Shown piece by piece: positions 1 to 64,000 of a DNA stretch of 64,000 nucleotides. Positions within the stretch are counted from its first letter, which is position 1, and each line of letters opens with the position of its first letter. Source of the stretch: Betaproteobacteria bacterium (GTDB lineage Bacteria; Pseudomonadota; Gammaproteobacteria; Burkholderiales; SG8-41). The stretch covers positions 1 to 64,000 of the forward strand of contig JAKFYK010000068.1 of NCBI GenBank assembly GCA_021730905.1. The letters run 5' to 3'. Under the pieces are notes generated by a model that did not search any database, was not told the DNA's origin, and saw only the letters and a program-made list of their open reading frames with translations. The translations under genes were made by a program, and so were the position numbers.

Positions 1-413
1 TGCACGCCCAGTCCCAGCATCTGCGTGAGATAGCTCATGGTCGATTCGCCGCCGTAGCCCTGCCAGTTGGTGTTGGTGGCAAAACTCACCGCGGTATTGA
101 ACGACGAGTCGGCCGACACAGCGCCCATCTTCTGCGGATTAAGCGGCAGCACATCCTGTAGCCGTTGTAGTGCGTAAACCGCCGCAAAGCCCAGCACATT
201 GAACCAGAGGGTTGCCGACAGGTAACGCTTCCAGTCCATATCGTCTTCCGGCTTTACGCCGGCGACGTCATACACCAGGGGCTCAAGCCAGCCGAAGACG
301 GGAGACATGAATGTCCGCTTGCCCTCGTAAACATTCGCCATGTAGGCGCCGAGCGGCTTCACGAGTGCGAGTAGCACTACGATGAAGAATGTGCATTGGA
401 GAAAAGCGTTCAT
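1..413 (-). CDS. kdpA: Potassium-transporting ATPase subunit KdpA (5' part, runs off the window)
   Basis: This is the potassium channel-like subunit of the KdpFABC P-type ATPase, an inner-membrane high-affinity K+ pump induced by K+ limitation. About 137 N-terminal residues are visible. They start MNAFLQCTFF, form a first membrane helix, and contain the conserved TNTNWQGYGGE stretch, which belongs to the first selectivity-filter region of KdpA. The remaining three quarters lie left of the window. The ATG overlaps the kdpF stop by one base (TGATG), so the two are translationally coupled. Transcription presumably comes from the KdpE-like promoter at 604-665. Identification is secure from the filter sequence and the kdpF neighbour. 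Confidence 0.95.
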   Translation of the reverse strand, partial: MNAFLQCTFFIVVLLALVKPLGAYMANVYEGKRTFMSPVFGWLEPLVYDVAGVKPEDDMDWKRYLSATLWFNVLGFAAVYALQRLQDVLPLNPQKMGAVSADSSFNTAVSFATNTNWQGYGGESTMSYLTQMLGLGV

Positions 414-502
414 CAGAAATCCTCCGCATTCAGCAAGGCGTAGACCAGGTACGCCGCGAGCGCGACGGCGAGAATCAACGCGAGCAGTTCAAAGCCGCTC
501 AT
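413..502 (-). CDS. kdpF: KdpF small membrane subunit of the Kdp ATPase
   Basis: A 29-residue hydrophobic peptide, MSGFELLALILAVALAAYLV followed by YALLNAEDF, matching KdpF in size, single membrane helix and position directly before kdpA. In other bacteria KdpF is a lipid-like stabiliser of the KdpABC complex in the inner membrane. The stop codon overlaps the kdpA start by one base, and its own ATG overlaps the stop of the preceding small gene by four bases (ATGA). It is too short for ordinary gene finders but is well supported by this coupling. Confidence 0.9.
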   Translation of the reverse strand: MSGFELLALILAVALAAYLVYALLNAEDF

Positions 503-594
503 GATTTGCGCTCCATTAGGCGGGCGCACAACGCGCCGAGTCCGCAGGTTGCGACGAAGAGCGCAATCGCGATCAACAAAAAGATCAGATCCAT
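499..594 (-). CDS. Kdp-operon small membrane protein of unknown function
   Basis: A 31-residue protein (MDLIFLLIAIALFVATCGLG then ALCARLMERKS) with one hydrophobic helix and a basic, arginine-containing tail. The start is fixed by an AGGAGG ribosome-binding site seven bases upstream; a longer in-frame form from 687 would cross the promoter and is less likely. Its stop overlaps the kdpF ATG by four bases. Short proteins of this kind are often found just before kdpF or kdpA in other proteobacteria, but I know of no assigned role. By position it is the first gene of the kdp transcript and may be an accessory subunit. Confidence 0.75.
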   Translation of the reverse strand: MDLIFLLIAIALFVATCGLGALCARLMERKS

Positions 595-603
595 TTCGAG
601 CCT

Positions 604-665
604 CCTGTTTCGTGGTGCTGCAGGTAGTAATCTAGGGACGACCGCGTAAAAAAGCGGTAAAGAAT
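604..665 (-). promoter_or_regulatory. kdp promoter with tandem KdpE-like boxes
   Basis: Read on the minus strand, this region has two TTTAC boxes spaced 11 bp apart (644-663), then a TAGATT -10-like element, a CTGCAG and the AGGAGG ribosome-binding site of the first kdp gene. Tandem TTTA(T/C)A boxes at 11-bp spacing are the layout of the KdpE site upstream of kdpF in Escherichia coli. A near copy of the whole block lies at 1685-1746 before an unrelated operon. Assignment to KdpE is inferred from position and spacing. Confidence 0.65.
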
Positions 666-683
666 TCGCATATAACCCCAACC

Positions 684-800
684 TCATGAAATGCTTGAAC
701 TTTTACCCGGATGCTCGAAGTCATCGAAGCGCATCCATTTCTTCGTGAACGGGACGCAGACGAGGGTACCTTCCCCCCGGAAGAGTGCTCCTTGATGCAT
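684..800 (-). CDS. Possible 38-residue protein at the end of the kdp-linked small-gene operon
   Basis: An open frame of 38 residues begins with ATG one base after the stop of the preceding 36-residue gene (TGATATG) and ends before the kdp promoter. The product is MHQGALFRGEG... with a central VCVPFTKKWMRFDDF stretch, which has a protein-like mixture of charged and aromatic residues and no membrane helix. There is no clear ribosome-binding site, so translation would depend on coupling to the gene before it. I do not recognise it. It is offered because the rest of the cluster is packed just as tightly. Confidence 0.35.
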   Translation of the reverse strand: MHQGALFRGEGTLVCVPFTKKWMRFDDFEHPGKSSSIS

Positions 801-801
801 A

Positions 802-912
802 TCAAGGTTTCCTATTTCTGCGGTGACGGAGCCTCTTGACAATGACATAGGCGCAGCATGCCGGCACGATAAGCACCGTCACGGCAAGTCCGATCGTGGC
901 GAGAGTGGTCAT
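802..912 (-). CDS. Small single-helix membrane protein, kdp-linked operon
   Basis: A 36-residue protein, MTTLATIGLAVTVLIVPACC followed by AYVIVKRLRHRRNRKP. It has one membrane helix with a pair of cysteines at its end and a strongly basic tail that would sit in the cytoplasm. Its ATG overlaps the stop of the zinc-ribbon-like gene upstream by four bases (ATGA), which supports both the gene and its start. No family is recognised. It is the fourth gene of an operon whose promoter is a near copy of the kdp promoter. Confidence 0.65.
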   Translation of the reverse strand: MTTLATIGLAVTVLIVPACCAYVIVKRLRHRRNRKP

Positions 913-1139
913 GGGAGATTACAGGCGTTATCGGCTGTGGAATCCGGCTGTCTGTCTGCAGTCATCACGTATGTCGGGGCCGGACGGGACGTCCGCCGCT
1001 CCTTTTCTCGCCAGTGCTGGTGGCGTCGATCTGCCTCACAATCCGGGCTGCAGGTAATCTGCCGTCCGTACGCAAACCGGTGTCGCGCCGGTGAGACTTC
1101 GTGCAGCGCTCCGCAAACGGGGCATTTGTGCAAAGGCAT
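909..1139 (-). CDS. Small zinc-finger-like protein, kdp-linked operon
   Basis: A 76-residue soluble protein with two cysteine pairs, CPVC at residues 6-9 and CSPDC at residues 30-34, separated by a basic segment. This is the layout of a treble-clef or zinc-ribbon site. The pairs are followed by a very basic RRHQHWREKERR helix. An AAGG ribosome-binding site precedes the ATG, which lies nine bases after the stop of the IS110-like gene. Its stop overlaps the next gene by four bases. Function is unknown; zinc binding is inferred from the cysteines and nucleic-acid contact is possible because of the basic helix. Confidence 0.65.
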   Translation of the reverse strand: MPLHKCPVCGALHEVSPARHRFAYGRQITCSPDCEADRRHQHWREKERRTSRPAPTYVMTADRQPDSTADNACNLP

Positions 1140-1147
1140 GGTGTGCC

Positions 1148-1534
1148 TTAGGTCAGTCGTTCGGCTAAATACGCCAGCCGTTGTGCGCGCTCTTCTAGGT
1201 TTGCCGGTGTGGCCTCGCGTCCCGGGCGGGACGAAGCCTCAATCACGCGCGGCGCGATGAGCGTCACCTCGCCGACCGGCAGCGTGGCAAGGCTCATTGC
1301 GATCGCCATCGTGGCAGCACCGCAAGAGCGGATGCACACGTTCGGTCGGGCCGTGCCGCGCCCGAGGCGTTCGTGCAATGCTGATACACCGGCTGCGCCA
1401 GCGGGGTAGTGGACAGTCGTGACCGGTATCTTGTTAACGCGCTCAGCGACAATCATCGTGCCGTCTTCGGCGAGGTCGATGCCATAGCATCGTCGATCCG
1501 GAGGTTCATTGGGGTTTTGCATGGAAGGCATCAC
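1148..1534 (-). CDS. Stand-alone protein resembling the N-terminal DEDD domain of IS110 transposases, likely inactive
   Basis: A 128-residue protein. The start YGIDLAEDGTM recalls the RNase H-like opening of IS110-family transposases (GIDVSKxxL). The end, LIAPRVIEASSR ... AQRLAYLAERL, recalls the NPRxVRxFARA ... ARxLAxxAERL end of that domain. The catalytic acidic residues expected at the LEATG position and in the TDxxDA segment appear to be replaced, so catalysis is unlikely. The C-terminal transposase part and the target ends are absent. The GTG at 1534 overlaps the previous stop by four bases (GTGA); an ATG at 1531 is the alternative. The homology is judged by eye only and needs a profile search. 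Confidence 0.6.
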   Translation of the reverse strand: MMPSMQNPNEPPDRRCYGIDLAEDGTMIVAERVNKIPVTTVHYPAGAAGVSALHERLGRGTARPNVCIRSCGAATMAIAMSLATLPVGEVTLIAPRVIEASSRPGREATPANLEERAQRLAYLAERLT

Positions 1535-1656
1535 AGTAGAAAGCGGGCCGCCAGATGTATCACCAGCGGTATGCCGAACAGCACAAGTAGTGCTACGCTC
1601 CCGAAGGTGTACGATCCCAGCGGGTCGAATGGTTTTTCCGTCCTAATCATCTTCAT
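1531..1656 (-). CDS. Small membrane protein, first gene of the kdp-linked operon
   Basis: A 41-residue protein, MKMIRTEKPFDPLGSYTFGS and then a hydrophobic helix VALLVLFGIPLVIHLAARFLL. A GAAAGGAA ribosome-binding site precedes the ATG. It overlaps the next gene by four bases. It is too short for usual gene calling. No known family is recognised; the size and single helix recall accessory subunits of membrane complexes. It follows directly from the promoter copy at 1685-1746. Confidence 0.65.
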   Translation of the reverse strand: MKMIRTEKPFDPLGSYTFGSVALLVLFGIPLVIHLAARFLL

Positions 1657-1684
1657 GAGTGCATTCCTTTCCGCCGTGTGGCCT

Positions 1685-1746
1685 TCTGTTTCCTGGCTCT
1701 GCAGGAGACAATCTACGGATGGCTGTGTAAAAATGGTGTAAAGAAA
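1685..1746 (-). promoter_or_regulatory. Second copy of the kdp-type promoter
   Basis: Minus-strand reading aligns without gaps to the kdp promoter at 604-665. It has two TTTACAC boxes 11 bp apart (1725-1743), TAGATT as a -10-like element, CTGCAG at the same distance, then GGAAACAGAAGGC matching CGAAACAGGAGGC in the first copy. It lies about 30 bp upstream of the five-gene small-protein operon. The similarity spans about 65 bp, which suggests duplication or shared constraint and predicts KdpE control of the unknown operon. Confidence 0.65.
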
Positions 1747-1934
1747 TGCGCTGCTACGAGGAAATCGGCCATCTCGAACAAATACTCACCCCCCAGGAGC
1801 GTTCGAGGATTTTGGTCGTTTAGGAATATCTGCCTGTCGCAGGCAGGCGTGCGGCTAATTCTGGGAGATCGCGATCGAGCAATGTCCGCAATGAGGGGGC
1901 CGCAAATCCCGCTCCTGGCCGGTTGCAACCAAAG

Positions 1935-2963
1935 CTAATCCGCCTTGGCGCCCGCCGCGCGCACCACCTTTGTCCACTTCGCGATTTCCGATCGCAGGAA
2001 TTCCCCGCACGCTTCCGGCGAATTGCCGACCGGTTCGGTGCCCAGTGCGGCGAAGCGATCCTTTACCGCTGCGCTGTGCACTGCTTTCACGATTTCGGCG
2101 TTGAGCTTGTTGATGACATCGCGCGGCACGCCGCTGGGCGCGAGCATCATGTACCACCCTGTAACCTCAAAGCCCGGCACACCCGACTCGGACACGGTGG
2201 GAATCTCCGGCGTCAGTGCCAATCGCTTCGGTCCCGTGACCGCAATGCCGCGCAGCCGACCTGACTTGATCGGCGTTATCGCAGCACTGGTACTGCTCAT
2301 CATGAAATCGATTTCGCCGCTCATCAATGCCGTCGCAGATTGCGCCGCGCTCTTGTAAGGCACGTGCACCAGCGTGGCCCCGGTCATGTGCTGCAACAGC
2401 ACGCCGCCCAGATGGTTGGCACTGCCGTTGCCCGACGAACCGTACGTCATCCGTCCCGGCCTGGCTTTAGCAAGCGCGATCAATTCCTTGACGTTTTTTA
2501 CCGGCACGCTGGGATGTGTAGACAGAAAATACTGCCCAGTAGTGAGCTGCGAAATCGCGACGAAATCCTTTAGCGTGTCGTACGGCAGTTTTGCCTGGAG
2601 GCTGGGATTGATCGATAGCTCCGGCGACGATGTCATCAATGTGTAGCCGTCGGGGGCCGATTTCGCGACGACTTCGGTGCCAATCAGCGTGCCCGCGCCG
2701 GGACGATTTTCCACCACCACCGGCACACCCATTTGCTCCGACAGTTTTTGCGAAACAATACGCCCGGTCACATCGGTACCGCCACCAGGCCCTAGCGCGA
2801 CAATCATGCGTATCGCTCGATTGGGATAGGACTGTGCGGCAGCACACATCGCATACGTGCAAGCACAAGTGATCATCGCGGCGCGAAAAAACCTCCTCAT
2901 GACGCAGCCGTCGCTGTTATCGACTTCGCCATAAATGACCGATGCGATGCCCGTGTATGCCAT
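1935..2963 (-). CDS. Bug/TctC-family periplasmic solute-binding receptor
   Basis: Tripartite tricarboxylate transporter receptor, a periplasmic protein that captures organic acids. The mature part shows the family pattern PNRAIRMIVALGPGGGTD, then VVVENRPGAGTLIGTEVVAK, SAPDGYTL, HVPYKS and a C-terminal LRSEIAKWTKVV. Two starts are possible. ATG 2963 has a GAGGAA ribosome-binding site but adds 21 residues before the signal peptide. ATG 2900 (MRRFFRAAMITCACTYAMCA) gives a classic signal peptide and the usual length of about 321 residues but lacks a clear ribosome-binding site. It is transcribed divergently from a second Bug gene. No TctA/TctB permease is nearby, so the substrate and any transport role are unknown. 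Confidence 0.85.
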   Translation of the reverse strand: MAYTGIASVIYGEVDNSDGCVMRRFFRAAMITCACTYAMCAAAQSYPNRAIRMIVALGPGGGTDVTGRIVSQKLSEQMGVPVVVENRPGAGTLIGTEVVAKSAPDGYTLMTSSPELSINPSLQAKLPYDTLKDFVAISQLTTGQYFLSTHPSVPVKNVKELIALAKARPGRMTYGSSGNGSANHLGGVLLQHMTGATLVHVPYKSAAQSATALMSGEIDFMMSSTSAAITPIKSGRLRGIAVTGPKRLALTPEIPTVSESGVPGFEVTGWYMMLAPSGVPRDVINKLNAEIVKAVHSAAVKDRFAALGTEPVGNSPEACGEFLRSEIAKWTKVVRAAGAKAD

Positions 2964-3004
2964 GGTGATTCCTCAAGCGTAATGACTCATGGATGGTAAT
3001 TCGG

Positions 3005-3029
3005 AACCGCTTATTATGGAATAGCGGTT
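3005..3029. promoter_or_regulatory. Inverted repeat between two divergent Bug genes
   Basis: AACCGC and GCGGTT flank an AT-rich centre in which TATT and AATA also pair, so nearly the whole 25 bp forms an imperfect palindrome. It sits midway in the 120-bp region between the divergent receptor genes, about where an operator shared by both promoters would be. No regulator gene is adjacent. Confidence 0.4.
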
Positions 3030-3086
3030 TTCCGTGATCGTGTTTCCATTTACCATTCACCGTCCAGATGCCGCTCTGAAACCATC

Positions 3087-4034
3087 ATGAAACTGCTCGC
3101 CACCCTTCTTGCGCTGCTCGCCATGCCTCTCGCGGCGCAAAATTACCCCTCAAGACCCATACGCATGATGGTGCCCGCGGCCGCAGCAGGAGTCACCGAC
3201 ATCGCTGCGCGTGTGCTGGCGCCGCGTCTCGGCGAAGCGCTGAGGCAGTCAGTGGTGGTGGAGAATCGTGCCGGAGCCGGCGGCATTATCGGCACCGACA
3301 TCGTCGCCAAAGCCGCGCCAGATGGCCATACGCTGATCACCGTCTTCGACAGCTTCGTCTCCAACCCCTTCGTATTCAAGAAAGTGCCTTACGACACACT
3401 GAAAGACTTCGCACCGGTCTCGTTGCTGATACGCGGGCCGCAAATCTTCGTAGCAACGCCCCATCTTGGCGCAAAATCGTTCAACGAATTCGTGGCAATA
3501 GCCAAAGCCAAACCGGTGGCGATACGCTACGCCACTGCCGGACCGGCTACCTCAAGCCGGCTCTCGGTTGAACTTTTCAAATCGATCAGCAAGCTGGACG
3601 GCACCACCATATTCTTCAAAGGCGGCGGCCCGGCGCTCAATGATCTGCTGGGCGGCCATGTGGATGTGATGATTGCATCCGCCGGGCTGGTGTTGAGCCA
3701 CGTCAGAAGCGGCCGGCTGCATGCGCTGGCGGTGAGTTCAAAGAGCCGCACGGCGCTTGCGCCCGGCTTACCGGCGATCAGCGAGTTCTATCCGCAGTTC
3801 GAAGCCCAATCGTGGGTAGGCATGCTTGCGCCTGCAGCAACGCCGCGCACGATTATCCGGCGCCTGGTTGGCGAAGTGAACACAGTACTGGCGGACACCG
3901 AAGTAAAAGATCGATTCAACACCTTAGGCTTCGAAATCGTCGGCGGTGCGCCGGAGCAATTCGGTGAATGGCTGCGCACCGAATCACTGAAATGGGGCAA
4001 GGTGATCCGCGACAACAATATCACCGCGGAGTAG
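3087..4034 (+). CDS. Bug/TctC-family periplasmic solute-binding receptor
   Basis: A 315-residue receptor with a short signal peptide (MKLLATLLALLAMPLAAQ), the NYPSRPIRMMVPAAAAG start of the mature protein, VVVENRAGAGGIIGTDIVAK and KVPYDTLKDFAPVS. The usual glycine-rich PGGGTD loop reads PAAAAGVTD, and HVPYKG reads IFFKGG. Both loops line the carboxylate pocket in this family, so ligand preference may differ from its neighbours. It diverges from the Bug gene at 1935-2963, with an inverted repeat between them, and is followed by a glutathione S-transferase gene 57 bp downstream. Confidence 0.85.
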   Translation: MKLLATLLALLAMPLAAQNYPSRPIRMMVPAAAAGVTDIAARVLAPRLGEALRQSVVVENRAGAGGIIGTDIVAKAAPDGHTLITVFDSFVSNPFVFKKVPYDTLKDFAPVSLLIRGPQIFVATPHLGAKSFNEFVAIAKAKPVAIRYATAGPATSSRLSVELFKSISKLDGTTIFFKGGGPALNDLLGGHVDVMIASAGLVLSHVRSGRLHALAVSSKSRTALAPGLPAISEFYPQFEAQSWVGMLAPAATPRTIIRRLVGEVNTVLADTEVKDRFNTLGFEIVGGAPEQFGEWLRTESLKWGKVIRDNNITAE

Positions 4035-4090
4035 TATTTGCGCTGCGCTCGCGTCACACCTACACTCGGATCTGAATCAAGGGAGATATT

Positions 4091-4711
4091 GTGCTGAAAA
4101 TATGGGGACGCAAGAATTCGATCAACGTACAAAAGGTGCTGTGGACCTGCGGCGAGCTTGCGCTGCCGTTCGAGCGCATCGACGCCGGCATGGCCTTTGG
4201 CGTGAATAACACATCCGAATACAAAACGATGAATCCGAACGGGCTGGTACCGTTGATGAACCACGACGGATTCCTGCTGTGGGAATCGCACGCCATCGTG
4301 CGCTATCTCGCGCGGCTGAATGGCCCCGGTGCGTTGTTGCCTGCCGATACACGCTCGGCCGCCGATGCCGACCGCTGGATGGAATGGTACAGCACCACTT
4401 TATGGCTCAATCTGAAGCCGGTATTCTGGAATATGGTGCGCACGCCGCCTGAAAAACGCGACATGGTTTTAGTCGAATCCAGCCGCAAACTGCTTGCCGC
4501 GAACTTTGAAATCGTCGATGCGTTGCTCGCCCAACAGGATTACATGGCCGGCAAGGCATTCAGCATGGGCGACATTCCGATGGGTGTCGCCGCCTACCGT
4601 TGGTACGGCATGGCGATCGAACGTCCTGCGCTGAAACATCTCGATGCCTGGTACAGCCGTCTGTGTGTGCGGCCGGCGTTCAGGGAACACGCCATGTTGC
4701 CGCTCACGTAG
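4091..4711 (+). CDS. Glutathione S-transferase family protein
   Basis: A 206-residue cytosolic GST-like enzyme. Residues 1-80 form the thioredoxin-like glutathione-binding domain: MLKIWGRKNSINVQKVLWTC with a serine at the usual catalytic place, the cis-proline turn NGLVPLM, and the WESHAIVRYLAR segment that binds the gamma-glutamyl part. Residues 90-200 form the helical substrate domain. The start is GTG, preceded by GGGAGATATT. It could share a transcript with the Bug receptor upstream. The family does conjugation, dehalogenation, isomerisation or peroxide chemistry; nothing here selects among these. Confidence 0.85.
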   Translation: MLKIWGRKNSINVQKVLWTCGELALPFERIDAGMAFGVNNTSEYKTMNPNGLVPLMNHDGFLLWESHAIVRYLARLNGPGALLPADTRSAADADRWMEWYSTTLWLNLKPVFWNMVRTPPEKRDMVLVESSRKLLAANFEIVDALLAQQDYMAGKAFSMGDIPMGVAAYRWYGMAIERPALKHLDAWYSRLCVRPAFREHAMLPLT

Positions 4712-4728
4712 AAATATAAAATACTTAA

Positions 4729-4744
4729 TAAAAACAAATACTTA
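4729..4744 (-). repeat. AT-rich 16-bp element, copy 1 (perfect)
   Basis: On the minus strand this is TAAGTATTTGTTTTTA, the consensus of a dispersed element in this window. It ends four bases before the ATG of the queuosine-precursor transporter. A second partial ATACTTA lies just upstream, extending the AT-rich part to about 30 bp. Confidence 0.7.
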
Positions 4745-4747
4745 CAG

Positions 4748-5464
4748 ATGAAAAATCCAACGCCCTCCGTTCGCGAATACCGCTACTTCAACCTGGTGAT
4801 GGTAGCGTTCGTCACGGTGCTGATTTGTTCGAACCTGATTGGTCCGGCAAAGATTGCGCAGGTGGACTTGCCGCTATGGGGCCTGCTGACATTTGGTGCG
4901 GGCGTCCTGTTTTTCCCGATCTCGTACGTGTTCGGCGACATACTCACCGAGGTCTATGGTTACGCCCGCGCGCGCAAAGTGATCTGGAGCGGTTTTGCCG
5001 CCCTGGCGTTCGCGTCGATCATGGCAAGCATCGTGGTCGCCTTGCCGCCCGCGCCGTTCTGGAAGCATCAGGCGGCATATGAAGTGGCGTTCGGCTCGAC
5101 CTGGCGCATCGTGCTGGCGTCAATGATCGCTTATTTCTGCGGCGAGTTTGTTAACTCGCTGGTGCTGGCAAAAATGAAACTGATAACGCAAGGCCGCCAC
5201 CTGTGGAGCCGCACCATCGGTTCCACCATCGCCGGCGAAGCAGTGGATTCTGCGCTGTTTTATCCGCTCGCGTTCTATGGCACCGGCATCATTCCAGACG
5301 ACAAGCTGCTGCTGGTGATGCTTGCACAATTTACCCTGAAAGTCGGCGTGGAAATCCTGTTCACGCCCATCACCTACAAGATCGTGAACTGGCTCAAGCG
5401 CGCGGAAAACGAAGACTATTACGACCGCCAGACGAATTTCAATCCGTTTCATCTCAAGGACTGA
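4748..5464 (+). CDS. yhhQ: Queuosine precursor transporter (YhhQ/VUT family)
   Basis: A 238-residue inner-membrane protein of the vitamin-uptake-transporter superfamily. Members import preQ0/preQ1, precursors of the tRNA wobble base queuosine. The family hallmarks are present: FPISYVFGDILTEVYGYARAR at residues 56-76, the SNLIGPAKIA segment after the first helix, and IAGEAVDSALFYPLAF near 170. About six hydrophobic helices are visible. It starts 36 bp after the GST gene, with an AT-rich 16-bp element in the gap. A tRNA-Pro gene lies downstream on the other strand. Confidence 0.9.
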   Translation: MKNPTPSVREYRYFNLVMVAFVTVLICSNLIGPAKIAQVDLPLWGLLTFGAGVLFFPISYVFGDILTEVYGYARARKVIWSGFAALAFASIMASIVVALPPAPFWKHQAAYEVAFGSTWRIVLASMIAYFCGEFVNSLVLAKMKLITQGRHLWSRTIGSTIAGEAVDSALFYPLAFYGTGIIPDDKLLLVMLAQFTLKVGVEILFTPITYKIVNWLKRAENEDYYDRQTNFNPFHLKD

Positions 5465-5535
5465 AAGCCTTCGTCGCGAAGACTCCGGTGCCCAGACGAA
5501 TCAGGCGAAGAAAAATTTGAGAGAAAGCTGAAAAT

Positions 5536-5612
5536 TGGTCAGGGAGGTGAGATTCGAACTCACGACCTCCTGCTCCCAAAGCAGGCGCGCTACCGGACTA
5601 CGCTACACCCTG
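5536..5612 (-). tRNA. tRNA-Pro (anticodon UGG)
   Basis: A 77-nt cloverleaf on the minus strand. Acceptor strands CAGGGTG and CTCCCTG pair with one mismatch at 6:67. The anticodon stem CCTGC/GCAGG holds the loop TTTGGGA with anticodon TGG. The T arm contains GTTCGAATC, and a genomically encoded CCA follows. It lies between two plus-strand genes and is transcribed on its own. Confidence 0.97.
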
Positions 5613-5721
5613 ACTGAACCGCTATTTTAGCCGATTTTCGACCCCGTATCATCCTGTGGTCTAAGATACCCGAAACGCCGATGAGGTTGCGCTACACTCG
5701 GTTTTTCAAGCTGTTTCATCC

Positions 5722-6936
5722 ATGACTGAAAAGAAAAACTGGCGCACGCCCGCCGTTGTCGTCGCCTGCGGCGGTTTGGCCATGACGATAGTACTCGGCA
5801 CGCGTCACGGCTTCGGACTTTATCTGCAGCCGATGACGCTCGATCTGGGCATCAGCCGCGAGACGTTCGCCTTCGCCATTGCGCTGCAAAACCTGTTTTA
5901 CGGATTCTCGCAGCCGCTCACCGGCATGATCGCCGACAAATTCGGCGCGGCACGCGTGATGGCCACTGGCACCATAGCCTACGCCATCGGGTTGATTCTA
6001 ATGTCGCATTCAACTACGGGAATGGAACTCAATCTGAGCGCCGGCCTGCTGATCGGCATGGCGCTGGGCTGCTGCGGGTTCAGCACGGTGTATGGCGTGA
6101 TCGGACGCGTGGTTCCCGCAGAAAAACGCAGCACCGCCATGGGCGTCGTCGGCGCAGCGGGCTCGCTCGGACAGTTTCTGATGCTGCCGTATGGGCAGTT
6201 GCTCATCAATCACCTGGGTTGGCAACAGGCGCTACTGATTCTCGCCATCACGGTTTTATTGTTGCTGCCCCTGTCGACTGCGTTGGTCGAAGACAGGACG
6301 GCGCAAGCTCAAGCGCAATTCAAGCAGTCGATACCAGCGGCACTGCGCGAAGCCTTCAGCCACCGCGGATTCATGCTGATGTGCATCGCTTATACGGTCT
6401 GCGGATTTCAGCTGCTTTTTATTTCAGTGCACTTCCCGGCATATCTGGTGGACCAGAATATGACACCCGCGACCGGCATGATCGCGCTGGCGCTGATTGG
6501 CCTGTTTAATACCTTCGGCAGTTATACTTGGGGCTGGCTGGGCAGCCGCTACACCAAAAAGTATCTGCTGGCGACGCTCTACTTCACGCGCGCGATGGTG
6601 ATCATGGCCTTCATTCTGACGCCGCTGTCACCAATGACGGTTTATCTTTTTTCCGCCGCGATCGGATTTCTGTGGCTGGGCACGGCACCGGTCACCAGCG
6701 CGCTGATCGCGCAGATATTCGGCGCGCGCTACTTGTCCACGTTAAGCGGCTGCGCCTTCATGTTTCATCAGGTCGGCAGTTTCCTCGGGGTATGGATCGG
6801 CGGTCGTATTTTTGATGCGACCGGTTCCTACAACCTGATGTGGTGGATTACCATCTTCGCCGGCATCGTGGCGGCACTGCTCAGTTTACCGGTCGACGAA
6901 CGCCAGATTCCACGCAACGCAGCCGCGCCCGCCTGA
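5722..6936 (+). CDS. Major facilitator superfamily transporter
   Basis: A 404-residue inner-membrane carrier with twelve predicted helices. The opening (VVVACGGLAMTIVLGTRHGF then GLYLQPM) and the GMIADKFGAARVMATG loop between helices 2 and 3 fit MFS members of the monocarboxylate/oxalate-formate antiporter type. The second half begins near residue 210 (HRGFMLMCIAYTVCGFQLLF). The gene converges on a LysR regulator with only 17 bp between stops, so regulation by that neighbour is possible but not shown. The substrate is not evident; an organic anion is the best guess. Confidence 0.85.
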   Translation: MTEKKNWRTPAVVVACGGLAMTIVLGTRHGFGLYLQPMTLDLGISRETFAFAIALQNLFYGFSQPLTGMIADKFGAARVMATGTIAYAIGLILMSHSTTGMELNLSAGLLIGMALGCCGFSTVYGVIGRVVPAEKRSTAMGVVGAAGSLGQFLMLPYGQLLINHLGWQQALLILAITVLLLLPLSTALVEDRTAQAQAQFKQSIPAALREAFSHRGFMLMCIAYTVCGFQLLFISVHFPAYLVDQNMTPATGMIALALIGLFNTFGSYTWGWLGSRYTKKYLLATLYFTRAMVIMAFILTPLSPMTVYLFSAAIGFLWLGTAPVTSALIAQIFGARYLSTLSGCAFMFHQVGSFLGVWIGGRIFDATGSYNLMWWITIFAGIVAALLSLPVDERQIPRNAAAPA

Positions 6937-6953
6937 CTGCCGTTCAGACGGCA

Positions 6954-7907
6954 TCAGGTACCTGGACGGGTCGCTTCGCCCCGCAGCCATTCACGGAAAG
7001 CCGCCACCGCCGGGCGCTCGTCCGCGTGCTCTCCGCAAGCCATGTAATAGCCGTTGGGCAGCTTCACAACCAGATCAAACGGCACCACCAGTTTGCCGCT
7101 GGCGATATCTTCGGCAGCCAGCACCGGCATGCTGGCAAGCACCCCCACCGCATCTATCGCCGCTTCGAACGCCAGCACCGCATGACTAAAATGCGGCCCC
7201 TTGTTGGCATCTACGTCGGTCACGCCAGCCGCGTTTAGCCATAGACCCCAGAATGCTTCGTTGTCGTAGAGTGCCCCGGTATCATCGTGCAGCAGTAGGT
7301 GGTGCCTGAGATCAGACGGCTCCTTGAGCGGATGTTCGCCGGAAAGCAGTCTGGGGCTGCATATGGGCGTAATACTCAGATCGATAAGGCGTTCAACCTT
7401 GATGCCAGGCACGTTACCCCGCCCGTAGAGGATGGCGACGTCCGAATCGGCAAGCCAGGCTTCGACTGTAGCACGTTCCGCCAACTCGCCTTTTCCATCC
7501 ACGCTTAAGCGGCGCATGCGCGCGGAGATGTGCACATCAATTTCCGGATGTGCCGCGATAAAACGATGCAGGCGCGGCATCAGCCAGCGCGAGGCAAATG
7601 ACGGCGCCGCGCTAACGGTGAGCGACCCTCCGCCTTGATGCCTGCGTAGATGCGCAACCGCCTGCGCCAGACACTCGAATCCTTCTCCCAGCTTGGGTAA
7701 CGCGGCCCTGGCCACATCGGTGAGCTCCAGCGCGCGGTTATAGCGATGAAACAACTGCACGCCAAGATAGTCTTCGAGCGTACGTATCTGGTGGCTTACT
7801 GCTGCCGAAGTCACATTCAACTCGAGAGCCGCCTTCTTGACGCTTAAATGCCGGGCGGCAGCCTCGAAAGCCTTAAGCGAATTGAGCGGTGGCAGACGTG
7901 TGGGCAT
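6954..7907 (-). CDS. LysR-family transcriptional regulator, GcvA type
   Basis: A 317-residue regulator. Residues 1-65 hold the winged helix-turn-helix (RLPPLNSLKAFEAAARHLSV, then VTSAAVSHQIRTLEDYLGVQ), with the PLNALRAFEAAARH-type opening of GcvA-like proteins. Residues 95-300 form the effector-binding domain with LTVSAAPSFASRWLMPRL. A perfect 15-bp palindrome at 7919-7933, just upstream of the ATG, is a good autoregulatory LysR box. The divergent target would be the AT-rich small gene at 8078; the convergent MFS gene is another candidate. Confidence 0.9.
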   Translation of the reverse strand: MPTRLPPLNSLKAFEAAARHLSVKKAALELNVTSAAVSHQIRTLEDYLGVQLFHRYNRALELTDVARAALPKLGEGFECLAQAVAHLRRHQGGGSLTVSAAPSFASRWLMPRLHRFIAAHPEIDVHISARMRRLSVDGKGELAERATVEAWLADSDVAILYGRGNVPGIKVERLIDLSITPICSPRLLSGEHPLKEPSDLRHHLLLHDDTGALYDNEAFWGLWLNAAGVTDVDANKGPHFSHAVLAFEAAIDAVGVLASMPVLAAEDIASGKLVVPFDLVVKLPNGYYMACGEHADERPAVAAFREWLRGEATRPGT

Positions 7908-7918
7908 AGTCTATTCTG

Positions 7919-7933
7919 ATTAGATTATCTAAT
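7919..7933. promoter_or_regulatory. LysR-type operator palindrome
   Basis: ATTAGATTATCTAAT is a perfect inverted repeat with 7-bp arms around one T and contains the T-N11-A core of LysR boxes. It lies 11 bp before the start of the LysR gene and about 145 bp before the divergent small gene, as expected for autoregulation and a divergent target. Confidence 0.6.
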
Positions 7934-8077
7934 TTGAAGTATCAAGATAAGTAGGTTGATGCATTGCAACATTATACTAAGACTATGGTCTATATGAAAG
8001 CAGCAAGTAGTTGATATTAAAAATGTAAAGTTTTCATACAAATATCAATATATACTTGAATGGAAAGGAGTATTAAC

Positions 8078-8281
8078 ATGAGAAAGACGATGAAAACGAC
8101 GGAAAGTTCAGTGTTGTATAGAAAAATTGACGAATTGCGATTGTCAGCAACGGATCGTTCGGAGGCAGTTGCCGCCCTGGAATCAGCAAACAGGCTCTCA
8201 GATATTCTCTACTGGGTATTCAAGAAAATCGGGCGTCTGAACCGCTGGTTCACGCCAAATCCCAAGCTCAAGCATCAGTAA
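8078..8281 (+). CDS. Small hypothetical protein
   Basis: A 67-residue protein (MRKTMKTTESSVLYRKIDEL...) placed by an AAAGGAG ribosome-binding site seven bases before ATG 8078. A longer in-frame form from 8060 would overlap that site. It is mostly helical and charged, with an aromatic segment ILYWVFKKIGRLNRWF that could lie on a membrane surface. Base composition and the upstream 170 bp are clearly AT-richer than the neighbours, which suggests transfer or a regulated promoter region. No family is recognised. It diverges from the LysR gene and ends before a strong hairpin terminator. Confidence 0.65.
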   Translation: MRKTMKTTESSVLYRKIDELRLSATDRSEAVAALESANRLSDILYWVFKKIGRLNRWFTPNPKLKHQ

Positions 8282-8341
8282 GCGTGAATTAAGCTGAGGT
8301 GGGAATCCCCCCGCTTTGGCCAACGCATCACGCCTCGGGCT

Positions 8342-8386
8342 GCGGCGGCAGACTACGCGCAGCAGTAGTCCTGCCGCGCGTTTTAC
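8342..8386 (+). terminator. Hairpin terminator after the small gene
   Basis: GCGGCAGACTAC pairs with GTAGTCCTGCCGC (one bulged base) around a GCGCAGCA loop, followed by GCGTTTTA. The long GC stem with a short T tract fits a rho-independent terminator between the plus-strand small gene and the minus-strand peroxidase gene. Confidence 0.6.
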
Positions 8387-8398
8387 TTCAGCATCGCC

Positions 8399-8932
8399 CT
8401 ATTTCAGCATCGGCTTCAGGCGCGCCATGATTTCCGGCGCGTCGGGCTCGACCGCGCTGCGGAAACCATAAACGGTCTTGCCGTCCGGCGCGATCAAGTA
8501 CTTGTGAAAATTCCATTGCGGCGCTTCTCCCGATGCGGTAGCCAGCGCCCGGAACAGCGGACTGGCTTTTGCCCCGGACACCGCGCCCTGCTCGATCATC
8601 GGAAACTCTATCGCATAGGTCAAACGGCAAAAGGCGGCAATTTCCTTGTTGCTTGCGAATTCCTGATTGAAATCATTGGACGGAAAGCCCAATACCAGCA
8701 GCCCGCGCTTGCCATACTGTTTGTGCAAGGCTTCGAGCTTGTCGAATTGCGGCGTATAACCGCACTTGCTCGCGGTATTTACAACGAGTATGGGCCGGTT
8801 TGCATACTCACACAGGTTCAGCGTTTTTCCCTGCAACGACGTAAAGCGATGATCCAGCAGCGCGGGACAAGCGTGCGCAAGTTGCACGGCCATCAAGCCC
8901 AGCACAATCAAAGGTGCTGATAACCATCGCAT
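8399..8932 (-). CDS. Glutathione peroxidase family protein, exported
   Basis: A 177-residue thiol peroxidase of the BtuE/GPx type. The active-site segment NTASKCGYTPQF has cysteine where animal enzymes have selenocysteine. The second family motif LGFPSNDFNQEF and the WNFHKYLI motif with the catalytic tryptophan and asparagine are present. The chosen start (MRWLSAPLIVLGLMAVQLAHA) has a GAGGA ribosome-binding site and gives a signal peptide, so the enzyme probably acts in the periplasm; upstream in-frame starts lack this. It is a Cys-type enzyme, in contrast to the two Sec-coding genes elsewhere in the window. Confidence 0.9.
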   Translation of the reverse strand: MRWLSAPLIVLGLMAVQLAHACPALLDHRFTSLQGKTLNLCEYANRPILVVNTASKCGYTPQFDKLEALHKQYGKRGLLVLGFPSNDFNQEFASNKEIAAFCRLTYAIEFPMIEQGAVSGAKASPLFRALATASGEAPQWNFHKYLIAPDGKTVYGFRSAVEPDAPEIMARLKPMLK

Positions 8933-9194
8933 CGCGGCGTCCTCATTTAGCAAAAAACCCATTTCTGGTGTTGCATGAAAAATGTCGGGCAACGTCCTCG
9001 TCAGCCAGCGACATTATAGACCATTGAATACAAGCACTTCGCCAGCACATCTGAAGTCTTTCCGCGGAGCGTTGAACTAAATCCCGATCTGCCTGCCCCA
9101 CCTCAAGCTGGGGTTCACGGCCCCTGCTGAGTTATTTTCAAGTGCGAGGATACTTTTTTTGCATGATTCAAACTTTTCCACAAAAGGAGACGCG

Positions 9195-9803
9195 ATGTTC
9201 AATTCCAAAGACACGCTGTTCGGCAAGAGAGACGAGATCGCACAAAAAAACAGTAAGGCATTGGGCACTCCGCCGCACAGCGTCACAACTGCAGGACGCG
9301 CAGATGCGGCGTCTCCGGTACCGGCATCGACAGCGGCTCCACTCACTCCCACTCCCTCGATGCCGGCCGCGCAATCCGGCAGCAAGCTCATTGTCGGTCC
9401 GGACATCAAATTGAAAGGCGTTGAAATTACCGACTGCGACACCCTGGTGGTGGAAGGCCGTGTCGAGGCCTCGATGGATAGCCGCGTCATCCAGATCGCA
9501 GAGCACGGCGTGTATTCAGGCACGGTCGGTATCGACGTTGCGGAAATTCACGGATGCTTCGAGGGCGAACTCACAGCGCGTAAACAACTGGTGATACACG
9601 CCACCGGACGTGTGTCCGGGACCATACGCTATGGCAAGATCACGGTGGAAGAAGGCGGCGAACTCTCCGGCAACATCAGCACGCTGTCGGGCGCGGCGGC
9701 GCTACCCGCTGGAAACGGCGCGCACGTGGACATCATGAAGCCTTACGATCCGTTCGCGCACAAAGGCAAGCCGGACGCGAAATCCACAGGCGCCGCGCAC
9801 TGA
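9195..9803 (+). CDS. Bactofilin family cytoskeletal protein
   Basis: A 202-residue protein with a central bactofilin (DUF583) beta-helix at about residues 65-170, seen as repeated short strands: LIVGPDIKLKGVEI, LVVEGRVEAS, GVYSGTVGIDVAEIHG, RVSGTIRYGKITV. It is flanked by a Pro/Ala-rich N-terminal linker and a disordered tail, as in other bactofilins. These polymerise without nucleotide and act as scaffolds for cell shape or polar complexes. An AAAGGAGA ribosome-binding site sets the start at 9195. It ends immediately before the end of the convergent gene. Confidence 0.9.
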   Translation: MFNSKDTLFGKRDEIAQKNSKALGTPPHSVTTAGRADAASPVPASTAAPLTPTPSMPAAQSGSKLIVGPDIKLKGVEITDCDTLVVEGRVEASMDSRVIQIAEHGVYSGTVGIDVAEIHGCFEGELTARKQLVIHATGRVSGTIRYGKITVEEGGELSGNISTLSGAAALPAGNGAHVDIMKPYDPFAHKGKPDAKSTGAAH

Positions 9804-10487
9804 TCAATTGGCATCAGTGGATGACTGGGCAGGTGACGCAGGCGGCGGTGTCGATGCGGCAGGCGCGGCCGCCACGGGCGCCGGTGCTGACAGCGCGGTC
9901 TGCGCGCGGATGCGATCAAACTCCGCCAGGATCATATCCGTAAGATCCGTGGGTAACGGCACCAGACGCTGGCGCAGCACCGATGCCATTTGCTCGCGCG
10001 TTTCGGCCGGCATTTTTTCGTATTCTTCACGTGCTTCGGCGGCAATACGCCGCTTCCGGGCGAACGATAGCGCGCTGATCTGCTCATGCGCCTGCCGCAC
10101 CGCCGATGCCTTGATCGCCAGATCAGCAATGATCGCGGGCACGTCGGCTGCATTCTTCGGATCGGCGATGATGCGCCGCACACTGGAATAAACTTCGTCG
10201 CGCTGCGCGGAAGTCAGATGCACAAAGCCTTCCTCGATCAGCCGGCGTAATTGCATATCGTCAAAACCGGCATAGGGCAAGCCGGGCAGCGACGGCAACG
10301 GCGGCGGCGTACTCTGCTGCAGGCTGGCGCGCTCCACAACACTCTCGATTCCTGCCGAAATGATTTTGTCGCGCAATATGCGCAGCAACAGCAACGTCAG
10401 CGGATCGGCGCTGAACGCGGGCGTGCAGAATATCGCGATTGCCAAAGCGACAGAGACACTACGGACGTGGCGCATCACATCACGCAT
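9804..10487 (-). CDS. Hypothetical exported protein
   Basis: A 227-residue protein with a signal peptide (SVALAIAIFCTPAFSA), a Pro-rich spacer near residue 60, a long charged helical region (residues 75-185) and an Ala/Pro-rich tail after 195. GAGG lies four bases before the ATG. I do not recognise a family. The helical region with LTSAQRDEVYSSVRRIIADP and FARKRRIAAEAREEYEKMPA suggests a coiled-coil periplasmic protein. It converges on the bactofilin gene with no gap. Confidence 0.7.
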   Translation of the reverse strand: MRDVMRHVRSVSVALAIAIFCTPAFSADPLTLLLLRILRDKIISAGIESVVERASLQQSTPPPLPSLPGLPYAGFDDMQLRRLIEEGFVHLTSAQRDEVYSSVRRIIADPKNAADVPAIIADLAIKASAVRQAHEQISALSFARKRRIAAEAREEYEKMPAETREQMASVLRQRLVPLPTDLTDMILAEFDRIRAQTALSAPAPVAAAPAASTPPPASPAQSSTDAN

Positions 10488-10680
10488 TTTTCCTCGATCG
10501 GGACACGCCCTCGGACGGATGAGGGACTTTAACCTGATGTTTTTAAGGTAAAAATACGCTCGTTGGCGCAGATGTCAAGCCAACAACGGCGAGCACCGCA
10601 AAATCCGCAGTTGGGCAGTCGCGCACACGCAACACTAGTGTCTAAAACCCATTTTAAATAAGGCACTTAGGAGCTGTAAC

Positions 10681-11772
10681 TCAAATTCTGCGCAATTTAT
10701 TGCTGGTCAGATTCTCCAAGGATTGCAAGCAAACGACGATTTCGTTGGCCACCGCATCCAGTGCAACCTGCTTGCCCACCGCGCCCAGTTCATAGGCGGC
10801 GCGTGGCATGCCGTACACCACGCAACTCGCGGCATCCTGCCCTATCGTCATGGCACCGGCCTGCTTCATGCGCAGCAGCCCTGCTGCACCGTCCGCACCC
10901 ATGCCGCTGAGAATAACGCCGACTGCATAGCGTCCCGCCTGCAGCGCGACGGAATCGAACAAATGATCCGCAGCCGGCCGGTGACCGTTTAGCAGCGGGT
11001 CATCGTTGAGCAGTGTCACCCAGCCACTGACACCGCGTCCTAATTTGAGATGCTGGTTTCCGGGCGCAATATAAACATGCCCCGGATGCAGAATGTCGCC
11101 TTGAGACGCTTCTTTTACCTTCAGTGCGCACATCGTATTCAGGCGGCCCGCGAACAGGCGCGTAAATGGCTGCGGCAAATGCTGCACAATTAACACGGGC
11201 GGCACGCTTTCAGGCAGTCCCTGCAGCACCTTGGTGATCGCTTCAATACCGCCTGTCGAAGCACCGATGGCAATGACCGCATTGCGCGCCGCCACGCCCA
11301 GCGTGGCGGGCACGCGCGGCGCCACGGAAGCGGCCCCGGTCCAGCCGCGGCTTGCTATTCGAGGTGCCGCCGCTGCCGCGATGCGCACCTTGCTTGCAAT
11401 GTCTGCAGCGAACTCCATGATCAGATCATTGCTATTGCGCATGACCGGCTTGGTCACAAAATCAACCGCGCCAAGCTCAAGCGCACGCAACGTCGCCTCG
11501 CCGCCAGCAACGGTCAGTGTGGATACCATCACCACCGGCATGGGGCGCAGACGCATGATCTTTTCAAGAAACGTCAAGCCGTCCATGCGCGGCATCTCGA
11601 TGTCCAGCAGCACCACGTCCGGCGACAGTGCCTTGATTTTCTCACGCGCATCGTAGGGATCCTGCGCCGTGGCTGCCACCACCATATCCGGCTGAGCGTT
11701 GACGATCTGCGCGATCATTTCCCGCATGACCTGCGAATCGTCTACGACAATGACGCGTATCCTGGTCGCCAC
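10681..11772 (-). CDS. cheB: Chemotaxis protein-glutamate methylesterase CheB
   Basis: A 363-residue chemotaxis adaptation enzyme that removes methyl esters from MCP receptors when phosphorylated by CheA. Residues 1-120 are the receiver domain with the phospho-acceptor Asp57 (VVLLDIEMPRMDG) and acidic pair DD at 11-12. Residues 165-350 are the esterase domain with the triad Ser172 (GASTGG), His198 (VQHLP) and Asp294 (GMGADG). It is the last gene of the chemotaxis operon, three bases after cheD. All catalytic residues are intact. Confidence 0.97.
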   Translation of the reverse strand: MATRIRVIVVDDSQVMREMIAQIVNAQPDMVVAATAQDPYDAREKIKALSPDVVLLDIEMPRMDGLTFLEKIMRLRPMPVVMVSTLTVAGGEATLRALELGAVDFVTKPVMRNSNDLIMEFAADIASKVRIAAAAAPRIASRGWTGAASVAPRVPATLGVAARNAVIAIGASTGGIEAITKVLQGLPESVPPVLIVQHLPQPFTRLFAGRLNTMCALKVKEASQGDILHPGHVYIAPGNQHLKLGRGVSGWVTLLNDDPLLNGHRPAADHLFDSVALQAGRYAVGVILSGMGADGAAGLLRMKQAGAMTIGQDAASCVVYGMPRAAYELGAVGKQVALDAVANEIVVCLQSLENLTSNKLRRI

Positions 11773-11775
11773 GCT

Positions 11776-12402
11776 TCAATCCTCGAACAACTCAACGCGG
11801 CTGCTCACCGCCTTCTTCTCGATCTCGACGGCATAGGCACGTTCGCGGTCAATCAGCGTGTCATTGTGCAACTCTCTGATTTCCTTGACCAGCACACGGC
11901 CTGTTTCCACGAAGAAGTAAACCTTTCTTGCGTGGTTGCCGCCGACATCCTTTGCGCTGACCTTGATGCCTTCCCGGTCGAGATATTCGAGGGCGAATTG
12001 CGCGTTGCGCGCACCGACATCACTCAGTCCTGGCAGCACCCGGCCCGCGCCGAATACCTTGGCCACCAAACGCTCGCGAACAGCGCCCATTGACAGCAGA
12101 TTATTGATCAGCATCTCCATCGCATGCGCACCATAGCGCGCAGGTTCGCTCAGCAGGGATTGCGATCCCGCGCGGTCGGGCAGCATAAAGTGATTCATGC
12201 CGCCTATACGAGCTACAGGATCCATCAGACAAGCCGATACGCAAGAACCCAACACAGTAACAATCAGAATATTGCGCTTGCTGGCGTACAACTCTCCAGG
12301 GGAGATTTTCGCCGCGCGTAACCCGAAATGGCTGTCGTAGTACAGCCCCGGGCTGTCGTTCTCGAGATCGGGAAATCCATTTCCGCGCACGGCGTTCGGC
12401 AT
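11776..12402 (-). CDS. cheD: Chemoreceptor glutamine deamidase CheD
   Basis: A 208-residue cytosolic deamidase that converts receptor glutamines to glutamate. It shows the CheD signature VTVLGSCVSACLMDPVARIG with the catalytic Cys, GGMNHFMLP with the catalytic His, and KVFGAGRVLPGLSDVGARNA. It lies between cheR and cheB, the common betaproteobacterial order. The protein starts with about 40 extra residues relative to many CheD proteins; the later part carries all conserved features. Confidence 0.95.
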   Translation of the reverse strand: MPNAVRGNGFPDLENDSPGLYYDSHFGLRAAKISPGELYASKRNILIVTVLGSCVSACLMDPVARIGGMNHFMLPDRAGSQSLLSEPARYGAHAMEMLINNLLSMGAVRERLVAKVFGAGRVLPGLSDVGARNAQFALEYLDREGIKVSAKDVGGNHARKVYFFVETGRVLVKEIRELHNDTLIDRERAYAVEIEKKAVSSRVELFED

Positions 12403-12411
12403 GGCTTGGCT

Positions 12412-13236
12412 CTAGCGCGCTTCGCTCGCAACCCTGTAGGTGGTCGCGCCCAGCGGCGTAAATAAATCCTTGGCATTGAAAAAGGCTTCGGAATGTCCGG
12501 CGAACAACAGACCGTGAGGCTGTCGCAATAGCGGGACGAACCGTTTGAGTATCTGGTATTGCGTGGTTTTGTCGAAATAAATCATGACGTTCCGGCAGAA
12601 TATTGCATCGAACTGGCCTTCGATCGGCCAATCGGACTGTATCAGGTTAAGCATGCGAAACTGGATACAGTGCTTGAGCACGTCTTTTACTTTCACGAAT
12701 CCTTTGTTGCTGCCGTCGCCGTCCCAGAAGTAGCTGCGCAGTTGCGACAGTTCGAGTCCTTCAATTTTTTCCCGTTCGTAGATGCCGCGCTCGGCACCCT
12801 GCAGCATGGTGGTATTGATATCCGTGGCCAGTATGCTTACCGGTGCCTGCGGCTGACCGTAATATTCGTGACATGCAATGGCGATCGAATACGGCTCCTC
12901 GCCCGACGCGCAACCGCAACTCCAGATACGCGCCGGCTGTTGCGCCACCGGCAACACCTGTTCGGCTAATATCCGGAAGTGATGTCGTTCGCGAAAAAAA
13001 CTCGTCAGGTTGGTGGTCAGAATATTGATGAAATGCGTCCATTCGTTCTGTCCGGCGTGATCCAGGTAATCGAGATAGGCGCGCACCGAATCCAGCCCCA
13101 GCCGTCGCAACTCGCGGGTTAACCGGCTGTAGACCATCTCCTTGCGTGAATCGCCCAGATGGATGCCGGCAATGCGATACAAATGACTCGCGACACGCTC
13201 GTAGTCCGACTGTTCGTACCTGAACTCCTTCGACAT
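12412..13236 (-). CDS. cheR: Chemotaxis protein methyltransferase CheR
   Basis: A 274-residue S-adenosylmethionine-dependent enzyme that methylates MCP glutamates. Residues 1-75 form the N-terminal helical domain. The SAM-binding domain holds IWSCGCASGEEPYSIAI (motif I), ILATDINTTMLQGAERGIYE and FCRNVMIYFDKTTQYQIL. FFRERHHFRIL, near residue 85, is the usual substrate-side loop. The two MCPs of this window end in xWxxF, a docking peptide bound by CheR of this class. Confidence 0.96.
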   Translation of the reverse strand: MSKEFRYEQSDYERVASHLYRIAGIHLGDSRKEMVYSRLTRELRRLGLDSVRAYLDYLDHAGQNEWTHFINILTTNLTSFFRERHHFRILAEQVLPVAQQPARIWSCGCASGEEPYSIAIACHEYYGQPQAPVSILATDINTTMLQGAERGIYEREKIEGLELSQLRSYFWDGDGSNKGFVKVKDVLKHCIQFRMLNLIQSDWPIEGQFDAIFCRNVMIYFDKTTQYQILKRFVPLLRQPHGLLFAGHSEAFFNAKDLFTPLGATTYRVASEAR

Positions 13237-13311
13237 GGACGTCTATCATCCGCCACATCTGGAATCGCGCCGTGACTGCCTGCTTACGCGGCCACCGCAG
13301 CGCCAACCCCA

Positions 13312-13803
13312 CTATGACGCGACCTGTTCTATCAGTTGAAGATCTTCACTGCTCATCAATCGCTCGATGTCCACCACGATCAGCATGCGGCCTTCGACCG
13401 TCGCCATGCCTGAAATGAACTCGGTATTGATGGTAGAGCCAAAGCGCGGCGCCTCGCGAATTTCATCAAACGGCACGGCAATCACGTCGGATACGCTATC
13501 CACCACCATGCCTATCATTTTCTTCTTTAAATTCAATATGATAACAATGGTTGTCGCATCATAACGCGCTTCCGACAAGCGGAACTTGATGCGCAAATCC
13601 ACGATCGGCACGATATTGCCGCGGAGATTGATCACGCCCTTGATGAAGTCCGGCGTATTGGCGATCGACGTCACCGTGTCATAGCCACGAATCTCCTGTA
13701 CCTTGAGGATGTCGATGCAATATTCCTCCTGCCCAAGCCTGAAGGTCAGAAATTCCTTCTTCGGCGCGGCGCGAGCCGCATCGTCTGTCCGGATATCACT
13801 CAC
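13312..13803 (-). CDS. cheW: Chemotaxis coupling protein CheW
   Basis: A 163-residue adaptor that links the receptors to CheA in the polar array. The CheW fold spans residues 17-155: EFLTFRLGQEEYCIDILKVQ, then FIKGVINLRGNIVPIVDLR, which carries the receptor-binding arginine of the NLRG motif, and VVDSVSDVIAVPFDEI. The gene lies 11 bp after cheA in the same orientation. Confidence 0.97.
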   Translation of the reverse strand: MSDIRTDDAARAAPKKEFLTFRLGQEEYCIDILKVQEIRGYDTVTSIANTPDFIKGVINLRGNIVPIVDLRIKFRLSEARYDATTIVIILNLKKKMIGMVVDSVSDVIAVPFDEIREAPRFGSTINTEFISGMATVEGRMLIVVDIERLMSSEDLQLIEQVAS

Positions 13804-13814
13804 AAAAACCTCCT

Positions 13815-15830
13815 CTAAGCCGCCACCTGGTTGGGTGTACCACGCGCCATTTCCTTGATCGTCGCGTGTTGTTTCACGATTTCTGTCACATCCAGTATCA
13901 GCGCCACCCTGCCGTCGCCCAATATCGAGGCGCCCGCCATGTAAGCAACCTTGCGATAATTCGCTTCAAGACTCTTGATCACCACCTGATCCTGCCCCAG
14001 CAACTCGTTGACCTGCAGCGCGATGGTGCGGTTTTCGACCTCCAGCACGACCAGCACCGACTGCTCGGACGAGCTTTCGTCGTGCAAAGCACAAACATCG
14101 GTGAGCCTGAGGATCGGAATATATTCACCGCGCAACTGGATGACGTGCCCCTGCCCCACCACCGACTGCACCTGCGTGGACGACACCTGCAGGCATTCCC
14201 GGATAAATGCAATCGGAATGATATAACGTTCACCAGCCGCGCCCACGATCATGCCATCCACAATCGCCAGCGTCAGCGGCAGATTGATGGTGAACGTCGT
14301 GCCCTTGCCCAGCGTGGACGTAATATCCAGCGATCCGCCCAGCCTTCTCACGTTCTGGCTCACCACGTCGAGCCCGACACCCCGGCCCGATACATTGCTC
14401 ACCTTCTGCGCTGTGGAGAACCCCGGCCGCAACAGCAATGCATACATGGCGGATTCATCGAATTCCGCCTCCGTTATCAGGCCGATATCTACAGCGCGCC
14501 GCTTGATGAGTGCCGGGTTGATGCCGCGGCCATCGTCCACCACGGTAATCACGAAACGACCGCCGCGGTGCTCCGCATGCAATGAAAGCGTCCCCTTGGC
14601 GGATTTCCCGGTAGCCAGCCGGTCAGCAGGCAGTTCGATGCCGTGATCGAGCGCGTTGCGCACCAGATGCGTCAACGGATCAATAAGCTGCTCAATAACG
14701 CTTTTGTCCAGTTCGGCCTGTTCTCCGGAAATCTTGAGCTCGATGGCCTTGCCCAGCTGCAATCCAAGGTCGCGTACCAGTCGCGGGAAGCGCCCGAATA
14801 CGTGATTGACCGGCATCATGCGGATAGACAGCACGCGCTCCTGTATGTCCTGCACGTTGCGCTCCAACTGCGCAAATACCGACACTGCGCGAGCATCCTT
14901 GATCGCATCAAGATGCTGCGTCGACTGCTTGAGCATGGTGTGCGTAATCACAAGTTCGCCAACCAGATTCACCAGGTCGTCAATTTTTTCCGTGCGCACA
15001 TGCATTGTCACCAGCCCGGCATCGCGGCGAGACTCTGTTGCGGAATCCTGCGCACGCTGCGCCGGTTGGAGCACCGCCTGCGATTCGCTGCGCACGGACG
15101 CCTCCGCGGCCTGATCAATCTCGAGCGCGCAGCAATTGGATACCCACTCGAACACCTCGCGGATATCGCCGACTGCGGCCTCTGTTTCCAGAGTGATTCG
15201 CCACGCCAGATAGCAGGTGGTCGGCACGAATGACTGGATATCCGGCAACGCCGACAAATCCACGATGCAACGAACCGTACCCAGATGCGCCAATTCCTCG
15301 ATAAAACGCGCCGGGTCATTGCCGCTATGGAAGAAATCCTGCGCGGGTCGAAAAACAATCACGTAAGTACGTTTGTTCCGCTCCGTCGGAACGGCGCCCA
15401 TTCCGCCAGCGGTGGCAGCGGGGCCGGGCGACCCGGATACCACCTGCCGCAGCAATATCTGCAATTCACGTACGATGCCGGCGCCTGCTGCGGCATCTAC
15501 CGGCTCCTGCGCCTCGGACGCAATAAGCCAGTTACGCAGACAATCCACGCCACGCAGCAAAACATTGGTGCATTCGGGCGTTGCCTCCGCCGCGCCCTGG
15601 CGCAGCCGGTCCAGTACGGACTCCATTTCATGAGCCAGTTCCGCAATGACACCGAAACCCAGGCTTCCAGCCGATCCCTTGAGCGAATGCACCACGCGAA
15701 AGATGGAATCCAGTGTTTCCTTGCTGTGCCCATGCTGCTCAAGCCGCAGCAACTCCTGCTCCACGCTGTCGAGCCCCTCAAGACTCTCCGCAAAGAAGGT
15801 AGCGTGGAATCGGGACAGATCCAGGCTCAT
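13815..15830 (-). CDS. cheA: Chemotaxis histidine kinase CheA
   Basis: A 671-residue kinase. Residues 1-105 are the phosphotransfer domain with His48 (VVHSLKGSAGS). Residues 145-235 form a P2-like domain opening FRPAQDFFHSGNDP. The dimerisation domain (about 275-335) begins VRTEKIDDLVNLVGELVITH. The ATPase domain follows with the N box LVRNALDHGIE and glycine boxes VVDDGRGINP and GRGVGLDVV. The C-terminus (from about residue 520) is the CheW-like P5 domain. It autophosphorylates and passes phosphate to CheY and CheB. All signature residues are present. Confidence 0.97.
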   Translation of the reverse strand: MSLDLSRFHATFFAESLEGLDSVEQELLRLEQHGHSKETLDSIFRVVHSLKGSAGSLGFGVIAELAHEMESVLDRLRQGAAEATPECTNVLLRGVDCLRNWLIASEAQEPVDAAAGAGIVRELQILLRQVVSGSPGPAATAGGMGAVPTERNKRTYVIVFRPAQDFFHSGNDPARFIEELAHLGTVRCIVDLSALPDIQSFVPTTCYLAWRITLETEAAVGDIREVFEWVSNCCALEIDQAAEASVRSESQAVLQPAQRAQDSATESRRDAGLVTMHVRTEKIDDLVNLVGELVITHTMLKQSTQHLDAIKDARAVSVFAQLERNVQDIQERVLSIRMMPVNHVFGRFPRLVRDLGLQLGKAIELKISGEQAELDKSVIEQLIDPLTHLVRNALDHGIELPADRLATGKSAKGTLSLHAEHRGGRFVITVVDDGRGINPALIKRRAVDIGLITEAEFDESAMYALLLRPGFSTAQKVSNVSGRGVGLDVVSQNVRRLGGSLDITSTLGKGTTFTINLPLTLAIVDGMIVGAAGERYIIPIAFIRECLQVSSTQVQSVVGQGHVIQLRGEYIPILRLTDVCALHDESSSEQSVLVVLEVENRTIALQVNELLGQDQVVIKSLEANYRKVAYMAGASILGDGRVALILDVTEIVKQHATIKEMARGTPNQVAA

Positions 15831-15871
15831 GGCCCAATCGTCTTAACGTCTGAGCGCGATGAACTCATGTT

Positions 15872-17155
15872 TCAAAACTCCTTCCATTCGCCATCGTCGC
15901 CGGATGGAACACCACGCGTTGCCGTGGTGCCGGCGCCTAGTGCGGCCAGCCCCGCGGGGCGCGGGGTATTCGGCGCTGCAGGCGTCCGCTCATGGCTGCC
16001 TCGCGCCGCCGGTGCAGGCGCCCTGCCCGGATCGCGCGCGGGGTCCCGCCTGCGATTCAACAAAATCACGTCATTTTCGTCCACCTTGAATACGCCAACG
16101 ACCTCCTGCAAGCGTTGCGCCTGCATGCGCATGGAATCGGCCGCTGCAGACGCCTGTTCGACTACTGCCGCGTTCTGCTGCACCACCTGGTCCATCTGGT
16201 TGATGGCCTGATTGACCTGCTCAATACCGCTCGATTGCTCGCCGGACGCATTGCTGATCTGATCGATGATGCCGGTAACCCGCGCCACCGAGTCAACAAT
16301 CTCCGTCATGGTCTTGCCAGCGGCTTCAACCAGCCGCGTTCCTTCTTCGACCTTTTCCACCGAATTGCCGATCAGGCCCTTGATTTCCTTTGCCGCATCC
16401 GCCGAGCGCTGCGCCAGGCTGCGCACTTCCGACGCCACCACTGCAAAACCCCTGCCCTGCTCTCCGGCACGCGCCGCTTCCACTGCGGCGTTCAAGGCCA
16501 GGATATTGGTCTGAAACGCGATGCTGTCAATCACTGAAATGATGTCCGCGATCTTGCGCGAGCTTTCCTGAATTTCGTTCATGGTGACGACGACTTCGCC
16601 GACCACCTTACCGCCATTCGCGGCGACCGCATTGGCGTTTTTCGCGAGCACGTTGGCCTTGCGCGCGCTCTCGGTGTTTTCCTTCACCGCTGCAGTCAAT
16701 TGCTCCAGGCTCGATGCAGTTTCTTCCAGCGTTGATGCCTGTTCTTCCGTGCGCTGCGACAGGTTATTGTTGCCCGTGGCCACTTCGTCCGCTGAAGTGA
16801 CTATGGCTTCTGCGCCATACCGGATGTCACTCACCATGCGCGTCAGATTCTCGTCCATCGACTTGAGCGCCAGCATCAGGTTGCCGAACTCGCCATGTCC
16901 GTCAGTGTTGATTCTGACGGTGAGATCGCCTGCCGCCACCCGATCAGCAAGAGACACCGCGGTGGCCAATGGCATCGTGATCGCGCGCACGGTGAGATAC
17001 CACATGATAAGCAGCAGCACCGCCGTGACGATAAACAGGGCCACCATGATGTTGCGCGGGCCTGCCGGCATGTTGAGAATGCCGACAGTGGCCATCGCCA
17101 TGATCAGCGCAAGAATAACGGCAACGCCCAGCCGTAATCTGTTTTTCATCGACAT
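15872..17155 (-). CDS. Methyl-accepting chemotaxis protein without a periplasmic sensor domain
   Basis: A 427-residue receptor. Two membrane helices (about residues 7-27 and 35-55) are joined by only a few residues, so no ligand domain is exposed outside. A HAMP domain follows (ITMPLATAVSLADRVAAGDL) and then the long coiled-coil signalling domain with the invariant hairpin [20 protein letters not shown]. The Pro-rich tail ends in EWKEF, an xWxxF docking peptide for CheR/CheB. It probably senses a membrane or cytoplasmic signal. It sits between cheY and cheA in the operon. Confidence 0.95.
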   Translation of the reverse strand: MSMKNRLRLGVAVILALIMAMATVGILNMPAGPRNIMVALFIVTAVLLLIMWYLTVRAITMPLATAVSLADRVAAGDLTVRINTDGHGEFGNLMLALKSMDENLTRMVSDIRYGAEAIVTSADEVATGNNNLSQRTEEQASTLEETASSLEQLTAAVKENTESARKANVLAKNANAVAANGGKVVGEVVVTMNEIQESSRKIADIISVIDSIAFQTNILALNAAVEAARAGEQGRGFAVVASEVRSLAQRSADAAKEIKGLIGNSVEKVEEGTRLVEAAGKTMTEIVDSVARVTGIIDQISNASGEQSSGIEQVNQAINQMDQVVQQNAAVVEQASAAADSMRMQAQRLQEVVGVFKVDENDVILLNRRRDPARDPGRAPAPAARGSHERTPAAPNTPRPAGLAALGAGTTATRGVPSGDDGEWKEF

Positions 17156-17182
17156 GACGGAACCCTCGGCTTGAACATCGAT

Positions 17183-17548
17183 CTATGCCGGCAGCACTTT
17201 GCGCAGGACGCTGAGCAGCGCTTCGGGATCGAACGGCTTGACGATCCACCCCGTTGCGCCGGCCGCCCGCCCCTTGGATTTCATTTCCGGCTGCGACTCG
17301 GTGGTCAGCAGAATAATCGGCACGAACTTGTATTCGGGCAGCTTGCGCAACTCGGCAACCAGTTCTATGCCGGTGCGCCCCGGCATGTTCACGTCCGAAA
17401 TCACCAGGTCGAAGCCCTGCTTCTGGGCATGGGCCAGAGCCTCGTCGGCATTGCCCGCTTCGGTGACCTTGTGGCCGGCCGACGCCAGCGTGAAATTGAC
17501 CATTTGCCTCATGGTCATGGAGTCGTCAACAATCAGAATATTCGACAC
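17183..17548 (-). CDS. cheY: Chemotaxis response regulator CheY
   Basis: A 121-residue single receiver domain that carries phosphate from CheA to the motor. The acidic pair DD is at residues 8-9, the phospho-acceptor Asp52 is in VISDVNMPGRTG, the switch threonine is in ILLTTES, and the conserved Lys104 is in IVKPFDP. It lies between the CheZ-like gene and the mcp. No flagellar or pilus motor gene is in the window. Confidence 0.95.
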   Translation of the reverse strand: MSNILIVDDSMTMRQMVNFTLASAGHKVTEAGNADEALAHAQKQGFDLVISDVNMPGRTGIELVAELRKLPEYKFVPIILLTTESQPEMKSKGRAAGATGWIVKPFDPEALLSVLRKVLPA

Positions 17549-17564
17549 AACATTCTCCCAAATT

Positions 17565-18830
17565 CTAGAATAACTCCACGTCTACTTTCCGTACCTTGCC
17601 GGGCGCGAGATGGTCCTCTCGAGCAGGGATGTGCAGCTCTCCCATCGCGTTCTTGGCCATATCACCCGCATGTGTCACACCCGCTGCACGCGTTCTGGAC
17701 GCGGCGCTCGCGATGCTCGCCGACGCTTCCGCCAGCAACGGCTCCTTGATGTGCTCGAGCTTCTGCTGGGTAATGTCCTGGTACTGCATCGCGATGATGA
17801 TCTGATTGATATCGTTGCGCACGTCCTTGCCGAGCGAGGTAATCTTCTCCAGCGTGGTCGTGACCTCGCGCGCCTTTTCCATGGTGGCGATGTTGAGCTG
17901 CGACACATCGACTTTCGCCTGCACCGCCGCCAGCCGCACATTGTCGCTGGACTTGCTCAGCTCGTCATAAGTGCCGCCCATCACTTCACGGATTTTCTCC
18001 AGCCCATCGCGCATCCGCCGCGTCAGTTCATGCGCCGAAGTACTGGTCTCCCGGATGCGGTCGGCGATTTCGATGAACCACCGGCTGTCGGTATTGGCAT
18101 CGCGATTCGCCGCCACGGTGGAATCCAGTGCCAGCTTGCGGATACGCGCCGCCATGTTGCGTAACTCGTCCAGCATTTCGTCAATCGCCAATGAATGTTC
18201 GCGCACTACATCCTGATGGCGCGACATTTCCTCGGAAGCCTTGGAAAAATCCATCATGCGGCTGGTGACATTATCCAGTTGCCGCTCGTACGCCGTGATG
18301 AAATCCGGCAGCGACAGCCACGTGGAACCGCCCGACCCGTCGCCGGAACTGCTTTTCAGCAAGCGCACCGCGCTATCCATTTGCAGGCCGGTTTTGTCCA
18401 TGATCACGCGAAAGCTCTTGCCGATGTTCGCTGCCGCCGCTTCGGATTGTTGCGTCACATCATCCAGTGATGCACGTGCATGCTGGATGCTGCTGCTGGC
18501 AACCTGCGACGACTCCAGCCAAACCTCCAGCAAGCTTTGCAATGCCGCAGCGGATTGAGTGGCTGCCGCGACCTCGCTGCGGTCCGTTGCCTGCATCGCG
18601 GCGCCTTGCACACGTACCGCTTCAACACGACCCATCATCGTGTGATAAATCAAAAACAGCGCCACCACAGAAAACACCAGAGAAACCAGGGCGACCCACA
18701 GCGGTACCGCCCACACCCCCCAAACCCAGGGCAAGAGCACGGCGACCGCGCACAACACCATCGTCTTGCCGCCACCTGCGGCTTCGCGCTTGCCGCCCCC
18801 CTTGTCATCCTTGTGAAGCACCGCGCTCAC
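17565..18830 (-). CDS. Membrane-anchored chemotaxis protein with a CheZ-like phosphatase motif
   Basis: A 421-residue protein. Two membrane helices lie near residues 24-62 (VLCAVAVLLPWVWGVWAVPL and LVSLVFSVVALFLIYHTMMG), followed by a long helical coiled-coil region with no canonical MCP signalling hairpin. Near the C-terminus is IIIAMQYQDITQQ, with Asp352 and Gln356 spaced as D-x3-Q. In CheZ the segment AQDFQDLTGQ uses exactly this Asp/Gln pair to dephosphorylate CheY-P, and here too the tail follows a long helix. It lies next to cheY. I infer a membrane-tethered CheY phosphatase; a receptor-like protein is the alternative. Confidence 0.65.
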   Translation of the reverse strand: MSAVLHKDDKGGGKREAAGGGKTMVLCAVAVLLPWVWGVWAVPLWVALVSLVFSVVALFLIYHTMMGRVEAVRVQGAAMQATDRSEVAAATQSAAALQSLLEVWLESSQVASSSIQHARASLDDVTQQSEAAAANIGKSFRVIMDKTGLQMDSAVRLLKSSSGDGSGGSTWLSLPDFITAYERQLDNVTSRMMDFSKASEEMSRHQDVVREHSLAIDEMLDELRNMAARIRKLALDSTVAANRDANTDSRWFIEIADRIRETSTSAHELTRRMRDGLEKIREVMGGTYDELSKSSDNVRLAAVQAKVDVSQLNIATMEKAREVTTTLEKITSLGKDVRNDINQIIIAMQYQDITQQKLEHIKEPLLAEASASIASAASRTRAAGVTHAGDMAKNAMGELHIPAREDHLAPGKVRKVDVELF

Positions 18831-19132
18831 GCCGCAGGCCCCAGCACCACGTCGATAGCGAGCAAAGCAAGCAGTTCACTCAGGCGCTGCGATGGATTGC
18901 TGATGCGCACCGTCTTGCCCTGCTCGCGGGCGCGCACCACTGCAACCGCCAACAACTGCGCCAGCGAAGTATCCGGGCGTGCCACCGCCGAAGCATCGAG
19001 ATCCACGGTCGCATGGGTGTTCAGCCGCTCGTGAATCTCGTTCCAGATTTCGTCGATCTCGCGTATGCCTGCGTCGGCGGAAAGCGTATAGGTATTCGTG
19101 GGCACGTTTGCTTTTTTAATTGAGCCGGTCAC
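18827..19132 (-). CDS. STAS-domain protein at the head of the chemotaxis operon
   Basis: A 101-residue stand-alone STAS domain, the fold of anti-sigma-factor antagonists. Strand-helix order is visible: TYTLSADAGIREIDEIWNEI, then ATVDLDASAVARPDTSLAQL with Thr/Ser at the usual phospho-site turn, and TVRISNPSQRLSELLALLAI. Its stop overlaps the start of the CheZ-like gene by four bases (ATGA). STAS proteins of this kind sit in several chemotaxis-like operons, where they are thought to be phospho-switches; no partner kinase is visible here. Confidence 0.8.
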   Translation of the reverse strand: MTGSIKKANVPTNTYTLSADAGIREIDEIWNEIHERLNTHATVDLDASAVARPDTSLAQLLAVAVVRAREQGKTVRISNPSQRLSELLALLAIDVVLGPAA

Positions 19133-19323
19133 CGTGACGACATCGTGTGCGGATTATAAACATTCGCGTCATGTGCGTAGCAATTTCCCGTGTCCGCGAG
19201 TTGCACCTTTGGCGTCATCATGGCTGGGGCATTGCATCGCCCGCGAGCCGGCGGAATTCAATCCGTTGCGAACGAATTTATAATTATTATTATAAAACAA
19301 CAAGTTGCAAAATAGTGCAACGC

Positions 19324-20442
19324 CTAAGTCCGCCGCATCTCCTGCATGCTGCGGGCGTATTGGCCGTCCTTGCGTTTCAGTGCCCTGGTCACTGCTTTGG
19401 TTGCGCCAAAGGTCGGTATCACCGCCGAGTGTTTGCCCGCACCACCGATGACCGCGATCAACAGGTTGTCGGGGTTGTGGATCATTGGAACCGGTGCATC
19501 CATCCCGGCAGTCTTGTAAACCGAGGCAAATGCCACGCGAAAGCGCCGTTCGATGTTTTCCCCGGAAAACGTGCCCAGCGGGATTTTCGAGTGGTCCGCG
19601 ATAAATTTCTTCGCCGCTTTTTTGCTGATGCCGTCGTTGGCAATGGTTGCCGCGTGTTCCGGCCCCATCACAATCAGCGGTGTTGCGTCCTCGTAATAAA
19701 TATCGTTCGCGCCGGTGGAAATCATGGTGCCGGCAATGGTCGTCAGAATGCCGGTGCCGGAAATACTTTCATGGTCGTTCACGTTGTGCGGGCATTCGGC
19801 GCCCACCACCGTGACGCACGTTGCGTCTTTGGGAAAACCGCGCTCCACGTGCAGCGGTTCCCACGGATTGCGCGCTTCGTTTTCGGCTACACAATACGAG
19901 TATTTGTTCGGCCCGCCAAACGTGGACATATCGCCCAACGCCGGAATCGCTCCGCCAATGTTCAATAAAATCAAACGGATAGCGCGCCCTATCGTGGCAT
20001 TGCTATGCGTGCCGGGGCCGAACGCGTTATGGCCGCTGTTCATGCCCAGTTCCACCGCGCCGGGGCCATTGACGATCACCAGCGGCGAACACATATGCGT
20101 GGTCGCCTGTATGCCATAAAGGTTAAACGCTTCGTCACACATCGCTTCGACCGCCAGCACAATCAGCGGGAAATATTCCGGCCTGCAACCCGCCATCACT
20201 GCGTTCGCGGCGAGCCGCAGTGGCGTGGCTTCGCCATAGCGCGGCGCGACTTTCGCCACCGGCTCATTCCACGGGCGGTCGCAATATTCCAGCATCGCCG
20301 CAACACGTTCTTCGGTCGGCGGGATTAATGGCAAGCCGTCGCCCCAGCCCTTTTCCAGATACAGTTCATTGATGGCAAAAAAATCGTCCTTCGCTTCCAG
20401 ACTCGCGTCAGGTGCTTTTAACAAGTCGCTTAGGTGACTCAT
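19324..20442 (-). CDS. Conserved protein co-translated with the UGSC selenoprotein
   Basis: A 372-residue protein, start MSHLSDLLKAPDASLEAKDD. The ATG overlaps the stop of the selenoprotein gene by four bases; a longer in-frame form would run far into that gene and is rejected. Visible features are an ELYLEKGWGDGLPLIPPTEE opening, five or more cysteines (AGCRPEYFP, EAMCDEAF, HMCSPLVIV, YSYCVAEN, AECPHNV) and glycine-rich turns NGPGAVELGMNSGH and GTGILTTIAG. I cannot assign a family function. No signal peptide or membrane segment is seen. The coupling and cysteine content suggest it is a redox or catalytic partner of the selenoprotein. Confidence 0.75.
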   Translation of the reverse strand: MSHLSDLLKAPDASLEAKDDFFAINELYLEKGWGDGLPLIPPTEERVAAMLEYCDRPWNEPVAKVAPRYGEATPLRLAANAVMAGCRPEYFPLIVLAVEAMCDEAFNLYGIQATTHMCSPLVIVNGPGAVELGMNSGHNAFGPGTHSNATIGRAIRLILLNIGGAIPALGDMSTFGGPNKYSYCVAENEARNPWEPLHVERGFPKDATCVTVVGAECPHNVNDHESISGTGILTTIAGTMISTGANDIYYEDATPLIVMGPEHAATIANDGISKKAAKKFIADHSKIPLGTFSGENIERRFRVAFASVYKTAGMDAPVPMIHNPDNLLIAVIGGAGKHSAVIPTFGATKAVTRALKRKDGQYARSMQEMRRT

Positions 20443-20978
20443 CGGGCATGTTCCTTGATAAGCTTCACAAATTCCGGGATCGCCACTTCGGCGCGCCCTT
20501 CGACTTTTTCCAGCGAAATGCCGCCCAGCGGATGCGGTATTACAATCAGCGGCAAGTCCGGCACGCCAAACACGCGTGACTGTGCCTTGCCCAGCTTGAG
20601 GAACGCATCGGTGCAAATCACCGCTGTCACCAGACCGCGTTTACGCAACTCTGACATGTCGTGGACACTCCACGACGTGCAAGAGCCTCAATCGGCCATG
20701 GCGCTGATAACGCAGTCCGCCTTCTCCGTGAGTTCGTCGAGCACATTTTTCCCGGCAGGTATCGAGGGCGATGGTTTACGCAGCGCCACCACCGTCGCCA
20801 CTTTCATCTGCGCCTTCACACCTTCGACAATGAATTTCAACAGGTGATCGGCGTTGCCCTTGCTGTTGTCCAATATGCCGAGGCGGATGCCACCCGCGGC
20901 AAAATCACGCTGCTTGCCAGTGGCGGCAGTCGCCGGCGGCGGCGCCTCGGGGTTCACCAGCCGCACCATGGTATTCAT
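20439..20978 (-). CDS. UGSC-type selenoprotein (in-frame TGA read as selenocysteine)
   Basis: One 179-residue frame if the TGA at 20688-20690 encodes selenocysteine (residue 97). The frame runs unbroken through CVISAMAD-U-GSCTSWSVHD to MSELRKRGLVTAVICTDAF and stops at 20439. The U-G-S-C motif with the following T..VHD and VICTDAF segments is the pattern of the UGSC (seleno)protein family. Eleven bases after the TGA an 8-bp perfect hairpin with a GTG loop forms (20658-20676), fitting a bacterial SECIS. Conventional calling would give fragments of 96 and 72 residues. The stop overlaps the next gene (ATGA). Function is unknown; a Sec/Cys redox centre is likely. Confidence 0.85.
20658..20676 (-). 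promoter_or_regulatory. Putative bacterial SECIS hairpin of the UGSC gene
   Basis: On the minus strand, GTCGTGGA-GTG-TCCACGAC gives an 8-bp perfect stem and a three-base loop. After one mismatch a few more pairs extend the base. The loop begins 19 nt after the TGA. Bacterial SECIS elements lie inside the coding region just 3' of the UGA, with a G and U in the apical loop about this far away, as in fdhF. Confidence 0.7.
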
Positions 20979-21431
20979 TGTCTACTCCCTCGGAAGGTCG
21001 GAAAGCGTGGGACTCTATCGTATGCACTGCGCTGCCGCAAATGGCCAGCAACAGGGCAGAGGTAAGTCAGCCGCGCACCTCATGCTATCAGAAACAAAAT
21101 CGTGAATACTATATAAGTATTTGTTTTTATTATACTTTATTGAAAGTACCCCAAGGGATGGCAGCCGTCGCCGTCGCCGTCGCGTCGACTATGTCCGCAG
21201 ACCGCATCGTTTGTCAGCCCTATCGGCAAGCACGGAATCCATCCCGCGTTCCTGTTGCAGGATGCACCGATCCCGCCTCACCCATCCATGCGTACAGGAA
21301 CAACCGCACGCAAAACACGAAAATAATCCGGTTTCATTGTAAAGTCTCGACCTGCGTAATCGGTCAATGCGACTTCATCCCGCGCAATACTTGGGGCCGC
21401 TCGAATACTCAGAAAAAACGTAGAGGTCCGG
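20979..21431. other. 453-bp intergenic region between the selenoprotein and GGDEF/EAL genes
   Basis: No convincing gene is seen. The region holds a perfect copy of the AT-rich 16-bp element (21114-21129) and a short GTCGCC microrepeat (21164-21187). It is the leader of two divergent genes and should contain both promoters; no clear -35/-10 pair stands out apart from AT-rich DNA around 21100-21145. Confidence 0.5.
21114..21129 (+). repeat. AT-rich 16-bp element, copy 2 (perfect)
   Basis: TAAGTATTTGTTTTTA, followed by TTATACTTTATT which resembles the AT-rich extension of other copies. It lies in the divergent region 135 bp from the selenoprotein start and about 300 bp from the GGDEF/EAL start. 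Confidence 0.7.
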
Positions 21432-21437
21432 TTGCAA

Positions 21438-24311
21438 ATGCAAAATTCCATTGCCCGTAAGGTAACGCTGGGGGTCGGCGTCATCGTATTCGGGGCCACC
21501 GTCGCGATGTTTACGACGTATTTCGTATCGACAACGGCAACCAATTCAATACAAGAGTCGCAGGAACTCAGCCAGTCGATGCTAAGTGCCGCCGCCGGCA
21601 TGGAAGTCAGCACGATTGCCGGTGGACTGCAGGTATTCAAGTATCTGGAAACCGGCGACCCGCATTTCCGCCAGACATATCAGCGGCAAAGCGATCAATT
21701 CCTGCAGCAATACAGCCGCTTTCAGTCGCTGGCTCATCTCCGGGAATGGCAGGACGCCGGGCGCGCCATCGCCAATGACCAGAAGGGGCTCGATCAGATC
21801 AGTCTTGACCTGATGTCCCGCCACGATCAACGGCAGGCGGAGGTGCTGTCGGCGTACAAGAGTTTGCGGCAACTGGATACCTTGTTGCGACCGTCCCGTT
21901 TTGGCAGCACGCCCGGATCGCCTGCACAGGTGATCGCGGAAAAGAGCAGAGCCAGCCTCGCCGAGATATCCCTGTGGCTCGGTGACTTTCTGTACAGCGG
22001 ACAAAATGGCGACAGGATCGCCGCGCAATTAGCGGAAATGCGTTCATTGATCAACGCGCGTGGAAAACTGCCGCTGGAGGAAGCCGATAACCGTGTCTTT
22101 GCCGAACTCCAGCGGACGTTTGAGTCGTTCAGTACGTCCATGAATCAGTTGCTGCAATCCTCGAATGCAACACGCGCCAGCATGGCAAAAATGCTCGAAC
22201 TGCAGCAACAAATTACCTCAACCATTGCCACCCGCATCAGACCGACGCTGACACGCTACAGCGAAGACACCCGGAACCGGATGGATACCCAGATGATCCG
22301 GGTGCTCTTGGTTGCCGGCGGCATGTCGCTGGTGCTGTCGCTGCTGGCGGTGCTCGCCGGCCGCTACGTGCGGCGCTCGATCGTCGACCCGATACAGCAA
22401 CTCGCAACCGGAGCCGATGCGGTTGCCGCCGGCAATCTGGATCACCGGGTCGTCATCGATACCGGCGACGAATATTCGGCGCTTGCCAAGAATTTCAATC
22501 ACATGGTCGATCAGTTGCAGGGCACCACCGTGTCCAAGACGCTGCATGAGGAACAGGAAACGCAGTTGCGCACCCTCCTGGACGGCGTGCACGATTACGC
22601 CATCTTCTCCGTCGACGATCAGGGGTTCGTGACCAAGTGGAACCAGGCCAGCGCGCGCATATTGGGCTACGAAGCAGAGGACATGCAGGGCGTATCTTTT
22701 GCGCGCATTTTCAAGGATGTCCAGTATTCGCGCGTCGCGCGCGACCAGGGGATGCTCGCCATCGCATCAACCGGCCGCTTTGAATCCGACACCATACTTC
22801 TGCGCAAGAACGGCGACGAGTTCGAAGCCAACGTCGTCGTCACTCCGTTAAGCACGGGCGATGGCGGCATCAAGGGATACTCGGTCGTGGTGCGCGACAT
22901 TACGGAAAGAATGAAAGCGGAACGCCACATCGAGCAACTCGCCACCAAGGACACGCTGACCGGGCTGTCCAATCGCAGCATGCTGATGGAACAGATGAAC
23001 ACTGCCATCGCCCGCGCCTTGCGTTCGCAAAACCAGTTGGTGCTGATGTTCATCGATCTTGACCACTTCAAGGCGGTCAACGACACGCTGGGTCATGCCG
23101 CCGGCGACGAATTGCTGCGCGAATGCGCCAAACGGCTGACGGAATGCGTGCGCGAGGTGGATATCGTGGCGCGGCTCGGCGGCGACGAATTCGTGGTATT
23201 GCTCACCGACGTCACCGATACCGCGATAGTCGCGCCTATCGCGGACCGCATGCTTAAGTTGCTGACCACGCCGTATCACCTGCACGGCCACGATGCGCAG
23301 ACCTCGGCCAGCATCGGCATCTGCTTCTATCCCGCCGACGGAAATGATGTCACGGCGTTGATGAAGAACGCCGACATTGCGATGTATCACGCCAAGGAGC
23401 TGAACCGCAATAACTACCAGTTCTACGCGGAAGAAATGAACCAGCGCATGATGCGCCGCCTGCAACTGGAGCGCGAATTGCGCGCCGCGGTCCAGAACAA
23501 CGAATTTATCTTGCACTACCAGCCGCAGGTCATCGTCGCTACCGGGGAAATTCGCGGCGCGGAGTCTCTGCTCAGATGGCAGCATCCGACCGAGGGATTG
23601 CTGTCACCAACGGGTTTCATTTCGGTTGCCGAGGAAACCGGCCTGATCCTGCCCATGGGCGAGTGGATCCTGAACGAGGCCTGCCGCACCATCAAGGCAT
23701 GGCGGGCCAAAGGCGTGGGTATTCCTTACGTCGTGGTCAATGTCTCGGCGGCGCAACTGGGCGAGGGATTGGTGACCTCCGTGCGGCAAGCGCTGGTAAC
23801 CCATGAAATAGAGCCTGCCTGGCTGATGCTTGAAATCACCGAAACCATGCTGATGGAGCGGGTTGAAGAAGCCATCTCCATATTGCGACGCATACGCGAG
23901 CTTGGCATCCGCATCGCAATGGATGATTTCGGCACCGGCTATTCGTCGCTCAGCGTGCTGCAACGCCTGCCGCTCGACACACTGAAAATCGACCGCAGCT
24001 TTGTCATTGCCATCGACGATGAGGTCAACAATTCGCGGGCGGTCGCCATCATCGGCGCCATCATCGCCATCGCGAAAGAACTCAATCTGAGCGTGGTGGC
24101 GGAAGGCGTTGATTCGACCACGCAGCTCGCGTTCCTGCGCACCCTGAATTGCGATACCTATCAGGGTTATCTCTACAGCAAACCCATCGACGCGGCGACG
24201 CTAGAAAAGCGCTTTGCCGCGCCGGTGAAATCCGTGCTGGAAGACGAGGACGGGCACGCGATCACCATGACGACCAGAGTCACGATGGAAATTTCCGTCG
24301 ATGCGCAGTAG
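21438..24311 (+). CDS. Membrane sensor with HAMP, PAS, GGDEF and EAL domains
   Basis: A protein of about 957 residues that makes or breaks cyclic di-GMP. The order is membrane helix (about 10-32), a helical extracytoplasmic sensor region, a second helix (about 290-312), HAMP, PAS (about 375-495), GGDEF (about 500-665) and EAL (about 675-930). The GGDEF motif RLGGDEFVVLL is intact. The EAL motif reads ESL, but the other catalytic segments remain (LEITETML, MDDFGTGYSSLS, LKIDRSF, VVAEGVDS), so phosphodiesterase activity is plausible. An AGAGG site precedes; TTG 21432 is an alternative start. It may link cyclic di-GMP to the adjoining chemotaxis genes. Confidence 0.92.
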   Translation: MQNSIARKVTLGVGVIVFGATVAMFTTYFVSTTATNSIQESQELSQSMLSAAAGMEVSTIAGGLQVFKYLETGDPHFRQTYQRQSDQFLQQYSRFQSLAHLREWQDAGRAIANDQKGLDQISLDLMSRHDQRQAEVLSAYKSLRQLDTLLRPSRFGSTPGSPAQVIAEKSRASLAEISLWLGDFLYSGQNGDRIAAQLAEMRSLINARGKLPLEEADNRVFAELQRTFESFSTSMNQLLQSSNATRASMAKMLELQQQITSTIATRIRPTLTRYSEDTRNRMDTQMIRVLLVAGGMSLVLSLLAVLAGRYVRRSIVDPIQQLATGADAVAAGNLDHRVVIDTGDEYSALAKNFNHMVDQLQGTTVSKTLHEEQETQLRTLLDGVHDYAIFSVDDQGFVTKWNQASARILGYEAEDMQGVSFARIFKDVQYSRVARDQGMLAIASTGRFESDTILLRKNGDEFEANVVVTPLSTGDGGIKGYSVVVRDITERMKAERHIEQLATKDTLTGLSNRSMLMEQMNTAIARALRSQNQLVLMFIDLDHFKAVNDTLGHAAGDELLRECAKRLTECVREVDIVARLGGDEFVVLLTDVTDTAIVAPIADRMLKLLTTPYHLHGHDAQTSASIGICFYPADGNDVTALMKNADIAMYHAKELNRNNYQFYAEEMNQRMMRRLQLERELRAAVQNNEFILHYQPQVIVATGEIRGAESLLRWQHPTEGLLSPTGFISVAEETGLILPMGEWILNEACRTIKAWRAKGVGIPYVVVNVSAAQLGEGLVTSVRQALVTHEIEPAWLMLEITETMLMERVEEAISILRRIRELGIRIAMDDFGTGYSSLSVLQRLPLDTLKIDRSFVIAIDDEVNNSRAVAIIGAIIAIAKELNLSVVAEGVDSTTQLAFLRTLNCDTYQGYLYSKPIDAATLEKRFAAPVKSVLEDEDGHAITMTTRVTMEISVDAQ

Positions 24312-24322
24312 ACATTGAAGCG

Positions 24323-26026
24323 TTAAAATTCTTTCCAGTCGCCATCGCCCGATTTCGGTTGCAGCACACCGGTTTTTGATGCTTCGGCAGCCTTAGGCAA
24401 CGCGATACCCCTGCGCGCCGGCGTGAGCCGCGTCGCCGTGGAAGTCATCGCCGGTACCGATGGATGCGGTTGCCTCGGCGCAGGCTGGGCCGGTGCCATG
24501 CCTCTCAGCTTGAATACGCTCACCGCCTGATAAAGCTGTTGCGCGTTTGTCTGCATCGATTCCGCGGCAGCGGCAGCCTGCTCGACTACGGCAGCGTTCT
24601 GCTGCACCACCTGGTCCATTTGCCCGACCGCCTGGTTCACCTGCTCTATGCCACTGGCCTGCTCGCGCGAGGCAGAACTGATCTGGTTGATGTTCGCAGT
24701 TACTTTCTCCACCGAGGCGACGATCTCGCTCATGGTCTTGCCGGCGCTTTCAACCTGGCGGGTACCTGCTTCGACTTTTTGCACGGAATTGCTGATCAAC
24801 CCCTTGATCTCCTTGGCGGCGTCGGCGGAGCGTTGCGCCAGCGCGCGCACTTCGCTGGCAACCACGGCAAACCCGCGGCCTTGTTCGCCGGCACGGGCAG
24901 CTTCCACTGCCGCATTCAATGCAAGAATATTGGTCTGAAAGGCGATGCTGTCGATCACGCCAATGATGTCCGCGATCTTTTTCGAGCTTTCCTGAATCTC
25001 GTTCATGGTGGCGACCACTGCACCTACCACGGTTCCGCCCTGTGCCGCTACTTTATTGGCTTCTTTTGCCAGCGCGTTGGCATTATCGGCGCTTTGCGTG
25101 TTTTCACGCACCGCAGCCGTCAGTTCTTCGGTGCTGGCTGCTGTCTCTTCGAGCGTGGAAGCCTGTTCCTCTGTACGCTGCGAGAGATTAGCGGTACCGG
25201 AGGCGACTTCTTCGGCGGATGAACGGATCGATTCCGCGCCACGGCGGATGTCATGCACCATGCGCGTGAGGTTCTCATTCATGGTCTTGAGCGCGCCCAG
25301 GAGCTTGCCGAACTCGTCACTGGAGTCGGCCTCGATTTGCACGGTCAGGTCCCCCGCCGCCACGCGATTGGCAAACGTCAACGCTTTGTCCAGCGGAACC
25401 GAGATTGAACGGATGGTGAAATACAGCACCAGCAGCAGCACTGCAACCGTGAGTATTACCAGCACCACCAGAATGATTCTCAGCGCCGCAGCCTGATCCA
25501 GCGCGTTTTTTTCCAGCGCCTCGGCCGCACTCTGCTGCAACTGGATCAACTCGGAGAGTCCCGCTATCGTGCCGGCGCCATGGGGCGCTATGGTCTTCGA
25601 ATGCCACTCGGCGGCTTCCTCCAGTTTCCATTCGCCATACAACTGGAACCAGCGTGGACGCGCATCCTTGAATTGCCTGAAAACGTCTTCAAGCTTCTTC
25701 AGTCCGGCCATTTCCTCCGCGGTGTGTTGGCCGCTCCTGAAGGCTGCCAGATTGTCATCGATTTCCTTGTTCCATCTGCGCTCGTCGGCGACGATCTTGT
25801 CGCGCGCAGTCTTGTCGGTGTACAAAATAAACTGCGGAAACCCGTAACGCAATTGCCACAGCGCATTCTGCGCATTGGCCAACTGCACCGCTCCCCGTGA
25901 GCTGGCGCCCACCGCGTCGATCAACTGCAGGGAGCGCATCATGTTCCAAATGCCGACCCCGCCCACCACCATCACCATCAGCAGGATAATGCCCAGCCCT
26001 GTGACCAATTTGCCTTTAACCGTCAT
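24323..26026 (-). CDS. Methyl-accepting chemotaxis protein with a four-helix-bundle sensor
   Basis: A 567-residue receptor. The first membrane helix ([20 protein letters not shown]) is followed by a periplasmic four-helix bundle (about residues 35-185), a second helix ([20 protein letters not shown]), HAMP, and the signalling domain with [21 protein letters not shown] Pro-rich tail ends in DWKEF, an xWxxF docking peptide. The start at 26026 has a GGAGGAT ribosome-binding site; an upstream in-frame ATG is unlikely. It converges on the GGDEF/EAL gene with 11 bp between stops. Confidence 0.95.
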
Positions 26027-26380
26027 GATCGTATCCTCCGTGTTTCGCAACCCTTTGCGACTCGCGTTCTAACGACACGATCATCGCAATCTGACTTAAT
26101 CTGAATCACGTACCACGACTCGGTTGTTAAATGCGTTTTCAATGTTACGTAAATGATCTCGCTCAGGTAATTATTTGAAAGAAAAGTGAAGTCGGTAACG
26201 GCTTCCATTAGAGCACTTAAGCCACGGGCCTTCAAGAGGGCGCTCCAGCCGTTCGCATAACCGCTGTATCGGGGCAAGCGTGGGGCGAAATTTTTCGCGC
26301 AAGGACAAACTTTGCAGCGGATGCCGTGCGGCGTTTGAATCCGGCACCGCCTCATGCCGCAAAGCAAGTCATCCCAATAC
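26027..26380. other. 354-bp region without a supported gene
   Basis: It lies between the CoA-ligase stop and the MCP start, both on the minus strand. A minus-strand frame rich in Cys and Arg crosses it but overlaps both neighbours, lacks a ribosome-binding site and resembles nothing known. Only the GGAGGAT site of the MCP is recognisable. Confidence 0.5.
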
Positions 26381-28474
26381 TCATCCACTGCTTATGACCG
26401 CATCAACCGCAATTACACCTTTATCGCTGGCGATCAGCGGATTGATTTCGATTTCGCGCAACCGGTTGATATGATCGGCGATCAGCCATGACACGCGGCT
26501 CACCGCGTCCGCCAGCGCATCGATGTCGCAGGCCGGTTTGCCACGATAACCCTGCAGGATTTGCGCACCCTTGAGACTCAGCACCAGTTCATGCGCGGCA
26601 GTCACGCCGAACGGCGCGTAGCGGCGCGCCACGTCTTTGAACAACTCAGCATACACGCCGCCCATGCCCACCACCACCAGCGGACCGAACGACGGATTGT
26701 TGAGCGCGCCGACGATCAGTTCGACGCCTTGCGCCATCTCCTCGATCAACCAGCCGCGGATGCGCGCGTCAGGCCTGTAGGCAACGACACTTTGCTTCAT
26801 TTTCACCAGCGCTTGCCCTAATTCATCCTTGCTTGTGATGCCAATGCGCACGCCGCCGGCATCCGTCTTGTGCGGCAGATCGGGACTCACCACCTTCAAC
26901 ACCACCGGGAATTTCAAACCACACGCCTGCAAAGTGCCCTCTTCGCCCGCTGCGACAAACATGCGCTTGGGCGTCGCGATGCCGTACGCTTCGAGACAGG
27001 CTTTCCCCTGCAGCTCATCGAACCCGCCTGGCATGTCAAGCGGCAACGCCTGTTTCGCGATAACACGGCTTGCCTCAACGTGCCGCGCCGTGCGCTCGCA
27101 CTTGCGCGCGAATTCGTGCAACGCCGCAGCCGCGTACACCACCCGGCTCGGCGCTTCAAAACACGGCACACCGGCGGCCTCCAACGTTGGCAGCCACGCC
27201 GACGATTCACGCAAAGTGCCCGTCAAACTGATGAGGATCGGCTTGTCGCTTGCGCTGGCGGCTGCCGCGAAGTTGTGCGCCCAGAGCGGCGCGTCGCGCC
27301 CCGGATACGAACGCAAAATCAGCATATCCACGTTCGGATCGTCGAGCACGGCTTGCGTGGCCGCGCTGAACTCCGGCTCCTTCTGCGCGATCGCCGCCGT
27401 GACATCGATGGGATTCGCCGTCGAAGCAAAATCCGGCAGTAGCGGCTTTAACGCCGCGAGCGTGGGCGCGGTCATTTCCGGCAAAATAAGATTCGCGTGC
27501 TCGCAGGCATCCGCGAGCAACACACCCGCGCCGCCGGAGGTGGTAACGATTGCCACGTGATTGCCGCGCGGACGCTTGCGTGAACGAAACACGCGCGCGG
27601 CATCGATCAAATCGTAAATCTCGCGTATCTGGAGGAAGCCGCCCTCGCGAAACGCATCGCGATAATAGTCGTAGTCCTCCGTGAGATTGGCAGTGTGCGA
27701 CACCGCCGCGCGGCTGCCGGCGCGTGTGTTGCCGACTTTCCACACCGCGATGGGTTTGCCGGTCTCCAACGCACGGCGTCCCAGCGCGCGCAGGCGTCGG
27801 CCATCATGGATGCCTTCCATGTACACCGCGATCAACTGCGTTTGCTCATCCTCGAGAAAATATTCGATGAAATCCAGCGTGTTAAGGCTGCTCTCGTTGC
27901 CGGTGGAAACCATGTGGTCAAAGCCGATGCCGGCTTCTTCGCAGTAAGTCATGATCGAATAGGCAAAACCGCCGCTCTGCGAAATCATCGCCACCGGCCC
28001 GCCGCGCCAGTCGGTTTTGCGGAACGCCGCGCCAAAGCCCGCGAATACGCGGCTGCGCAGATTCATCATACCGACACAATTCGGTCCCACGGCACGCACG
28101 CCGGACGATTCAAGCGCGGTCTGCAAACACGCTTCCAGCGCTGCGCCACGCTCGCCGATTTCACGAAAACCCGCGCTCAGTATCACCGCATGCGAAATAC
28201 CACGCCGCCCGCATGCCTCCAGCGTATTCGGCACTTCCGCTGCCGGCACCGCGATCACCGCGAGATCGCAGCGCTGTGGCAGCGCATCGACACTGGCATA
28301 ACACGCGCGGCCTTCGATTTCGGTATAGCGCGGGTTTACTGCAAACACCTGACCCGTGTAACCCTGATGCGTCAGCGAATACAGCGGCTGCCCGCCGGCG
28401 CGGCGCGTGTCCTGCGTGGCGCCGACAATGGCAACGGATTGCGGGTTGAATAGCGTGTTCAAATGTAAAATCAT
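26381..28474 (-). CDS. NDP-forming acyl-CoA synthetase (acetate-CoA ligase family), alpha-beta fusion
   Basis: A 697-residue enzyme of the ADP-forming CoA-ligase superfamily. It begins with a Rossmann CoA-binding domain (LFNPQSVAIVGATQDTRRAG), followed by the ligase domain with a phospho-His region (AVSHTANLTEDYDYY). An ATP-grasp domain lies at about 480-690 (ARRYAPFGVTAAHELVLSLK near its end). It would activate an acid to its CoA thioester. An AT-rich 16-bp element abuts the ATG directly, leaving no ribosome-binding site. It is downstream of a Bug pseudogene, a Bug receptor and a dioxygenase on the same strand, which suggests a catabolic unit for an imported acid. Confidence 0.92.
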   Translation of the reverse strand: MILHLNTLFNPQSVAIVGATQDTRRAGGQPLYSLTHQGYTGQVFAVNPRYTEIEGRACYASVDALPQRCDLAVIAVPAAEVPNTLEACGRRGISHAVILSAGFREIGERGAALEACLQTALESSGVRAVGPNCVGMMNLRSRVFAGFGAAFRKTDWRGGPVAMISQSGGFAYSIMTYCEEAGIGFDHMVSTGNESSLNTLDFIEYFLEDEQTQLIAVYMEGIHDGRRLRALGRRALETGKPIAVWKVGNTRAGSRAAVSHTANLTEDYDYYRDAFREGGFLQIREIYDLIDAARVFRSRKRPRGNHVAIVTTSGGAGVLLADACEHANLILPEMTAPTLAALKPLLPDFASTANPIDVTAAIAQKEPEFSAATQAVLDDPNVDMLILRSYPGRDAPLWAHNFAAAASASDKPILISLTGTLRESSAWLPTLEAAGVPCFEAPSRVVYAAAALHEFARKCERTARHVEASRVIAKQALPLDMPGGFDELQGKACLEAYGIATPKRMFVAAGEEGTLQACGLKFPVVLKVVSPDLPHKTDAGGVRIGITSKDELGQALVKMKQSVVAYRPDARIRGWLIEEMAQGVELIVGALNNPSFGPLVVVGMGGVYAELFKDVARRYAPFGVTAAHELVLSLKGAQILQGYRGKPACDIDALADAVSRVSWLIADHINRLREIEINPLIASDKGVIAVDAVISSG

Positions 28475-28489
28475 AACTATTTGTTTTTA
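28474..28489 (+). repeat. AT-rich 16-bp element, copy 3 (one mismatch)
   Basis: TAACTATTTGTTTTTA followed by AATATTATTTA. The first base is the A of the CoA-ligase ATG read on the other strand, so the element occupies the position where a ribosome-binding site would normally be. Confidence 0.7.
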
Positions 28490-28569
28490 AATATTATTTA
28501 AAGATTTCCCGTGCACGAGCAAAACCAGTTTCATTGCGGCCGGGCGCCTGTGTATTGAGCATTGGAACA

Positions 28570-29044
28570 TCAATCCAGCTTCAAACCGATTTCCTTTCCT
28601 ACCTTGCCCCACTTTGCAATCTCGTTGCGCAGCATCGCGGCAAAATCCGCCGCCGTGCCCGGCGCAGGTTCAACACCTTCGGAAACGAGGCGCTCCCGGT
28701 TAGCGCCTTTCGCCATGACTTTCGCAACTTCAACATTCAGCCGCTCGACTACCGGCACAGGTGTTTTTGCCGGCGCCATCAACCCCCAGCACTGTACCCG
28801 CGCCGCCGCGATTGTCGACCACTACGTTGTGCCCAAAGGTTTCAGTCAAATCCGCAGCAATGATGCGCGCAATGATGTCGGACGCGCCGCCGGCCGAAAA
28901 CGGCACCACGATGCGAATGGATTTCTGCGGAAAACTTTGCGCGTGTGCCCCATTGCTGTACACAACCGCCAGGGCAACAGGGCAGGATGCACATCGCATG
29001 CTTCCCCATCGAAACTTCAATGCTGTCCGCAGGATTTCCAGCAT
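28570..29044 (-). pseudogene. Bug receptor pseudogene (internal deletion and frameshift)
   Basis: The N-terminal third (signal-peptide region, then SFPQKSIRIVVPFSAGGASD and NVVVDNRGGAGTVLG) is joined to the C-terminal quarter (APAKTPVPVVERLNVEVAKV ... EIAKWGKVGKEIGLKLD) in a different frame near 28780. About 150 central residues typical of Bug receptors are missing. The two pieces cannot make a folded receptor. It lies in line with an intact Bug gene 77 bp upstream, so it may be the remains of a tandem duplicate. Confidence 0.85.
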
Positions 29045-29121
29045 GTCTCAATCCGCCTTGACCCCGGCTTCCTCAACCGCGCGCCCCGCTTGGCGCCCTT
29101 GGCCACGCCACCACAACAGGG

Positions 29122-30087
29122 TCAATCTATTTTTGCGCCCGCGATCTCGACGACTTCCGCGAACTTCTTGATCTCATCGCGCAAAAATACACGAAGCTGT
29201 TCGGGACTGGACCATTCCGGCGGCGCGCCCATTTTCAGCAGCGTCTCGGACACCTGCGGGCTTTTCAAGGCATCCACCAGCGCCGTGTGCAGCCGCGCCA
29301 CGATCCGCGGTGGTGTTCCCACAGGAACGACCAGGCAATACCAGGAAGTCACGTCAATGTTAAGGCCGGATTCGATAAAGGTAGGCACGTCCGGTAAAAC
29401 AGGCGTGCGCCTGGTTCCGGACGTAGCCAGCACGCGCAGCCGCCCCGCTTGCGACATGCCAATCACCGCCGGCGGCCCCGACAACATGACACCGACGTCA
29501 CCCGACAAAAACGCGCTGAGCGCAGGTCCTGAACCCTTGAACGGGATATGCGTCATCCGTATATCGGCGCGCTTTTTCAGCAATTCCGCAACCAGATGCC
29601 CGGTGGTTCCGCTGCCCGCGGAACCGTAATTCAGTTTGCTGTTAGGCGCCTTGGCAAGATCAATGAGCTGCTTGATGCCGGTCACCTGCAGCGAAGGATG
29701 CACTGACAGCACCTGCGGCACTTTGGTAATCAACGACACCGGTGCAAAATGTTTGAGCGGATCGTAAGGCAGTTTGGCGCCGTATAACGTCACATTGATC
29801 GCCATCGGCGACACCACGCCGAGCAGAATGGTGTAACCATCAGGCGCCGCATTGGCCGCTGTCGCCGTGCCTACCGTGCCGCCGGCGCCGCCGCGGCTAT
29901 CGACCACCACGGTTTGTCCCAGGCTCTCCGACATCTTCTGCGCGATCACCCGCGCAATCGGCTCGGCAGTGCCGCCGGGCGCCGTGGGATTGATGAAGCG
30001 TATGGGCTTCGTCGGGTAGTCTGCTGCGAACACAAGCGGCTGGTGCGCAAAAACCGCGATGGCGCATGCCAACATCCCGAACAACAT
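29122..30087 (-). CDS. Bug/TctC-family periplasmic solute-binding receptor
   Basis: A 321-residue receptor. ATG 30087 has a GGAG site nine bases upstream and gives a signal peptide (MLFGMLACAIAVFAHQPLVF); longer in-frame starts run into the dioxygenase gene. Family motifs are YPTKPIRFINPTAPGGTAEP, VVVDSRGGAGGTVGTATAAN, APDGYTILLG and THIPFKGSGPALSAFL. The usual Asp of PGGGTD reads GGTAEP. It starts 34 bp after the TauD-like gene and probably shares its transcript, so the ligand may be related to the dioxygenase substrate. Confidence 0.9.
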   Translation of the reverse strand: MLFGMLACAIAVFAHQPLVFAADYPTKPIRFINPTAPGGTAEPIARVIAQKMSESLGQTVVVDSRGGAGGTVGTATAANAAPDGYTILLGVVSPMAINVTLYGAKLPYDPLKHFAPVSLITKVPQVLSVHPSLQVTGIKQLIDLAKAPNSKLNYGSAGSGTTGHLVAELLKKRADIRMTHIPFKGSGPALSAFLSGDVGVMLSGPPAVIGMSQAGRLRVLATSGTRRTPVLPDVPTFIESGLNIDVTSWYCLVVPVGTPPRIVARLHTALVDALKSPQVSETLLKMGAPPEWSSPEQLRVFLRDEIKKFAEVVEIAGAKID

Positions 30088-30121
30088 TGCGTTGTGCTCC
30101 TTTGCTTTCCGTTCCATTTTG

Positions 30122-30949
30122 TCAGGCGCTCTTGATCGAGACGCGCCAGTGGATGCGATCTTCCTCGGGCGGATAGTCGCCGGCCGCCTTGTGATAGGAG
30201 CAGCGATTGTCCCAGATGACGATATCGCCCTTGCGCCACTTGTGGCGGTACTGGCACGGCGGCTCGACGAAGTAACCGACCATCTCGTTGATGATCGCAT
30301 CGCTCTCCGCTGCGTCAAGCCCTTCGATACTCAATATCTTGCCCTGATCAAAGTACAGCAGCTTGCGGCCGGTTTCGGGATGCACCTGTACCAGCGGGTG
30401 CCACACGGGTGCCACATGGCGGTCTTTTTCATCCAGCAGCAAGTTGAGTTGCTTGCGTCCGCCGTACTTGAAGTTGCCGACTTTGCCTTCCAGTTTGTCT
30501 TTCAGGTGCTGCGGCAGCATTTCGTATGCCGCGTAGCCGCTGGAAAAAAACGTGTCGCCGCCGCGACTCGGTATCGCCAGCGCATAAAGCTGCGTCGCCT
30601 TGAACGGCACTTCCTCATAGGAACCATCGGTATGAAAGCCCTCCGCGCCACGGCGGTAAATCTCCTTGTCGAGTGTGCCGTCGGCGCGGAACTTGTTGGT
30701 GCCCAGCAGCGTGATCTCAGGACAATCGGGATGGCGGGTGACTTTGGAGGGATGCGGATGCACCGCGCCAAAACGCCGGCTGTACTCAAGATAATCCGCG
30801 AGCTCCAGCGATTGATCGCGCACGCAAATAACGTTGCTGTCGAGCCATGCCTGATAGATACGGCCGAATGCCGCATCGTCCATGGTCTTGACATCGACGC
30901 CGGTGATTTCCGCGCCTATCGGTCCCATGCGGCGAATTTGCATCATCAC
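30122..30949 (-). CDS. TauD/TfdA-family Fe(II)/2-oxoglutarate dioxygenase
   Basis: A 275-residue non-heme iron oxygenase. The iron ligands are the H-x-D of FHTDGSYEEVP (about residues 95-97) and the distal His in CSYHKAAGDY; the 2-oxoglutarate-binding Arg is in RIHWRVSI. The opening RRMGPIGAEITGVDVKTMDD is typical of TauD-like proteins. These enzymes cleave taurine, sulfonates, chlorinated phenoxyacetates and similar acids by hydroxylation. With a Bug receptor and CoA ligase downstream, it probably starts degradation of an imported organic acid. Confidence 0.9.
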   Translation of the reverse strand: MMMQIRRMGPIGAEITGVDVKTMDDAAFGRIYQAWLDSNVICVRDQSLELADYLEYSRRFGAVHPHPSKVTRHPDCPEITLLGTNKFRADGTLDKEIYRRGAEGFHTDGSYEEVPFKATQLYALAIPSRGGDTFFSSGYAAYEMLPQHLKDKLEGKVGNFKYGGRKQLNLLLDEKDRHVAPVWHPLVQVHPETGRKLLYFDQGKILSIEGLDAAESDAIINEMVGYFVEPPCQYRHKWRKGDIVIWDNRCSYHKAAGDYPPEEDRIHWRVSIKSA

Positions 30950-31084
30950 GATTCTCCGTTAGTCCAGCGGCAACATAGCGCTTGCCCATGATCAGGTCAA
31001 TTGCGGAAGTCCGATACGTGTATCGTTATTGTGTTGATTCATTTCGGCATCGTATTGATGCAAAATCATCTTCGAGGAACGCCC

Positions 31085-31219
31085 CATGAAATTCCGCGCC
31101 CATTGCAAGACGATGCAGTTCGAAGAAATTCGGCATACCATGACGCGGCGTGCGCAACTACACGAGCGTGAATTGGAACGTGGTGGCATGACTGAAGGGT
31201 TAAATAAAATATATAATTA
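31085..31219 (+). CDS. Possible 44-residue protein before an acyl-CoA dehydrogenase gene
   Basis: An open frame, MKFRAHCKTMQFEEIRHTMT and so on, with a GAGGAA site eight bases before its ATG. The product is charged and helical and resembles nothing I know. Its last codons run into the AT-rich 16-bp element at 31217-31232. It could be a leader peptide, a gene remnant or chance; the rest of the 309-bp gap (30950-31258) shows only this and the element. Confidence 0.25.
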
Positions 31220-31232
31220 AAACAAATAGTTA
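31217..31232 (-). repeat. AT-rich 16-bp element, copy 4 (two mismatches)
   Basis: Minus-strand TAACTATTTGTTTTAA, followed by an AT-rich ATTATATATTTTATTTAA extension. It lies 26 bp before the ATG of the acyl-CoA dehydrogenase gene. Confidence 0.65.
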
Positions 31233-31258
31233 CGTTCAACTAAAAATACGGAACCATC

Positions 31259-32467
31259 ATGGATTTCACGCTCGATGCTGAACACCAACGCTGGCGCGAT
31301 CGTGCTCGCGCCTTCACTGAAACCATCATCAAACCCGACGTGATACGCCGCGACCGGTTGCCCACCGCCGCCGAGCGCATACCGTGGGACTGGATACGCG
31401 AAGCGGACAAGCAAGGCATACGCACCATGGGCGTGCCGAAACAATTCGGCGGCGCCGGCTGCGACATCTTTACCATGTGCCTGGTAGGCGAAGAACTCGC
31501 GGTGGGCGATCTGGGTTTCGCGGTGATCATGGATCAGTGCTGGAAAATGGCACACATTTTCAGCGACGCGATGAACACCGAACAGCAGCAGCGCTTCATC
31601 CCAAAATTCGTCGCTGACCCTGAAGCCACTGCCGCCATCGGCATCACCGAGGAAGGCGCCGGCTCCGATCATCAGGGCTATTACGACTCGCCCGACATCG
31701 ATTTCAAAACCACCGCTGTGCGCGACGGTGATCATTACGTGATCAACGGCAGCAAGCGCTATGTTTCCAACGGCAGCATGGCCAAGCTGTATTTCGTAGT
31801 CGCGCGCACCGACATGAAAAAGACTTTACGCGAAGGCGGTAGCATCTTCATCGTACCGTCGGACACGCCGGGATTTCGCGCCGGCTTCTTCCACGAAAAA
31901 AGCAGCCAGCGCCTCGCCACCAACGGCACGTTTCATTTCGAGAACTGCCGCGTGCCCGCCAGCAATATGCTGGTCGGCGAAGGCCTGCTAGGGCGCCTGC
32001 GCAGCGAATACATGTGGGGCAGCAAGGCCGAAGCCGCCGCCACCGCGCTGGGCGTGGGCCGCGCTGCCTACGAATATGCGCTGGCCTACGCGAAAAAGCG
32101 TGTGCAGGGCGGCAAGCCCATCGTCGAGCAGCAGGCGGTAGCCATGATGCTCGGCACGATGGCGATGAAACTCGACGCCGCGCGCCTGCAAATCTGGAAA
32201 GCCGCGTGGCTTGCCGATCGGCAGCAGCCCGAAGCGCGTCCGCTAGGACTGCTGGCTAAGGTCAACGCCTCGGAAACCGCCTTTGAATGCTGCCGGCTGG
32301 CCGGAGAAATTCTTGGCGGCGCTTCGATCATGCATGAGCATCCGGTCGAAAAATACCTGCGCGATGCATCGAGCTTTCTGCATTCGGATGGTACGAATCA
32401 GGTGTGTTTGCTGCGGGCGTCGCAGGCGATTGCGAGTCAGGGGCATGCGGCGCTGTATGGGTTTTAG
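31259..32467 (+). CDS. Acyl-CoA dehydrogenase family flavoprotein
   Basis: A 402-residue FAD enzyme that oxidises an acyl-CoA at the alpha-beta position. The helical N-terminal domain begins MDFTLDAEHQRWRDRARAFT. The beta domain has the flavin-contact segment AAIGITEEGAGSDHQG and YVINGSKRYVSNGSMA. The C-terminal helical domain has the EILGGASIMHEHPVEKYLRD end of the family. It lies alone on the plus strand after an AT-rich element. Sequence alone does not tell the chain length or whether the substrate is a CoA ester, as some relatives have other reactions. Confidence 0.92.
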   Translation: MDFTLDAEHQRWRDRARAFTETIIKPDVIRRDRLPTAAERIPWDWIREADKQGIRTMGVPKQFGGAGCDIFTMCLVGEELAVGDLGFAVIMDQCWKMAHIFSDAMNTEQQQRFIPKFVADPEATAAIGITEEGAGSDHQGYYDSPDIDFKTTAVRDGDHYVINGSKRYVSNGSMAKLYFVVARTDMKKTLREGGSIFIVPSDTPGFRAGFFHEKSSQRLATNGTFHFENCRVPASNMLVGEGLLGRLRSEYMWGSKAEAAATALGVGRAAYEYALAYAKKRVQGGKPIVEQQAVAMMLGTMAMKLDAARLQIWKAAWLADRQQPEARPLGLLAKVNASETAFECCRLAGEILGGASIMHEHPVEKYLRDASSFLHSDGTNQVCLLRASQAIASQGHAALYGF

Positions 32468-32487
32468 CAGTCGTAGGGGGTGCAAAG

Positions 32488-33064
32488 ATGCGTTTCACCT
32501 TAGATACAAACTGTATTATTGACGTTGAGGATGAACGGCCTAATGCACCGTTTGTACGGGAATTGGTTTCTTTGCACGGCGTAGATGGAATCAACGTTGC
32601 AGTTTCGTCCATCGGTGCATCAGAACGTCAACGAGCTGGTGTGCACGCAAAAACGTTCTCAGAATTTAAGGCAAAACTAGCAGTGGTGGGATTTAGTGCT
32701 CTTGAGCTACTTCCTCCGCTTGCATATTGGGACTTGTGTTTCTGGGATCATTGTGTGGGCCGATGAAAACGATACTTTGGAGCACGAAATTCACCACGTA
32801 CTATTCCCAGAAATTGAATTCTTATGGAAGGACTACGCAAAAGTGCGTGGGTTGCCTATAAATAGTCAAAACAAAAACTGGAGAAATGCGAAGTGTGATG
32901 TTCTTGGCCTTTGGTGTCACATCAAACATGGTGGCGGCACGTTCGTTACTAGCGACGGCAATTTTCACGCTAAGACCAAGATGGAAAAACTGCAAGTGCT
33001 AGGCTCAGGCACTATCGCATATCCGAAGGATGCATTAGCAGCAGCAACGAACCAACAAGCGTAG
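32488..33064 (+). pseudogene. PIN-like nuclease gene interrupted by a frameshift
   Basis: The first part, MRFTLDTNCIIDVEDERPNA, has the LDTNxxID start of PIN-domain RNases with the first catalytic Asp. It continues to FWDHCV near 32755, where the frame is lost. The next frame continues WADENDTLEHEIHHVLFPEI and ends with GGGTFVTSDGNF, which holds later PIN acidic residues. Removal of one G near 32758 would restore one frame of about 190 residues. Base composition is AT-richer than neighbours and the gene is followed by a REP-like repeat, signs of transfer. No antitoxin gene is visible. Confidence 0.7.
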
Positions 33065-33130
33065 CCCGGATGCAACGAAGTGAAATCCGGGGAAGTGCTC
33101 CCGGAATACGCTGCGCTCCTTCCGGGCTAC
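33061..33130. repeat. REP-like palindromic repeat
   Basis: A 70-bp unit with perfect 10-bp ends, GTAGCCCGGA and TCCGGGCTAC, and an inner GAAGTGAAATCCGGGGAAG part. Elements with the TAGCCCGGATG core are common intergenic repeats in beta- and gammaproteobacteria. A shorter copy is at 34356-34397. Together they bracket the 33192-34314 genes. Confidence 0.75.
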
Positions 33131-33191
33131 GAATTCTGTGCCGGTTAACTCGCACTGTTAGAACCCGTTCATCACCTCTCGCCGGCCCAAC

Positions 33192-33614
33192 ATGACACAC
33201 CACATCATGCTCTCCTTCCTGTTGGCCCTACTGCCACTAGCCGCCATCGCTCAGGACAAATGCACGGCCCAAGGCCAAGCAGAACAAGACCGAATAGTTC
33301 GGGAGTTTTCCAGCCAGCTCCCGGCGAAAGGTGACAAGGACGCGGAGCTCACCTGGTCCAGGAACTTGCACGCTGCTCTTGCGGCCGCTGCGAAGCGTGC
33401 CGAAGACTGCACCCGATCCAGCAGGGCGGCAATCCCGCCGGCCGCTGCCGCGAAGGAACAGGAATGCATCGCAGGGAGCAATCGCCGCGCAGATGAATTC
33501 GAGAAACGATACCGCGGGCGAACCCTAACCGCGCAAGAGCAGTCAACCAAGCGCGCCGAGGAGCAACGTTTGATCGAAGAGCGCATGTCATGCTCAAACC
33601 GCGCAAATCGGTAG
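33192..33614 (+). CDS. Hypothetical exported protein
   Basis: A 140-residue protein with a signal peptide (MLSFLLALLPLAAIAQ) and a charged helical mature part holding four cysteines (DKCTAQ, EDCTRS, QECIAG, MSCSNR) spaced through it, which could form two disulfides in the periplasm. No family is recognised. It sits between a REP-like repeat and a TRIC-type channel gene. Confidence 0.65.
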   Translation: MTHHIMLSFLLALLPLAAIAQDKCTAQGQAEQDRIVREFSSQLPAKGDKDAELTWSRNLHAALAAAAKRAEDCTRSSRAAIPPAAAAKEQECIAGSNRRADEFEKRYRGRTLTAQEQSTKRAEEQRLIEERMSCSNRANR

Positions 33615-33705
33615 GAATACAGGTAGCAGTTCTGGACTCGTCATTGGTGCGGGCGCCTGTCGGTGTCATACCATTCGAACGTTAGTCATCACACCACCCA
33701 CCACC

Positions 33706-34314
33706 ATGCTCCTCTACACACTCGACCTCATTGGCGTCGCAGTCTTTGCAGCCAGCGGAACTCTCGCGGGAATTGCAGCACAGTTCGATCTGCTCGGCGT
33801 GCTGGTGCTCGCATCCATCACCGCTGTCGGCGGCGGCACCATTCGTGATGTGCTGCTGGGCCGACATCCCATCTTCTGGATCAGGGACTCTGGTCCCATC
33901 TACACGATCATTGCGGCAACCACGGTCACGCTTGTGTGGGTCCACTTTCTTCCCATTCCAAGAGATGCTCTACTCGTCGCAGACGCACTGGGTCTGGCCA
34001 TGATTGCCATATCCGGAGCACAGGTCGCGGAGAAGGTCGGATGTCAGGCGTGGGTCATTATCCTGATGGGTACGTTAACCGGTGCCGGCGGTGGAGTTAT
34101 CCGTGATCTCTTGTCTGCAAAAATCCCTCTCATCCTGCGTCAGGACATCTATGCCTCTGCGGCTATCGCGGGAATCATCGTCTATCTGTTGCTGCGAGCA
34201 GCAAAGGTTCCCACTGCCGGAGCGTTCGCCGCTGGGTTCGTGACGGTTGCCGCTACCCGACTGGCATCCATCGCTTTTGATCTAAAACTTCCCGTCTTCT
34301 CTCTGCCGCAGTAG
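33706..34314 (+). CDS. TRIC-family (UPF0126/YadS) membrane channel protein
   Basis: A 202-residue inner-membrane protein with about seven helices in two similar halves. Each half carries a glycine-rich GGGxxRD motif: AVGGGTIRDVLLGRHPIFW in the first and GAGGGVIRDLLSAKIPLIL in the second. This internal repeat is the hallmark of bacterial TRIC-type (UPF0126) proteins, which form trimeric cation channels. It stands alone between REP-like repeats. Confidence 0.9.
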   Translation: MLLYTLDLIGVAVFAASGTLAGIAAQFDLLGVLVLASITAVGGGTIRDVLLGRHPIFWIRDSGPIYTIIAATTVTLVWVHFLPIPRDALLVADALGLAMIAISGAQVAEKVGCQAWVIILMGTLTGAGGGVIRDLLSAKIPLILRQDIYASAAIAGIIVYLLLRAAKVPTAGAFAAGFVTVAATRLASIAFDLKLPVFSLPQ

Positions 34315-34355
34315 TCGTGGATACCGCTATCCATGCCAAGCAGAATGAAGCAAGC

Positions 34356-34397
34356 GTAGCCCGGATGTAACGAAGTGAAATCCGAGGAAGTGCTCCC
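34356..34397. repeat. REP-like repeat, partial copy
   Basis: GTAGCCCGGATGTAACGAAG continuing TGAAATCCGAGGAAGTGCTCCC matches the left 42 bp of the repeat at 33061-33130 with two changes; the right arm is lost. Confidence 0.7.
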
Positions 34398-34409
34398 TGT
34401 GAATTCCGG

Positions 34410-35345
34410 TTACTTCCCCGCCGTCACGCGATCCGCGCAACTATTGTCGAACCACTTCGCGCCCTGCGTTCCCGCCAGGGTGCCCATAGGCCCATCGACG
34501 TAGCCGCCGACCATGCAGCGGATGCCGGCGCCACCGTTGTTCTGCCCCGCCACCGTCTGGTTCGGTCCATCTTTGCGCGGCTCGCTCACTAAATTCACGC
34601 CACTGCCAAAACTGACCGAAATCGCGTCGCCGCCATTGGCACTGATCGTGTTGGCGATAACATCGGCCTGCGCGTTGCGATGAACAGTGATGCCGTTGCC
34701 CTTATTGTTGTTGATGGTGTTGCCGACGATCCACGCGCCCGAGGTGCGTTCGATATTGATGCCGGGGCCGCCGTTGTTGCGGATGATGTTGGGTGCTAAG
34801 GCCGGCACGCGCGGAATGAACACCCCGATGTAGGCGTACGACGCGCCGGTGACGTCGATGCCGATGCCGCCACTCTCCTCCACCGTGGTGTTGAGGATGC
34901 GCGCGATGCTGCCCTTGTCGATGTGGATGCCACGACCGCTGTTCTTGACCACGGTGTTTCCATCAATCACGGTCGACGCGGGGCCGGAAAGATGGATGCC
35001 GTCGAGGCCGCCGGTCACCGTAAAGCCCTTGATGGTGATTTCCTTGCCGCGGATGTAGACAGCGTGCGCGGATGCGGCCTTGCCGCCGGGGTGATGAATC
35101 GTCGTTTTCTTCTGCCCGTCGAGCGTGATCCTGACGATTTCCGGTGCGATGTTGACATGCTCCTTGCAGGTTCCGCTCACCAGCACGGTATCGCCCGGCT
35201 GGGTTTTGGCCACGGCATCCATGATGGTGCCGCCTTTGTCGCAATCGACTGAAACTGTTGCGGCATGGGCGCACAGTGCTGAAAAGCACAGGGTTGCGAC
35301 AAGTGCTGCCTTGCCGGTCACTACGCAAATACTTGTCTTGTTCAT
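34410..35345 (-). CDS. Exported right-handed beta-helix repeat protein
   Basis: A 311-residue protein with a signal peptide (AALVATLCFSALCAHAA) and then a parallel beta-helix seen as about eight coils of 20-25 residues: DGIHLSGPASTVIDGNTVV, RGIHIDKGSIARI, GIGIDVTG, PGINIERTSGAWIVGNTI, NGITVHRNAQADVIANTI. This is the NosD/pectate-lyase-like fold used for polysaccharide or surface binding. A GGAGG site four bases before ATG 35345 sets the start. No catalytic residues of pectate lyases are evident. It follows the hydrolase gene on the same strand by 28 bp and may share its transcript. Confidence 0.8.
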   Translation of the reverse strand: MNKTSICVVTGKAALVATLCFSALCAHAATVSVDCDKGGTIMDAVAKTQPGDTVLVSGTCKEHVNIAPEIVRITLDGQKKTTIHHPGGKAASAHAVYIRGKEITIKGFTVTGGLDGIHLSGPASTVIDGNTVVKNSGRGIHIDKGSIARILNTTVEESGGIGIDVTGASYAYIGVFIPRVPALAPNIIRNNGGPGINIERTSGAWIVGNTINNNKGNGITVHRNAQADVIANTISANGGDAISVSFGSGVNLVSEPRKDGPNQTVAGQNNGGAGIRCMVGGYVDGPMGTLAGTQGAKWFDNSCADRVTAGK

Positions 35346-35373
35346 TTCACCTCCAGAAGATTCTACGACTACA

Positions 35374-36495
35374 TCAATTAGAAAGTAGACGAAGCTTTCC
35401 GTACTGATCGGATTGCAATTCCACAAATTTTTGCCCTTCCACCGTCCCGCTCTTGAGCCATTCCAGCGTTGCCTTGTGCAGCACAAAGCGCACGCGCTCG
35501 TATTGCATGAAGTGCGACGCACAGCCTACCTTGATGAAAGCGCGGTTGTCCATTTTCAAGCCACCCCACGTCGGGAAGCGGTTCACATAGTTGTCGAATT
35601 CACCCAACAAGCAAAGCGTCGGCGCCTGGATGTTGCCGATGTTGGCGCGCCAGCCGTAGTTCATGCGGTTGGGCGCGCGCATGATGCCGCGACCGTCGGC
35701 CGTCCAGTGCGCGCCGAGGCCGTCTTCTTTCATCAATTCTTTCCACATGATTTCGCGGATTTCCGCATGCTCGACCTGCCCTTCGCTGCGGCAATCGTTC
35801 TGCCAGCGCTTTTCCATCAACATGTCCCAGCTTTGCAGAATCATCGGCGCACCGGGCTCAGGAAACGGATGAGGCGGCGTGTCGCTGGGGAAATACGGTG
35901 CGGGCCCATAAAGCACTAGCTTGTTCACTTTGTCAGGATGCATCGCGGCAAAGCCGCCCGCGCGCGGCGTGCCGGTGGACCAGCCGATCATGCTGATGCG
36001 TTCCACTTTTCGTAGATCCATGATGAACTTGACCACGGTTTCGACTTCGTCGTGCTCGGTACGGCTGGACACCAGCTTGAACCGGTAACGTGGTGCGCAT
36101 TGTTCTTTCAGCACATGCGGAATCAGATGATGCTGGGAAGCCGTATCGACATTGCACGGATCATCCATCATCGGCTTAGGCGACGATCCGTACGCGGTGT
36201 GCGTCATCGCGAACACGTCGTAGCCTTCGCGCGCCAGCACGCGCATGAAGCTGTAGTCGTCCCTGTAGTCCAGATCGTAGGCCACGTTCGACGGCGAAAA
36301 ACCACCGTGCACGAACAGCACGACGTGCGGCTTCCCACTCACGGCCACTGACGAGGCCACTTTTTCCCGCAGGTGCAGGCCCACCGTCTGACCGCGATTG
36401 GCAGGCACGGTGGATACATGCGTGACGAAGCGGTCTATGGTTTGAATGGCATCATGGGTAATGCGGACTGCGGACATGGCGAGAAAACCTTTCAT
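35374..36495 (-). CDS. Alpha/beta hydrolase
   Basis: A 373-residue cytosolic hydrolase. The nucleophile elbow is GWSTG (G-x-S-x-G) at about residue 172, the oxyanion turn is HGGFSPSN near 66, an acid is in LLGEFDNYV and the histidine in CASHFMQYER. The HGG turn, a cap near 215-260 and the length recall esterases and PHA-type hydrolases. The first ATG (36495) or the ATG at 36477 could be used. It is divergent from a Bug receptor gene 54 bp away, so their promoters overlap. Confidence 0.8.
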   Translation of the reverse strand: MKGFLAMSAVRITHDAIQTIDRFVTHVSTVPANRGQTVGLHLREKVASSVAVSGKPHVVLFVHGGFSPSNVAYDLDYRDDYSFMRVLAREGYDVFAMTHTAYGSSPKPMMDDPCNVDTASQHHLIPHVLKEQCAPRYRFKLVSSRTEHDEVETVVKFIMDLRKVERISMIGWSTGTPRAGGFAAMHPDKVNKLVLYGPAPYFPSDTPPHPFPEPGAPMILQSWDMLMEKRWQNDCRSEGQVEHAEIREIMWKELMKEDGLGAHWTADGRGIMRAPNRMNYGWRANIGNIQAPTLCLLGEFDNYVNRFPTWGGLKMDNRAFIKVGCASHFMQYERVRFVLHKATLEWLKSGTVEGQKFVELQSDQYGKLRLLSN

Positions 36496-36549
36496 GGTTG
36501 CGTTGCCTTTATTCTAATGCAGGTAGAATTCAGGCGAAGGGAGAACACC

Positions 36550-37524
36550 ATGCTATTCAACCTGCTTCGCGCACTGGCATTGATCGCCTGCACGTTCGCC
36601 GCTGCGAATGCCGGTGCGCAAACATACCCCGCCAAGCAAGTGCGCATCGTCGTCGGTTTCGTTCCCGGCGGCGGCAGCGATTTCATCGCTCGGCTGGTTG
36701 CACAAAAACTCACCGAATCCTTCGGCCGTCCGGTGCTCGTCGAAAACCGTCCCGGTGCGGGTGCGGCCATCGCCACGGAACTTGTCGCCAAGTCGCCCGC
36801 CGACGGCTACACCTTGCTGCTTAACAGCGCCGGGCCGATGGGCATCGTTCCCGCGCTGTCGCCGAAAACGCCGTACGATGCGCTGAAGGATTTTGATGCG
36901 ATCACGCTGGTGGTCATCATGCCGTTCGTGACCACAGTGCATCCTTCGCTGCCGGTAAAAAACATGAAAGAACTGATCGCGCTCGCGCGTGCGCGGCCTG
37001 GCCAGTTGAATTTCGGCTCGCCCGGACACGGCAGCACCAATCATCTTTCGGGCGAAATGCTTAAACTGATGGCGAAAATCGACCTCACGCATGTGCCGTA
37101 CAAAGGCGTCGCCGCAGCAATGGCGGACGCGATGGCGGGACAAATCCAGATGCTTTCCGGCGATCTGACCACACTGCTGCCGCAGGTGAAGACTGGCCGG
37201 CTACGTGCCATCGCGGTCACTTCCGCAAAACGTTCATCGTTCGCGCCGGAAATTCCGACGTACGCCGAATCCGGCGTACCGGGCTACGACACCAGCGGCT
37301 GGTTTGGCATCGCCGCACCTGCCGGAACACCACGTGCAATACTCGAGCGGCTCAACTCTGACATCGTCAAAAGCATCACCACACCTGAATCACGTGAACG
37401 TCTGGGCACGCTCGGCGGTGATGTGATTGCGAACACGACTGCAGAATTTACTGCGTTCATCCGCGCCGACCATGCAAAGTGGGCCAAACTGGTCGCTGCT
37501 ACCGGCTTGCGGGATAAGCCATAA
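36550..37524 (+). CDS. Bug/TctC-family periplasmic solute-binding receptor
   Basis: A 324-residue receptor with signal peptide MLFNLLRALALIACTFAAAN and mature motifs YPAKQVRIVVGFVPGGGSD, VLVENRPGAGAAIATELVAK, SPADGYTLLL, THVPYKGVAAAM. An AGGGAG site sets ATG 36550; longer in-frame forms overlap the divergent hydrolase. The stop codon is the first part of an AT-rich 16-bp element, and an oxidoreductase gene follows 29 bp later, so receptor and enzyme form a likely operon. Confidence 0.92.
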   Translation: MLFNLLRALALIACTFAAANAGAQTYPAKQVRIVVGFVPGGGSDFIARLVAQKLTESFGRPVLVENRPGAGAAIATELVAKSPADGYTLLLNSAGPMGIVPALSPKTPYDALKDFDAITLVVIMPFVTTVHPSLPVKNMKELIALARARPGQLNFGSPGHGSTNHLSGEMLKLMAKIDLTHVPYKGVAAAMADAMAGQIQMLSGDLTTLLPQVKTGRLRAIAVTSAKRSSFAPEIPTYAESGVPGYDTSGWFGIAAPAGTPRAILERLNSDIVKSITTPESRERLGTLGGDVIANTTAEFTAFIRADHAKWAKLVAATGLRDKP

Positions 37525-37537
37525 GTATTTGTTTTTA
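37522..37537 (+). repeat. AT-rich 16-bp element, copy 5 (perfect)
   Basis: TAAGTATTTGTTTTTA, followed by AAACATTATTTATAG. Its first three bases are the stop codon of the Bug receptor gene and it lies 16 bp before the ATG of the reductase gene. Confidence 0.7.
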
Positions 37538-37553
37538 AAACATTATTTATAGA

Positions 37554-39542
37554 ATGTCCAACGGCTATCCCACGCTGTTCTCGCCTTTCACGCTTGCTGG
37601 CAAGCGCCTGAAAAACCGCATCGTGCATGCGTCGATGACCACGCGCATGGGCGAGAAAGGCCGCGTCAGCGAACGCCAGTTGCATTACTACGGCAATCGC
37701 GCGCGCGGTGGCGCAGCGATGATCGTCACCGAACCGCTGTCGATGGCGCGGCATCAGCACATCCCGTACAAAATCGTCGCGTACAACGACGATAAACTCG
37801 ACGGACTCAAGCGCTGGGCTGATGCGGTCGAAGCCCATGACTGCCGGCTGCTTGGACAGATACAGGATCCCGGCCGAGGCCGCCATGAGATTGGACGCAA
37901 TCCGGAAGCCGTGGGCGCATCGGCACTTCCCGATGATTTGAGCGGCACCGTGCCGCGCCCTCTCACCGTCGATGAAATCCACCGCATGAATGACGACTTC
38001 GCACAGTCAGCGGCGCGCCTCAAGCGCTGCGGCTTCAGCGGCGTGGAGATTTCAGCGGGCCATGGCCATCTGTTTCACCAGTTCCTGTCGCCGTGGTCGA
38101 ATGCGCGCGATGATGAATACGGCGGCGACCTTGCCGGCCGCACGCGGCTGGTCAGCGAAATGATTGCCGGGGTGCGCTCTGCCTGCGGCAAAGATTTCAT
38201 CCTCGGCCTGAAACTCCCCGGCGACGACGGCGTGCCCGGTGGCATCGGGCCGGATCAAGCGGCGCAAATCGCCGCTCAGCTTACGCGTTCAGGCACAGTC
38301 GATTACGTCACGCTCGCTCAAGGCAGCCATGCGCGGTCGCTGGAAATGCATGTGCCCGACGGCTACGGTCCGCGCGCGCCCTACCTGCCGTTGTTTCGCG
38401 CGCTGCGCAAGGCCCTCAATGGCGTATCTGGCGGCGTGCCGCTGATGGCGCTGGGGCGCATCACCGACCCCGCCGAAGCGGACGCCATACTTGCCAGCGG
38501 CGACGCCGAACTGGTGCAGCTCGGCCGCGCGCTGGTCGCCGATCCGGCATGGCCAGCCAAAGCCGCGCAAGATCGCGCGCACGACATCCGCTATTGCGTG
38601 TCGTGCAACAGCTGCTGGTACGTAGGCGCGGCGTTCCATCAACCGTTGTCATGCGACAACAATCCGCGCGTGGGACAGGCCAACGAAGTGGATTACTGGC
38701 CCGTTCCCGTGCCGGCAAAAAAGCGCGTGGTCATCGTCGGCGCAGGCGTCGCCGGCATGGAAGCAACGTGGACTGCGGCTGCGCGCGGGCACGAGGTCAC
38801 GGTGTTCAGCCGCTCGCGGGATGTCGGCGGCAAAGCGCGGCTGCGCGCGTTGCTGCCAGGCGGCGAAGCCATCAGCAGCATTTACGACTATCAACACACT
38901 GCCGCGCTGCGCGCCGGCGCGCGCTTTGAATTGGGCGTCGCCGCCACCGCCAACGACGTGCTCGCGCTGAAGCCTGATACCGTGATCCTCGCCACCGGCG
39001 CCAACATGGTCGCACCGCGCTGGCTGCCATCGTACGCGCAGGAAATGGTTTCCGATCTGCGAACCAGCATGCAAGGTGTACTGCACATCAAACACCGGCA
39101 ACCGGGCACGGCCGTCATCTATGACATGGATCAATCCGAAGGCACTTACGCCAGCGCGGAACTGCTGCGGCAATTATTCGAGCGCGCGGTGATCGTGACG
39201 CCGCGCGACGCCATCGCCGAAGAAACCGCGATGGTCACGCATCAGGGCATCAACCGCAGGCTCAGCGCAACAGGCATCGAAGTCATGACGCTCGCGGAGC
39301 CGCGCTGGAGCGACGATTTCGAAAACGGCCATCTTGAAATCACGCAGGTCTACACCGGCGAAAAAACTGTGCTGCGCAACGTGGCGTTCTTTGCCTATGC
39401 AACACCGCGCGCGCCGGACATCACGCTCGCCACGCCGCTGCGTGCCGCCGGCATCGAGGTGCAGCTGATCGGTGATTGCCTCGCGCCGCGCACTGTGATG
39501 GCGGCAACATCCGAAGGGCATGCCGCAGGTCACGCCATTTGA
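37554..39542 (+). CDS. Old-Yellow-Enzyme-type NADH:flavin oxidoreductase with Fe-S and FAD domains (FadH-like)
   Basis: A 662-residue enzyme. Residues 1-340 form the FMN-binding TIM barrel (LFSPFTLAGKRLKNRIVHAS, then GVEISAGHGHLFHQFLSPWS). Cysteines CVSCNSC at 345-351 and SCDNNP bind a 4Fe-4S cluster. The C-terminal half is a dinucleotide-binding module (RVVIVGAGVAGMEATW, then VILATGAN). This is the layout of 2,4-dienoyl-CoA reductase, trimethylamine dehydrogenase and histamine or N-methylproline dehydrogenases. With a Bug receptor directly upstream, an unsaturated acyl-CoA or an amine acid is a plausible substrate. Confidence 0.92.
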   Translation: MSNGYPTLFSPFTLAGKRLKNRIVHASMTTRMGEKGRVSERQLHYYGNRARGGAAMIVTEPLSMARHQHIPYKIVAYNDDKLDGLKRWADAVEAHDCRLLGQIQDPGRGRHEIGRNPEAVGASALPDDLSGTVPRPLTVDEIHRMNDDFAQSAARLKRCGFSGVEISAGHGHLFHQFLSPWSNARDDEYGGDLAGRTRLVSEMIAGVRSACGKDFILGLKLPGDDGVPGGIGPDQAAQIAAQLTRSGTVDYVTLAQGSHARSLEMHVPDGYGPRAPYLPLFRALRKALNGVSGGVPLMALGRITDPAEADAILASGDAELVQLGRALVADPAWPAKAAQDRAHDIRYCVSCNSCWYVGAAFHQPLSCDNNPRVGQANEVDYWPVPVPAKKRVVIVGAGVAGMEATWTAAARGHEVTVFSRSRDVGGKARLRALLPGGEAISSIYDYQHTAALRAGARFELGVAATANDVLALKPDTVILATGANMVAPRWLPSYAQEMVSDLRTSMQGVLHIKHRQPGTAVIYDMDQSEGTYASAELLRQLFERAVIVTPRDAIAEETAMVTHQGINRRLSATGIEVMTLAEPRWSDDFENGHLEITQVYTGEKTVLRNVAFFAYATPRAPDITLATPLRAAGIEVQLIGDCLAPRTVMAATSEGHAAGHAI

Positions 39543-39561
39543 TCGCCGTCATTGCGCGCAC

Positions 39562-40098
39562 TCAAAGCCGTGCGTTGGAAGCCTCGAACATTTGTATCGT
39601 GTGTTCCACGTCGTATGGGTGTTCTTCGAGGGTCTTCGGATCCCACTCGCTGCGAGGGGTCGCAAAAAAATCGCCGCCGTAGACATGAAGCGCCGCGGTA
39701 ATCTGATCGAGCGGATTTGTGACCGCATGGATGATGTTCTTGCCGAGCGGCGCCGTATCACTAACGTTCAGCTCTTTCGTCCCGTGCCGAACCAGGCCGT
39801 GCCCGTCGCGCCGGTAAAACATATTCTGCTCACGGCCCGCATAAATCCCGATCACCGCCCACATGTTGTGATTGTGCGGATGAATGTCCATGTGCGGGCC
39901 CCAGCACAGGTTCAGGATGGTCAGATCATCCGCCTTATAGATGGTGTTGACGCCTGCGCGCTGCGGCTCGCCTACGGCCCGCATGATCTGCGACGGGTCG
40001 CGCACCGCCCGATCCACCAGTTCCCGGACCGCGGCATGGGCGTTGGTTTCCCGCAGCGCGTTGCGGCATTCTTCAATGAAACGGTCTGTCTGAAACAT
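39562..40098 (-). CDS. Cysteine-dioxygenase-like cupin protein
   Basis: A 178-residue protein of the cysteine dioxygenase / 3-mercaptopropionate dioxygenase fold. Iron ligands are in HPHNHNMWAVIGIYAGREQN (two His of the 3-His centre) and GKNIIHAVTNP (third His). The N-terminal helices MFQTDRFIEECRNALRETNA are also typical. It is on the minus strand, downstream of a Bug receptor gene. The family oxidises thiols to sulfinates, but related cupins have other roles, so the substrate is open. Confidence 0.8.
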   Translation of the reverse strand: MFQTDRFIEECRNALRETNAHAAVRELVDRAVRDPSQIMRAVGEPQRAGVNTIYKADDLTILNLCWGPHMDIHPHNHNMWAVIGIYAGREQNMFYRRDGHGLVRHGTKELNVSDTAPLGKNIIHAVTNPLDQITAALHVYGGDFFATPRSEWDPKTLEEHPYDVEHTIQMFEASNARL

Positions 40099-40163
40099 GG
40101 TGTTTCTCCTTTCATCGAGCCATGGGCATGCGCAATCAGTGTAGCACCGGCGTAAAAAGCCCG

Positions 40164-41132
40164 CTAATCGAGCTTGATACCCGTTTCCTTCACCAGCTTT
40201 GAAAACTTCGCCTGCTCCGACTTGATGAACATTGAAAATTCCTCGGGCGTGTTGCTCACTGGCGACGTGCCTTGCACGGCAAGGGCCTGCGACAAGTCAC
40301 TGGTCTTCACAATACGGTTGATTTCATCGCTGAGCTTCCTGACGATCGACACTGGCGTTCCAGCCGGCGCGAGTATGCCGTTCCACAGCAGCACCTGAAT
40401 ATCCGGTCCGCCGGATTCTTTCATCGTTGGCAGGTCGGCATAAGTCTCTATGCGCTTCGCACCTGTAGTAGCCAGCCCCCGCAGCTTTCCTGCGCGCACG
40501 TGGGCGACCACGGTGCCGACGCCGCTGAATGCAGCGTTCACCTGCCCCGCCAGCAAGTCCACCGTCGCCGGCGCCGCGCCTTTGTAAGGCACGTGGATCA
40601 GATTCACGCCTGCACCCTTGCCGAACATGAATCCGGCAAGATGCTGAATGCTGCCGCTGCCAAGCGAGGCATAGGTCACGGTCCCCGGTTTGGTTTTGGC
40701 CACAGCGATCAACTCGGGCACGGTACGCGCGGCCACCGACGGATGAACCACCAGCACCAGCGGATTCAGCGTGGTGATCGACACCGGCGCGTATCCTTGT
40801 TCGGCATCGTACGGCAGCTTGGCATACATGTACGGGTTGATGCTGATAGTCGAGATGTTGGTTTGTATCAGCGTGTAGCCGTCCGGCGCAGCTTTGGCGG
40901 TGGCTTCCATCGCGATAATGCCGGCTGCGCCGCCGCGGTTATCGACTACCACCTGTTGACCCAGCGCCTCGCCCAGGCGTGACGCATAAGCGCGCGCGAC
41001 AAAATCCGCGCCGCCGCCGGGTGGTACCGGGACGATCAGGCGAATGGGCTTGGTGGGATAGTTCTGGGCGTGCGTTGGCGATACGCAGCATGTAAGAAAT
41101 ATTAATAAAAACAAATATTTACGATTGTGCAT
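40164..41132 (-). CDS. Bug/TctC-family periplasmic solute-binding receptor
   Basis: A 322-residue receptor. AAGGAG lies four bases before ATG 41132, giving signal peptide MHNRKYLFLLIFLTCCVSPT. Mature motifs are YPTKPIRLIVPVPPGGGADF, VVVDNRGGAAGIIAMEATAK, APDGYTLIQT and HVPYKGAAPATVDLL. The first codons for RKYLFL are a near-perfect copy of the AT-rich 16-bp element. It is downstream of the hydroxyacid dehydrogenase in a long minus-strand run. Confidence 0.92.
   Translation of the reverse strand: MHNRKYLFLLIFLTCCVSPTHAQNYPTKPIRLIVPVPPGGGADFVARAYASRLGEALGQQVVVDNRGGAAGIIAMEATAKAAPDGYTLIQTNISTISINPYMYAKLPYDAEQGYAPVSITTLNPLVLVVHPSVAARTVPELIAVAKTKPGTVTYASLGSGSIQHLAGFMFGKGAGVNLIHVPYKGAAPATVDLLAGQVNAAFSGVGTVVAHVRAGKLRGLATTGAKRIETYADLPTMKESGGPDIQVLLWNGILAPAGTPVSIVRKLSDEINRIVKTSDLSQALAVQGTSPVSNTPEEFSMFIKSEQAKFSKLVKETGIKLD
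41106..41121 (-). repeat. AT-rich 16-bp element, copy 6 (one mismatch, inside a coding region)
   Basis: Minus-strand TAAATATTTGTTTTTA, codons 4-9 of the Bug receptor gene, encoding K-Y-L-F-L in the signal peptide. The AT-rich stretch continues TTAATATTTCTT. Confidence 0.7.
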
Positions 41133-41296
41133 GCATCTCCTTCCAAATAATGTCAGTCCGACAATGACACGATGCGCGCACATCATCCAGTTGCTCCAGA
41201 TTCGCCACCGCATCGATTACTGCTTCCGTAGCATGCACCTACAGCGGTTTGGCAGCAAACGCCGTGCAACGCCGGGATTTGTCCGCGCGGGCAGGA

Positions 41297-42232
41297 TCAC
41301 GGAATCGGATACGGCACCGGCTGCCCCGCAAAATGCGCTTGCAGATTGGCCAGCACCTTGCGCCCGCGTTCTATGCGCACTTCCTGTGTGCTGGTGCCGA
41401 TATGCGGCACCAGCACCACATTTTCCATCGTCATCAGTGCTTCCGGCACGCGAGGCTCGTCCCAGAATACGTCGAGCCCCGCGCCCGCAATCCGCTTTTC
41501 CTGCAATGCGGCAATCAACGCCTGCTCGTCCACTACCGGGCCGCGTGCGACGTTGATCAAAAAGCCTTCCGGTCCCAGCGCATCGAGCGCTTTCGCATCA
41601 ACAAGGTGGCGTGTTTGCGGCGTCAACGGGCAACAAACCACCAGCACATCCGCCGCGTTTGCCATCGCCACCAGATCGTTGAAGTACGGATGAGGAGATT
41701 CTTTTTTGCGCGGACCGTAATAGCAAACCGGCATGTCAAAGGCCAGCGCGCGTTTCGCCACGCCCTGCCCGATCGCGCCAAAGCCGACAATGCCGCAGCG
41801 TTTGCCGCGCACTTCATTGCCGGGCCGCGCGAGTTCTTTTTCCCAGCGGCCGGCACGTATGAAACGGTCTCCCGCCGCGATACGGCGCATCACGTCGATC
41901 ATCAGTCCCAGCGCCAGATCAGCCACCGATTCGGTAATGACGTCGGGTGTGCGCGTGCAGACGATGCCGCGCGCCTTCGCGGCGGCGACATCGAGTGTGA
42001 ATCGCGGGGAACCAAAGCTGGCGATGATTTCCAGTTTGGGCAAGGCCTGCATGGTGGCCACATCGCAACCGGCAAGACCGGTGGTAACAACGGCGCGCAC
42101 GCGCGGCGCAACGTCCCTGAACAGCGCATCCCTGTCCGGCGCGGCCCACAGCTTGTGAACGGTATATTGCTGTTCCAGCACCGCCAGCGTCGGCGCGAAA
42201 ATCGGCAACAGGACCAGCACTTCCGGTTTCAT
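41297..42232 (-). CDS. D-isomer-specific 2-hydroxyacid dehydrogenase
   Basis: A 311-residue NAD(P)-dependent enzyme reducing 2-oxo acids. The dinucleotide loop is GIVGFGAIGQGVAKRAL. Catalytic residues are Arg in INVARGPVVDEQAL, Glu in GLDVFWDEPRVP and His in LVPHIGTSTQEV. Length and motifs match glyoxylate/hydroxypyruvate reductase relatives. It lies between an acyl-CoA dehydrogenase and a Bug receptor in a minus-strand catabolic set. The start MKPEVLVLLP gives the normal family length. Confidence 0.93.
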   Translation of the reverse strand: MKPEVLVLLPIFAPTLAVLEQQYTVHKLWAAPDRDALFRDVAPRVRAVVTTGLAGCDVATMQALPKLEIIASFGSPRFTLDVAAAKARGIVCTRTPDVITESVADLALGLMIDVMRRIAAGDRFIRAGRWEKELARPGNEVRGKRCGIVGFGAIGQGVAKRALAFDMPVCYYGPRKKESPHPYFNDLVAMANAADVLVVCCPLTPQTRHLVDAKALDALGPEGFLINVARGPVVDEQALIAALQEKRIAGAGLDVFWDEPRVPEALMTMENVVLVPHIGTSTQEVRIERGRKVLANLQAHFAGQPVPYPIP

Positions 42233-42306
42233 CGATACACTCGCCTCTAACGACAGCGCCGGCGCCAAACAATGGCCCGGCGCCGGTGAATCCCCTGCGA
42301 CTTGGA

Positions 42307-43494
42307 CTACTTCAAGCGCTTGAGAATTTTGATCCGCTGCACGGTATCGCCCGCCAGGTGCGTCCACACCATCGCGTCGCGCACCAGCTTGTCGGCGCGC
42401 GCATTCATCATGCAGCCTTCCGCGCCATGCACCTGCATGTTGAGCCGTGTGACACGCTGAATGATATCGGTCGAATAGTTCATCACAAATCCGGCATTGG
42501 CGGAATGCTCGCCCGCATCGTGCTGCCACGCCGTGCGCATCACGTAGGAGCGCAGCGCCTCGGTCAGCATGTGCATCTCGTGTATGCGCAGTTGCACCAG
42601 TTGATGTTCCATCAGGTACTTGCCGGCGCGTTTGTGGCTGCGCGCGAAACCCATCGCCATTTCCACTGCATCGTCGCACACGCCCAGCGCGTTGGCCGCC
42701 AATTCCAGGTCGCCGAAAATATCGCCGCCAGTGGTGTCGCCTTTGCCGGCCTTGACCGAGCCCGTGCCGACGGCACCCACCACGTTTTCCTGCGGCAGGC
42801 GGGCATTTTCAAAAATAAGCTCGGCGTTCTGATAAAAACGCCAGCCGCGCTTGTTGAACACTTTGCCGATGCGAAATCCCGGCGTGCTCTTGGGCACCAT
42901 GAACAGCGTGCCGCCCTGCTTGATGTTCACATCGGGATTGCTGCGCGCATCGACAAAAAACAGCGACCCCACGCTGCCGTTGGCGATGAAACATTTTTCG
43001 CCGTTGAGCACCCATTCGTTGCCGTCCTTGACAGCCTTCAAACGGTAACCAGCTTTCGGATCATCTTCCGGCGGCATGCGATTGTCCGAACCCGAGTTCG
43101 GCTCAGTGATGCCGCGGCCCATCACGTAACGATGATCAGCGAGAAACGGTTTGAGAAAGCGTGTCTTCTGGTCGTCGGTGCAAGCCACCGAAATCAAATG
43201 GCTCCATTTCCAGTTCTGGCTGAACGCCTTCGACATGGCGCTGTCGGCCTTGGCGAGTTCAGCCATGACGATCGCCTGCGACACGAAATCGGCGCCGGGG
43301 CCGCCCCATTCTTTCGGAACCGCCAGCGTACGGAATCCCAGCTTGGAACCCTTTTCAATCAGGCTCCAATCCCACGGTTCGAAACCGCCTTCGATCTGGT
43401 CGCGCTTGAGCGATGCCGGACGCAGTTCTTCCGCCGCAAACTTGCGCGCCTCTGACTGCCAGTGGCGCTGCTCTTCATTCAGTGAAAAATCCAT
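42307..43494 (-). CDS. Acyl-CoA dehydrogenase family flavoprotein
   Basis: A 395-residue FAD enzyme. AAGGAA precedes ATG 43494; a longer in-frame form overlaps the next gene. The N-terminal helical domain opens MDFSLNEEQRHWQSEARKFA. The flavin loop is GRGITEPNSGSDNRMP, with WVLNGEKCFIANGSVG after it, and the C-terminus carries QVHGAEGCMMNARADKLVRD. It is 19 bp downstream of another acyl-CoA dehydrogenase; the pair may form a heteromer or act in series. Confidence 0.92.
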   Translation of the reverse strand: MDFSLNEEQRHWQSEARKFAAEELRPASLKRDQIEGGFEPWDWSLIEKGSKLGFRTLAVPKEWGGPGADFVSQAIVMAELAKADSAMSKAFSQNWKWSHLISVACTDDQKTRFLKPFLADHRYVMGRGITEPNSGSDNRMPPEDDPKAGYRLKAVKDGNEWVLNGEKCFIANGSVGSLFFVDARSNPDVNIKQGGTLFMVPKSTPGFRIGKVFNKRGWRFYQNAELIFENARLPQENVVGAVGTGSVKAGKGDTTGGDIFGDLELAANALGVCDDAVEMAMGFARSHKRAGKYLMEHQLVQLRIHEMHMLTEALRSYVMRTAWQHDAGEHSANAGFVMNYSTDIIQRVTRLNMQVHGAEGCMMNARADKLVRDAMVWTHLAGDTVQRIKILKRLK

Positions 43495-43513
43495 GCTGTT
43501 TCCTTGATATATT

Positions 43514-44776
43514 CTATGCGGCGAGCTTGCGCTGCTTACGTTGAAATCCGGCCACGGACTCGGCAATCTGCAACTTGGCTGCGCCATCCGTGTCTTCCGA
43601 ATGCGCAATGATGAATCCGTCATTCACGTATTTTTGCAGCGGCATGTCGCGCATCACGCCCATCGCGCCGAAGCATTCGGCGGCGAGCAAAGTGACTTCA
43701 TGCACGGCTTCCGCCGACGCCACTCGCGCGATGACATGCAATGGCAACTCGGACAGGCTGCGCCCGGCAATGGCTTCCGGGTGATCCAGCGCCCACGCGG
43801 CCTTCCACACCATATTGCGCGAAAGTTCGAGCTTGATGGTGCAATCGGCAATCTTGGTGCCGATGGCCTGATGCTCCATGATATTGCGCCCGCCCTGGCG
43901 GCGCATTTTGGCGTAATCCACCGCCGCGTCGTAGCTGGCACGGCCCACGCCGAGGCTGATCGCCGCTGACGCCACCGCATTGCGCGCCAGCAGCTTGCCG
44001 TCGGCGAACGGGCAGCCGCCCTCTTTGCCGAGCAGGTTGGCGGCAGGCACTTTGCAATCCTTAAGTTCGATCGCTGCTGCCGTGCCGTGATGCCAACGCG
44101 TCAGCGTATTGTCAGCGCCGCCGAAAGCAGCAATGGCGCTTTGCACCTTGAATCCCGCGGTATCACGCGGAATCAAAAACGTGGACAGGCCATTCATTCC
44201 GTTTTTTTTGCTGTCGGTGCGCACCTGCACCGCGAACAGCTTCGCCAGCGGCGCATTGGACACCGCATCAACGCGGCCATTGATAACCCAATCGCTACCT
44301 TGCTTCACTGCCGTCGGCACGATCACGCCTTCATCGTAAGCATCGCGATGGTAAGTCCAGCCGATGCCGGCTTCCATCGTCGTTCCCGCAAATGCGAGGT
44401 GATAGCTGTCATCGTCCACGAACGACTTGAGATACCTGCCTTTTTGCTCCGCATTCATCAGTGTGTCGAACAACGAACGGCCCAGTGCAGCGGTAGTGCC
44501 GAGGATCGTCGCCACATCAACCTCACCCGATGCCAGCTCTTCAAGAACGATGCACGTCGTCAGGTTATCGGCGCCCGCGCCGCCGGCTTCTTCCGACAGC
44601 GCCAATGTGCGTATGCCAAGTTGCGCGGCCTTGTTAAGCAGATCCGTCATCACCGGCTTTTCAAACGGCTGCAGGCGATCCGGATGAATCGCCGCCGCTT
44701 TCATTTCGCGCTCGGCAAAATCGCGCAGCGTGTCGCGCATTTCGAGTTGTTCCGGGGTCAGCGTCAGGTCGAACAT
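43514..44776 (-). CDS. Acyl-CoA dehydrogenase family flavoprotein
   Basis: A 420-residue protein of the same superfamily: MFDLTLTPEQLEMRDTLRDF start, LALSEEAGGAGADNLTTCIV helix, WVINGRVDAVSNAPLAKLFA sheet, and a C-terminal ECFGAMGVMRDMPLQKYVND. In the flavin loop the usual TEPxxGSD reads GTTMEAGIGWTYHRD, so substrate or flavin contacts are altered compared with its neighbour. This suggests the two genes are not simple duplicates and one may be a specialised partner. Confidence 0.88.
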   Translation of the reverse strand: MFDLTLTPEQLEMRDTLRDFAEREMKAAAIHPDRLQPFEKPVMTDLLNKAAQLGIRTLALSEEAGGAGADNLTTCIVLEELASGEVDVATILGTTAALGRSLFDTLMNAEQKGRYLKSFVDDDSYHLAFAGTTMEAGIGWTYHRDAYDEGVIVPTAVKQGSDWVINGRVDAVSNAPLAKLFAVQVRTDSKKNGMNGLSTFLIPRDTAGFKVQSAIAAFGGADNTLTRWHHGTAAAIELKDCKVPAANLLGKEGGCPFADGKLLARNAVASAAISLGVGRASYDAAVDYAKMRRQGGRNIMEHQAIGTKIADCTIKLELSRNMVWKAAWALDHPEAIAGRSLSELPLHVIARVASAEAVHEVTLLAAECFGAMGVMRDMPLQKYVNDGFIIAHSEDTDGAAKLQIAESVAGFQRKQRKLAA

Positions 44777-44914
44777 AAGGTTTTGTTTCCTTTGATAAAT
44801 TCAGTAATGAACAGCGGCGAGCCAACCCGTCCGGATGAAGGCGAGACTATAGCGGGAACGATGCCTTGTGGAAAGGACTCAGGCCAGCATATGAACGCGA
44901 CACTTTGTGATGGA

Positions 44915-45379
44915 TCAGTAGTGCGACTTGAAACTGATCGCCTCGCGCTTTTCAAGCTCATCAATATCGATGTACGAACGCTTGGTCGCCTTGTCCACGG
45001 TGAACTGCATCTTGCGATTGGTTTCGTTACACGCGCGGATGTCGATCAGTTCCAGCGCTTCTTTCACTTCCCACTCGTGCGCGCCCGCGATACCCGGCGG
45101 CGCGTAAATGATGGAACCGGCTTCGACTTCGTACTCCTTGCCGTTGAAATCGCGCACCGTCGCATGACCGGAAATCACGTAATAGCACGCCTCGATCGGG
45201 TGCCAATGCAATTGCTCGTAGGTTCCCGGCAGATAACTCGCGCGTCCGAGACGCACGCGGTCGGTCATGAACACTTCCGGCCAGCCGACCAGCCGCGTGT
45301 AAGTCTGCCCGTCGGTCACGCCGCGCATGCCTTTGAAGTTTTTTTCGTTGATGACCCGAAGGGTTGATTTCACTTCCAT
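44915..45379 (-). CDS. Cupin-domain protein
   Basis: A 154-residue single-domain cupin. The metal motif is seen as YEQLHWHPIEACYYVISGHA (two His and a Glu), with the second motif AHEWEVKEALELID. The TLRVINEKNFKGMRGVTDGQ part precedes the barrel. It lies between the enoyl-CoA hydratase-like gene and the acyl-CoA dehydrogenase pair. Dioxygenase, isomerase or ligand-sensing roles are all possible. Confidence 0.82.
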   Translation of the reverse strand: MEVKSTLRVINEKNFKGMRGVTDGQTYTRLVGWPEVFMTDRVRLGRASYLPGTYEQLHWHPIEACYYVISGHATVRDFNGKEYEVEAGSIIYAPPGIAGAHEWEVKEALELIDIRACNETNRKMQFTVDKATKRSYIDIDELEKREAISFKSHY

Positions 45380-45400
45380 GTTGCGTCTCCTGAAATAAAT

Positions 45401-46189
45401 CTATTCGCCGGTGAACTTGGGTTTGCGTTTTTCGCGCCAGGCTTTATGCGCTTCGTCCTTGTCTTTCGACAACTCCAGCACCATGAAACGGTAGGCATCA
45501 GTGAGCGACGAATCCTGGATATTCGGAATATCCATACCACGAATAAGAGACTCCTTGAACAGGCTCACCGCCAGCGGCGGCAACCCGGCGATATGTTCGG
45601 CGATCTCCTGCGTTTTAGACTTGAGTTCGGCGTGCGGCACCAGCCATTGCGCGACGCCAAGACGATAGGCCTCCTCGGCTTTCAGCGGAAACCCCAACCC
45701 CAGCCGCATGCCCATGCCCTTGCCTGCATAGCGCGCCAGCCGCGTGCCGCCGCCGTAGTTCGGGATAATGCCCAGCGCCACTTGCGGCAAGCGCCACTCG
45801 GATTTATCCGAGGCCACAATCAGGTCGCACGCCAGACTGACAATCGCGCCTACGCCTATCGCGTAACCATTCACCGAGGCAATGACCGGCTTGGGAAAAT
45901 CACCCAGCAGGTTTGCCGGAAAATGCCGCGGTCTGCGAATTTTTTTGACAAAGGCTTTCGCGGAACCCGTGGTATGCGCATTGGGCTTTTTCAGATTCGC
46001 TCCGGCCGAGAATGCACCGCCTGCTTCATCGCCGGTCAGAATCACCACGCGTATATCGTCGTCGTCCGTAGCTTTGTTAAGCTCGGCAACCAGGCCCTCG
46101 TTGTAATCATCATCCCATGCATTGCGTGTGCCAGGACGGCTTAGCGTCAGCGTGAGGATATGGCCCTTCTTTTCCGCCAGTAACGGCAT
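45401..46189 (-). CDS. Enoyl-CoA hydratase/isomerase (crotonase) family protein
   Basis: A 262-residue crotonase fold protein. The CoA-binding oxyanion loops are GGAFSAGANLKKP and NGYAIGVGAIVSLACDLIVA. At the place of the two catalytic glutamates of true hydratases, the sequence reads LPQVALGIIPNYGGG and MGMRLGLGFPL, so both seem replaced (Q and a non-acidic residue). It is therefore probably not a simple hydratase and may be an isomerase, a hydrolase or a lyase of the superfamily. It lies just upstream of the cupin gene. Confidence 0.88.
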   Translation of the reverse strand: MPLLAEKKGHILTLTLSRPGTRNAWDDDYNEGLVAELNKATDDDDIRVVILTGDEAGGAFSAGANLKKPNAHTTGSAKAFVKKIRRPRHFPANLLGDFPKPVIASVNGYAIGVGAIVSLACDLIVASDKSEWRLPQVALGIIPNYGGGTRLARYAGKGMGMRLGLGFPLKAEEAYRLGVAQWLVPHAELKSKTQEIAEHIAGLPPLAVSLFKESLIRGMDIPNIQDSSLTDAYRFMVLELSKDKDEAHKAWREKRKPKFTGE

Positions 46190-46233
46190 TTACTGTCCCC
46201 TTGCTATCCAATAGTGTCTGCGGGCCCCGGCCA

Positions 46234-47655
46234 TCATGAAGCCGCTCTTATTGCCTGCAGCTTCCCGGACGAATTCGCGGCAGCCAACATGCGTGTAAAC
46301 GCGTCGGCGTCCGCTGCCTTTTCCAGCTGCAGCACCGTGTCGCGCATGCGCTCCGCTTGCGCGGGTAACAACAAACCATCCGTGTTCTGCATGAACTTCC
46401 TGACAATGGCCTCGGCACTCGCCGGCTCGTCCGGAAAAATATTGTCGCGGCATCGTAATTCTCGTCCGTCTTTCATTTTGACAATGACTTCACCGGAACG
46501 GGATTTTGGAAAGCCCGGATTGGGATCGATTTCGTAGCTGACCTTGTGCGCAAGCTTCAGCAACGCCGCATCGGTATAGGCCGGCGCTTCGATTTCGTTC
46601 AGGCCAAATCTCCCGCGCATCAGTGCGCACGCCACCGAATACGGCAAGCTGAATTGCGCCGAATAGCTGCTCGCCGGCTTGAGTTTCGATTCCAGCGGCT
46701 CGCACACCAGCGGCACCGCAGCATCCGCGATCAGCGCGCGCACGGATTCCACGTTATCCGCACTGAAAGTCTGCTCTTTGGCAAGCTCGATCGCGGCATT
46801 CATGAACGCATGCAATTGATGACACGCCGGAAACAGCTTGATCGAGGTGCGCGTAAATTCCCAGGTGTCACCCAGCCCTTCCACCACGAGACCGGGTCGC
46901 GCACCCGCTGCGTGCTCGCCCAGAAAACAGGTATACAAGCCAAAACGCCCTTCGTACGCCTGCGCCGGCCCCACATAGCCACTGCGCGCAAACGCCGCCG
47001 CGGTAATTCCAGACGCACCCGCCCACCCTGGATGCAGGCGCTTGGTCCATGAGCCTTCCTGCAGCGGTTGCAGCGTCCCTGACGTGACTGACAACGCAAC
47101 ACCCTGCGCCAGCGTGTGCTGCGCGGCATCGAGTTTCATCAATCGTCCCGCCGCTACTGTGCTGCCAAACGCGCCGGCGATACCGGTGGCGTGAAACCCT
47201 GCGTTGACGAAGCCCCCTTGCGCCGCCGCCGCGATACGCGCGGAAATCTCCAGCCCCAGCAGGCACGCCATCAGCATTTCCTTGCCGCTGGCCTTGACGT
47301 GAGCGCCCATGCCCAGCACCACCGGCACGCAACTCGCGGACAAATGCACCGAACCCGGCAAGTAGGTATCGTCGTAATCGAGGCCATGCACCAGAATTCC
47401 GTTCATCACCACTGCATCGCGCAGTGCGAGCTTTGCATCCATGCCAATGACCACGCTGTCGCCGCTGCCCAGGCTGCTCAAAGCCGACAAAGCCACCGGT
47501 GCGAACGGATAGCGCGATGCGGCAAACGCGGTGCCGATGGCGTCGAGCATGACCAGTGCCGCGCGTTCGCGCACGGCAGCGGGAACGGAATCCCAGGCAC
47601 GCGACGCAGCGAAATCCGCCACGCGCTGCGAGAGTGTTTTTTGCGTGCTGCTCAT
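46234..47655 (-). CDS. MmgE/PrpD family protein
   Basis: A 473-residue protein of the 2-methylcitrate dehydratase superfamily. The opening is LSQRVADFAASRAWDSVPAA, then NGILVHGLDYDDTYLPGSVH near 100, the conserved LHPGWAGASGITAAAFARSG segment near 200 and KLFPACHQLHAFMNAAIELA near 280. Members include 2-methylcitrate dehydratase, cis-aconitate decarboxylase and several uncharacterised enzymes of acid catabolism. It is the first gene of the set that runs to 40164. Confidence 0.9.
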   Translation of the reverse strand: MSSTQKTLSQRVADFAASRAWDSVPAAVRERAALVMLDAIGTAFAASRYPFAPVALSALSSLGSGDSVVIGMDAKLALRDAVVMNGILVHGLDYDDTYLPGSVHLSASCVPVVLGMGAHVKASGKEMLMACLLGLEISARIAAAAQGGFVNAGFHATGIAGAFGSTVAAGRLMKLDAAQHTLAQGVALSVTSGTLQPLQEGSWTKRLHPGWAGASGITAAAFARSGYVGPAQAYEGRFGLYTCFLGEHAAGARPGLVVEGLGDTWEFTRTSIKLFPACHQLHAFMNAAIELAKEQTFSADNVESVRALIADAAVPLVCEPLESKLKPASSYSAQFSLPYSVACALMRGRFGLNEIEAPAYTDAALLKLAHKVSYEIDPNPGFPKSRSGEVIVKMKDGRELRCRDNIFPDEPASAEAIVRKFMQNTDGLLLPAQAERMRDTVLQLEKAADADAFTRMLAAANSSGKLQAIRAAS

Positions 47656-47809
47656 GGCTATCTATTCCAGTAAATGGACAACGGGGGCAATGAGGATTAC
47701 CAACGGAGGGGCAGCAGGAATTTTACTGCATCACCAGCGCCAACGCTTAAACTATGAAATCCCACATCGGCGAATCAGCAAGTGCCAATCGAAGCGCATT
47801 ACACGTAAG

Positions 47810-48775
47810 CTAATCCGCCTTGAGGCCCGCGTCCTGGATCACCTTCGTCCACTTCGGAATCTCGGACTTGATGACTGCGGCGAACTCATCGGGCGAGTTG
47901 CCGATGGTCTCAAGACCAAGATCGGTAAGCTTGCCGCGCAGGTCGGGTAGCGCGAGCGCCCTGACGGTTTCGAGATGGAGCTTGAGGACGATAGGCGTTG
48001 GCGTCCTTGCCGGCGCGAGCAATCCGTTCCAACTCGTAATCTCGAAGCCCGGATAGCCGGACTCGGCGATGGTCGGCAATTCCGGGGCTGCCGGCGAGCG
48101 CCTCAGCGAAGTCGCTGCGAGCGCGCGCAGCTTTCCCTCGCGCGCCAGAGGCAAGACCACCGCGGTGGCGCCGAACATCATCGTGACGCGCCCGCCAATC
48201 AGGTCCGGGATTGCCGCCACCACGCCTTTGTAGGGAATGTGCCGGATGTCGAGACCTGCCATGGATTTGAAGAACTCCGCAGCCAAATGAGGTGCGCTGC
48301 CACTGCCGCCCGAGGCAAACGTGAGCGCGCCAGGCTGCGCACTGGCCAGGGCAACCAACTCCTTGACACCCTTCGCCGGCACGGCGTTGTGTACGACCAG
48401 AATATTTGATGACACGGTAACCTGCGAAACCGGTGCAAAATCTTTCACTGCGTCATACGCCAGCTTGGACAGGCTGGTATTGATCACGAGTGCGCCCTGG
48501 GCCAGATATCCCAGCGTGTAGCCATCCGGCGCTGCCTTCGCGGTGCGGTCTGCCGCGATAGTGCCGGCGGCACCGGCAGCGTTATCGGTCACCACAGGCC
48601 TTCCCAATGCCTCGGAGAGTTTTTGGCTGAACAGGCGCGCAACAGTGTCCGTCTGACTGCCGGGCGGGTAACCGATGACCATGCGGATCGGTTTTTCGGG
48701 ATAAGTGGTTTGCGCGGCCGGATTCTCCGCAATCAACAGCGCCAATACAGCCGGCATGAGACTCGATAATTTCAA
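47810..48775 (-). CDS. Bug/TctC-family receptor with TTG start coupled to the preceding gene
   Basis: A 321-residue receptor. The TTG start at 48775 overlaps the stop of the upstream Bug gene (TTGA) and has GAGG five bases before it, inside that gene. The signal peptide is MKLSSLMPAVLALLIAENPA. Mature motifs are YPEKPIRMVIGYPPGSQTD, VVTDNAAGAAGTIAADRTAK, APDGYTLGYL and HIPYKGVVAAIPDLI. PPGSQTD differs from the usual PGGGTD. It is one of two tandem receptors made together, perhaps for related ligands. Confidence 0.9.
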   Translation of the reverse strand: MKLSSLMPAVLALLIAENPAAQTTYPEKPIRMVIGYPPGSQTDTVARLFSQKLSEALGRPVVTDNAAGAAGTIAADRTAKAAPDGYTLGYLAQGALVINTSLSKLAYDAVKDFAPVSQVTVSSNILVVHNAVPAKGVKELVALASAQPGALTFASGGSGSAPHLAAEFFKSMAGLDIRHIPYKGVVAAIPDLIGGRVTMMFGATAVVLPLAREGKLRALAATSLRRSPAAPELPTIAESGYPGFEITSWNGLLAPARTPTPIVLKLHLETVRALALPDLRGKLTDLGLETIGNSPDEFAAVIKSEIPKWTKVIQDAGLKAD

Positions 48776-49770
48776 TCCGCCCTCATTCCTACCGCCTGTA
48801 TCACTTTCTTGTTCTGTTCCAGTTCGCGGTTGATCATCCTGGCGAATTCCTGCGGCGTGTTGCCGATGGCATCGGTGCCGGAAGCGGCGAATTTTTCTTT
48901 CATTTCCGGCAACTTCAGCACCGCGCTGATGCGCGTCTGCAGGAACTCGACGATCGGCGCGGGCAGATTCGCCGGTCCGAGCAGACCCTGCCATGGCGCG
49001 GTTTCAAAATCCTTCACACCGGCTTCCGCCAGCGTCGGCACATCGGGCAAATAGGACACGCGCTCCTTGCCCGAAGTGCCAAGTATCTTCACGCGCCCGC
49101 TCTTGATGAACGGCATCACCGTCGGCGGCGTAGTGAAAATGAGCTGCACTTCACCACCGAGCAGTGCGGTAAGCGCGGGCGCGCCGCCCTTGAACGGCAC
49201 CGATACCATTTTCGTGTTGGTCAGAATCTTGAACAACTCCGCGGCCAGCGCGCCGGAACTGCTCGGCGTAGCCAGCGCGACATTGAGTGCGCCGGGCCTG
49301 GCTTTCGCCAGCGCGATCAATTCTTGCGTGGTATTTGCCGGTACGCTGGCATTGATCGCGAGCAGCAGCGGCTGCTGCCCCGCGAGCGTGATCGGCGTGA
49401 AATCCTTGTACACGTCGTATGGCACTTTGCGATAGATGAACGGCACGATGGTGTGCGCGGCATACGTGAACAGCAGCGTGTAGCCGTCGGGCCGCGCATG
49501 CGCAACGATCTCGTTGCCGAGCACGCCGCCCGCGCCGGCGCGGTTATCAACCACGAATGGTTGCCCCAGCGTCTCGCTCAACTTGTTGACGGTGAGCCGC
49601 GCAATGATGTCGGTGCCGCCGCCGGCAGCGACGGGCACCACCACGCGCACCGGGCGTTCCGGGTAACGGACCTTGCCTGCGGGCTGCGCCTGTGCGCTGA
49701 CCGCATAAAGTGCAAAGCTCAGCGTGGTAATAATACTGTTTAAAAACAAATACTTAAGATTTACACGCAT
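48772..49770 (-). CDS. Bug/TctC-family periplasmic solute-binding receptor
   Basis: A 332-residue receptor. Signal peptide MRVNLKYLFLNSIITTLSFA contains KYLFL encoded by a perfect copy of the AT-rich 16-bp element. Mature motifs are YPERPVRVVVPVAAGGGTDI, VVDNRAGAGGVLGNEIVAHA, RPDGYTLLFT and VPFKGGAPALTALL. Its start overlaps the CoA-ligase stop by ten bases and its end overlaps the next Bug gene, so all three are translated in series. Confidence 0.92.
   Translation of the reverse strand: MRVNLKYLFLNSIITTLSFALYAVSAQAQPAGKVRYPERPVRVVVPVAAGGGTDIIARLTVNKLSETLGQPFVVDNRAGAGGVLGNEIVAHARPDGYTLLFTYAAHTIVPFIYRKVPYDVYKDFTPITLAGQQPLLLAINASVPANTTQELIALAKARPGALNVALATPSSSGALAAELFKILTNTKMVSVPFKGGAPALTALLGGEVQLIFTTPPTVMPFIKSGRVKILGTSGKERVSYLPDVPTLAEAGVKDFETAPWQGLLGPANLPAPIVEFLQTRISAVLKLPEMKEKFAASGTDAIGNTPQEFARMINRELEQNKKVIQAVGMRAD
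49741..49756 (-). repeat. AT-rich 16-bp element, copy 7 (perfect, inside a coding region)
   Basis: Minus-strand TAAGTATTTGTTTTTA in codons 5-10 of the Bug receptor gene, encoding K-Y-L-F-L. It follows directly after the CoA-ligase stop codon. Confidence 0.7.
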
Positions 49771-51926
49771 GAATGCTCGCTCGCACGGACAATCAGCGCA
49801 TCGAGCACCCGCGCGCCAGCGCCCTGCTCGTAAACCATCAGCGGATTGATATCCATTTCAGAAATGTCGTTCCTGAAATCATGCGCAAACCACGACAAGC
49901 GCACAATGGCATCGACCACCGCATCGCGATCCCGCACGGACATCCCGCGCACGCCTTCCAGCAATTTCACGCCGCGCAGTCCGTCGAGCATCTCGTTCGC
50001 CTGCGTCAGCGTAACCGGCGCCGCACGATAGGCGATGTCTTTCAGCACTTCGACAAAAATGCCGCCCAGGCCCACCACAACAATGGGACCAAATACAGGA
50101 TCGCGTATTACACCCAGCATCATCTCCACACCGGGCCGTGCCATCTCCTGCACCAGCACGCCGTTGATTTTGGCTTGCGGCGCGTACTGCTTTGCGGCTT
50201 TGACGATAGCCTCGAAAGCTTCAGTAATGGCAGCCGCACCTTCCACACCCAGACGCACGCCGCCCGCTTCCGTCTTGTGCGCTATGTCGGGCGAATCGAT
50301 TTTAAGCACCACCTTGCCGCCGATTTTTCCTGCAAGGCTGACAGCCTGTGCGGCGCTTTCCGCCAACGACTCTTGCGTCACCGGCAGGCCGTAACACTCG
50401 AGCAATTGCTTGGCTTCGCGTTCGGTAATTTTTTCGCCCAACGCTTTAAAGCGGGTCTCGGCAAGCGCTTGATCGATGCCGGCCGGCCGCACCGGTGTCA
50501 ACGCGCCTGATTTTTTCGCGGCAACGTACTGCCCGAAATCATAGGCAGCGCGTATCCCGCGCGCACATGGTGTCGCGTCGCGATAAACCACGACACCGGT
50601 GCTTATCAAATCGCGAGCCTTGAAATCCTTGTCGTCCATGCAGCCACCGACCCACAGCATGGCCGTCTGCTTGCCGCATTGATTCATGATATCGACGGTT
50701 TGCAGCAAATTCTTTTTTGTGGGTGAAGGCACAATCGGAATCATCACATCCACGCCGGGATCGGCCGCAATGGTAGTAAGTGCCTTGCGATAAAAATCCT
50801 GGTCGCCGGTAGCCGCCGAGGTGAGATCGGTCGGATTTCCCACCTTGCCGTAGCCCGGCATCAGCTTGGCCAGAGCTTCCTGCGTTTCAGTGGTAAACGG
50901 TTTCCATTGCAAACCGAAACTGGCGCCCGCGTCGGCCACATTGACGATGTTGCCACCGGTGGGCGCCACTGCCGCGAGGCCGCGCCCTGCAGGCCAGCGG
51001 CGTTTGCGCAGGAAAACCGCCGTCTCATACAGTTCGTTGCACTCGTTCACTCTTATCAAACCGTACTGCCGGCACACCGCATTGACGATGTCGTTGTCGC
51101 CCGCAATCGTGCCGGTGTGCGAGGCAGCCGCGCGGCCGCCGGCTTCGGTGGAGCCGATTTTCAGTATCACCAGCGGCTTTTCCAGTTCGGCGGCCTCTGC
51201 GGCGAGTTGGCGGAATTTTTCGCCGCTCTTGATACCTTCAATCGCCAGCAGCACGACGTTCGTTGTTTCCGAATTAAGCATGAAGCGCGCGAAATCCAGC
51301 GTGTCGATGTCGGCCTCGTTGCCACAGCTTGCTTCATAGCTGATGCCCAAGCCGTGTTCCATCGCGCGCCACATCACATTGATCTGGCCAAGCCCGCCGC
51401 TATGACTCACCACGCCGATATCGCCCGCCGTCGCATAGGCTCCCCTGACCGCAGCGGTCGAAGTCATCGCAAAGCGGTCGACGAAATTCACGATGCCGTT
51501 GCAGTTGGGCCCCATGAAGCGTATGCCATTAGCCCTGCCGAATTCGATCAGACGCTGTTGGCGTTCGCGCCCCTCCGGCGTACCGGACTCGGCGAAGCCG
51601 CCGCTGAACACGGTGGCAAAGCGCACGCCGATGGCGGCGCAATCGGCCAGCACATCGAACACACGTTCGCTCGACACCACGATGCCGACGTGATCCGGCG
51701 TCTCCGGCAAATCCTTGACGCCGGGATAACACTTCAGGCCATTGATTTCCTTCAGACGCGGATTGACGGGATAAATTTTTCCCGGAAAGCCAAAACCGGT
51801 CATTTGCTGGAACACGCGCCCGCCAAACGACGTGGGATGATCGGTGGCGCCCACCATCGCCACACTGCGCGGCGCCATCAACGGGGAAATTTCCGGCAGG
51901 GCATTCACGGGCATGGATGCGTTCAT
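49761..51926 (-). CDS. NDP-forming acyl-CoA synthetase (acetate-CoA ligase family), alpha-beta fusion
   Basis: About 721 residues with the same plan as the enzyme at 26381-28474. The CoA-binding Rossmann domain is LMAPRSVAMVGATDHPTSFG, followed by AASHTGTIAGDNDIVNAVCR near the active His, and an ATP-grasp domain in the last 230 residues with DIAYRAAPVTLTQANEMLDG. ATG 51926 is preceded by AGGTGG; GTG 51932 is an alternative. It lies between the MaoC genes and two Bug receptors and would activate the imported acid to a CoA ester. Confidence 0.92.
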   Translation of the reverse strand: MNASMPVNALPEISPLMAPRSVAMVGATDHPTSFGGRVFQQMTGFGFPGKIYPVNPRLKEINGLKCYPGVKDLPETPDHVGIVVSSERVFDVLADCAAIGVRFATVFSGGFAESGTPEGRERQQRLIEFGRANGIRFMGPNCNGIVNFVDRFAMTSTAAVRGAYATAGDIGVVSHSGGLGQINVMWRAMEHGLGISYEASCGNEADIDTLDFARFMLNSETTNVVLLAIEGIKSGEKFRQLAAEAAELEKPLVILKIGSTEAGGRAAASHTGTIAGDNDIVNAVCRQYGLIRVNECNELYETAVFLRKRRWPAGRGLAAVAPTGGNIVNVADAGASFGLQWKPFTTETQEALAKLMPGYGKVGNPTDLTSAATGDQDFYRKALTTIAADPGVDVMIPIVPSPTKKNLLQTVDIMNQCGKQTAMLWVGGCMDDKDFKARDLISTGVVVYRDATPCARGIRAAYDFGQYVAAKKSGALTPVRPAGIDQALAETRFKALGEKITEREAKQLLECYGLPVTQESLAESAAQAVSLAGKIGGKVVLKIDSPDIAHKTEAGGVRLGVEGAAAITEAFEAIVKAAKQYAPQAKINGVLVQEMARPGVEMMLGVIRDPVFGPIVVVGLGGIFVEVLKDIAYRAAPVTLTQANEMLDGLRGVKLLEGVRGMSVRDRDAVVDAIVRLSWFAHDFRNDISEMDINPLMVYEQGAGARVLDALIVRASEHSCV

Positions 51927-51932
51927 TGCCAC

Positions 51933-52358
51933 CTACGTCCGCAGATGATCGGCAAACCCGCTCGCTGAGCCAACCAGCGTTTTCACACCATCCTGATTCT
52001 CGCACCAGCATTCAACGGTCACGTGAGGCCGTCCGCCCAATTCTTCGCGGCTCTTGATCACCGCTCGCGCCGTCAGCGTGTCGCCCACGATGACGGGTTT
52101 GATGAATGACGCAGAGATTTTGCCGCCCTGGATGAAACCCTTGCCGAGCCAGGTTACCATCATTTGCGACACGTACGCGGTGGACATCAAGGCTTGCGCC
52201 AGCGGCGCCGGAAATCCCTTGGCCTTCGCCCACTCCACATCGGTATGTATCGATTTCGGCCGCACGCCAGAGTAACAATCTATCTGACGTTGCGTGATGG
52301 TCTTCTTCAGCGCGGGCAGTTCGTTGCCGGCTTCCAGAACTTCAGCGCTTGCGGGCAT
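51933..52358 (-). CDS. MaoC-like dehydratase-domain protein
   Basis: A 141-residue hot-dog-fold protein. Motifs are ITQRQIDCYSGVRPKSIHTD, AQALMSTAYVSQMMVTW, and SFIKPVIVGDTLTARAVIKS. The hydratase-2 D-x4-H dyad is not evident at the helix, where YSGVRPKSIHTD stands. AGGAG nine bases before ATG 52358 fixes the start, which overlaps the partner gene by 17 bp. It probably pairs with the next MaoC-like protein as a two-chain hydratase. Confidence 0.85.
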   Translation of the reverse strand: MPASAEVLEAGNELPALKKTITQRQIDCYSGVRPKSIHTDVEWAKAKGFPAPLAQALMSTAYVSQMMVTWLGKGFIQGGKISASFIKPVIVGDTLTARAVIKSREELGGRPHVTVECWCENQDGVKTLVGSASGFADHLRT

Positions 52359-52806
52359 CTTCATGCACTCCTGATTTCGGGAACAGCATCTGGGTGAACT
52401 GGCCGCGCACCAGCACCGCACCGGTTTCTTCGTCACGCGTGGCGAATTCAGTCACCATGTAGTGCCGGCCGCGCTTTTCATACTTGTCGATCAGCTTGCC
52501 CCTCGTGCGCACACGCATACCCACGCGTATCGGTGCAACGAATTCATATTGCATCTTCGCGTGCAAGCCTGCGGGAACAATGTATTTGCTGTGACGCATA
52601 AATAAAGCCTGATTGCCCAACAGCACCGGATGCGTGATGTTTCCGCCAAACGGTGAATCAGGAGAATCCTCGAAGTACCAAGGGTCGTGATCATCCACTG
52701 CAAAAGCAAACGTCTCGACATCTTCAGGCTTGATCAGGAAATCATCGGACATGAATTCCTCGCCCACCTGCACGACTTCGTAGGAAATCGTCTTGAATTC
52801 GATCAT
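52342..52806 (-). CDS. MaoC-like dehydratase (FAS1-type N-terminal hot-dog protein)
   Basis: A 154-residue hot-dog-fold protein: MIEFKTISYEVVQVGEEFMS, then FAVDDHDPWYFEDSPDSPFG, HPVLLGNQALFMRHSKYIVP and YEFVAPIRVGMRVRTRGKLI. The DDHDPWYF segment with a later HPV resembles the region of the (R)-hydratase Asp/His dyad. It overlaps the second MaoC gene, so a heteromeric acyl-CoA hydratase is likely. An AT-rich element lies 14 bp before the ATG. Confidence 0.85.
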   Translation of the reverse strand: MIEFKTISYEVVQVGEEFMSDDFLIKPEDVETFAFAVDDHDPWYFEDSPDSPFGGNITHPVLLGNQALFMRHSKYIVPAGLHAKMQYEFVAPIRVGMRVRTRGKLIDKYEKRGRHYMVTEFATRDEETGAVLVRGQFTQMLFPKSGVHEDARKR

Positions 52807-52819
52807 TTAAATAATCCTT

Positions 52820-52835
52820 TTAAAACAAATACTTA
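52820..52835 (-). repeat. AT-rich 16-bp element, copy 8 (one mismatch)
   Basis: Minus-strand TAAGTATTTGTTTTAA, followed by AAGGATTATTTAA. It lies between the MmgE/PrpD stop and the MaoC ATG, next to the AAAGGA ribosome-binding site. Confidence 0.7.
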
Positions 52836-52846
52836 TAGTATATCCA

Positions 52847-54220
52847 TCAAAGGGATATCAGTCTGATCACATCGGTCACATCATTGACCTGCTCAAGATT
52901 CCACAACACCTTGAGTGCGTTTTCGCGCTGATTTTGATTCAGCTTCGCGGCTGTCAACTCGTTAAATTTGTATTCCACCTGACGGTCGCTCATGGCGTTT
53001 TTTGTATGCCCCAGTGCATAGCGCACTTCGGCGCAGTGCGTCTTTCCCGCCGCAGTTCGTATGCTCACACGCGACGGCGACGCTTCGGGATAAATGGCAT
53101 CGAATCGCTCATCGTGACGCACTTTTATTTTGGCCATGAGGCCGGCTATCGCCGGGTCTCTGAGCCGCTCATCGGAAAATGATTTGTCTGTTACCGCGCC
53201 ATCCAGCAGCGCCATAGCCACCACGTACGGCAAACTATGATCGGCAGTCTCGCGCGTGGCAGGCGCCCAGCGCGAGGCGTCGGCGCCCATCATCATGTGC
53301 GCGGCCTTGTAACCATCGACATTGATTTCGGTGATCTCATTCAACTTGACGCGATCGCGCACTTCAAGCGCCGCGAATACAGCAGACTGCCCGTGATAGC
53401 AAATCGGCAAACTCTTTAATTGTGTCTGCGTAATCATGTGCGTCGTTGTGGGCAACGGCCAATCATGCTTTCCCATGACTTCCCACAAACCGCCGTTGCC
53501 TTCAAACACCGCGGTTGGCCCGGTAAATCCATCGTCAGCCAGCATCGCGGCAAACACCGCGTTGCGTGAGGCATTTGCGCCGGCGCAGCCTTTCCAGTTA
53601 GATAATTCGCCACGGCGGCTTTGCGCCAGCGCCATGTTAGGCGCCAACGCCAGCGCAATGGCGTTCGCCATTTTCTCGCGCGGGAATTTGAGCAGCTTGC
53701 CCACGCCAATCACGCAGCCGAGCACGCCATAAACCGGCTGGTCCCAGCCTTTGCTGTTGGCGTCAATCGCCTGGCAGAAACTGCAATAAATGTCGTACGC
53801 GAGTGTGATTGCATTGATGACCGATTTGCCATCCGCGCGTACGCTTTCCGCGACCGCAAGAATTCCTGAGTTCATATCGCTGGGATGCCCCCGGCTTTTG
53901 CCGAGGTAGGTGTCGCTGATATCCAGCAGCCTCGTCATCACGCCGTTGGTGAACGCGGCAACTTCCGGTGTGGTCTTGATGTTGGTGCCCCACACAGTCG
54001 CTGGATTATCCGTGCGATAGCGCGCCGCCACGTTGCGCGCCAACACGCTGGTGGTTTGATCGAAAGCGCCGAGTGCACTTGCAAACGTGTCGATCACACG
54101 CCGCTTGCATTCGTGCACCACTTCCGCAGACAAGGTTTCATACGATGCACGTTCAGCGAACGCTACCAGCCGCTCGGTGGTCTCATCATAAGTATTTGTT
54201 TTAATTGATAAATCCGTCAT
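52847..54220 (-). CDS. MmgE/PrpD family protein
   Basis: A 457-residue member of the 2-methylcitrate dehydratase superfamily. Motifs are RRVIDTFASALGAFDQTTSV, MTRLLDISDTYLGKSRGHPS (metal or substrate loop), CAGANASRNAVFAAMLADDG and LKSLPICYHGQSAVFAALEV. ATG 54220 has GGAG ten bases upstream; longer in-frame forms reach into the next gene. Codons 6-11 (IKTNTY) lie over an AT-rich 16-bp element. It is 19 bp downstream of a Bug receptor, and only distantly similar to the MmgE protein at 46234. Confidence 0.9.
   Translation of the reverse strand: MTDLSIKTNTYDETTERLVAFAERASYETLSAEVVHECKRRVIDTFASALGAFDQTTSVLARNVAARYRTDNPATVWGTNIKTTPEVAAFTNGVMTRLLDISDTYLGKSRGHPSDMNSGILAVAESVRADGKSVINAITLAYDIYCSFCQAIDANSKGWDQPVYGVLGCVIGVGKLLKFPREKMANAIALALAPNMALAQSRRGELSNWKGCAGANASRNAVFAAMLADDGFTGPTAVFEGNGGLWEVMGKHDWPLPTTTHMITQTQLKSLPICYHGQSAVFAALEVRDRVKLNEITEINVDGYKAAHMMMGADASRWAPATRETADHSLPYVVAMALLDGAVTDKSFSDERLRDPAIAGLMAKIKVRHDERFDAIYPEASPSRVSIRTAAGKTHCAEVRYALGHTKNAMSDRQVEYKFNELTAAKLNQNQRENALKVLWNLEQVNDVTDVIRLISL
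54189..54204 (+). repeat. AT-rich 16-bp element, copy 9 (one mismatch, inside a coding region)
   Basis: TAAGTATTTGTTTTAA on the plus strand, over codons 6-11 of the minus-strand MmgE/PrpD gene. Here the coding orientation is opposite to copies 6 and 7, so the encoded peptide (IKTNTY) is different. Confidence 0.7.
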
Positions 54221-54239
54221 CGCATGGTTGCTCCATTGA

Positions 54240-55229
54240 CTACTCTGGTTTGATGCCCGCGATCTTGATGACCTTCGCCCATTTCGCGAGTTCGCTTTTG
54301 ACGAGATTGCCGAGTTCTGCCGGCGTGCTGGTGTCGCCATCCATGCCCTGCGCATCCATCACGAATTTTGATTCGGCACTCGCAATGGACTTGCGCGTGA
54401 GCTCACTCAACCGATTGACAATAGCCTGCGGCGTGCCCGCTGGTGCGAACAGTGCGTTCCACGCCGTTACTTCGTAGCCCTTGAGTCCGGATTCATCCAC
54501 GGTAGGCACATTCGGTAGTATTGGCGCGCGCTTTGCGCCGGTCACGCCGAGCGCAAATAACTTCCCCTGCTTCACGTACGGCACCACCGACGTGCTGCCG
54601 AAGGTGAGCGCAATCTGCCCGCCGAGCAAATCCGGCATGACCTGCCCGGTGCCTTTGTACGGGATATGCATCAATTTCACGCCAGCCATGTGGCCGAACA
54701 GTTCACCGGCGAGATGCGTGCCGCTGCCGATGCCGACCGAAGCGTAATTCACCTGCGCAGGTTTTGCTTTTGCCAGCGCAATCAACTCCTTGATCGAGCG
54801 CACCGGCAACGAAGGATGCACTACCGCGAAAAACATGTACGACGAAACCTTGGATATTGGCTCAAAATCCTTCACCGGGTCATACGGCACTTTGCGCTGC
54901 AAACTCGGATTCACCGTGAGGCTGCTTTGCACGATCAGCAGGTTGTAGCCATCGGGCGCCGATTTCGCGACCAGCTCGATACCGATTGAGCCGCCCGCAC
55001 CGGGGCGATTCTCGACGATGAACTGCTGCCCTAATTCCGCGGAGAGCGAGCGCGAGATGAGCCGCGCCACCAGATCGAGCGATCCGCCAGGGCTGAAGGG
55101 ATTGATGATGCGCACGGGTTTGACCGGATACGCCTGTCCTGATCCCGTCGAAGCGGTTTGCGCATCCGCCACGCCGCCGACACCCGCGCATGCGAGAAAA
55201 AAAACGGGAACATATTTTTGCAACCGCAT
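54240..55229 (-). CDS. Bug/TctC-family periplasmic solute-binding receptor
   Basis: A 329-residue receptor. The signal peptide MRLQKYVPVFFLACAGVGGV is followed by a Ser/Gly linker, then YPVKPVRIINPFSPGGSLDL, VENRPGAGGSIGIELVAKSA, PDGYNLLIV and HIPYKGTGQVMPDLL. The usual GGGTD reads GGSLD. It is the first gene of the minus-strand catabolic run 55229-47810 and diverges from the molybdenum hydroxylase gene. Confidence 0.92.
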   Translation of the reverse strand: MRLQKYVPVFFLACAGVGGVADAQTASTGSGQAYPVKPVRIINPFSPGGSLDLVARLISRSLSAELGQQFIVENRPGAGGSIGIELVAKSAPDGYNLLIVQSSLTVNPSLQRKVPYDPVKDFEPISKVSSYMFFAVVHPSLPVRSIKELIALAKAKPAQVNYASVGIGSGTHLAGELFGHMAGVKLMHIPYKGTGQVMPDLLGGQIALTFGSTSVVPYVKQGKLFALGVTGAKRAPILPNVPTVDESGLKGYEVTAWNALFAPAGTPQAIVNRLSELTRKSIASAESKFVMDAQGMDGDTSTPAELGNLVKSELAKWAKVIKIAGIKPE

Positions 55230-55382
55230 CTGACTGTCCTCAATACACGGCGCCCGGGATTCGCGCCCTGCACATTACATCACGCGCCGCGTTCATTTGC
55301 TACCGATCACATCGCAATATGAACTGCGAAGGCACGGAAAATTATGCGAAAATCACCACCATGCACATCAGAGGAATGCGCC

Positions 55383-57659
55383 ATGACACGCCGTGAAGAT
55401 TTGCGATTGATAACGGGCCAGGGCCGTTACACCGCGGACTGCAACCTGCCCGATCAGTTGTACACCGTGTTCCTGCGCGCCGACCGCGCGCAGGCACAAA
55501 TCGAGCACATCGATACCGGCAAAGCGCTCAAACACCCCGGTGTGATCGCCATCTACACCGGCGCCGACACCGCCACCGCGGGCTTCAAGTCGCTGCCCAA
55601 CCCGGTGGGTTTTCCGGGATGCGGCGGCATGGCGATGCAAAAGCCGTTTTTTCCCGTGCTGGCGACGAACCATGTGCATTATGTCGGTGAATGCGTCGCG
55701 ATGGTGATTGCAAACACCGCCGTCATCGCCGAAGACGCGCGCGATCTGATAGAAGTCGAATACCGCGACCTGCCGTGCGTGACGAATGTTGATGACGCGC
55801 TCAAACCCGGCGCGCCGCTGGTGCATGCCGATGTGCCTGGCAATCTGGCGTTTGATTTTGAATCGGGTGATGAACAGGCTGTAGCAGTGGCGTTTGCCCA
55901 GGCAAAATTTATCAGCAAAGTCACCGCTGAAAGCCAGCGCCTCGCCGGCAACGCAATGGAACCGCGCGCCATTCTGGTTGCACATGAAGCCGCCAGTGGC
56001 CGTTACACCATGCACACCTTGTTGCAGGGCCAGGGCGGGATGCGCGCGCAACTCATGCATGTGAGCGGGCTCGACAAAGACAAGATTGAACTGGTGGTGC
56101 AGGATGTCGGCGGCAGTTTCGGCGTGCGCGGGCCGGCTTATCCGGAAAATTTCGCTCTGATGTTCGCCGCAAAAAAACTCAATCGCCCGGTCAAATGGGT
56201 GGCCACGCGCAGCGAAACCTTCATCAGCGACTTTCATGGCCGAGCGCTGTCGCTTACCGGCGAGCTGGCGCTCGACGCTGACGGCAACATGCTTGCGATC
56301 AGATTTGATGACCGCTGCGACCTTGGTGCATACGCGGGCGGATTCGGCAGCTTCATCGCCACGCGTAACGTCACCATCACCGCCGGCGGCGTTTACCGCA
56401 TCCCCGCGATTTATGTGCGCTCACGGCTGGTATTCACCAATACCGTTCCGGTGTCGGCGTACCGGGGTGCCGGCAGGCCCGACATCGCGTATGCGATAGA
56501 ACGGCTGGTCGATTACGCGGCGCATGAGCACGGTTTCGATGCCATAGCGTTACGCCGCAAGAACTTCATTCCGCCAGGCGCCATGCCCTACAAAACCGCC
56601 AACGGCACGGTTTACGACTCCGGCCATTTCGAAGCGGTAATGAACGATGGCCTCAAGCACGCCGACTACGCGGGCTTTGAAAAGCGCCGTGCAGCCGCCA
56701 AGGCTGCCGGCAAATTACGCGGCATTGGCATCGCGACGTATCTGGAAGCCGGCGGTGGCGGCAACTCCAAGGATCAGGTGTCGGTGGAATTCGCGCCCGA
56801 CGGCAGGATGACGCTCTACGCGGCAACGCAAGCTTCCGGGCAAGGCCACGAAACGGTGTTCCCGCAGATCGTGGCTGACGCACTGGGCATTTCACCGGAG
56901 CACATTCATTTTCACCCGATGCCACCGACTGCAGAGTTGATCGGCAATGGCACCGGCGGATCGCGCGCCGCGCTGGGCACTGGCAGCGTGTTTCACGTGC
57001 TTGGCGGCAAGTTGATCGACGTGGCAAAACCGCACGCGGCGCAAAAATTGAGATGTGCCGATAGTGAATTACGCTACAGCGAAGGCCACTACCATGCGGG
57101 TGATCGCTCCATCGGATTCATGGAACTCGCCTCTGCGCTGGGCAGCAACCAGCCGCATCCGCTGAACAGCGTTGCCGAAGCCACTTATGGCGCGACCTTT
57201 CCCAATGGCTGCCACATCGCCGAGGTCGAAATCGATCCCGAAACCGGCGCAGCCACCATTGAAAATTATGTTGCCGTGGATGACCTCGGCAACGTACTCA
57301 ACCACACGCTGGTCGAAGGCCAAGTGCATGGCGGCGTGGTGCAAGGCGCCGGGCAGGTATTTGGCGAACACGCGGTGTACGACCCCGCGACGGGCCAGTT
57401 GCTCAGCGGCAGCTTCATGGACTACACCATGCCGCGGGCAAATCTGCTGCGCGATATTGCGGTACACGATCACCCCGTTGCAACGACCGCCAATGCGCTC
57501 GGCGCCAAGGGCGTGGGCGAAGCAGGTTGCAGCGGTTCACTGCCCGCGTTGGCAAATGCCGTGGTGGATGCGCTGCGTCCGCTGGGCATCAAACATCTGG
57601 ATATGCCGTACACGCCGCACCGGGTGTGGCACGCAATACAGCAGGCGCGATCGGCATAA
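55383..57659 (+). CDS. Molybdenum hydroxylase large subunit (xanthine dehydrogenase / CoxL family)
   Basis: A 758-residue molybdopterin-binding subunit. The N-terminal part opens MTRREDLRLITGQGRYTADC. The Mo-cofactor regions include VQDVGGSFGVRG, VSAYRGAGRPDIAYAIERLV and ASGQGHETVFPQIVADALGI. The active-site Glu lies in GAKGVGEAGCSGSLPALANA. Such enzymes hydroxylate aldehydes, N-heterocycles or CO. They need a 2Fe-2S subunit and an FAD subunit, neither of which is adjacent. A GAGGAA site precedes ATG 55383. The active-site loop AYRGAGR is of the aldehyde/xanthine type, not the CO-dehydrogenase AYRCSFR type. Confidence 0.93.
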   Translation: MTRREDLRLITGQGRYTADCNLPDQLYTVFLRADRAQAQIEHIDTGKALKHPGVIAIYTGADTATAGFKSLPNPVGFPGCGGMAMQKPFFPVLATNHVHYVGECVAMVIANTAVIAEDARDLIEVEYRDLPCVTNVDDALKPGAPLVHADVPGNLAFDFESGDEQAVAVAFAQAKFISKVTAESQRLAGNAMEPRAILVAHEAASGRYTMHTLLQGQGGMRAQLMHVSGLDKDKIELVVQDVGGSFGVRGPAYPENFALMFAAKKLNRPVKWVATRSETFISDFHGRALSLTGELALDADGNMLAIRFDDRCDLGAYAGGFGSFIATRNVTITAGGVYRIPAIYVRSRLVFTNTVPVSAYRGAGRPDIAYAIERLVDYAAHEHGFDAIALRRKNFIPPGAMPYKTANGTVYDSGHFEAVMNDGLKHADYAGFEKRRAAAKAAGKLRGIGIATYLEAGGGGNSKDQVSVEFAPDGRMTLYAATQASGQGHETVFPQIVADALGISPEHIHFHPMPPTAELIGNGTGGSRAALGTGSVFHVLGGKLIDVAKPHAAQKLRCADSELRYSEGHYHAGDRSIGFMELASALGSNQPHPLNSVAEATYGATFPNGCHIAEVEIDPETGAATIENYVAVDDLGNVLNHTLVEGQVHGGVVQGAGQVFGEHAVYDPATGQLLSGSFMDYTMPRANLLRDIAVHDHPVATTANALGAKGVGEAGCSGSLPALANAVVDALRPLGIKHLDMPYTPHRVWHAIQQARSA

Positions 57660-57692
57660 AAAAAGGCCGCGATGCGCAACCTTTTTTGCATG
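57660..57692. terminator. Bidirectional hairpin between convergent genes
   Basis: AAAAAAGG pairs with CCTTTTTT around CCGCGATGCGCAA, which itself can pair through GCG/CGC. A run of A on one side and T on the other fits a terminator working in both directions between the hydroxylase stop (57659) and the cupin-rubredoxin stop (57707). Confidence 0.5.
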
Positions 57693-57706
57693 CAGCGGCT
57701 TGAGCG

Positions 57707-58630
57707 TCAGGCCACGACGGCCATCTCGAAATCCGCTTTGCTGGTACCGCAATCGGGACAGGTCCATGTATCCGGCACATCTTCCCAGCGCGTGCCGGGT
57801 GCGATGCCATCGTGCGGCATGCCTTTCGCTTCGTCGTACGAAAACGAACACAGCAGACACTGCCACACACGAAACTCTTTCGCCTGGGATGCTTCCGGCA
57901 CTATTGCCCTGGCGGTTTCAAGGCGCGGAAAATTCAGCACCAGCGCTTCCACGCCTTCGGAGCCAGCGACGATCGGGAAATAGCCTTCATCCGGCTTGGT
58001 AAAACCAATCGAAATCGCCTTGTATTCCTTGCCCTGATAATTCAGGCTGCCCTTGGTGATGATGATGTATTGGCCGTTGCCTTTCGAGGCATCCGGGCCG
58101 GCCGTCTGCACGCCCGGCGCGAGCTTCAGCGAATATGCCGCGAGGCCACGCTCATCCCTGATTTCGTTAAATGTATGAACATTGACGTCGGCATTGCCTT
58201 CGAACTTCGGCGCTTCGGTGACCTGCCACGGTTTGCGATTGGGCACCGACACCAGTTTTTCCTTGCTTTGGTCCAGATACTGCGCACCCGGATCCCAGTG
58301 CGCGCGCAGCGTCAGGAAGCCCACGCCGCGATCATCGCCGGTGAGCGGCCCGTAGGGCGTATGCGCGCGTGAAAAATGTACCGCGTTGAGCGACAGCGGA
58401 TGCTTGCCGATGACGCCACCGCCGCTGACAATCACCTGAAACTGATCGACCTCGTGAAAGTGCGGCCGGATCACACGATGCGGAGTACCTTCGGCGAGGA
58501 ACGCCACCGGATGATCCACCACGCCTTGCGGCGGCATAATGAAATTGGTGCGCCAGGCCTGATGCCCGCCCGGAGTATCGCGCTGCTTTTTCCCGGCTTT
58601 GACATCATCGTACGAAGCGATTTGTGGCAT
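57707..58630 (-). CDS. Cupin-like protein with a C-terminal rubredoxin domain
   Basis: A 307-residue fusion. Residues 1-235 form a double-stranded beta-helix like region with a histidine cluster RVIRPHFHEVDQFQVIVSGG (near 60-75) and a second half with YIIITKGSLNYQG. Residues 254-307 form a rubredoxin: Cys258 and Cys261 (QCLLCSFSYDE) and Cys291 and Cys294 (TCPDCG), with the TRWEDVPDTWTCP motif. The rubredoxin iron would transfer electrons, possibly to a metal centre of the cupin part. It converges on the molybdenum hydroxylase gene. I do not know a named family with this layout. Confidence 0.82.
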   Translation of the reverse strand: MPQIASYDDVKAGKKQRDTPGGHQAWRTNFIMPPQGVVDHPVAFLAEGTPHRVIRPHFHEVDQFQVIVSGGGVIGKHPLSLNAVHFSRAHTPYGPLTGDDRGVGFLTLRAHWDPGAQYLDQSKEKLVSVPNRKPWQVTEAPKFEGNADVNVHTFNEIRDERGLAAYSLKLAPGVQTAGPDASKGNGQYIIITKGSLNYQGKEYKAISIGFTKPDEGYFPIVAGSEGVEALVLNFPRLETARAIVPEASQAKEFRVWQCLLCSFSYDEAKGMPHDGIAPGTRWEDVPDTWTCPDCGTSKADFEMAVVA

Positions 58631-59035
58631 GCTGGTCTCCTTCTTTCACGGCCATTCAAGTAGTGCGTAGTTTACTCTTGCCGCAGGGCGAGTGGGAATA
58701 GTCCAGATATTGAAAATAATTCGCAAGCGCCCTCAAGTGCTTTCGCTGCTGCCCGTTAATCGCAGGATGTACATTGCAAAACAAATATTTTAAGCAATTA
58801 TGTGACCTGACCCTGTGGCCCAAGTGAATGCGATGGGCACCAGCATCGTATTGGGTCTCCAGTCTTTTGTGAACGAGGGCTTGAGTAGGCCGTGACGAAA
58901 TAACTAAAACTGAAATTGACCCTCGCCGCTGGGCAGGCATCTCTCCGGCCCCGTATCAGCAACTCCGACTACGGACACTGCTGGCGGGTTTCCCGATTCT
59001 TCACCTGACTCACCGCCAAGCGCAAACTACCAGCC
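58631..59035. other. 405-bp region without a supported gene
   Basis: No open frame with a ribosome-binding site or recognisable product is seen. It holds a weak copy of the AT-rich element (58776-58791). The stretch 58800-58925 has the look of a remnant (GTGACCTGACCCTGTGGCCC and a later AACGAGGGCTTGAGTAGGCC), but I cannot assign it. Confidence 0.45.
58776..58791 (-). repeat. AT-rich 16-bp element, weak copy 10
   Basis: Minus-strand AAAATATTTGTTTTGC shares the central TATTTGTTTT with the consensus but differs at four flanking bases. It is about 145 bp upstream of the cupin-rubredoxin start, so it could be an unrelated AT-rich match. Confidence 0.35.
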
Positions 59036-59227
59036 CTAAACCTTGCCGTTCCGTGGTCCGAGGAAGTACCACAGGATCAAGCCCAGCAATGGCAGCAGCA
59101 CCACCGCAATGACCCAAATCAATTTCTTCTCATTAGAAGCAGAGCTTTGAAGGATATTGATAATCGCCCAGATATCACCAGCGAGTATCAGCAGGCCCCA
59201 GAGGCTGTGGTATCCAAAGTTCATCAT
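59036..59227 (-). CDS. Small PLDc_N-type membrane protein
   Basis: A 63-residue protein with two membrane helices, MMNFGYHSLWGLLILAGDIW and LIWVIAVVLLPLLGLILWYF, ending in the LGPRNGKV tail. The W.....LP..G...W...GPR pattern is that of the phospholipase-D N-terminal (PLDc_N) domain found alone as short stress-related membrane proteins. AAGGAA precedes the tandem ATGATG. A palindrome at 59285-59300 lies 58 bp upstream. Confidence 0.75.
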   Translation of the reverse strand: MMNFGYHSLWGLLILAGDIWAIINILQSSASNEKKLIWVIAVVLLPLLGLILWYFLGPRNGKV

Positions 59228-59284
59228 TCTTGCTTCCTTTCGCTTTATGCCAAAGCTGTCGGCCGATGACATCTAAACCAGTGA

Positions 59285-59300
59285 GTTCGTCTATACGAAT
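59285..59300. promoter_or_regulatory. Palindromic operator-like site (GTTCGT-N4-ACGAAT)
   Basis: GTTCGTCTATACGAAT has 5-bp perfect arms (TTCGT/ACGAA) around four bases. It shares the 6-4-6 layout of the site at 61422-61437 before the Crp/Fnr gene. It lies upstream of the small PLDc_N gene. Confidence 0.45.
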
Positions 59301-59375
59301 GGGGGCATCTCTATCGGGCGTATATTCGCTCCTTTACGCGTTGTGCCAGACCGCGATGAAGAGGATTGCAAGCAA

Positions 59376-59543
59376 CTATTCGCCCACGCCGATATCGCCG
59401 CTAAATAATACGATGTCGTAGGTGAATCCGCCGGTGCCGATGACGACTTCCTTGGTGTCTCCAAGGCTGGCGCCGGTGAACCCACCGCGTCCGAGTCGAT
59501 GGTTCTTGAATACGCGTTTTGTTGATTCATATCCACTCTCCAT
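59376..59543 (-). CDS. Possible 55-residue glycine-rich protein
   Basis: An open frame, MESGYESTKRVFKNHRLGRG and then a Gly-rich beta-type part FTGASLGDTKEVVIGTGGFT ending SGDIGVGE. The composition is protein-like and different from the shadow frames around it. There is no strong ribosome-binding site, which lowers confidence. A related imperfect palindrome (59567-59582, TTTCGTTGGTACGCAT) lies 24 bp upstream. I do not recognise the protein. Confidence 0.35.
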   Translation of the reverse strand: MESGYESTKRVFKNHRLGRGGFTGASLGDTKEVVIGTGGFTYDIVLFSGDIGVGE

Positions 59544-59702
59544 TCAAAGGATGGATGAGATCGGAATTTCGTTGGTACGCATATCCGAACGCGGAACAAC
59601 TGTTCGGACATGCACCCATCCCGACTCGCCAAAGGTATGGTTTCCAATGACCTGCCGCTTCCACTGGTCGCGTCCTTCACAAAGGCTGGAAGAGCCGGCG
59701 CT

Positions 59703-60407
59703 TTACTGTGTCCCTTTGAGGATCATGTCGTTCTTGACTGACTTCACGCCCTTGACAGCTCTGGCAACTTCGACCGCCTTATTGATATCGGCACGAGACC
59801 TGACGAAGCCGGTCAACTGAACAATGCCTTTGTAGGTTTCGACATTGATTTCGGCCGATTTAAGCGAGGCTTCTCCCAACACTGCCGCCTTCACTTTGGA
59901 AGTGATGACCGAGTCGTCAATATACTCTCCAGGCGATTCCTTCTTCGGTGCCGATGAGGTGGGTTTCTCTTTGGCGGGCTTGCTTGCATCCGCGGTCTTC
60001 ATTTGCGCTTTCGCGTCGGCCTTGGCACGCGTTTCCACCGCCTTCGCATCCTTCAGGCAGGCATTCTTATCGTTGCCGGCCTTGTCGTCGCACTTTTCCT
60101 TGGCTACCGCATAATCGGCGTCCGCCTTGGCAATGCCTACGGCGTAACGGGTCTTGTCGCCAGGAGCGTTGCGTGCATCGAGCTCGGCTTTTGCGACCTT
60201 CTCCTTACCTTTGGCTTCGGCAATGCACACGTCTTTGGCGTTGGCCGATAGCGAGTTGCATGCGGCTGTGGCGGACTTATAGTCGGCCGCAATGCTGTTC
60301 TGGGCGGCTTTGTAGTCGTCCTTCGTCATACTTTGCGCCGCCATCGCTCCGGTGCTGAACGCAAGGGCAATCGCTGCGGCTATTACGGTGATGTTAATAC
60401 TATTCAC
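59703..60407 (-). CDS. Exported BON-domain protein with a lysine-rich helical region
   Basis: A 234-residue periplasmic protein. GTG 60407 has AAGGAA before it and gives signal peptide (INITVIAAAIALAFSTGAMA). Residues 30-140 are charged and helical with paired cysteines (AACNSL, DVCIAEA, EKCDDK, NACLKDA) in a repeat-like pattern. The C-terminal BON domain (about 160-234) has EYIDDSVITSKVKAAVLGEA, INVETYKGIVQLTGFVRSRA and AVKGVKSVKNDMIL. BON domains bind membranes or other envelope components under osmotic stress. Its BON domain is very like that of 60777-61088. Confidence 0.88.
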   Translation of the reverse strand: MNSINITVIAAAIALAFSTGAMAAQSMTKDDYKAAQNSIAADYKSATAACNSLSANAKDVCIAEAKGKEKVAKAELDARNAPGDKTRYAVGIAKADADYAVAKEKCDDKAGNDKNACLKDAKAVETRAKADAKAQMKTADASKPAKEKPTSSAPKKESPGEYIDDSVITSKVKAAVLGEASLKSAEINVETYKGIVQLTGFVRSRADINKAVEVARAVKGVKSVKNDMILKGTQ

Positions 60408-60526
60408 GATCGTTCCTTTCGGGTTAAAGGTAAATTGGGGAGTGATGCATGGTCGGACGTGTTCATCCCGCTGCGCATCACTTGGGTAATGCCATTTATA
60501 TAAAGCGCCTTGCCAATCGCAAATGA

Positions 60527-60676
60527 TCACAAGGGCTTGCGTCCACTGATGACTCTAAGCAGCACAACTACAATGGCGATCACCAGCAAAACATGAATGA
60601 GACCACCCATGGTGTAGGAAGAAACAAGACCCAACAGCCACAGGATGACCAGAATTACAGCAATGGTATAAAGCAT
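60527..60676 (-). CDS. Lmo0937-family small membrane protein
   Basis: A 49-residue protein, MLYTIAVILVILWLLGLVSS followed by YTMGGLIHVLLVIAIVVVLL and RVISGRKPL. Two membrane helices with the GLVSSYTMGG turn are the signature of the Lmo0937 family, often induced by stress. ATG 60676 has AAAGG upstream. It lies between two BON-protein genes on the same strand. Confidence 0.85.
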   Translation of the reverse strand: MLYTIAVILVILWLLGLVSSYTMGGLIHVLLVIAIVVVLLRVISGRKPL

Positions 60677-60776
60677 GGAAATTAGCCTTTCGTAGGTTGC
60701 GACGCGGGTTCTAATCCCGATTGCGCCTTGACGGCGGGTTTGCTGCCAGTCGTAGCGCCCAGCAGTAGCGTCCTCA

Positions 60777-61088
60777 TCATCTGAGCCGCATGTCATTCCT
60801 GACGGATGTCACGCCCGGAACACCGCGCGCAACCTCGACGGCCCTGTTTATGTTGGCCTGGGAGTTCACAAACCCGCTCAATTGAACCGTGCCCTTGAAG
60901 GTTTCGACGTTGATCTGCAAAACTTTCAGTGAAGGCTCGTTGAGGATCGCCGCTTTCACCTTGGTGGTGATGACGGAATCGTCAACATACTCTCCGGTGC
61001 TTTCTTTGGTGGACGTTCCTGCGCAGCCAAGCAGCGAAGCCAGCAAGAGGGTGACGATGAACGTTGCAAATCTGTTGGAAAATCTCAT
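60777..61088 (-). CDS. BON-domain lipoprotein
   Basis: A 103-residue lipoprotein with a signal peptide ending in the lipobox LLGC (Cys22), then one BON domain: EYVDDSVITTKVKAAILNEP, INVETFKGTVQLSGFVNSQA, VARGVPGVTSVRNDMRL. It would be anchored to the outer membrane facing the periplasm. Its BON domain is near identical in pattern to that of the 59703-60407 protein, pointing to duplication within the cluster. Confidence 0.9.
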   Translation of the reverse strand: MRFSNRFATFIVTLLLASLLGCAGTSTKESTGEYVDDSVITTKVKAAILNEPSLKVLQINVETFKGTVQLSGFVNSQANINRAVEVARGVPGVTSVRNDMRLR

Positions 61089-61136
61089 AACGAAACTCCT
61101 TTGTGGTGAATTGCAGTTAGCCTTCGTAAATCAAAA

Positions 61137-61252
61137 TTACTTCTTGTCTTTGCCGATCTCGTAGCCGATGACGCCACCAACCGCTGCGCCGCCCACGGTC
61201 CCGACCGCGCTGCCGCAACGGCATAAGCCATACCTCTTCGCATCGTTTTCAT
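61137..61252 (-). pseudogene. Glycine-zipper protein remnant
   Basis: The start MKTMRRGMAYAVAA resembles the leader of small glycine-zipper proteins. The end in another frame, SAVGTVGGAAVGGVIGYEIG and KDKK, is a typical Gly-zipper 2TM tail with GxxxG steps. The two lie on the same strand but in different frames, and the usual middle part is missing, so a deletion and frameshift have broken the gene. Confidence 0.6.
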
Positions 61253-61421
61253 GGTGACACCTCTTTCTCAAACCTCAGTTACAAATTCCTGCGCTTGGTG
61301 CCACTACCGCTTACTGCCAATTCACGCGCACCTTGGGTCGCTACACCGGCCGACGGCGGAAATCTGCCGCGCCACGCCTGTGTCGATGGTTTAATTATCG
61401 TTATTGCAGGAGCGCGCACTC

Positions 61422-61437
61422 TGTACGTTAGCGTACA
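61422..61437. promoter_or_regulatory. Palindromic operator before the Crp/Fnr gene
   Basis: TGTACGTTAGCGTACA is a perfect 6-bp inverted repeat with a 4-bp spacer, between the stress genes and the divergent Crp/Fnr gene (109 bp upstream). Crp/Fnr proteins bind 6-4-6 palindromes of this kind, so it may serve autoregulation. Confidence 0.6.
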
Positions 61438-61545
61438 CAAAGAGTACGATCGATTGATCCACGTCAAGCAGCAATGCACTTAATCAGCGAATCATCCACT
61501 CGGGCATCAATCTCATCTTTAACTGCGATTTCTTGAGGACACAAA

Positions 61546-62370
61546 ATGCTACACAGTCAACCGTTTCTAACGCAGTTGCAGAGGCATGCCGCAGCGACGC
61601 CGCATTCTCCCCGGCAAAATTATCTGCTTGCAGCCTTGCCACCCGAGGACTATGCGTACCTTTTGCCGTATCTGGAACTCGTTCCATTGAGAGCGGGTGA
61701 TACTGTTTACAGGGCAAACGAACTGACCAATTATCTGTATTTCGTCACCGCAGGCGTCGTTTGCCGATTCCATAGATTGGAGAATGGGGCGGCGGCAGAA
61801 TTCGCGGTCACCGGCAATGAAGGCGTCATCGGCATCGCAGCATTTCTAAGCGGCGAAAGCACGTCAACCGATGTGGAGGTGGTGAGTGCAGGCTACGCTT
61901 ATCGGTTACGGACGAATTTGCTGCATATCAACTCGGAGCTTAACAACGCACTACTGGGATTGTTACTGCGCTATACCCATACGTTGATCACGCAAGTCGG
62001 ACAGATTGCGGCTTGCAACCGGCATCATTCTCTCAAGCAGCGATTGTGTTTCTTGATATTGTCATGCTTGGACCGAATTTGCTCACACGAGTTGGCAATG
62101 ACACAGGAACAGATCGCTGACATGCTGGGTGTGCGCCGCGAGGGCGTCACACAGGCCGTCGGACATCTGCGGAAAGCAGGACTGATCCATTGCGACCGTG
62201 GCCACATCGCCGTGTTGAATCGTCTGGGGTTGGAGGAACAGGTGTGCGAGTGTTATGTGGTCTTGAAGCAGGACTATGATCATCTACTCCAATCACAACG
62301 TTCTACCAGGAACGCTTCCATGCGCCGCGCGCCCCTCCAACACGGCTTGGTATCCAGTCAATTCGGATGA
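61546..62370 (+). CDS. Crp/Fnr-family transcriptional regulator
   Basis: A 274-residue regulator. Residues 25-150 form the cyclic-nucleotide-like sensor domain (LVPLRAGDTVYRANELTNYL, then GVIGIAAFLSGESTST). Residues 165-235 form the DNA-binding helix-turn-helix (HELAMTQEQIADMLGVRREG, then VTQAVGHLRKAGLIHCDRGH). No N-terminal Fnr-type cysteine set is visible, so it is not an iron-sulfur O2 sensor. It probably controls the divergent envelope-stress genes through the 6-4-6 palindromes. Confidence 0.9.
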   Translation: MLHSQPFLTQLQRHAAATPHSPRQNYLLAALPPEDYAYLLPYLELVPLRAGDTVYRANELTNYLYFVTAGVVCRFHRLENGAAAEFAVTGNEGVIGIAAFLSGESTSTDVEVVSAGYAYRLRTNLLHINSELNNALLGLLLRYTHTLITQVGQIAACNRHHSLKQRLCFLILSCLDRICSHELAMTQEQIADMLGVRREGVTQAVGHLRKAGLIHCDRGHIAVLNRLGLEEQVCECYVVLKQDYDHLLQSQRSTRNASMRRAPLQHGLVSSQFG

Positions 62371-62657
62371 AAGCCGGTAACCTGTTATCCATGGCCAGCC
62401 ACCTGCTTGCCTTCATGCCTGGCAAGCATCTGCAAGATATTGCGCAGATATAACGTCCGTAGAATATCCACCGCTTGCCATCGATATCGTCGGGGAGCAG
62501 AGCCTGCGCAGGCTGGTCAATATCGGATTTCAGAAACGGTTCGTGCGCGTTGAGTAATCCTTAACTTTCCTATCGTCCGGCTATTGCCCCATCTGTTGGC
62601 GCGTCGCAAAACCCGTAGGAAATCATTTTGTTAGGCGCTCTAATTTAAAACCGCTAC
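62371..62657. other. 287-bp intergenic region
   Basis: No gene with support is seen. A 28-codon plus-strand frame (MKAGNLLSMASHLLAFMPGK...) follows the regulator immediately but lacks a ribosome-binding site. No clear terminator is visible. Confidence 0.4.
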
Positions 62658-63209
62658 TTATTGACCCTGTAGTTCAAACGGCTTGCCGTTGACCTCGATG
62701 GTGCTGTTCAGCGGCACTTTCTGTTCGATCAAACCTTCGGCGAAACAACCCGCCTTGGCATTTTTGATCAAGTGCGCAAGCCGCTCCGGCGGCGCATCGC
62801 TCTCCACCGACAAGTGCGTATCGACGCCGTCCCAGCGGTTGTACACCGTGCCCTTCAACACCGAACCGCCGAGAAACTTGCGAAAACGTACTTTCACGCT
62901 GGCGTCTTTTATCGTCAGCTTCATCATGTGCGCGTACCGCGCAACCTGGGTTAGCAGTCAGAACCCGACGCCCATTGCCATATAGGTCATCGGCGACGGA
63001 TATAAATCATCGCCGCCAATACGCTGCGCCTCGTCGCAAAACACTTCAAAGTGGCGAAAGGTGCCGCGTTTTAGCTGCCCTTTGCCCAGCACCACCTCGG
63101 TGTAAACCTCGTTGTCGGTGGTGACACCCTGCGGCGGCAGTTCCGGCTTGTCGATAATGCGGTTGCCCACCTCGGCGGGGAGATTGTTTCCATCTGCGGG
63201 TTTGTCCAT
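62658..63209 (-). CDS. OsmC-family selenoprotein (in-frame TGA read as selenocysteine)
   Basis: A 183-residue OsmC-like protein if the TGA at 62958-62960 encodes selenocysteine (residue 84). The frame continues unbroken: YMAMGVGF-U-LLTQVARYAHMMKLTIKDAS and so on to KPFELQGQ. The position is that of the peroxidatic cysteine in OsmC/Ohr proteins (GxxxGC then a hydrophobic helix); the second cysteine is Cys155 (NAKAGCFAEG). Fourteen bases after the TGA a TGCGCG-GTA-CGCGCA hairpin begins (62929-62943). Usual calling gives fragments of 83 and 89 residues, neither of which could fold. It would be a thiol peroxidase-like enzyme with Sec at the attack position. Confidence 0.82.
62929..62943 (-). promoter_or_regulatory. 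Putative bacterial SECIS hairpin of the OsmC-like gene
   Basis: Minus-strand TGCGCG-GTA-CGCGCA: a 6-bp GC stem with a three-base loop starting with GU. The loop begins 20 nt after the TGA, about the same as the hairpin in the UGSC gene (19 nt, loop GUG). This matches the distance and GU tip of known bacterial SECIS elements. Confidence 0.6.
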
Positions 63210-63319
63210 ACGGCGCCTTCGTGCGATGAGTTACGGGTATGTCACCATAGCGCCAATCCGGTAACGCGTCCAATCCGAAAGCCGGTTAAGATTGCCCAAC
63301 ATCCATCGCAGGATCCGCC

Positions 63320-64000
63320 GTGAAAATAACGTCATTGCTGCTCGCCGCTGCCGCCAGTTCCGCGATCGTGCACGCGCAACCATATCCCGCCAAACCCGTC
63401 CGCCTGATTGTGCCGCTGGCACCGGGCGGCGGCAACGACACGCTGGCGCGCTACGTCGCCAAATATCTGACCGAGAGCCTCGGTCAATCGGTGATCGTCG
63501 AAAACCGCGCGGGCGGCGGCGGATTGGCCGGCGGCGAATACGCCGCGCGTTCCGCACCCGACGGTTACACGCTGATCGTGGCAGGCTCTGGACTGATCGT
63601 GGTCACGCTCACCCACAAGCAACTCAATTTTCAGCGCGACTTCACGCCGATCACGAGCATCGGCGAGTACGCCGCGCTGCTGGTGTCGCACCCTTCTTTG
63701 CCGGTGACGAACCTGCGCGAACTGATCAAGCTTGCCCAATCGCGGCCCGGCCAGCTTAATTTTGCGTCGGCCGGCAACGGCTCCGCCGGACATCTGGTGA
63801 TGGAGATGTTCCGCTCCGCCGCCAAAATCGATGTCGTGCACATTCCGTACAAAGGTGCGGGGCCTGCGGCAACCGAAGTGATGGCGGGCCAGGTGTCGCT
63901 GCTGTTCAACAATCCGCTCGGTTCCATGCCGCATGTCAAAACCGGCCGTCTGCGCGCGCTGGCGATCAGCGGCGCGCGGCGCATCAAGGCCATGCCTGAA
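63320..64000 (+). CDS. Bug/TctC-family periplasmic solute-binding receptor (5' part, runs off the window)
   Basis: The first 227 residues of a receptor. GTG 63320 has AGGA upstream and gives signal peptide MKITSLLLAAAASSAIVHA. Mature motifs are YPAKPVRLIVPLAPGGGNDT, VIVENRAGGGGLAGGEYAAR, APDGYTLIVA and HIPYKGAGPAATEVM. The gene continues past the right edge. It diverges from the OsmC-like selenoprotein gene. Confidence 0.92.
   Translation, partial: MKITSLLLAAAASSAIVHAQPYPAKPVRLIVPLAPGGGNDTLARYVAKYLTESLGQSVIVENRAGGGGLAGGEYAARSAPDGYTLIVAGSGLIVVTLTHKQLNFQRDFTPITSIGEYAALLVSHPSLPVTNLRELIKLAQSRPGQLNFASAGNGSAGHLVMEMFRSAAKIDVVHIPYKGAGPAATEVMAGQVSLLFNNPLGSMPHVKTGRLRALAISGARRIKAMPE

Follow-up and report, generated by a model that had tools for sequence, protein, structure and literature searches.

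Does the in-frame TGA on the minus strand of this betaproteobacterial contig end a short gene or specify selenocysteine (Sec) in a longer one and, if the latter, what might the encoded protein do? The window, that is, the whole 64,000-nucleotide stretch of DNA that was analyzed, contains two adjacent minus-strand open reading frames, 20688-20978 (96 aa) and 20439-20657 (72 aa). The original prediction held that both are in phase, that the 30 bases between them (20658-20687) encode GSCTSWSVHD, and that reading through the TGA yields a UGSC-family selenoprotein whose stop codon shares an ATGA with the start of the next gene. Translation of the region confirmed the common frame and the intervening residues, and the joined product of 179 aa, with TGA as codon 97, as well as the ATGA overlap (20439-20442), were reproduced to the base (Table 1).

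Table 1. Features of the UGSC locus in the window
Feature	Position	Strand	Remarks
UGSC-family selenoprotein gene	20439..20978	-	179 codons plus stop, through TGA97; PF24696 and NF041046
TGA predicted to be read as selenocysteine, residue 97, motif D-U-G-S-C-T	20688..20690	-	In-frame; Cys in 7 homologues
SECIS hairpin, 8-bp stem, loop GUG	20658..20676	-	-12.6 kcal/mol over 24-nt stretch
GAGGGAG, probable ribosome-binding site for UGSC translation	20985..20991	-	Sequence read directly; function suggested by position
Partner gene, 372 aa, motifs DGLPxxPPT and NAVMAGCxPEY	19324..20442	-	Overlaps UGSC stop (ATGA); beside or fused to UGSC at further loci, other phyla included

Decoding of the in-frame TGA

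The joined protein matches both profiles available for the UGSC family, PF24696 with 142 bits (cut-off 25) and, only narrowly, NF041046 with 127.2 bits (cut-off 125). In profile searches, the halves before and after TGA97 each match both models on their own, over the right part, so the read-through frame is more than chance. The expectation that coding is conserved through the TGA was borne out as well: TGA occupies the site in all four relatives compared, and in the codons that follow it synonymous differences outnumber nonsynonymous ones in three of them (29 versus 4, 23 versus 4 and 24 versus 16), the exception being L048 (19 versus 28). The window gene is a true and ordinary member of the known UGSC selenoprotein family.

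Alignment of homologues at residue 97 revealed U or C, as predicted, with few exceptions. The Pfam profile finds UGSC at 17 places in the source genome, all with Sec at the motif, and a single TGA is present in each of these sequences and in 83 further ones from other genomes. Cys replaces Sec in seven homologues (L076, one L093 copy and five plasmid homologues), L098 carries neither, and a Sporomusa homologue has Met at this site. In the latter (L148, Sporomusa plasmid, 5314-7038), UGSC and the partner described below appear to be fused, a predicted arrangement, next to an FAD oxidoreductase gene. The window protein contains U97, C100 and W103; a UxxC motif is found in 16 of the 17 own-genome paralogues, while C100 is replaced by Ser in the own-genome copy L032b and in L093, L100, L116 and L101. 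Such U-G-S-S members, which keep Sec and have Ser at the position of the resolving Cys (L032:11645-12073; L093, L100, L116), indicate that the resolving Cys is not universal.

The original prediction regarded a lack of selB or selC as evidence against Sec insertion. Both genes, along with selA and selD, are present in the source genome (5.1 Mb, 182 contigs, 91.7% complete), with profile scores of 578.5 (selA), 449.5 (selB) and 419.2 bits (selD), and with a selC gene for tRNA-Sec (74.5 bits) whose anticodon is TCA according to ARAGORN. SelB and SelA lie close together on one contig, and the SelD active site reads GGGUGCK (L044:1000-2130, own-genome contig C143), making SelD itself a selenoprotein. 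Among 41 genomes, SelB scores above cut-off in 26 of 28 with UGSC versus 3 of 13 without. As to the two remaining UGSC genomes, G013 matches SelB only in pieces, some of them at contig ends, and G022 (~91% complete) gives no SelB match above cut-off. A search at 1e-30 found neither SelA nor SelB within 80 named UGSC-partner loci.

The hairpin GTCGTGGA-GTG-TCCACGAC, said to begin 11 nt past the TGA, was found exactly there, spanning +15 to +33 with G23-U24 in the loop (numbered from the U of UGA). According to a 2026 review, a bacterial SECIS element has a loop of 3-9 nt with G within the first two loop positions, a stem of 4-16 bp, a UGA-to-loop distance of 16-37 nt and an MFE of at most -7.5 (PMC13188914). 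The window hairpin lies within all of these limits, having a 3-nt loop GUG that starts with G, 8 bp, a distance of 19 nt and -12.6 kcal/mol. Because the hairpin stretch also encodes conserved residues, synonymous recodings of the 48 nt were used as null model and stability was compared over the 24-nt hairpin stretch; equal stability was reached in 16 of 5000 recodings. This comparison was extended, with 200 recodings each, to 100 distinct Sec sequences, 17 of them from the source genome and 83 from others. At most 10 recodings were equally stable in 71 of them and more than 10 in 29, and GT is present at positions 23-24 in 86. None of the seven Cys forms has GT there and five have no unusual hairpin; two haloarchaeal Cys genes keep one, pairing 7/8.

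Among the own-genome paralogues, unusual stability is not seen in L032b, L041 and L042 (87, 190 and 187 of 200 recodings as stable) and is marginal in L028 (22/200) and L040 (21/200). The canonical stem is absent from the five longest-fused own paralogues, L038 to L042, all of which carry the TGA. Two of these five, L038 and L039, fold stably (3 and 4 of 200) in another register, with 5/8 canonical pairs and TG at 23-24, and L038-L042 may possibly use another SECIS register.

If TGA97 were a true stop, a sequencing error or the mark of a decayed gene, two short peptides would result, in keeping with a mechanical list of reading frames that splits the gene in two. This reading is extremely improbable, and we reject it, given the TGA kept across own and foreign copies, the codon conservation beyond it in three of four relatives, the full Sec machinery and a hairpin exceeding the synonymous null. 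Frame, profiles, Sec machinery, hairpin and the exchange of U for C all back Sec insertion, and on this sequence, profile and genome evidence we predict with near certainty that TGA97 is decoded as selenocysteine. What the original prediction had observed is thereby confirmed and its interpretation supported. The partner gene, the 17 paralogues and the reductase kinship described below go beyond it.

A multiplied family and its partner gene

All 24 sampled relatives from the taxonomic family of the source genome carry UGSC, with 4-58 matches per genome, fragments included. In the richest relative (58 matches), 51 contain exactly one TGA, three a TGA plus another stop, and four none. Phylum-wide, UGSC is present in 5 of 398 sampled genomes, the source genome included, in a search that scored at most eight candidates per genome and was used for presence only. 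These numbers within the family contrast with a statement in a 2006 survey that FdhA is the only selenoprotein of Sec-decoding Alpha- and Betaproteobacteria (PMC1794560). A 2016 table lists 26 and 33 for UGSC, read here as organisms and genes (PMC5029168), and the largest bacterial selenoproteomes comprise 57 and 63 genes (PMC13188914). Like the UGSC-containing (seleno)proteins described before, the present ones match both profiles and share the U-G-S-C motif with Sec at the same place (PF24696, NF041046, PMC2398784); they differ in occurring here in 17 copies in a single genome and with a partner, separate or fused. In the UGSC literature searched, as far as its text was accessible, we found no report of copy number, of a link to TrxB or of kinship to GrdB.

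This partner is encoded by the gene that overlaps the UGSC stop codon. It is present in the examined locus for 16 of the 17 own UGSC genes, adjacent or fused in 15; in L037, four same-strand genes separate the two. The genome as a whole contains 19 places that match the partner, two being fragments, versus 17 UGSC genes. One UGSC gene (L036:6633-7076) has no partner within the 14 kb examined and is directly followed by a TctC-like gene. At another locus (L029:4520-6552), a single UGSC gene comes after two partner paralogues in tandem, an arrangement that suggests a three-part complex.

A scan with the partner alone retrieved at least 588 stretches, the best 80 of which were kept; UGSC accompanies it at 80 bits or more in 71 of these 80, weakly in one, and was not found in eight. 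Among the matches listed, the nearest named relatives are the betaproteobacterial genomes UBA5216 and AM_0616. Where UGSC and partner lie in the same frame, 20 of 25 pairs have no stop in the linker. On plasmids, the partner was found in 13 of 13 UGSC records and UGSC in 13 of 24 partner records. A 2008 study described UGSC fused to a further conserved domain, 'Unknown_1' (PMC2398784), and this domain is probably our partner. It is highly probable that UGSC and partner form a two-part complex.

No Pfam family was matched by the partner, own-genome copies included, and NCBIfam gave a single weak match, in 1 of 17. L041 and L042 have Gly in place of the Cys in the partner MAGC motif. The 17 own copies are scattered among other genomes and phyla in a tree of 112 partner sequences and require 14 changes versus a shuffle mean of 16.1; we therefore take the set to reflect an old radiation and not recent copying. 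Four loci (L056, L059, L108, L116) come from metagenome bins that bear the title Bordetella parapertussis; these bins group with uncultured betaproteobacteria and are probably mislabelled.

Predicted fold and kinship to GrdB and PrdB

Searches of the PDB by sequence gave no credible match for UGSC (best E 0.021) or for the partner (best E 0.045). A natural fused protein, L106, was modelled with a pLDDT of 93.9 and a pTM of 0.92, and strands and helices alternate in its UGSC half. Whole-chain PDB neighbours of this model are flavodoxin/Rossmann-like (lumazine synthase, RpiB, MsuE, WrbA), none at E ≤ 1e-3, with alignments mostly over ~120-230 columns. The window partner, modelled alone at a pLDDT of 93.9, retrieved no PDB fold at E ≤ 1e-3, its weak resemblances being to fumarate hydratase and Toblerone-fold hydrolases (E 2e-3 to 1e-1, TM <0.3). 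Since the window partner alone does not give the flavodoxin-like neighbours, these were assigned to the UGSC half, which thus models as flavodoxin-like and not thioredoxin-like. A thioredoxin fold for UGSC was considered and discarded, with none among the 50 listed PDB neighbours and a strand-helix alternation in the model.

These models bear on whether UGSC could act in redox defence as a general thiol/selenol oxidoreductase or peroxidase, with the partner as regulator or substrate protein. UxxC is a redox motif, shared with thioredoxin-fold selenoproteins (Prx-, Trx- and DsbA-like), and peroxidase activity has been reported for GrdB itself. The modelled fold class, on the other hand, differs from that of these selenoproteins, being flavodoxin/Rossmann-like in its nearest, if not significant, neighbours, and many diverged copies, nearly all with their own partner and with differing local genes, do not form the pattern of a defence enzyme. 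We therefore consider a role in redox defence unlikely.

Profile comparisons point instead to the Sec subunits of glycine, sarcosine, betaine and D-proline reductases. At E ≤ 0.05, the GrdB model TIGR01917 is matched in the Sec region by 11 of the 17 paralogues (best 3.7e-6), TIGR01918 by seven (best 6e-6), the PrdB model TIGR04483 by six (best 5.8e-7) and GrdH by four (best 3.8e-6). As regards a pyruvoyl-forming partner of the GrdE/PrdA kind, PF09338 gives a weak match in two of the 17 UGSC members (best 0.0028). The window protein stays far below the GrdB cut-offs, with 23.8 versus 602.2 bits for TIGR01917 and 16.6 versus 65.45 for TIGR01918. The UxxCxxC motif stated for GrdB (PMC13188914) occurs in three of the 17 own paralogues (L027, L029, L037), and in the window protein W103 stands where the second Cys of this motif would be. 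The weak but repeated matches in the Sec region, together with UxxC, suggest that UGSC is distantly akin to GrdB and PrdB.

The likeness extends to the presence of a second subunit and, in several lineages, of a thioredoxin reductase gene nearby. Unlike GrdB and PrdB, UGSC is a short domain, and its partner matches no Pfam family. In a neighbour scan that took 139 of 141 reading frames, the 25 families listed, out of 105, include no grdA, grdC, grdD or pyruvoyl-subunit family. A GrdB-type protein turned to another substrate is known from the Cloacibacillus operon for fluoroacetate cleavage, in which a C-F bond is broken (PMC10838667). That operon belongs to Synergistota and is related to the substrate-binding components of GrdB, and the accessible text of the report mentions no UGSC partner (PMC10838667).

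Gene neighbourhoods and a proposed two-part enzyme

In the window, the pair stands alone beside a chemotaxis cluster, with genes for CheA, MCPs, a CheY-like receiver, STAS, GGDEF-EAL and acyl-CoA ligase proteins on both sides (13815-19132 and 21432-28474) and no catabolic operon there; these neighbours therefore give no hint of the substrate. Elsewhere in the genome, one paralogue has a catabolic setting, lying in a run of acyl-CoA dehydrogenase, SDR-like, UbiD, partner, UGSC, TctC and TauD genes. The neighbours vary by locus, including UbiD, acyl-CoA dehydrogenase, TauD and GMC oxidoreductase, and also OmpA, FecR and a cyclase, which suits different roles of the paralogues.

TctC-type receptor genes number at least 150 in the 5.1-Mb genome (150 scored of 537 candidates). 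Near the 17 UGSC genes there are 30 in 173 kb (13 of 17 regions), versus 14 in 187 kb (7 of 17) in control regions, and none within 5.5 kb of the window gene. With such abundance and an enrichment of only 2.3-fold, the case for a TctC receptor as specific partner is weakened. Phosphosulfolactate-synthase-like and PEP-mutase-like genes, seen beside the pair on plasmids, occur in 1 and 0 of the 80 named loci, respectively, and are not general neighbours.

Of the 80 named loci, 11 have a TrxB-like gene just upstream of UGSC and in the same orientation, namely Neobacillus and ten loci of one mostly alphaproteobacterial clade that match more weakly (80-110 bits). Such a gene also adjoins the pair on Variovorax, Roseovarius and Arthrobacter plasmids, with trxA as well in Arthrobacter, giving five lineages by our own count. 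At one or two such genes per genome, we estimate an expectation of well under one in the 0.99 Mb scanned, and 17 random own-genome control regions contained none. In the source genome itself, the 15 loci examined, which cover 16 of the 17 UGSC genes, contain no TrxB-like gene, and a scan of neighbours in the window found none either. Thioredoxin and thioredoxin reductase supply glycine reductase with electrons (PMC3091704), and the thioredoxin system is a likely electron donor for UGSC.

We propose that SelB and tRNA-Sec insert selenocysteine at TGA97, steered by the downstream hairpin, and that UGSC would provide the selenol, as subunit or domain, in an enzyme of two parts, the second of which, the overlapping and often fused partner, probably binds the substrate. 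The PrdB selenolate of D-proline reductase is believed to attack the PrdA-held substrate and to end as a selenide-sulfide (PMC10298544, PMC3091704). By analogy with GrdB and PrdB, the U97 selenolate could attack a substrate or adduct on the partner, C100 would resolve the intermediate by forming a selenenylsulfide, and the thioredoxin/thioredoxin reductase system would restore the selenol. The paralogues of one genome might then act on different small, probably carboxylate-like substrates. We somewhat favour such thioredoxin-reduced, GrdB/PrdB-like catalysis, and give the statement as a whole, a Sec-decoded UGSC and partner as thioredoxin-reduced two-part enzyme radiated over substrates, slightly better than even chances. 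Counting against it are the chemotaxis setting, the lack of an own-genome TrxB neighbour, GrdB scores far below cut-off, Ser at C100, Gly at the partner MAGC Cys and Met in the Sporomusa homologue, as well as partner loci in which UGSC was not found (eight of 80, plus the weak one), the UGSC frequency in plasmid partner records and the modest TctC enrichment.

Alternatively, the pair could be a non-redox lyase, hydratase or transferase in which the selenolate acts as nucleophile or acid-base group and thioredoxin merely keeps it reduced. The weak resemblances of the partner to fumarate hydratase and Toblerone-fold hydrolases and the U-G-S-S members would agree with this, but these fold matches are not significant, UxxC is nearly constant in the own genome and the TrxB-like neighbour recurs in five lineages; we regard a non-redox role as rather improbable.

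On the reading as a thioredoxin-driven reductase, it is conceivable, though we put it a little short of even, that a betaproteobacterial family has radiated the UGSC-partner module into tens of paralogous selenoenzymes per genome, each acting on its own organic acid. If true, these would make up a class of reductive enzymes in catabolism that has so far gone unrecognised, the partner would have a new fold, and the selenoproteomes would be near the largest reported. These surroundings make the known family more interesting than its listing suggests. The function of UGSC can be tested directly, given the suggested fold class, a partner that is nearly always present, a probable source of electrons and homologues with Cys in organisms that are in culture.

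The module also occurs on plasmids. Acidovorax sp. T1 carries Sec-type UGSC and partner on a conjugative IncP plasmid (L142), with IS1071 and IS91-like transposase genes a few kb away. On the Paracoccus plasmid pFER4 (L147, 6381-13128), a TGA-split UGSC gene, the partner and selB lie within 7 kb, with selB 3.3 kb beyond the partner, and this stretch is possibly a mobile Sec island.
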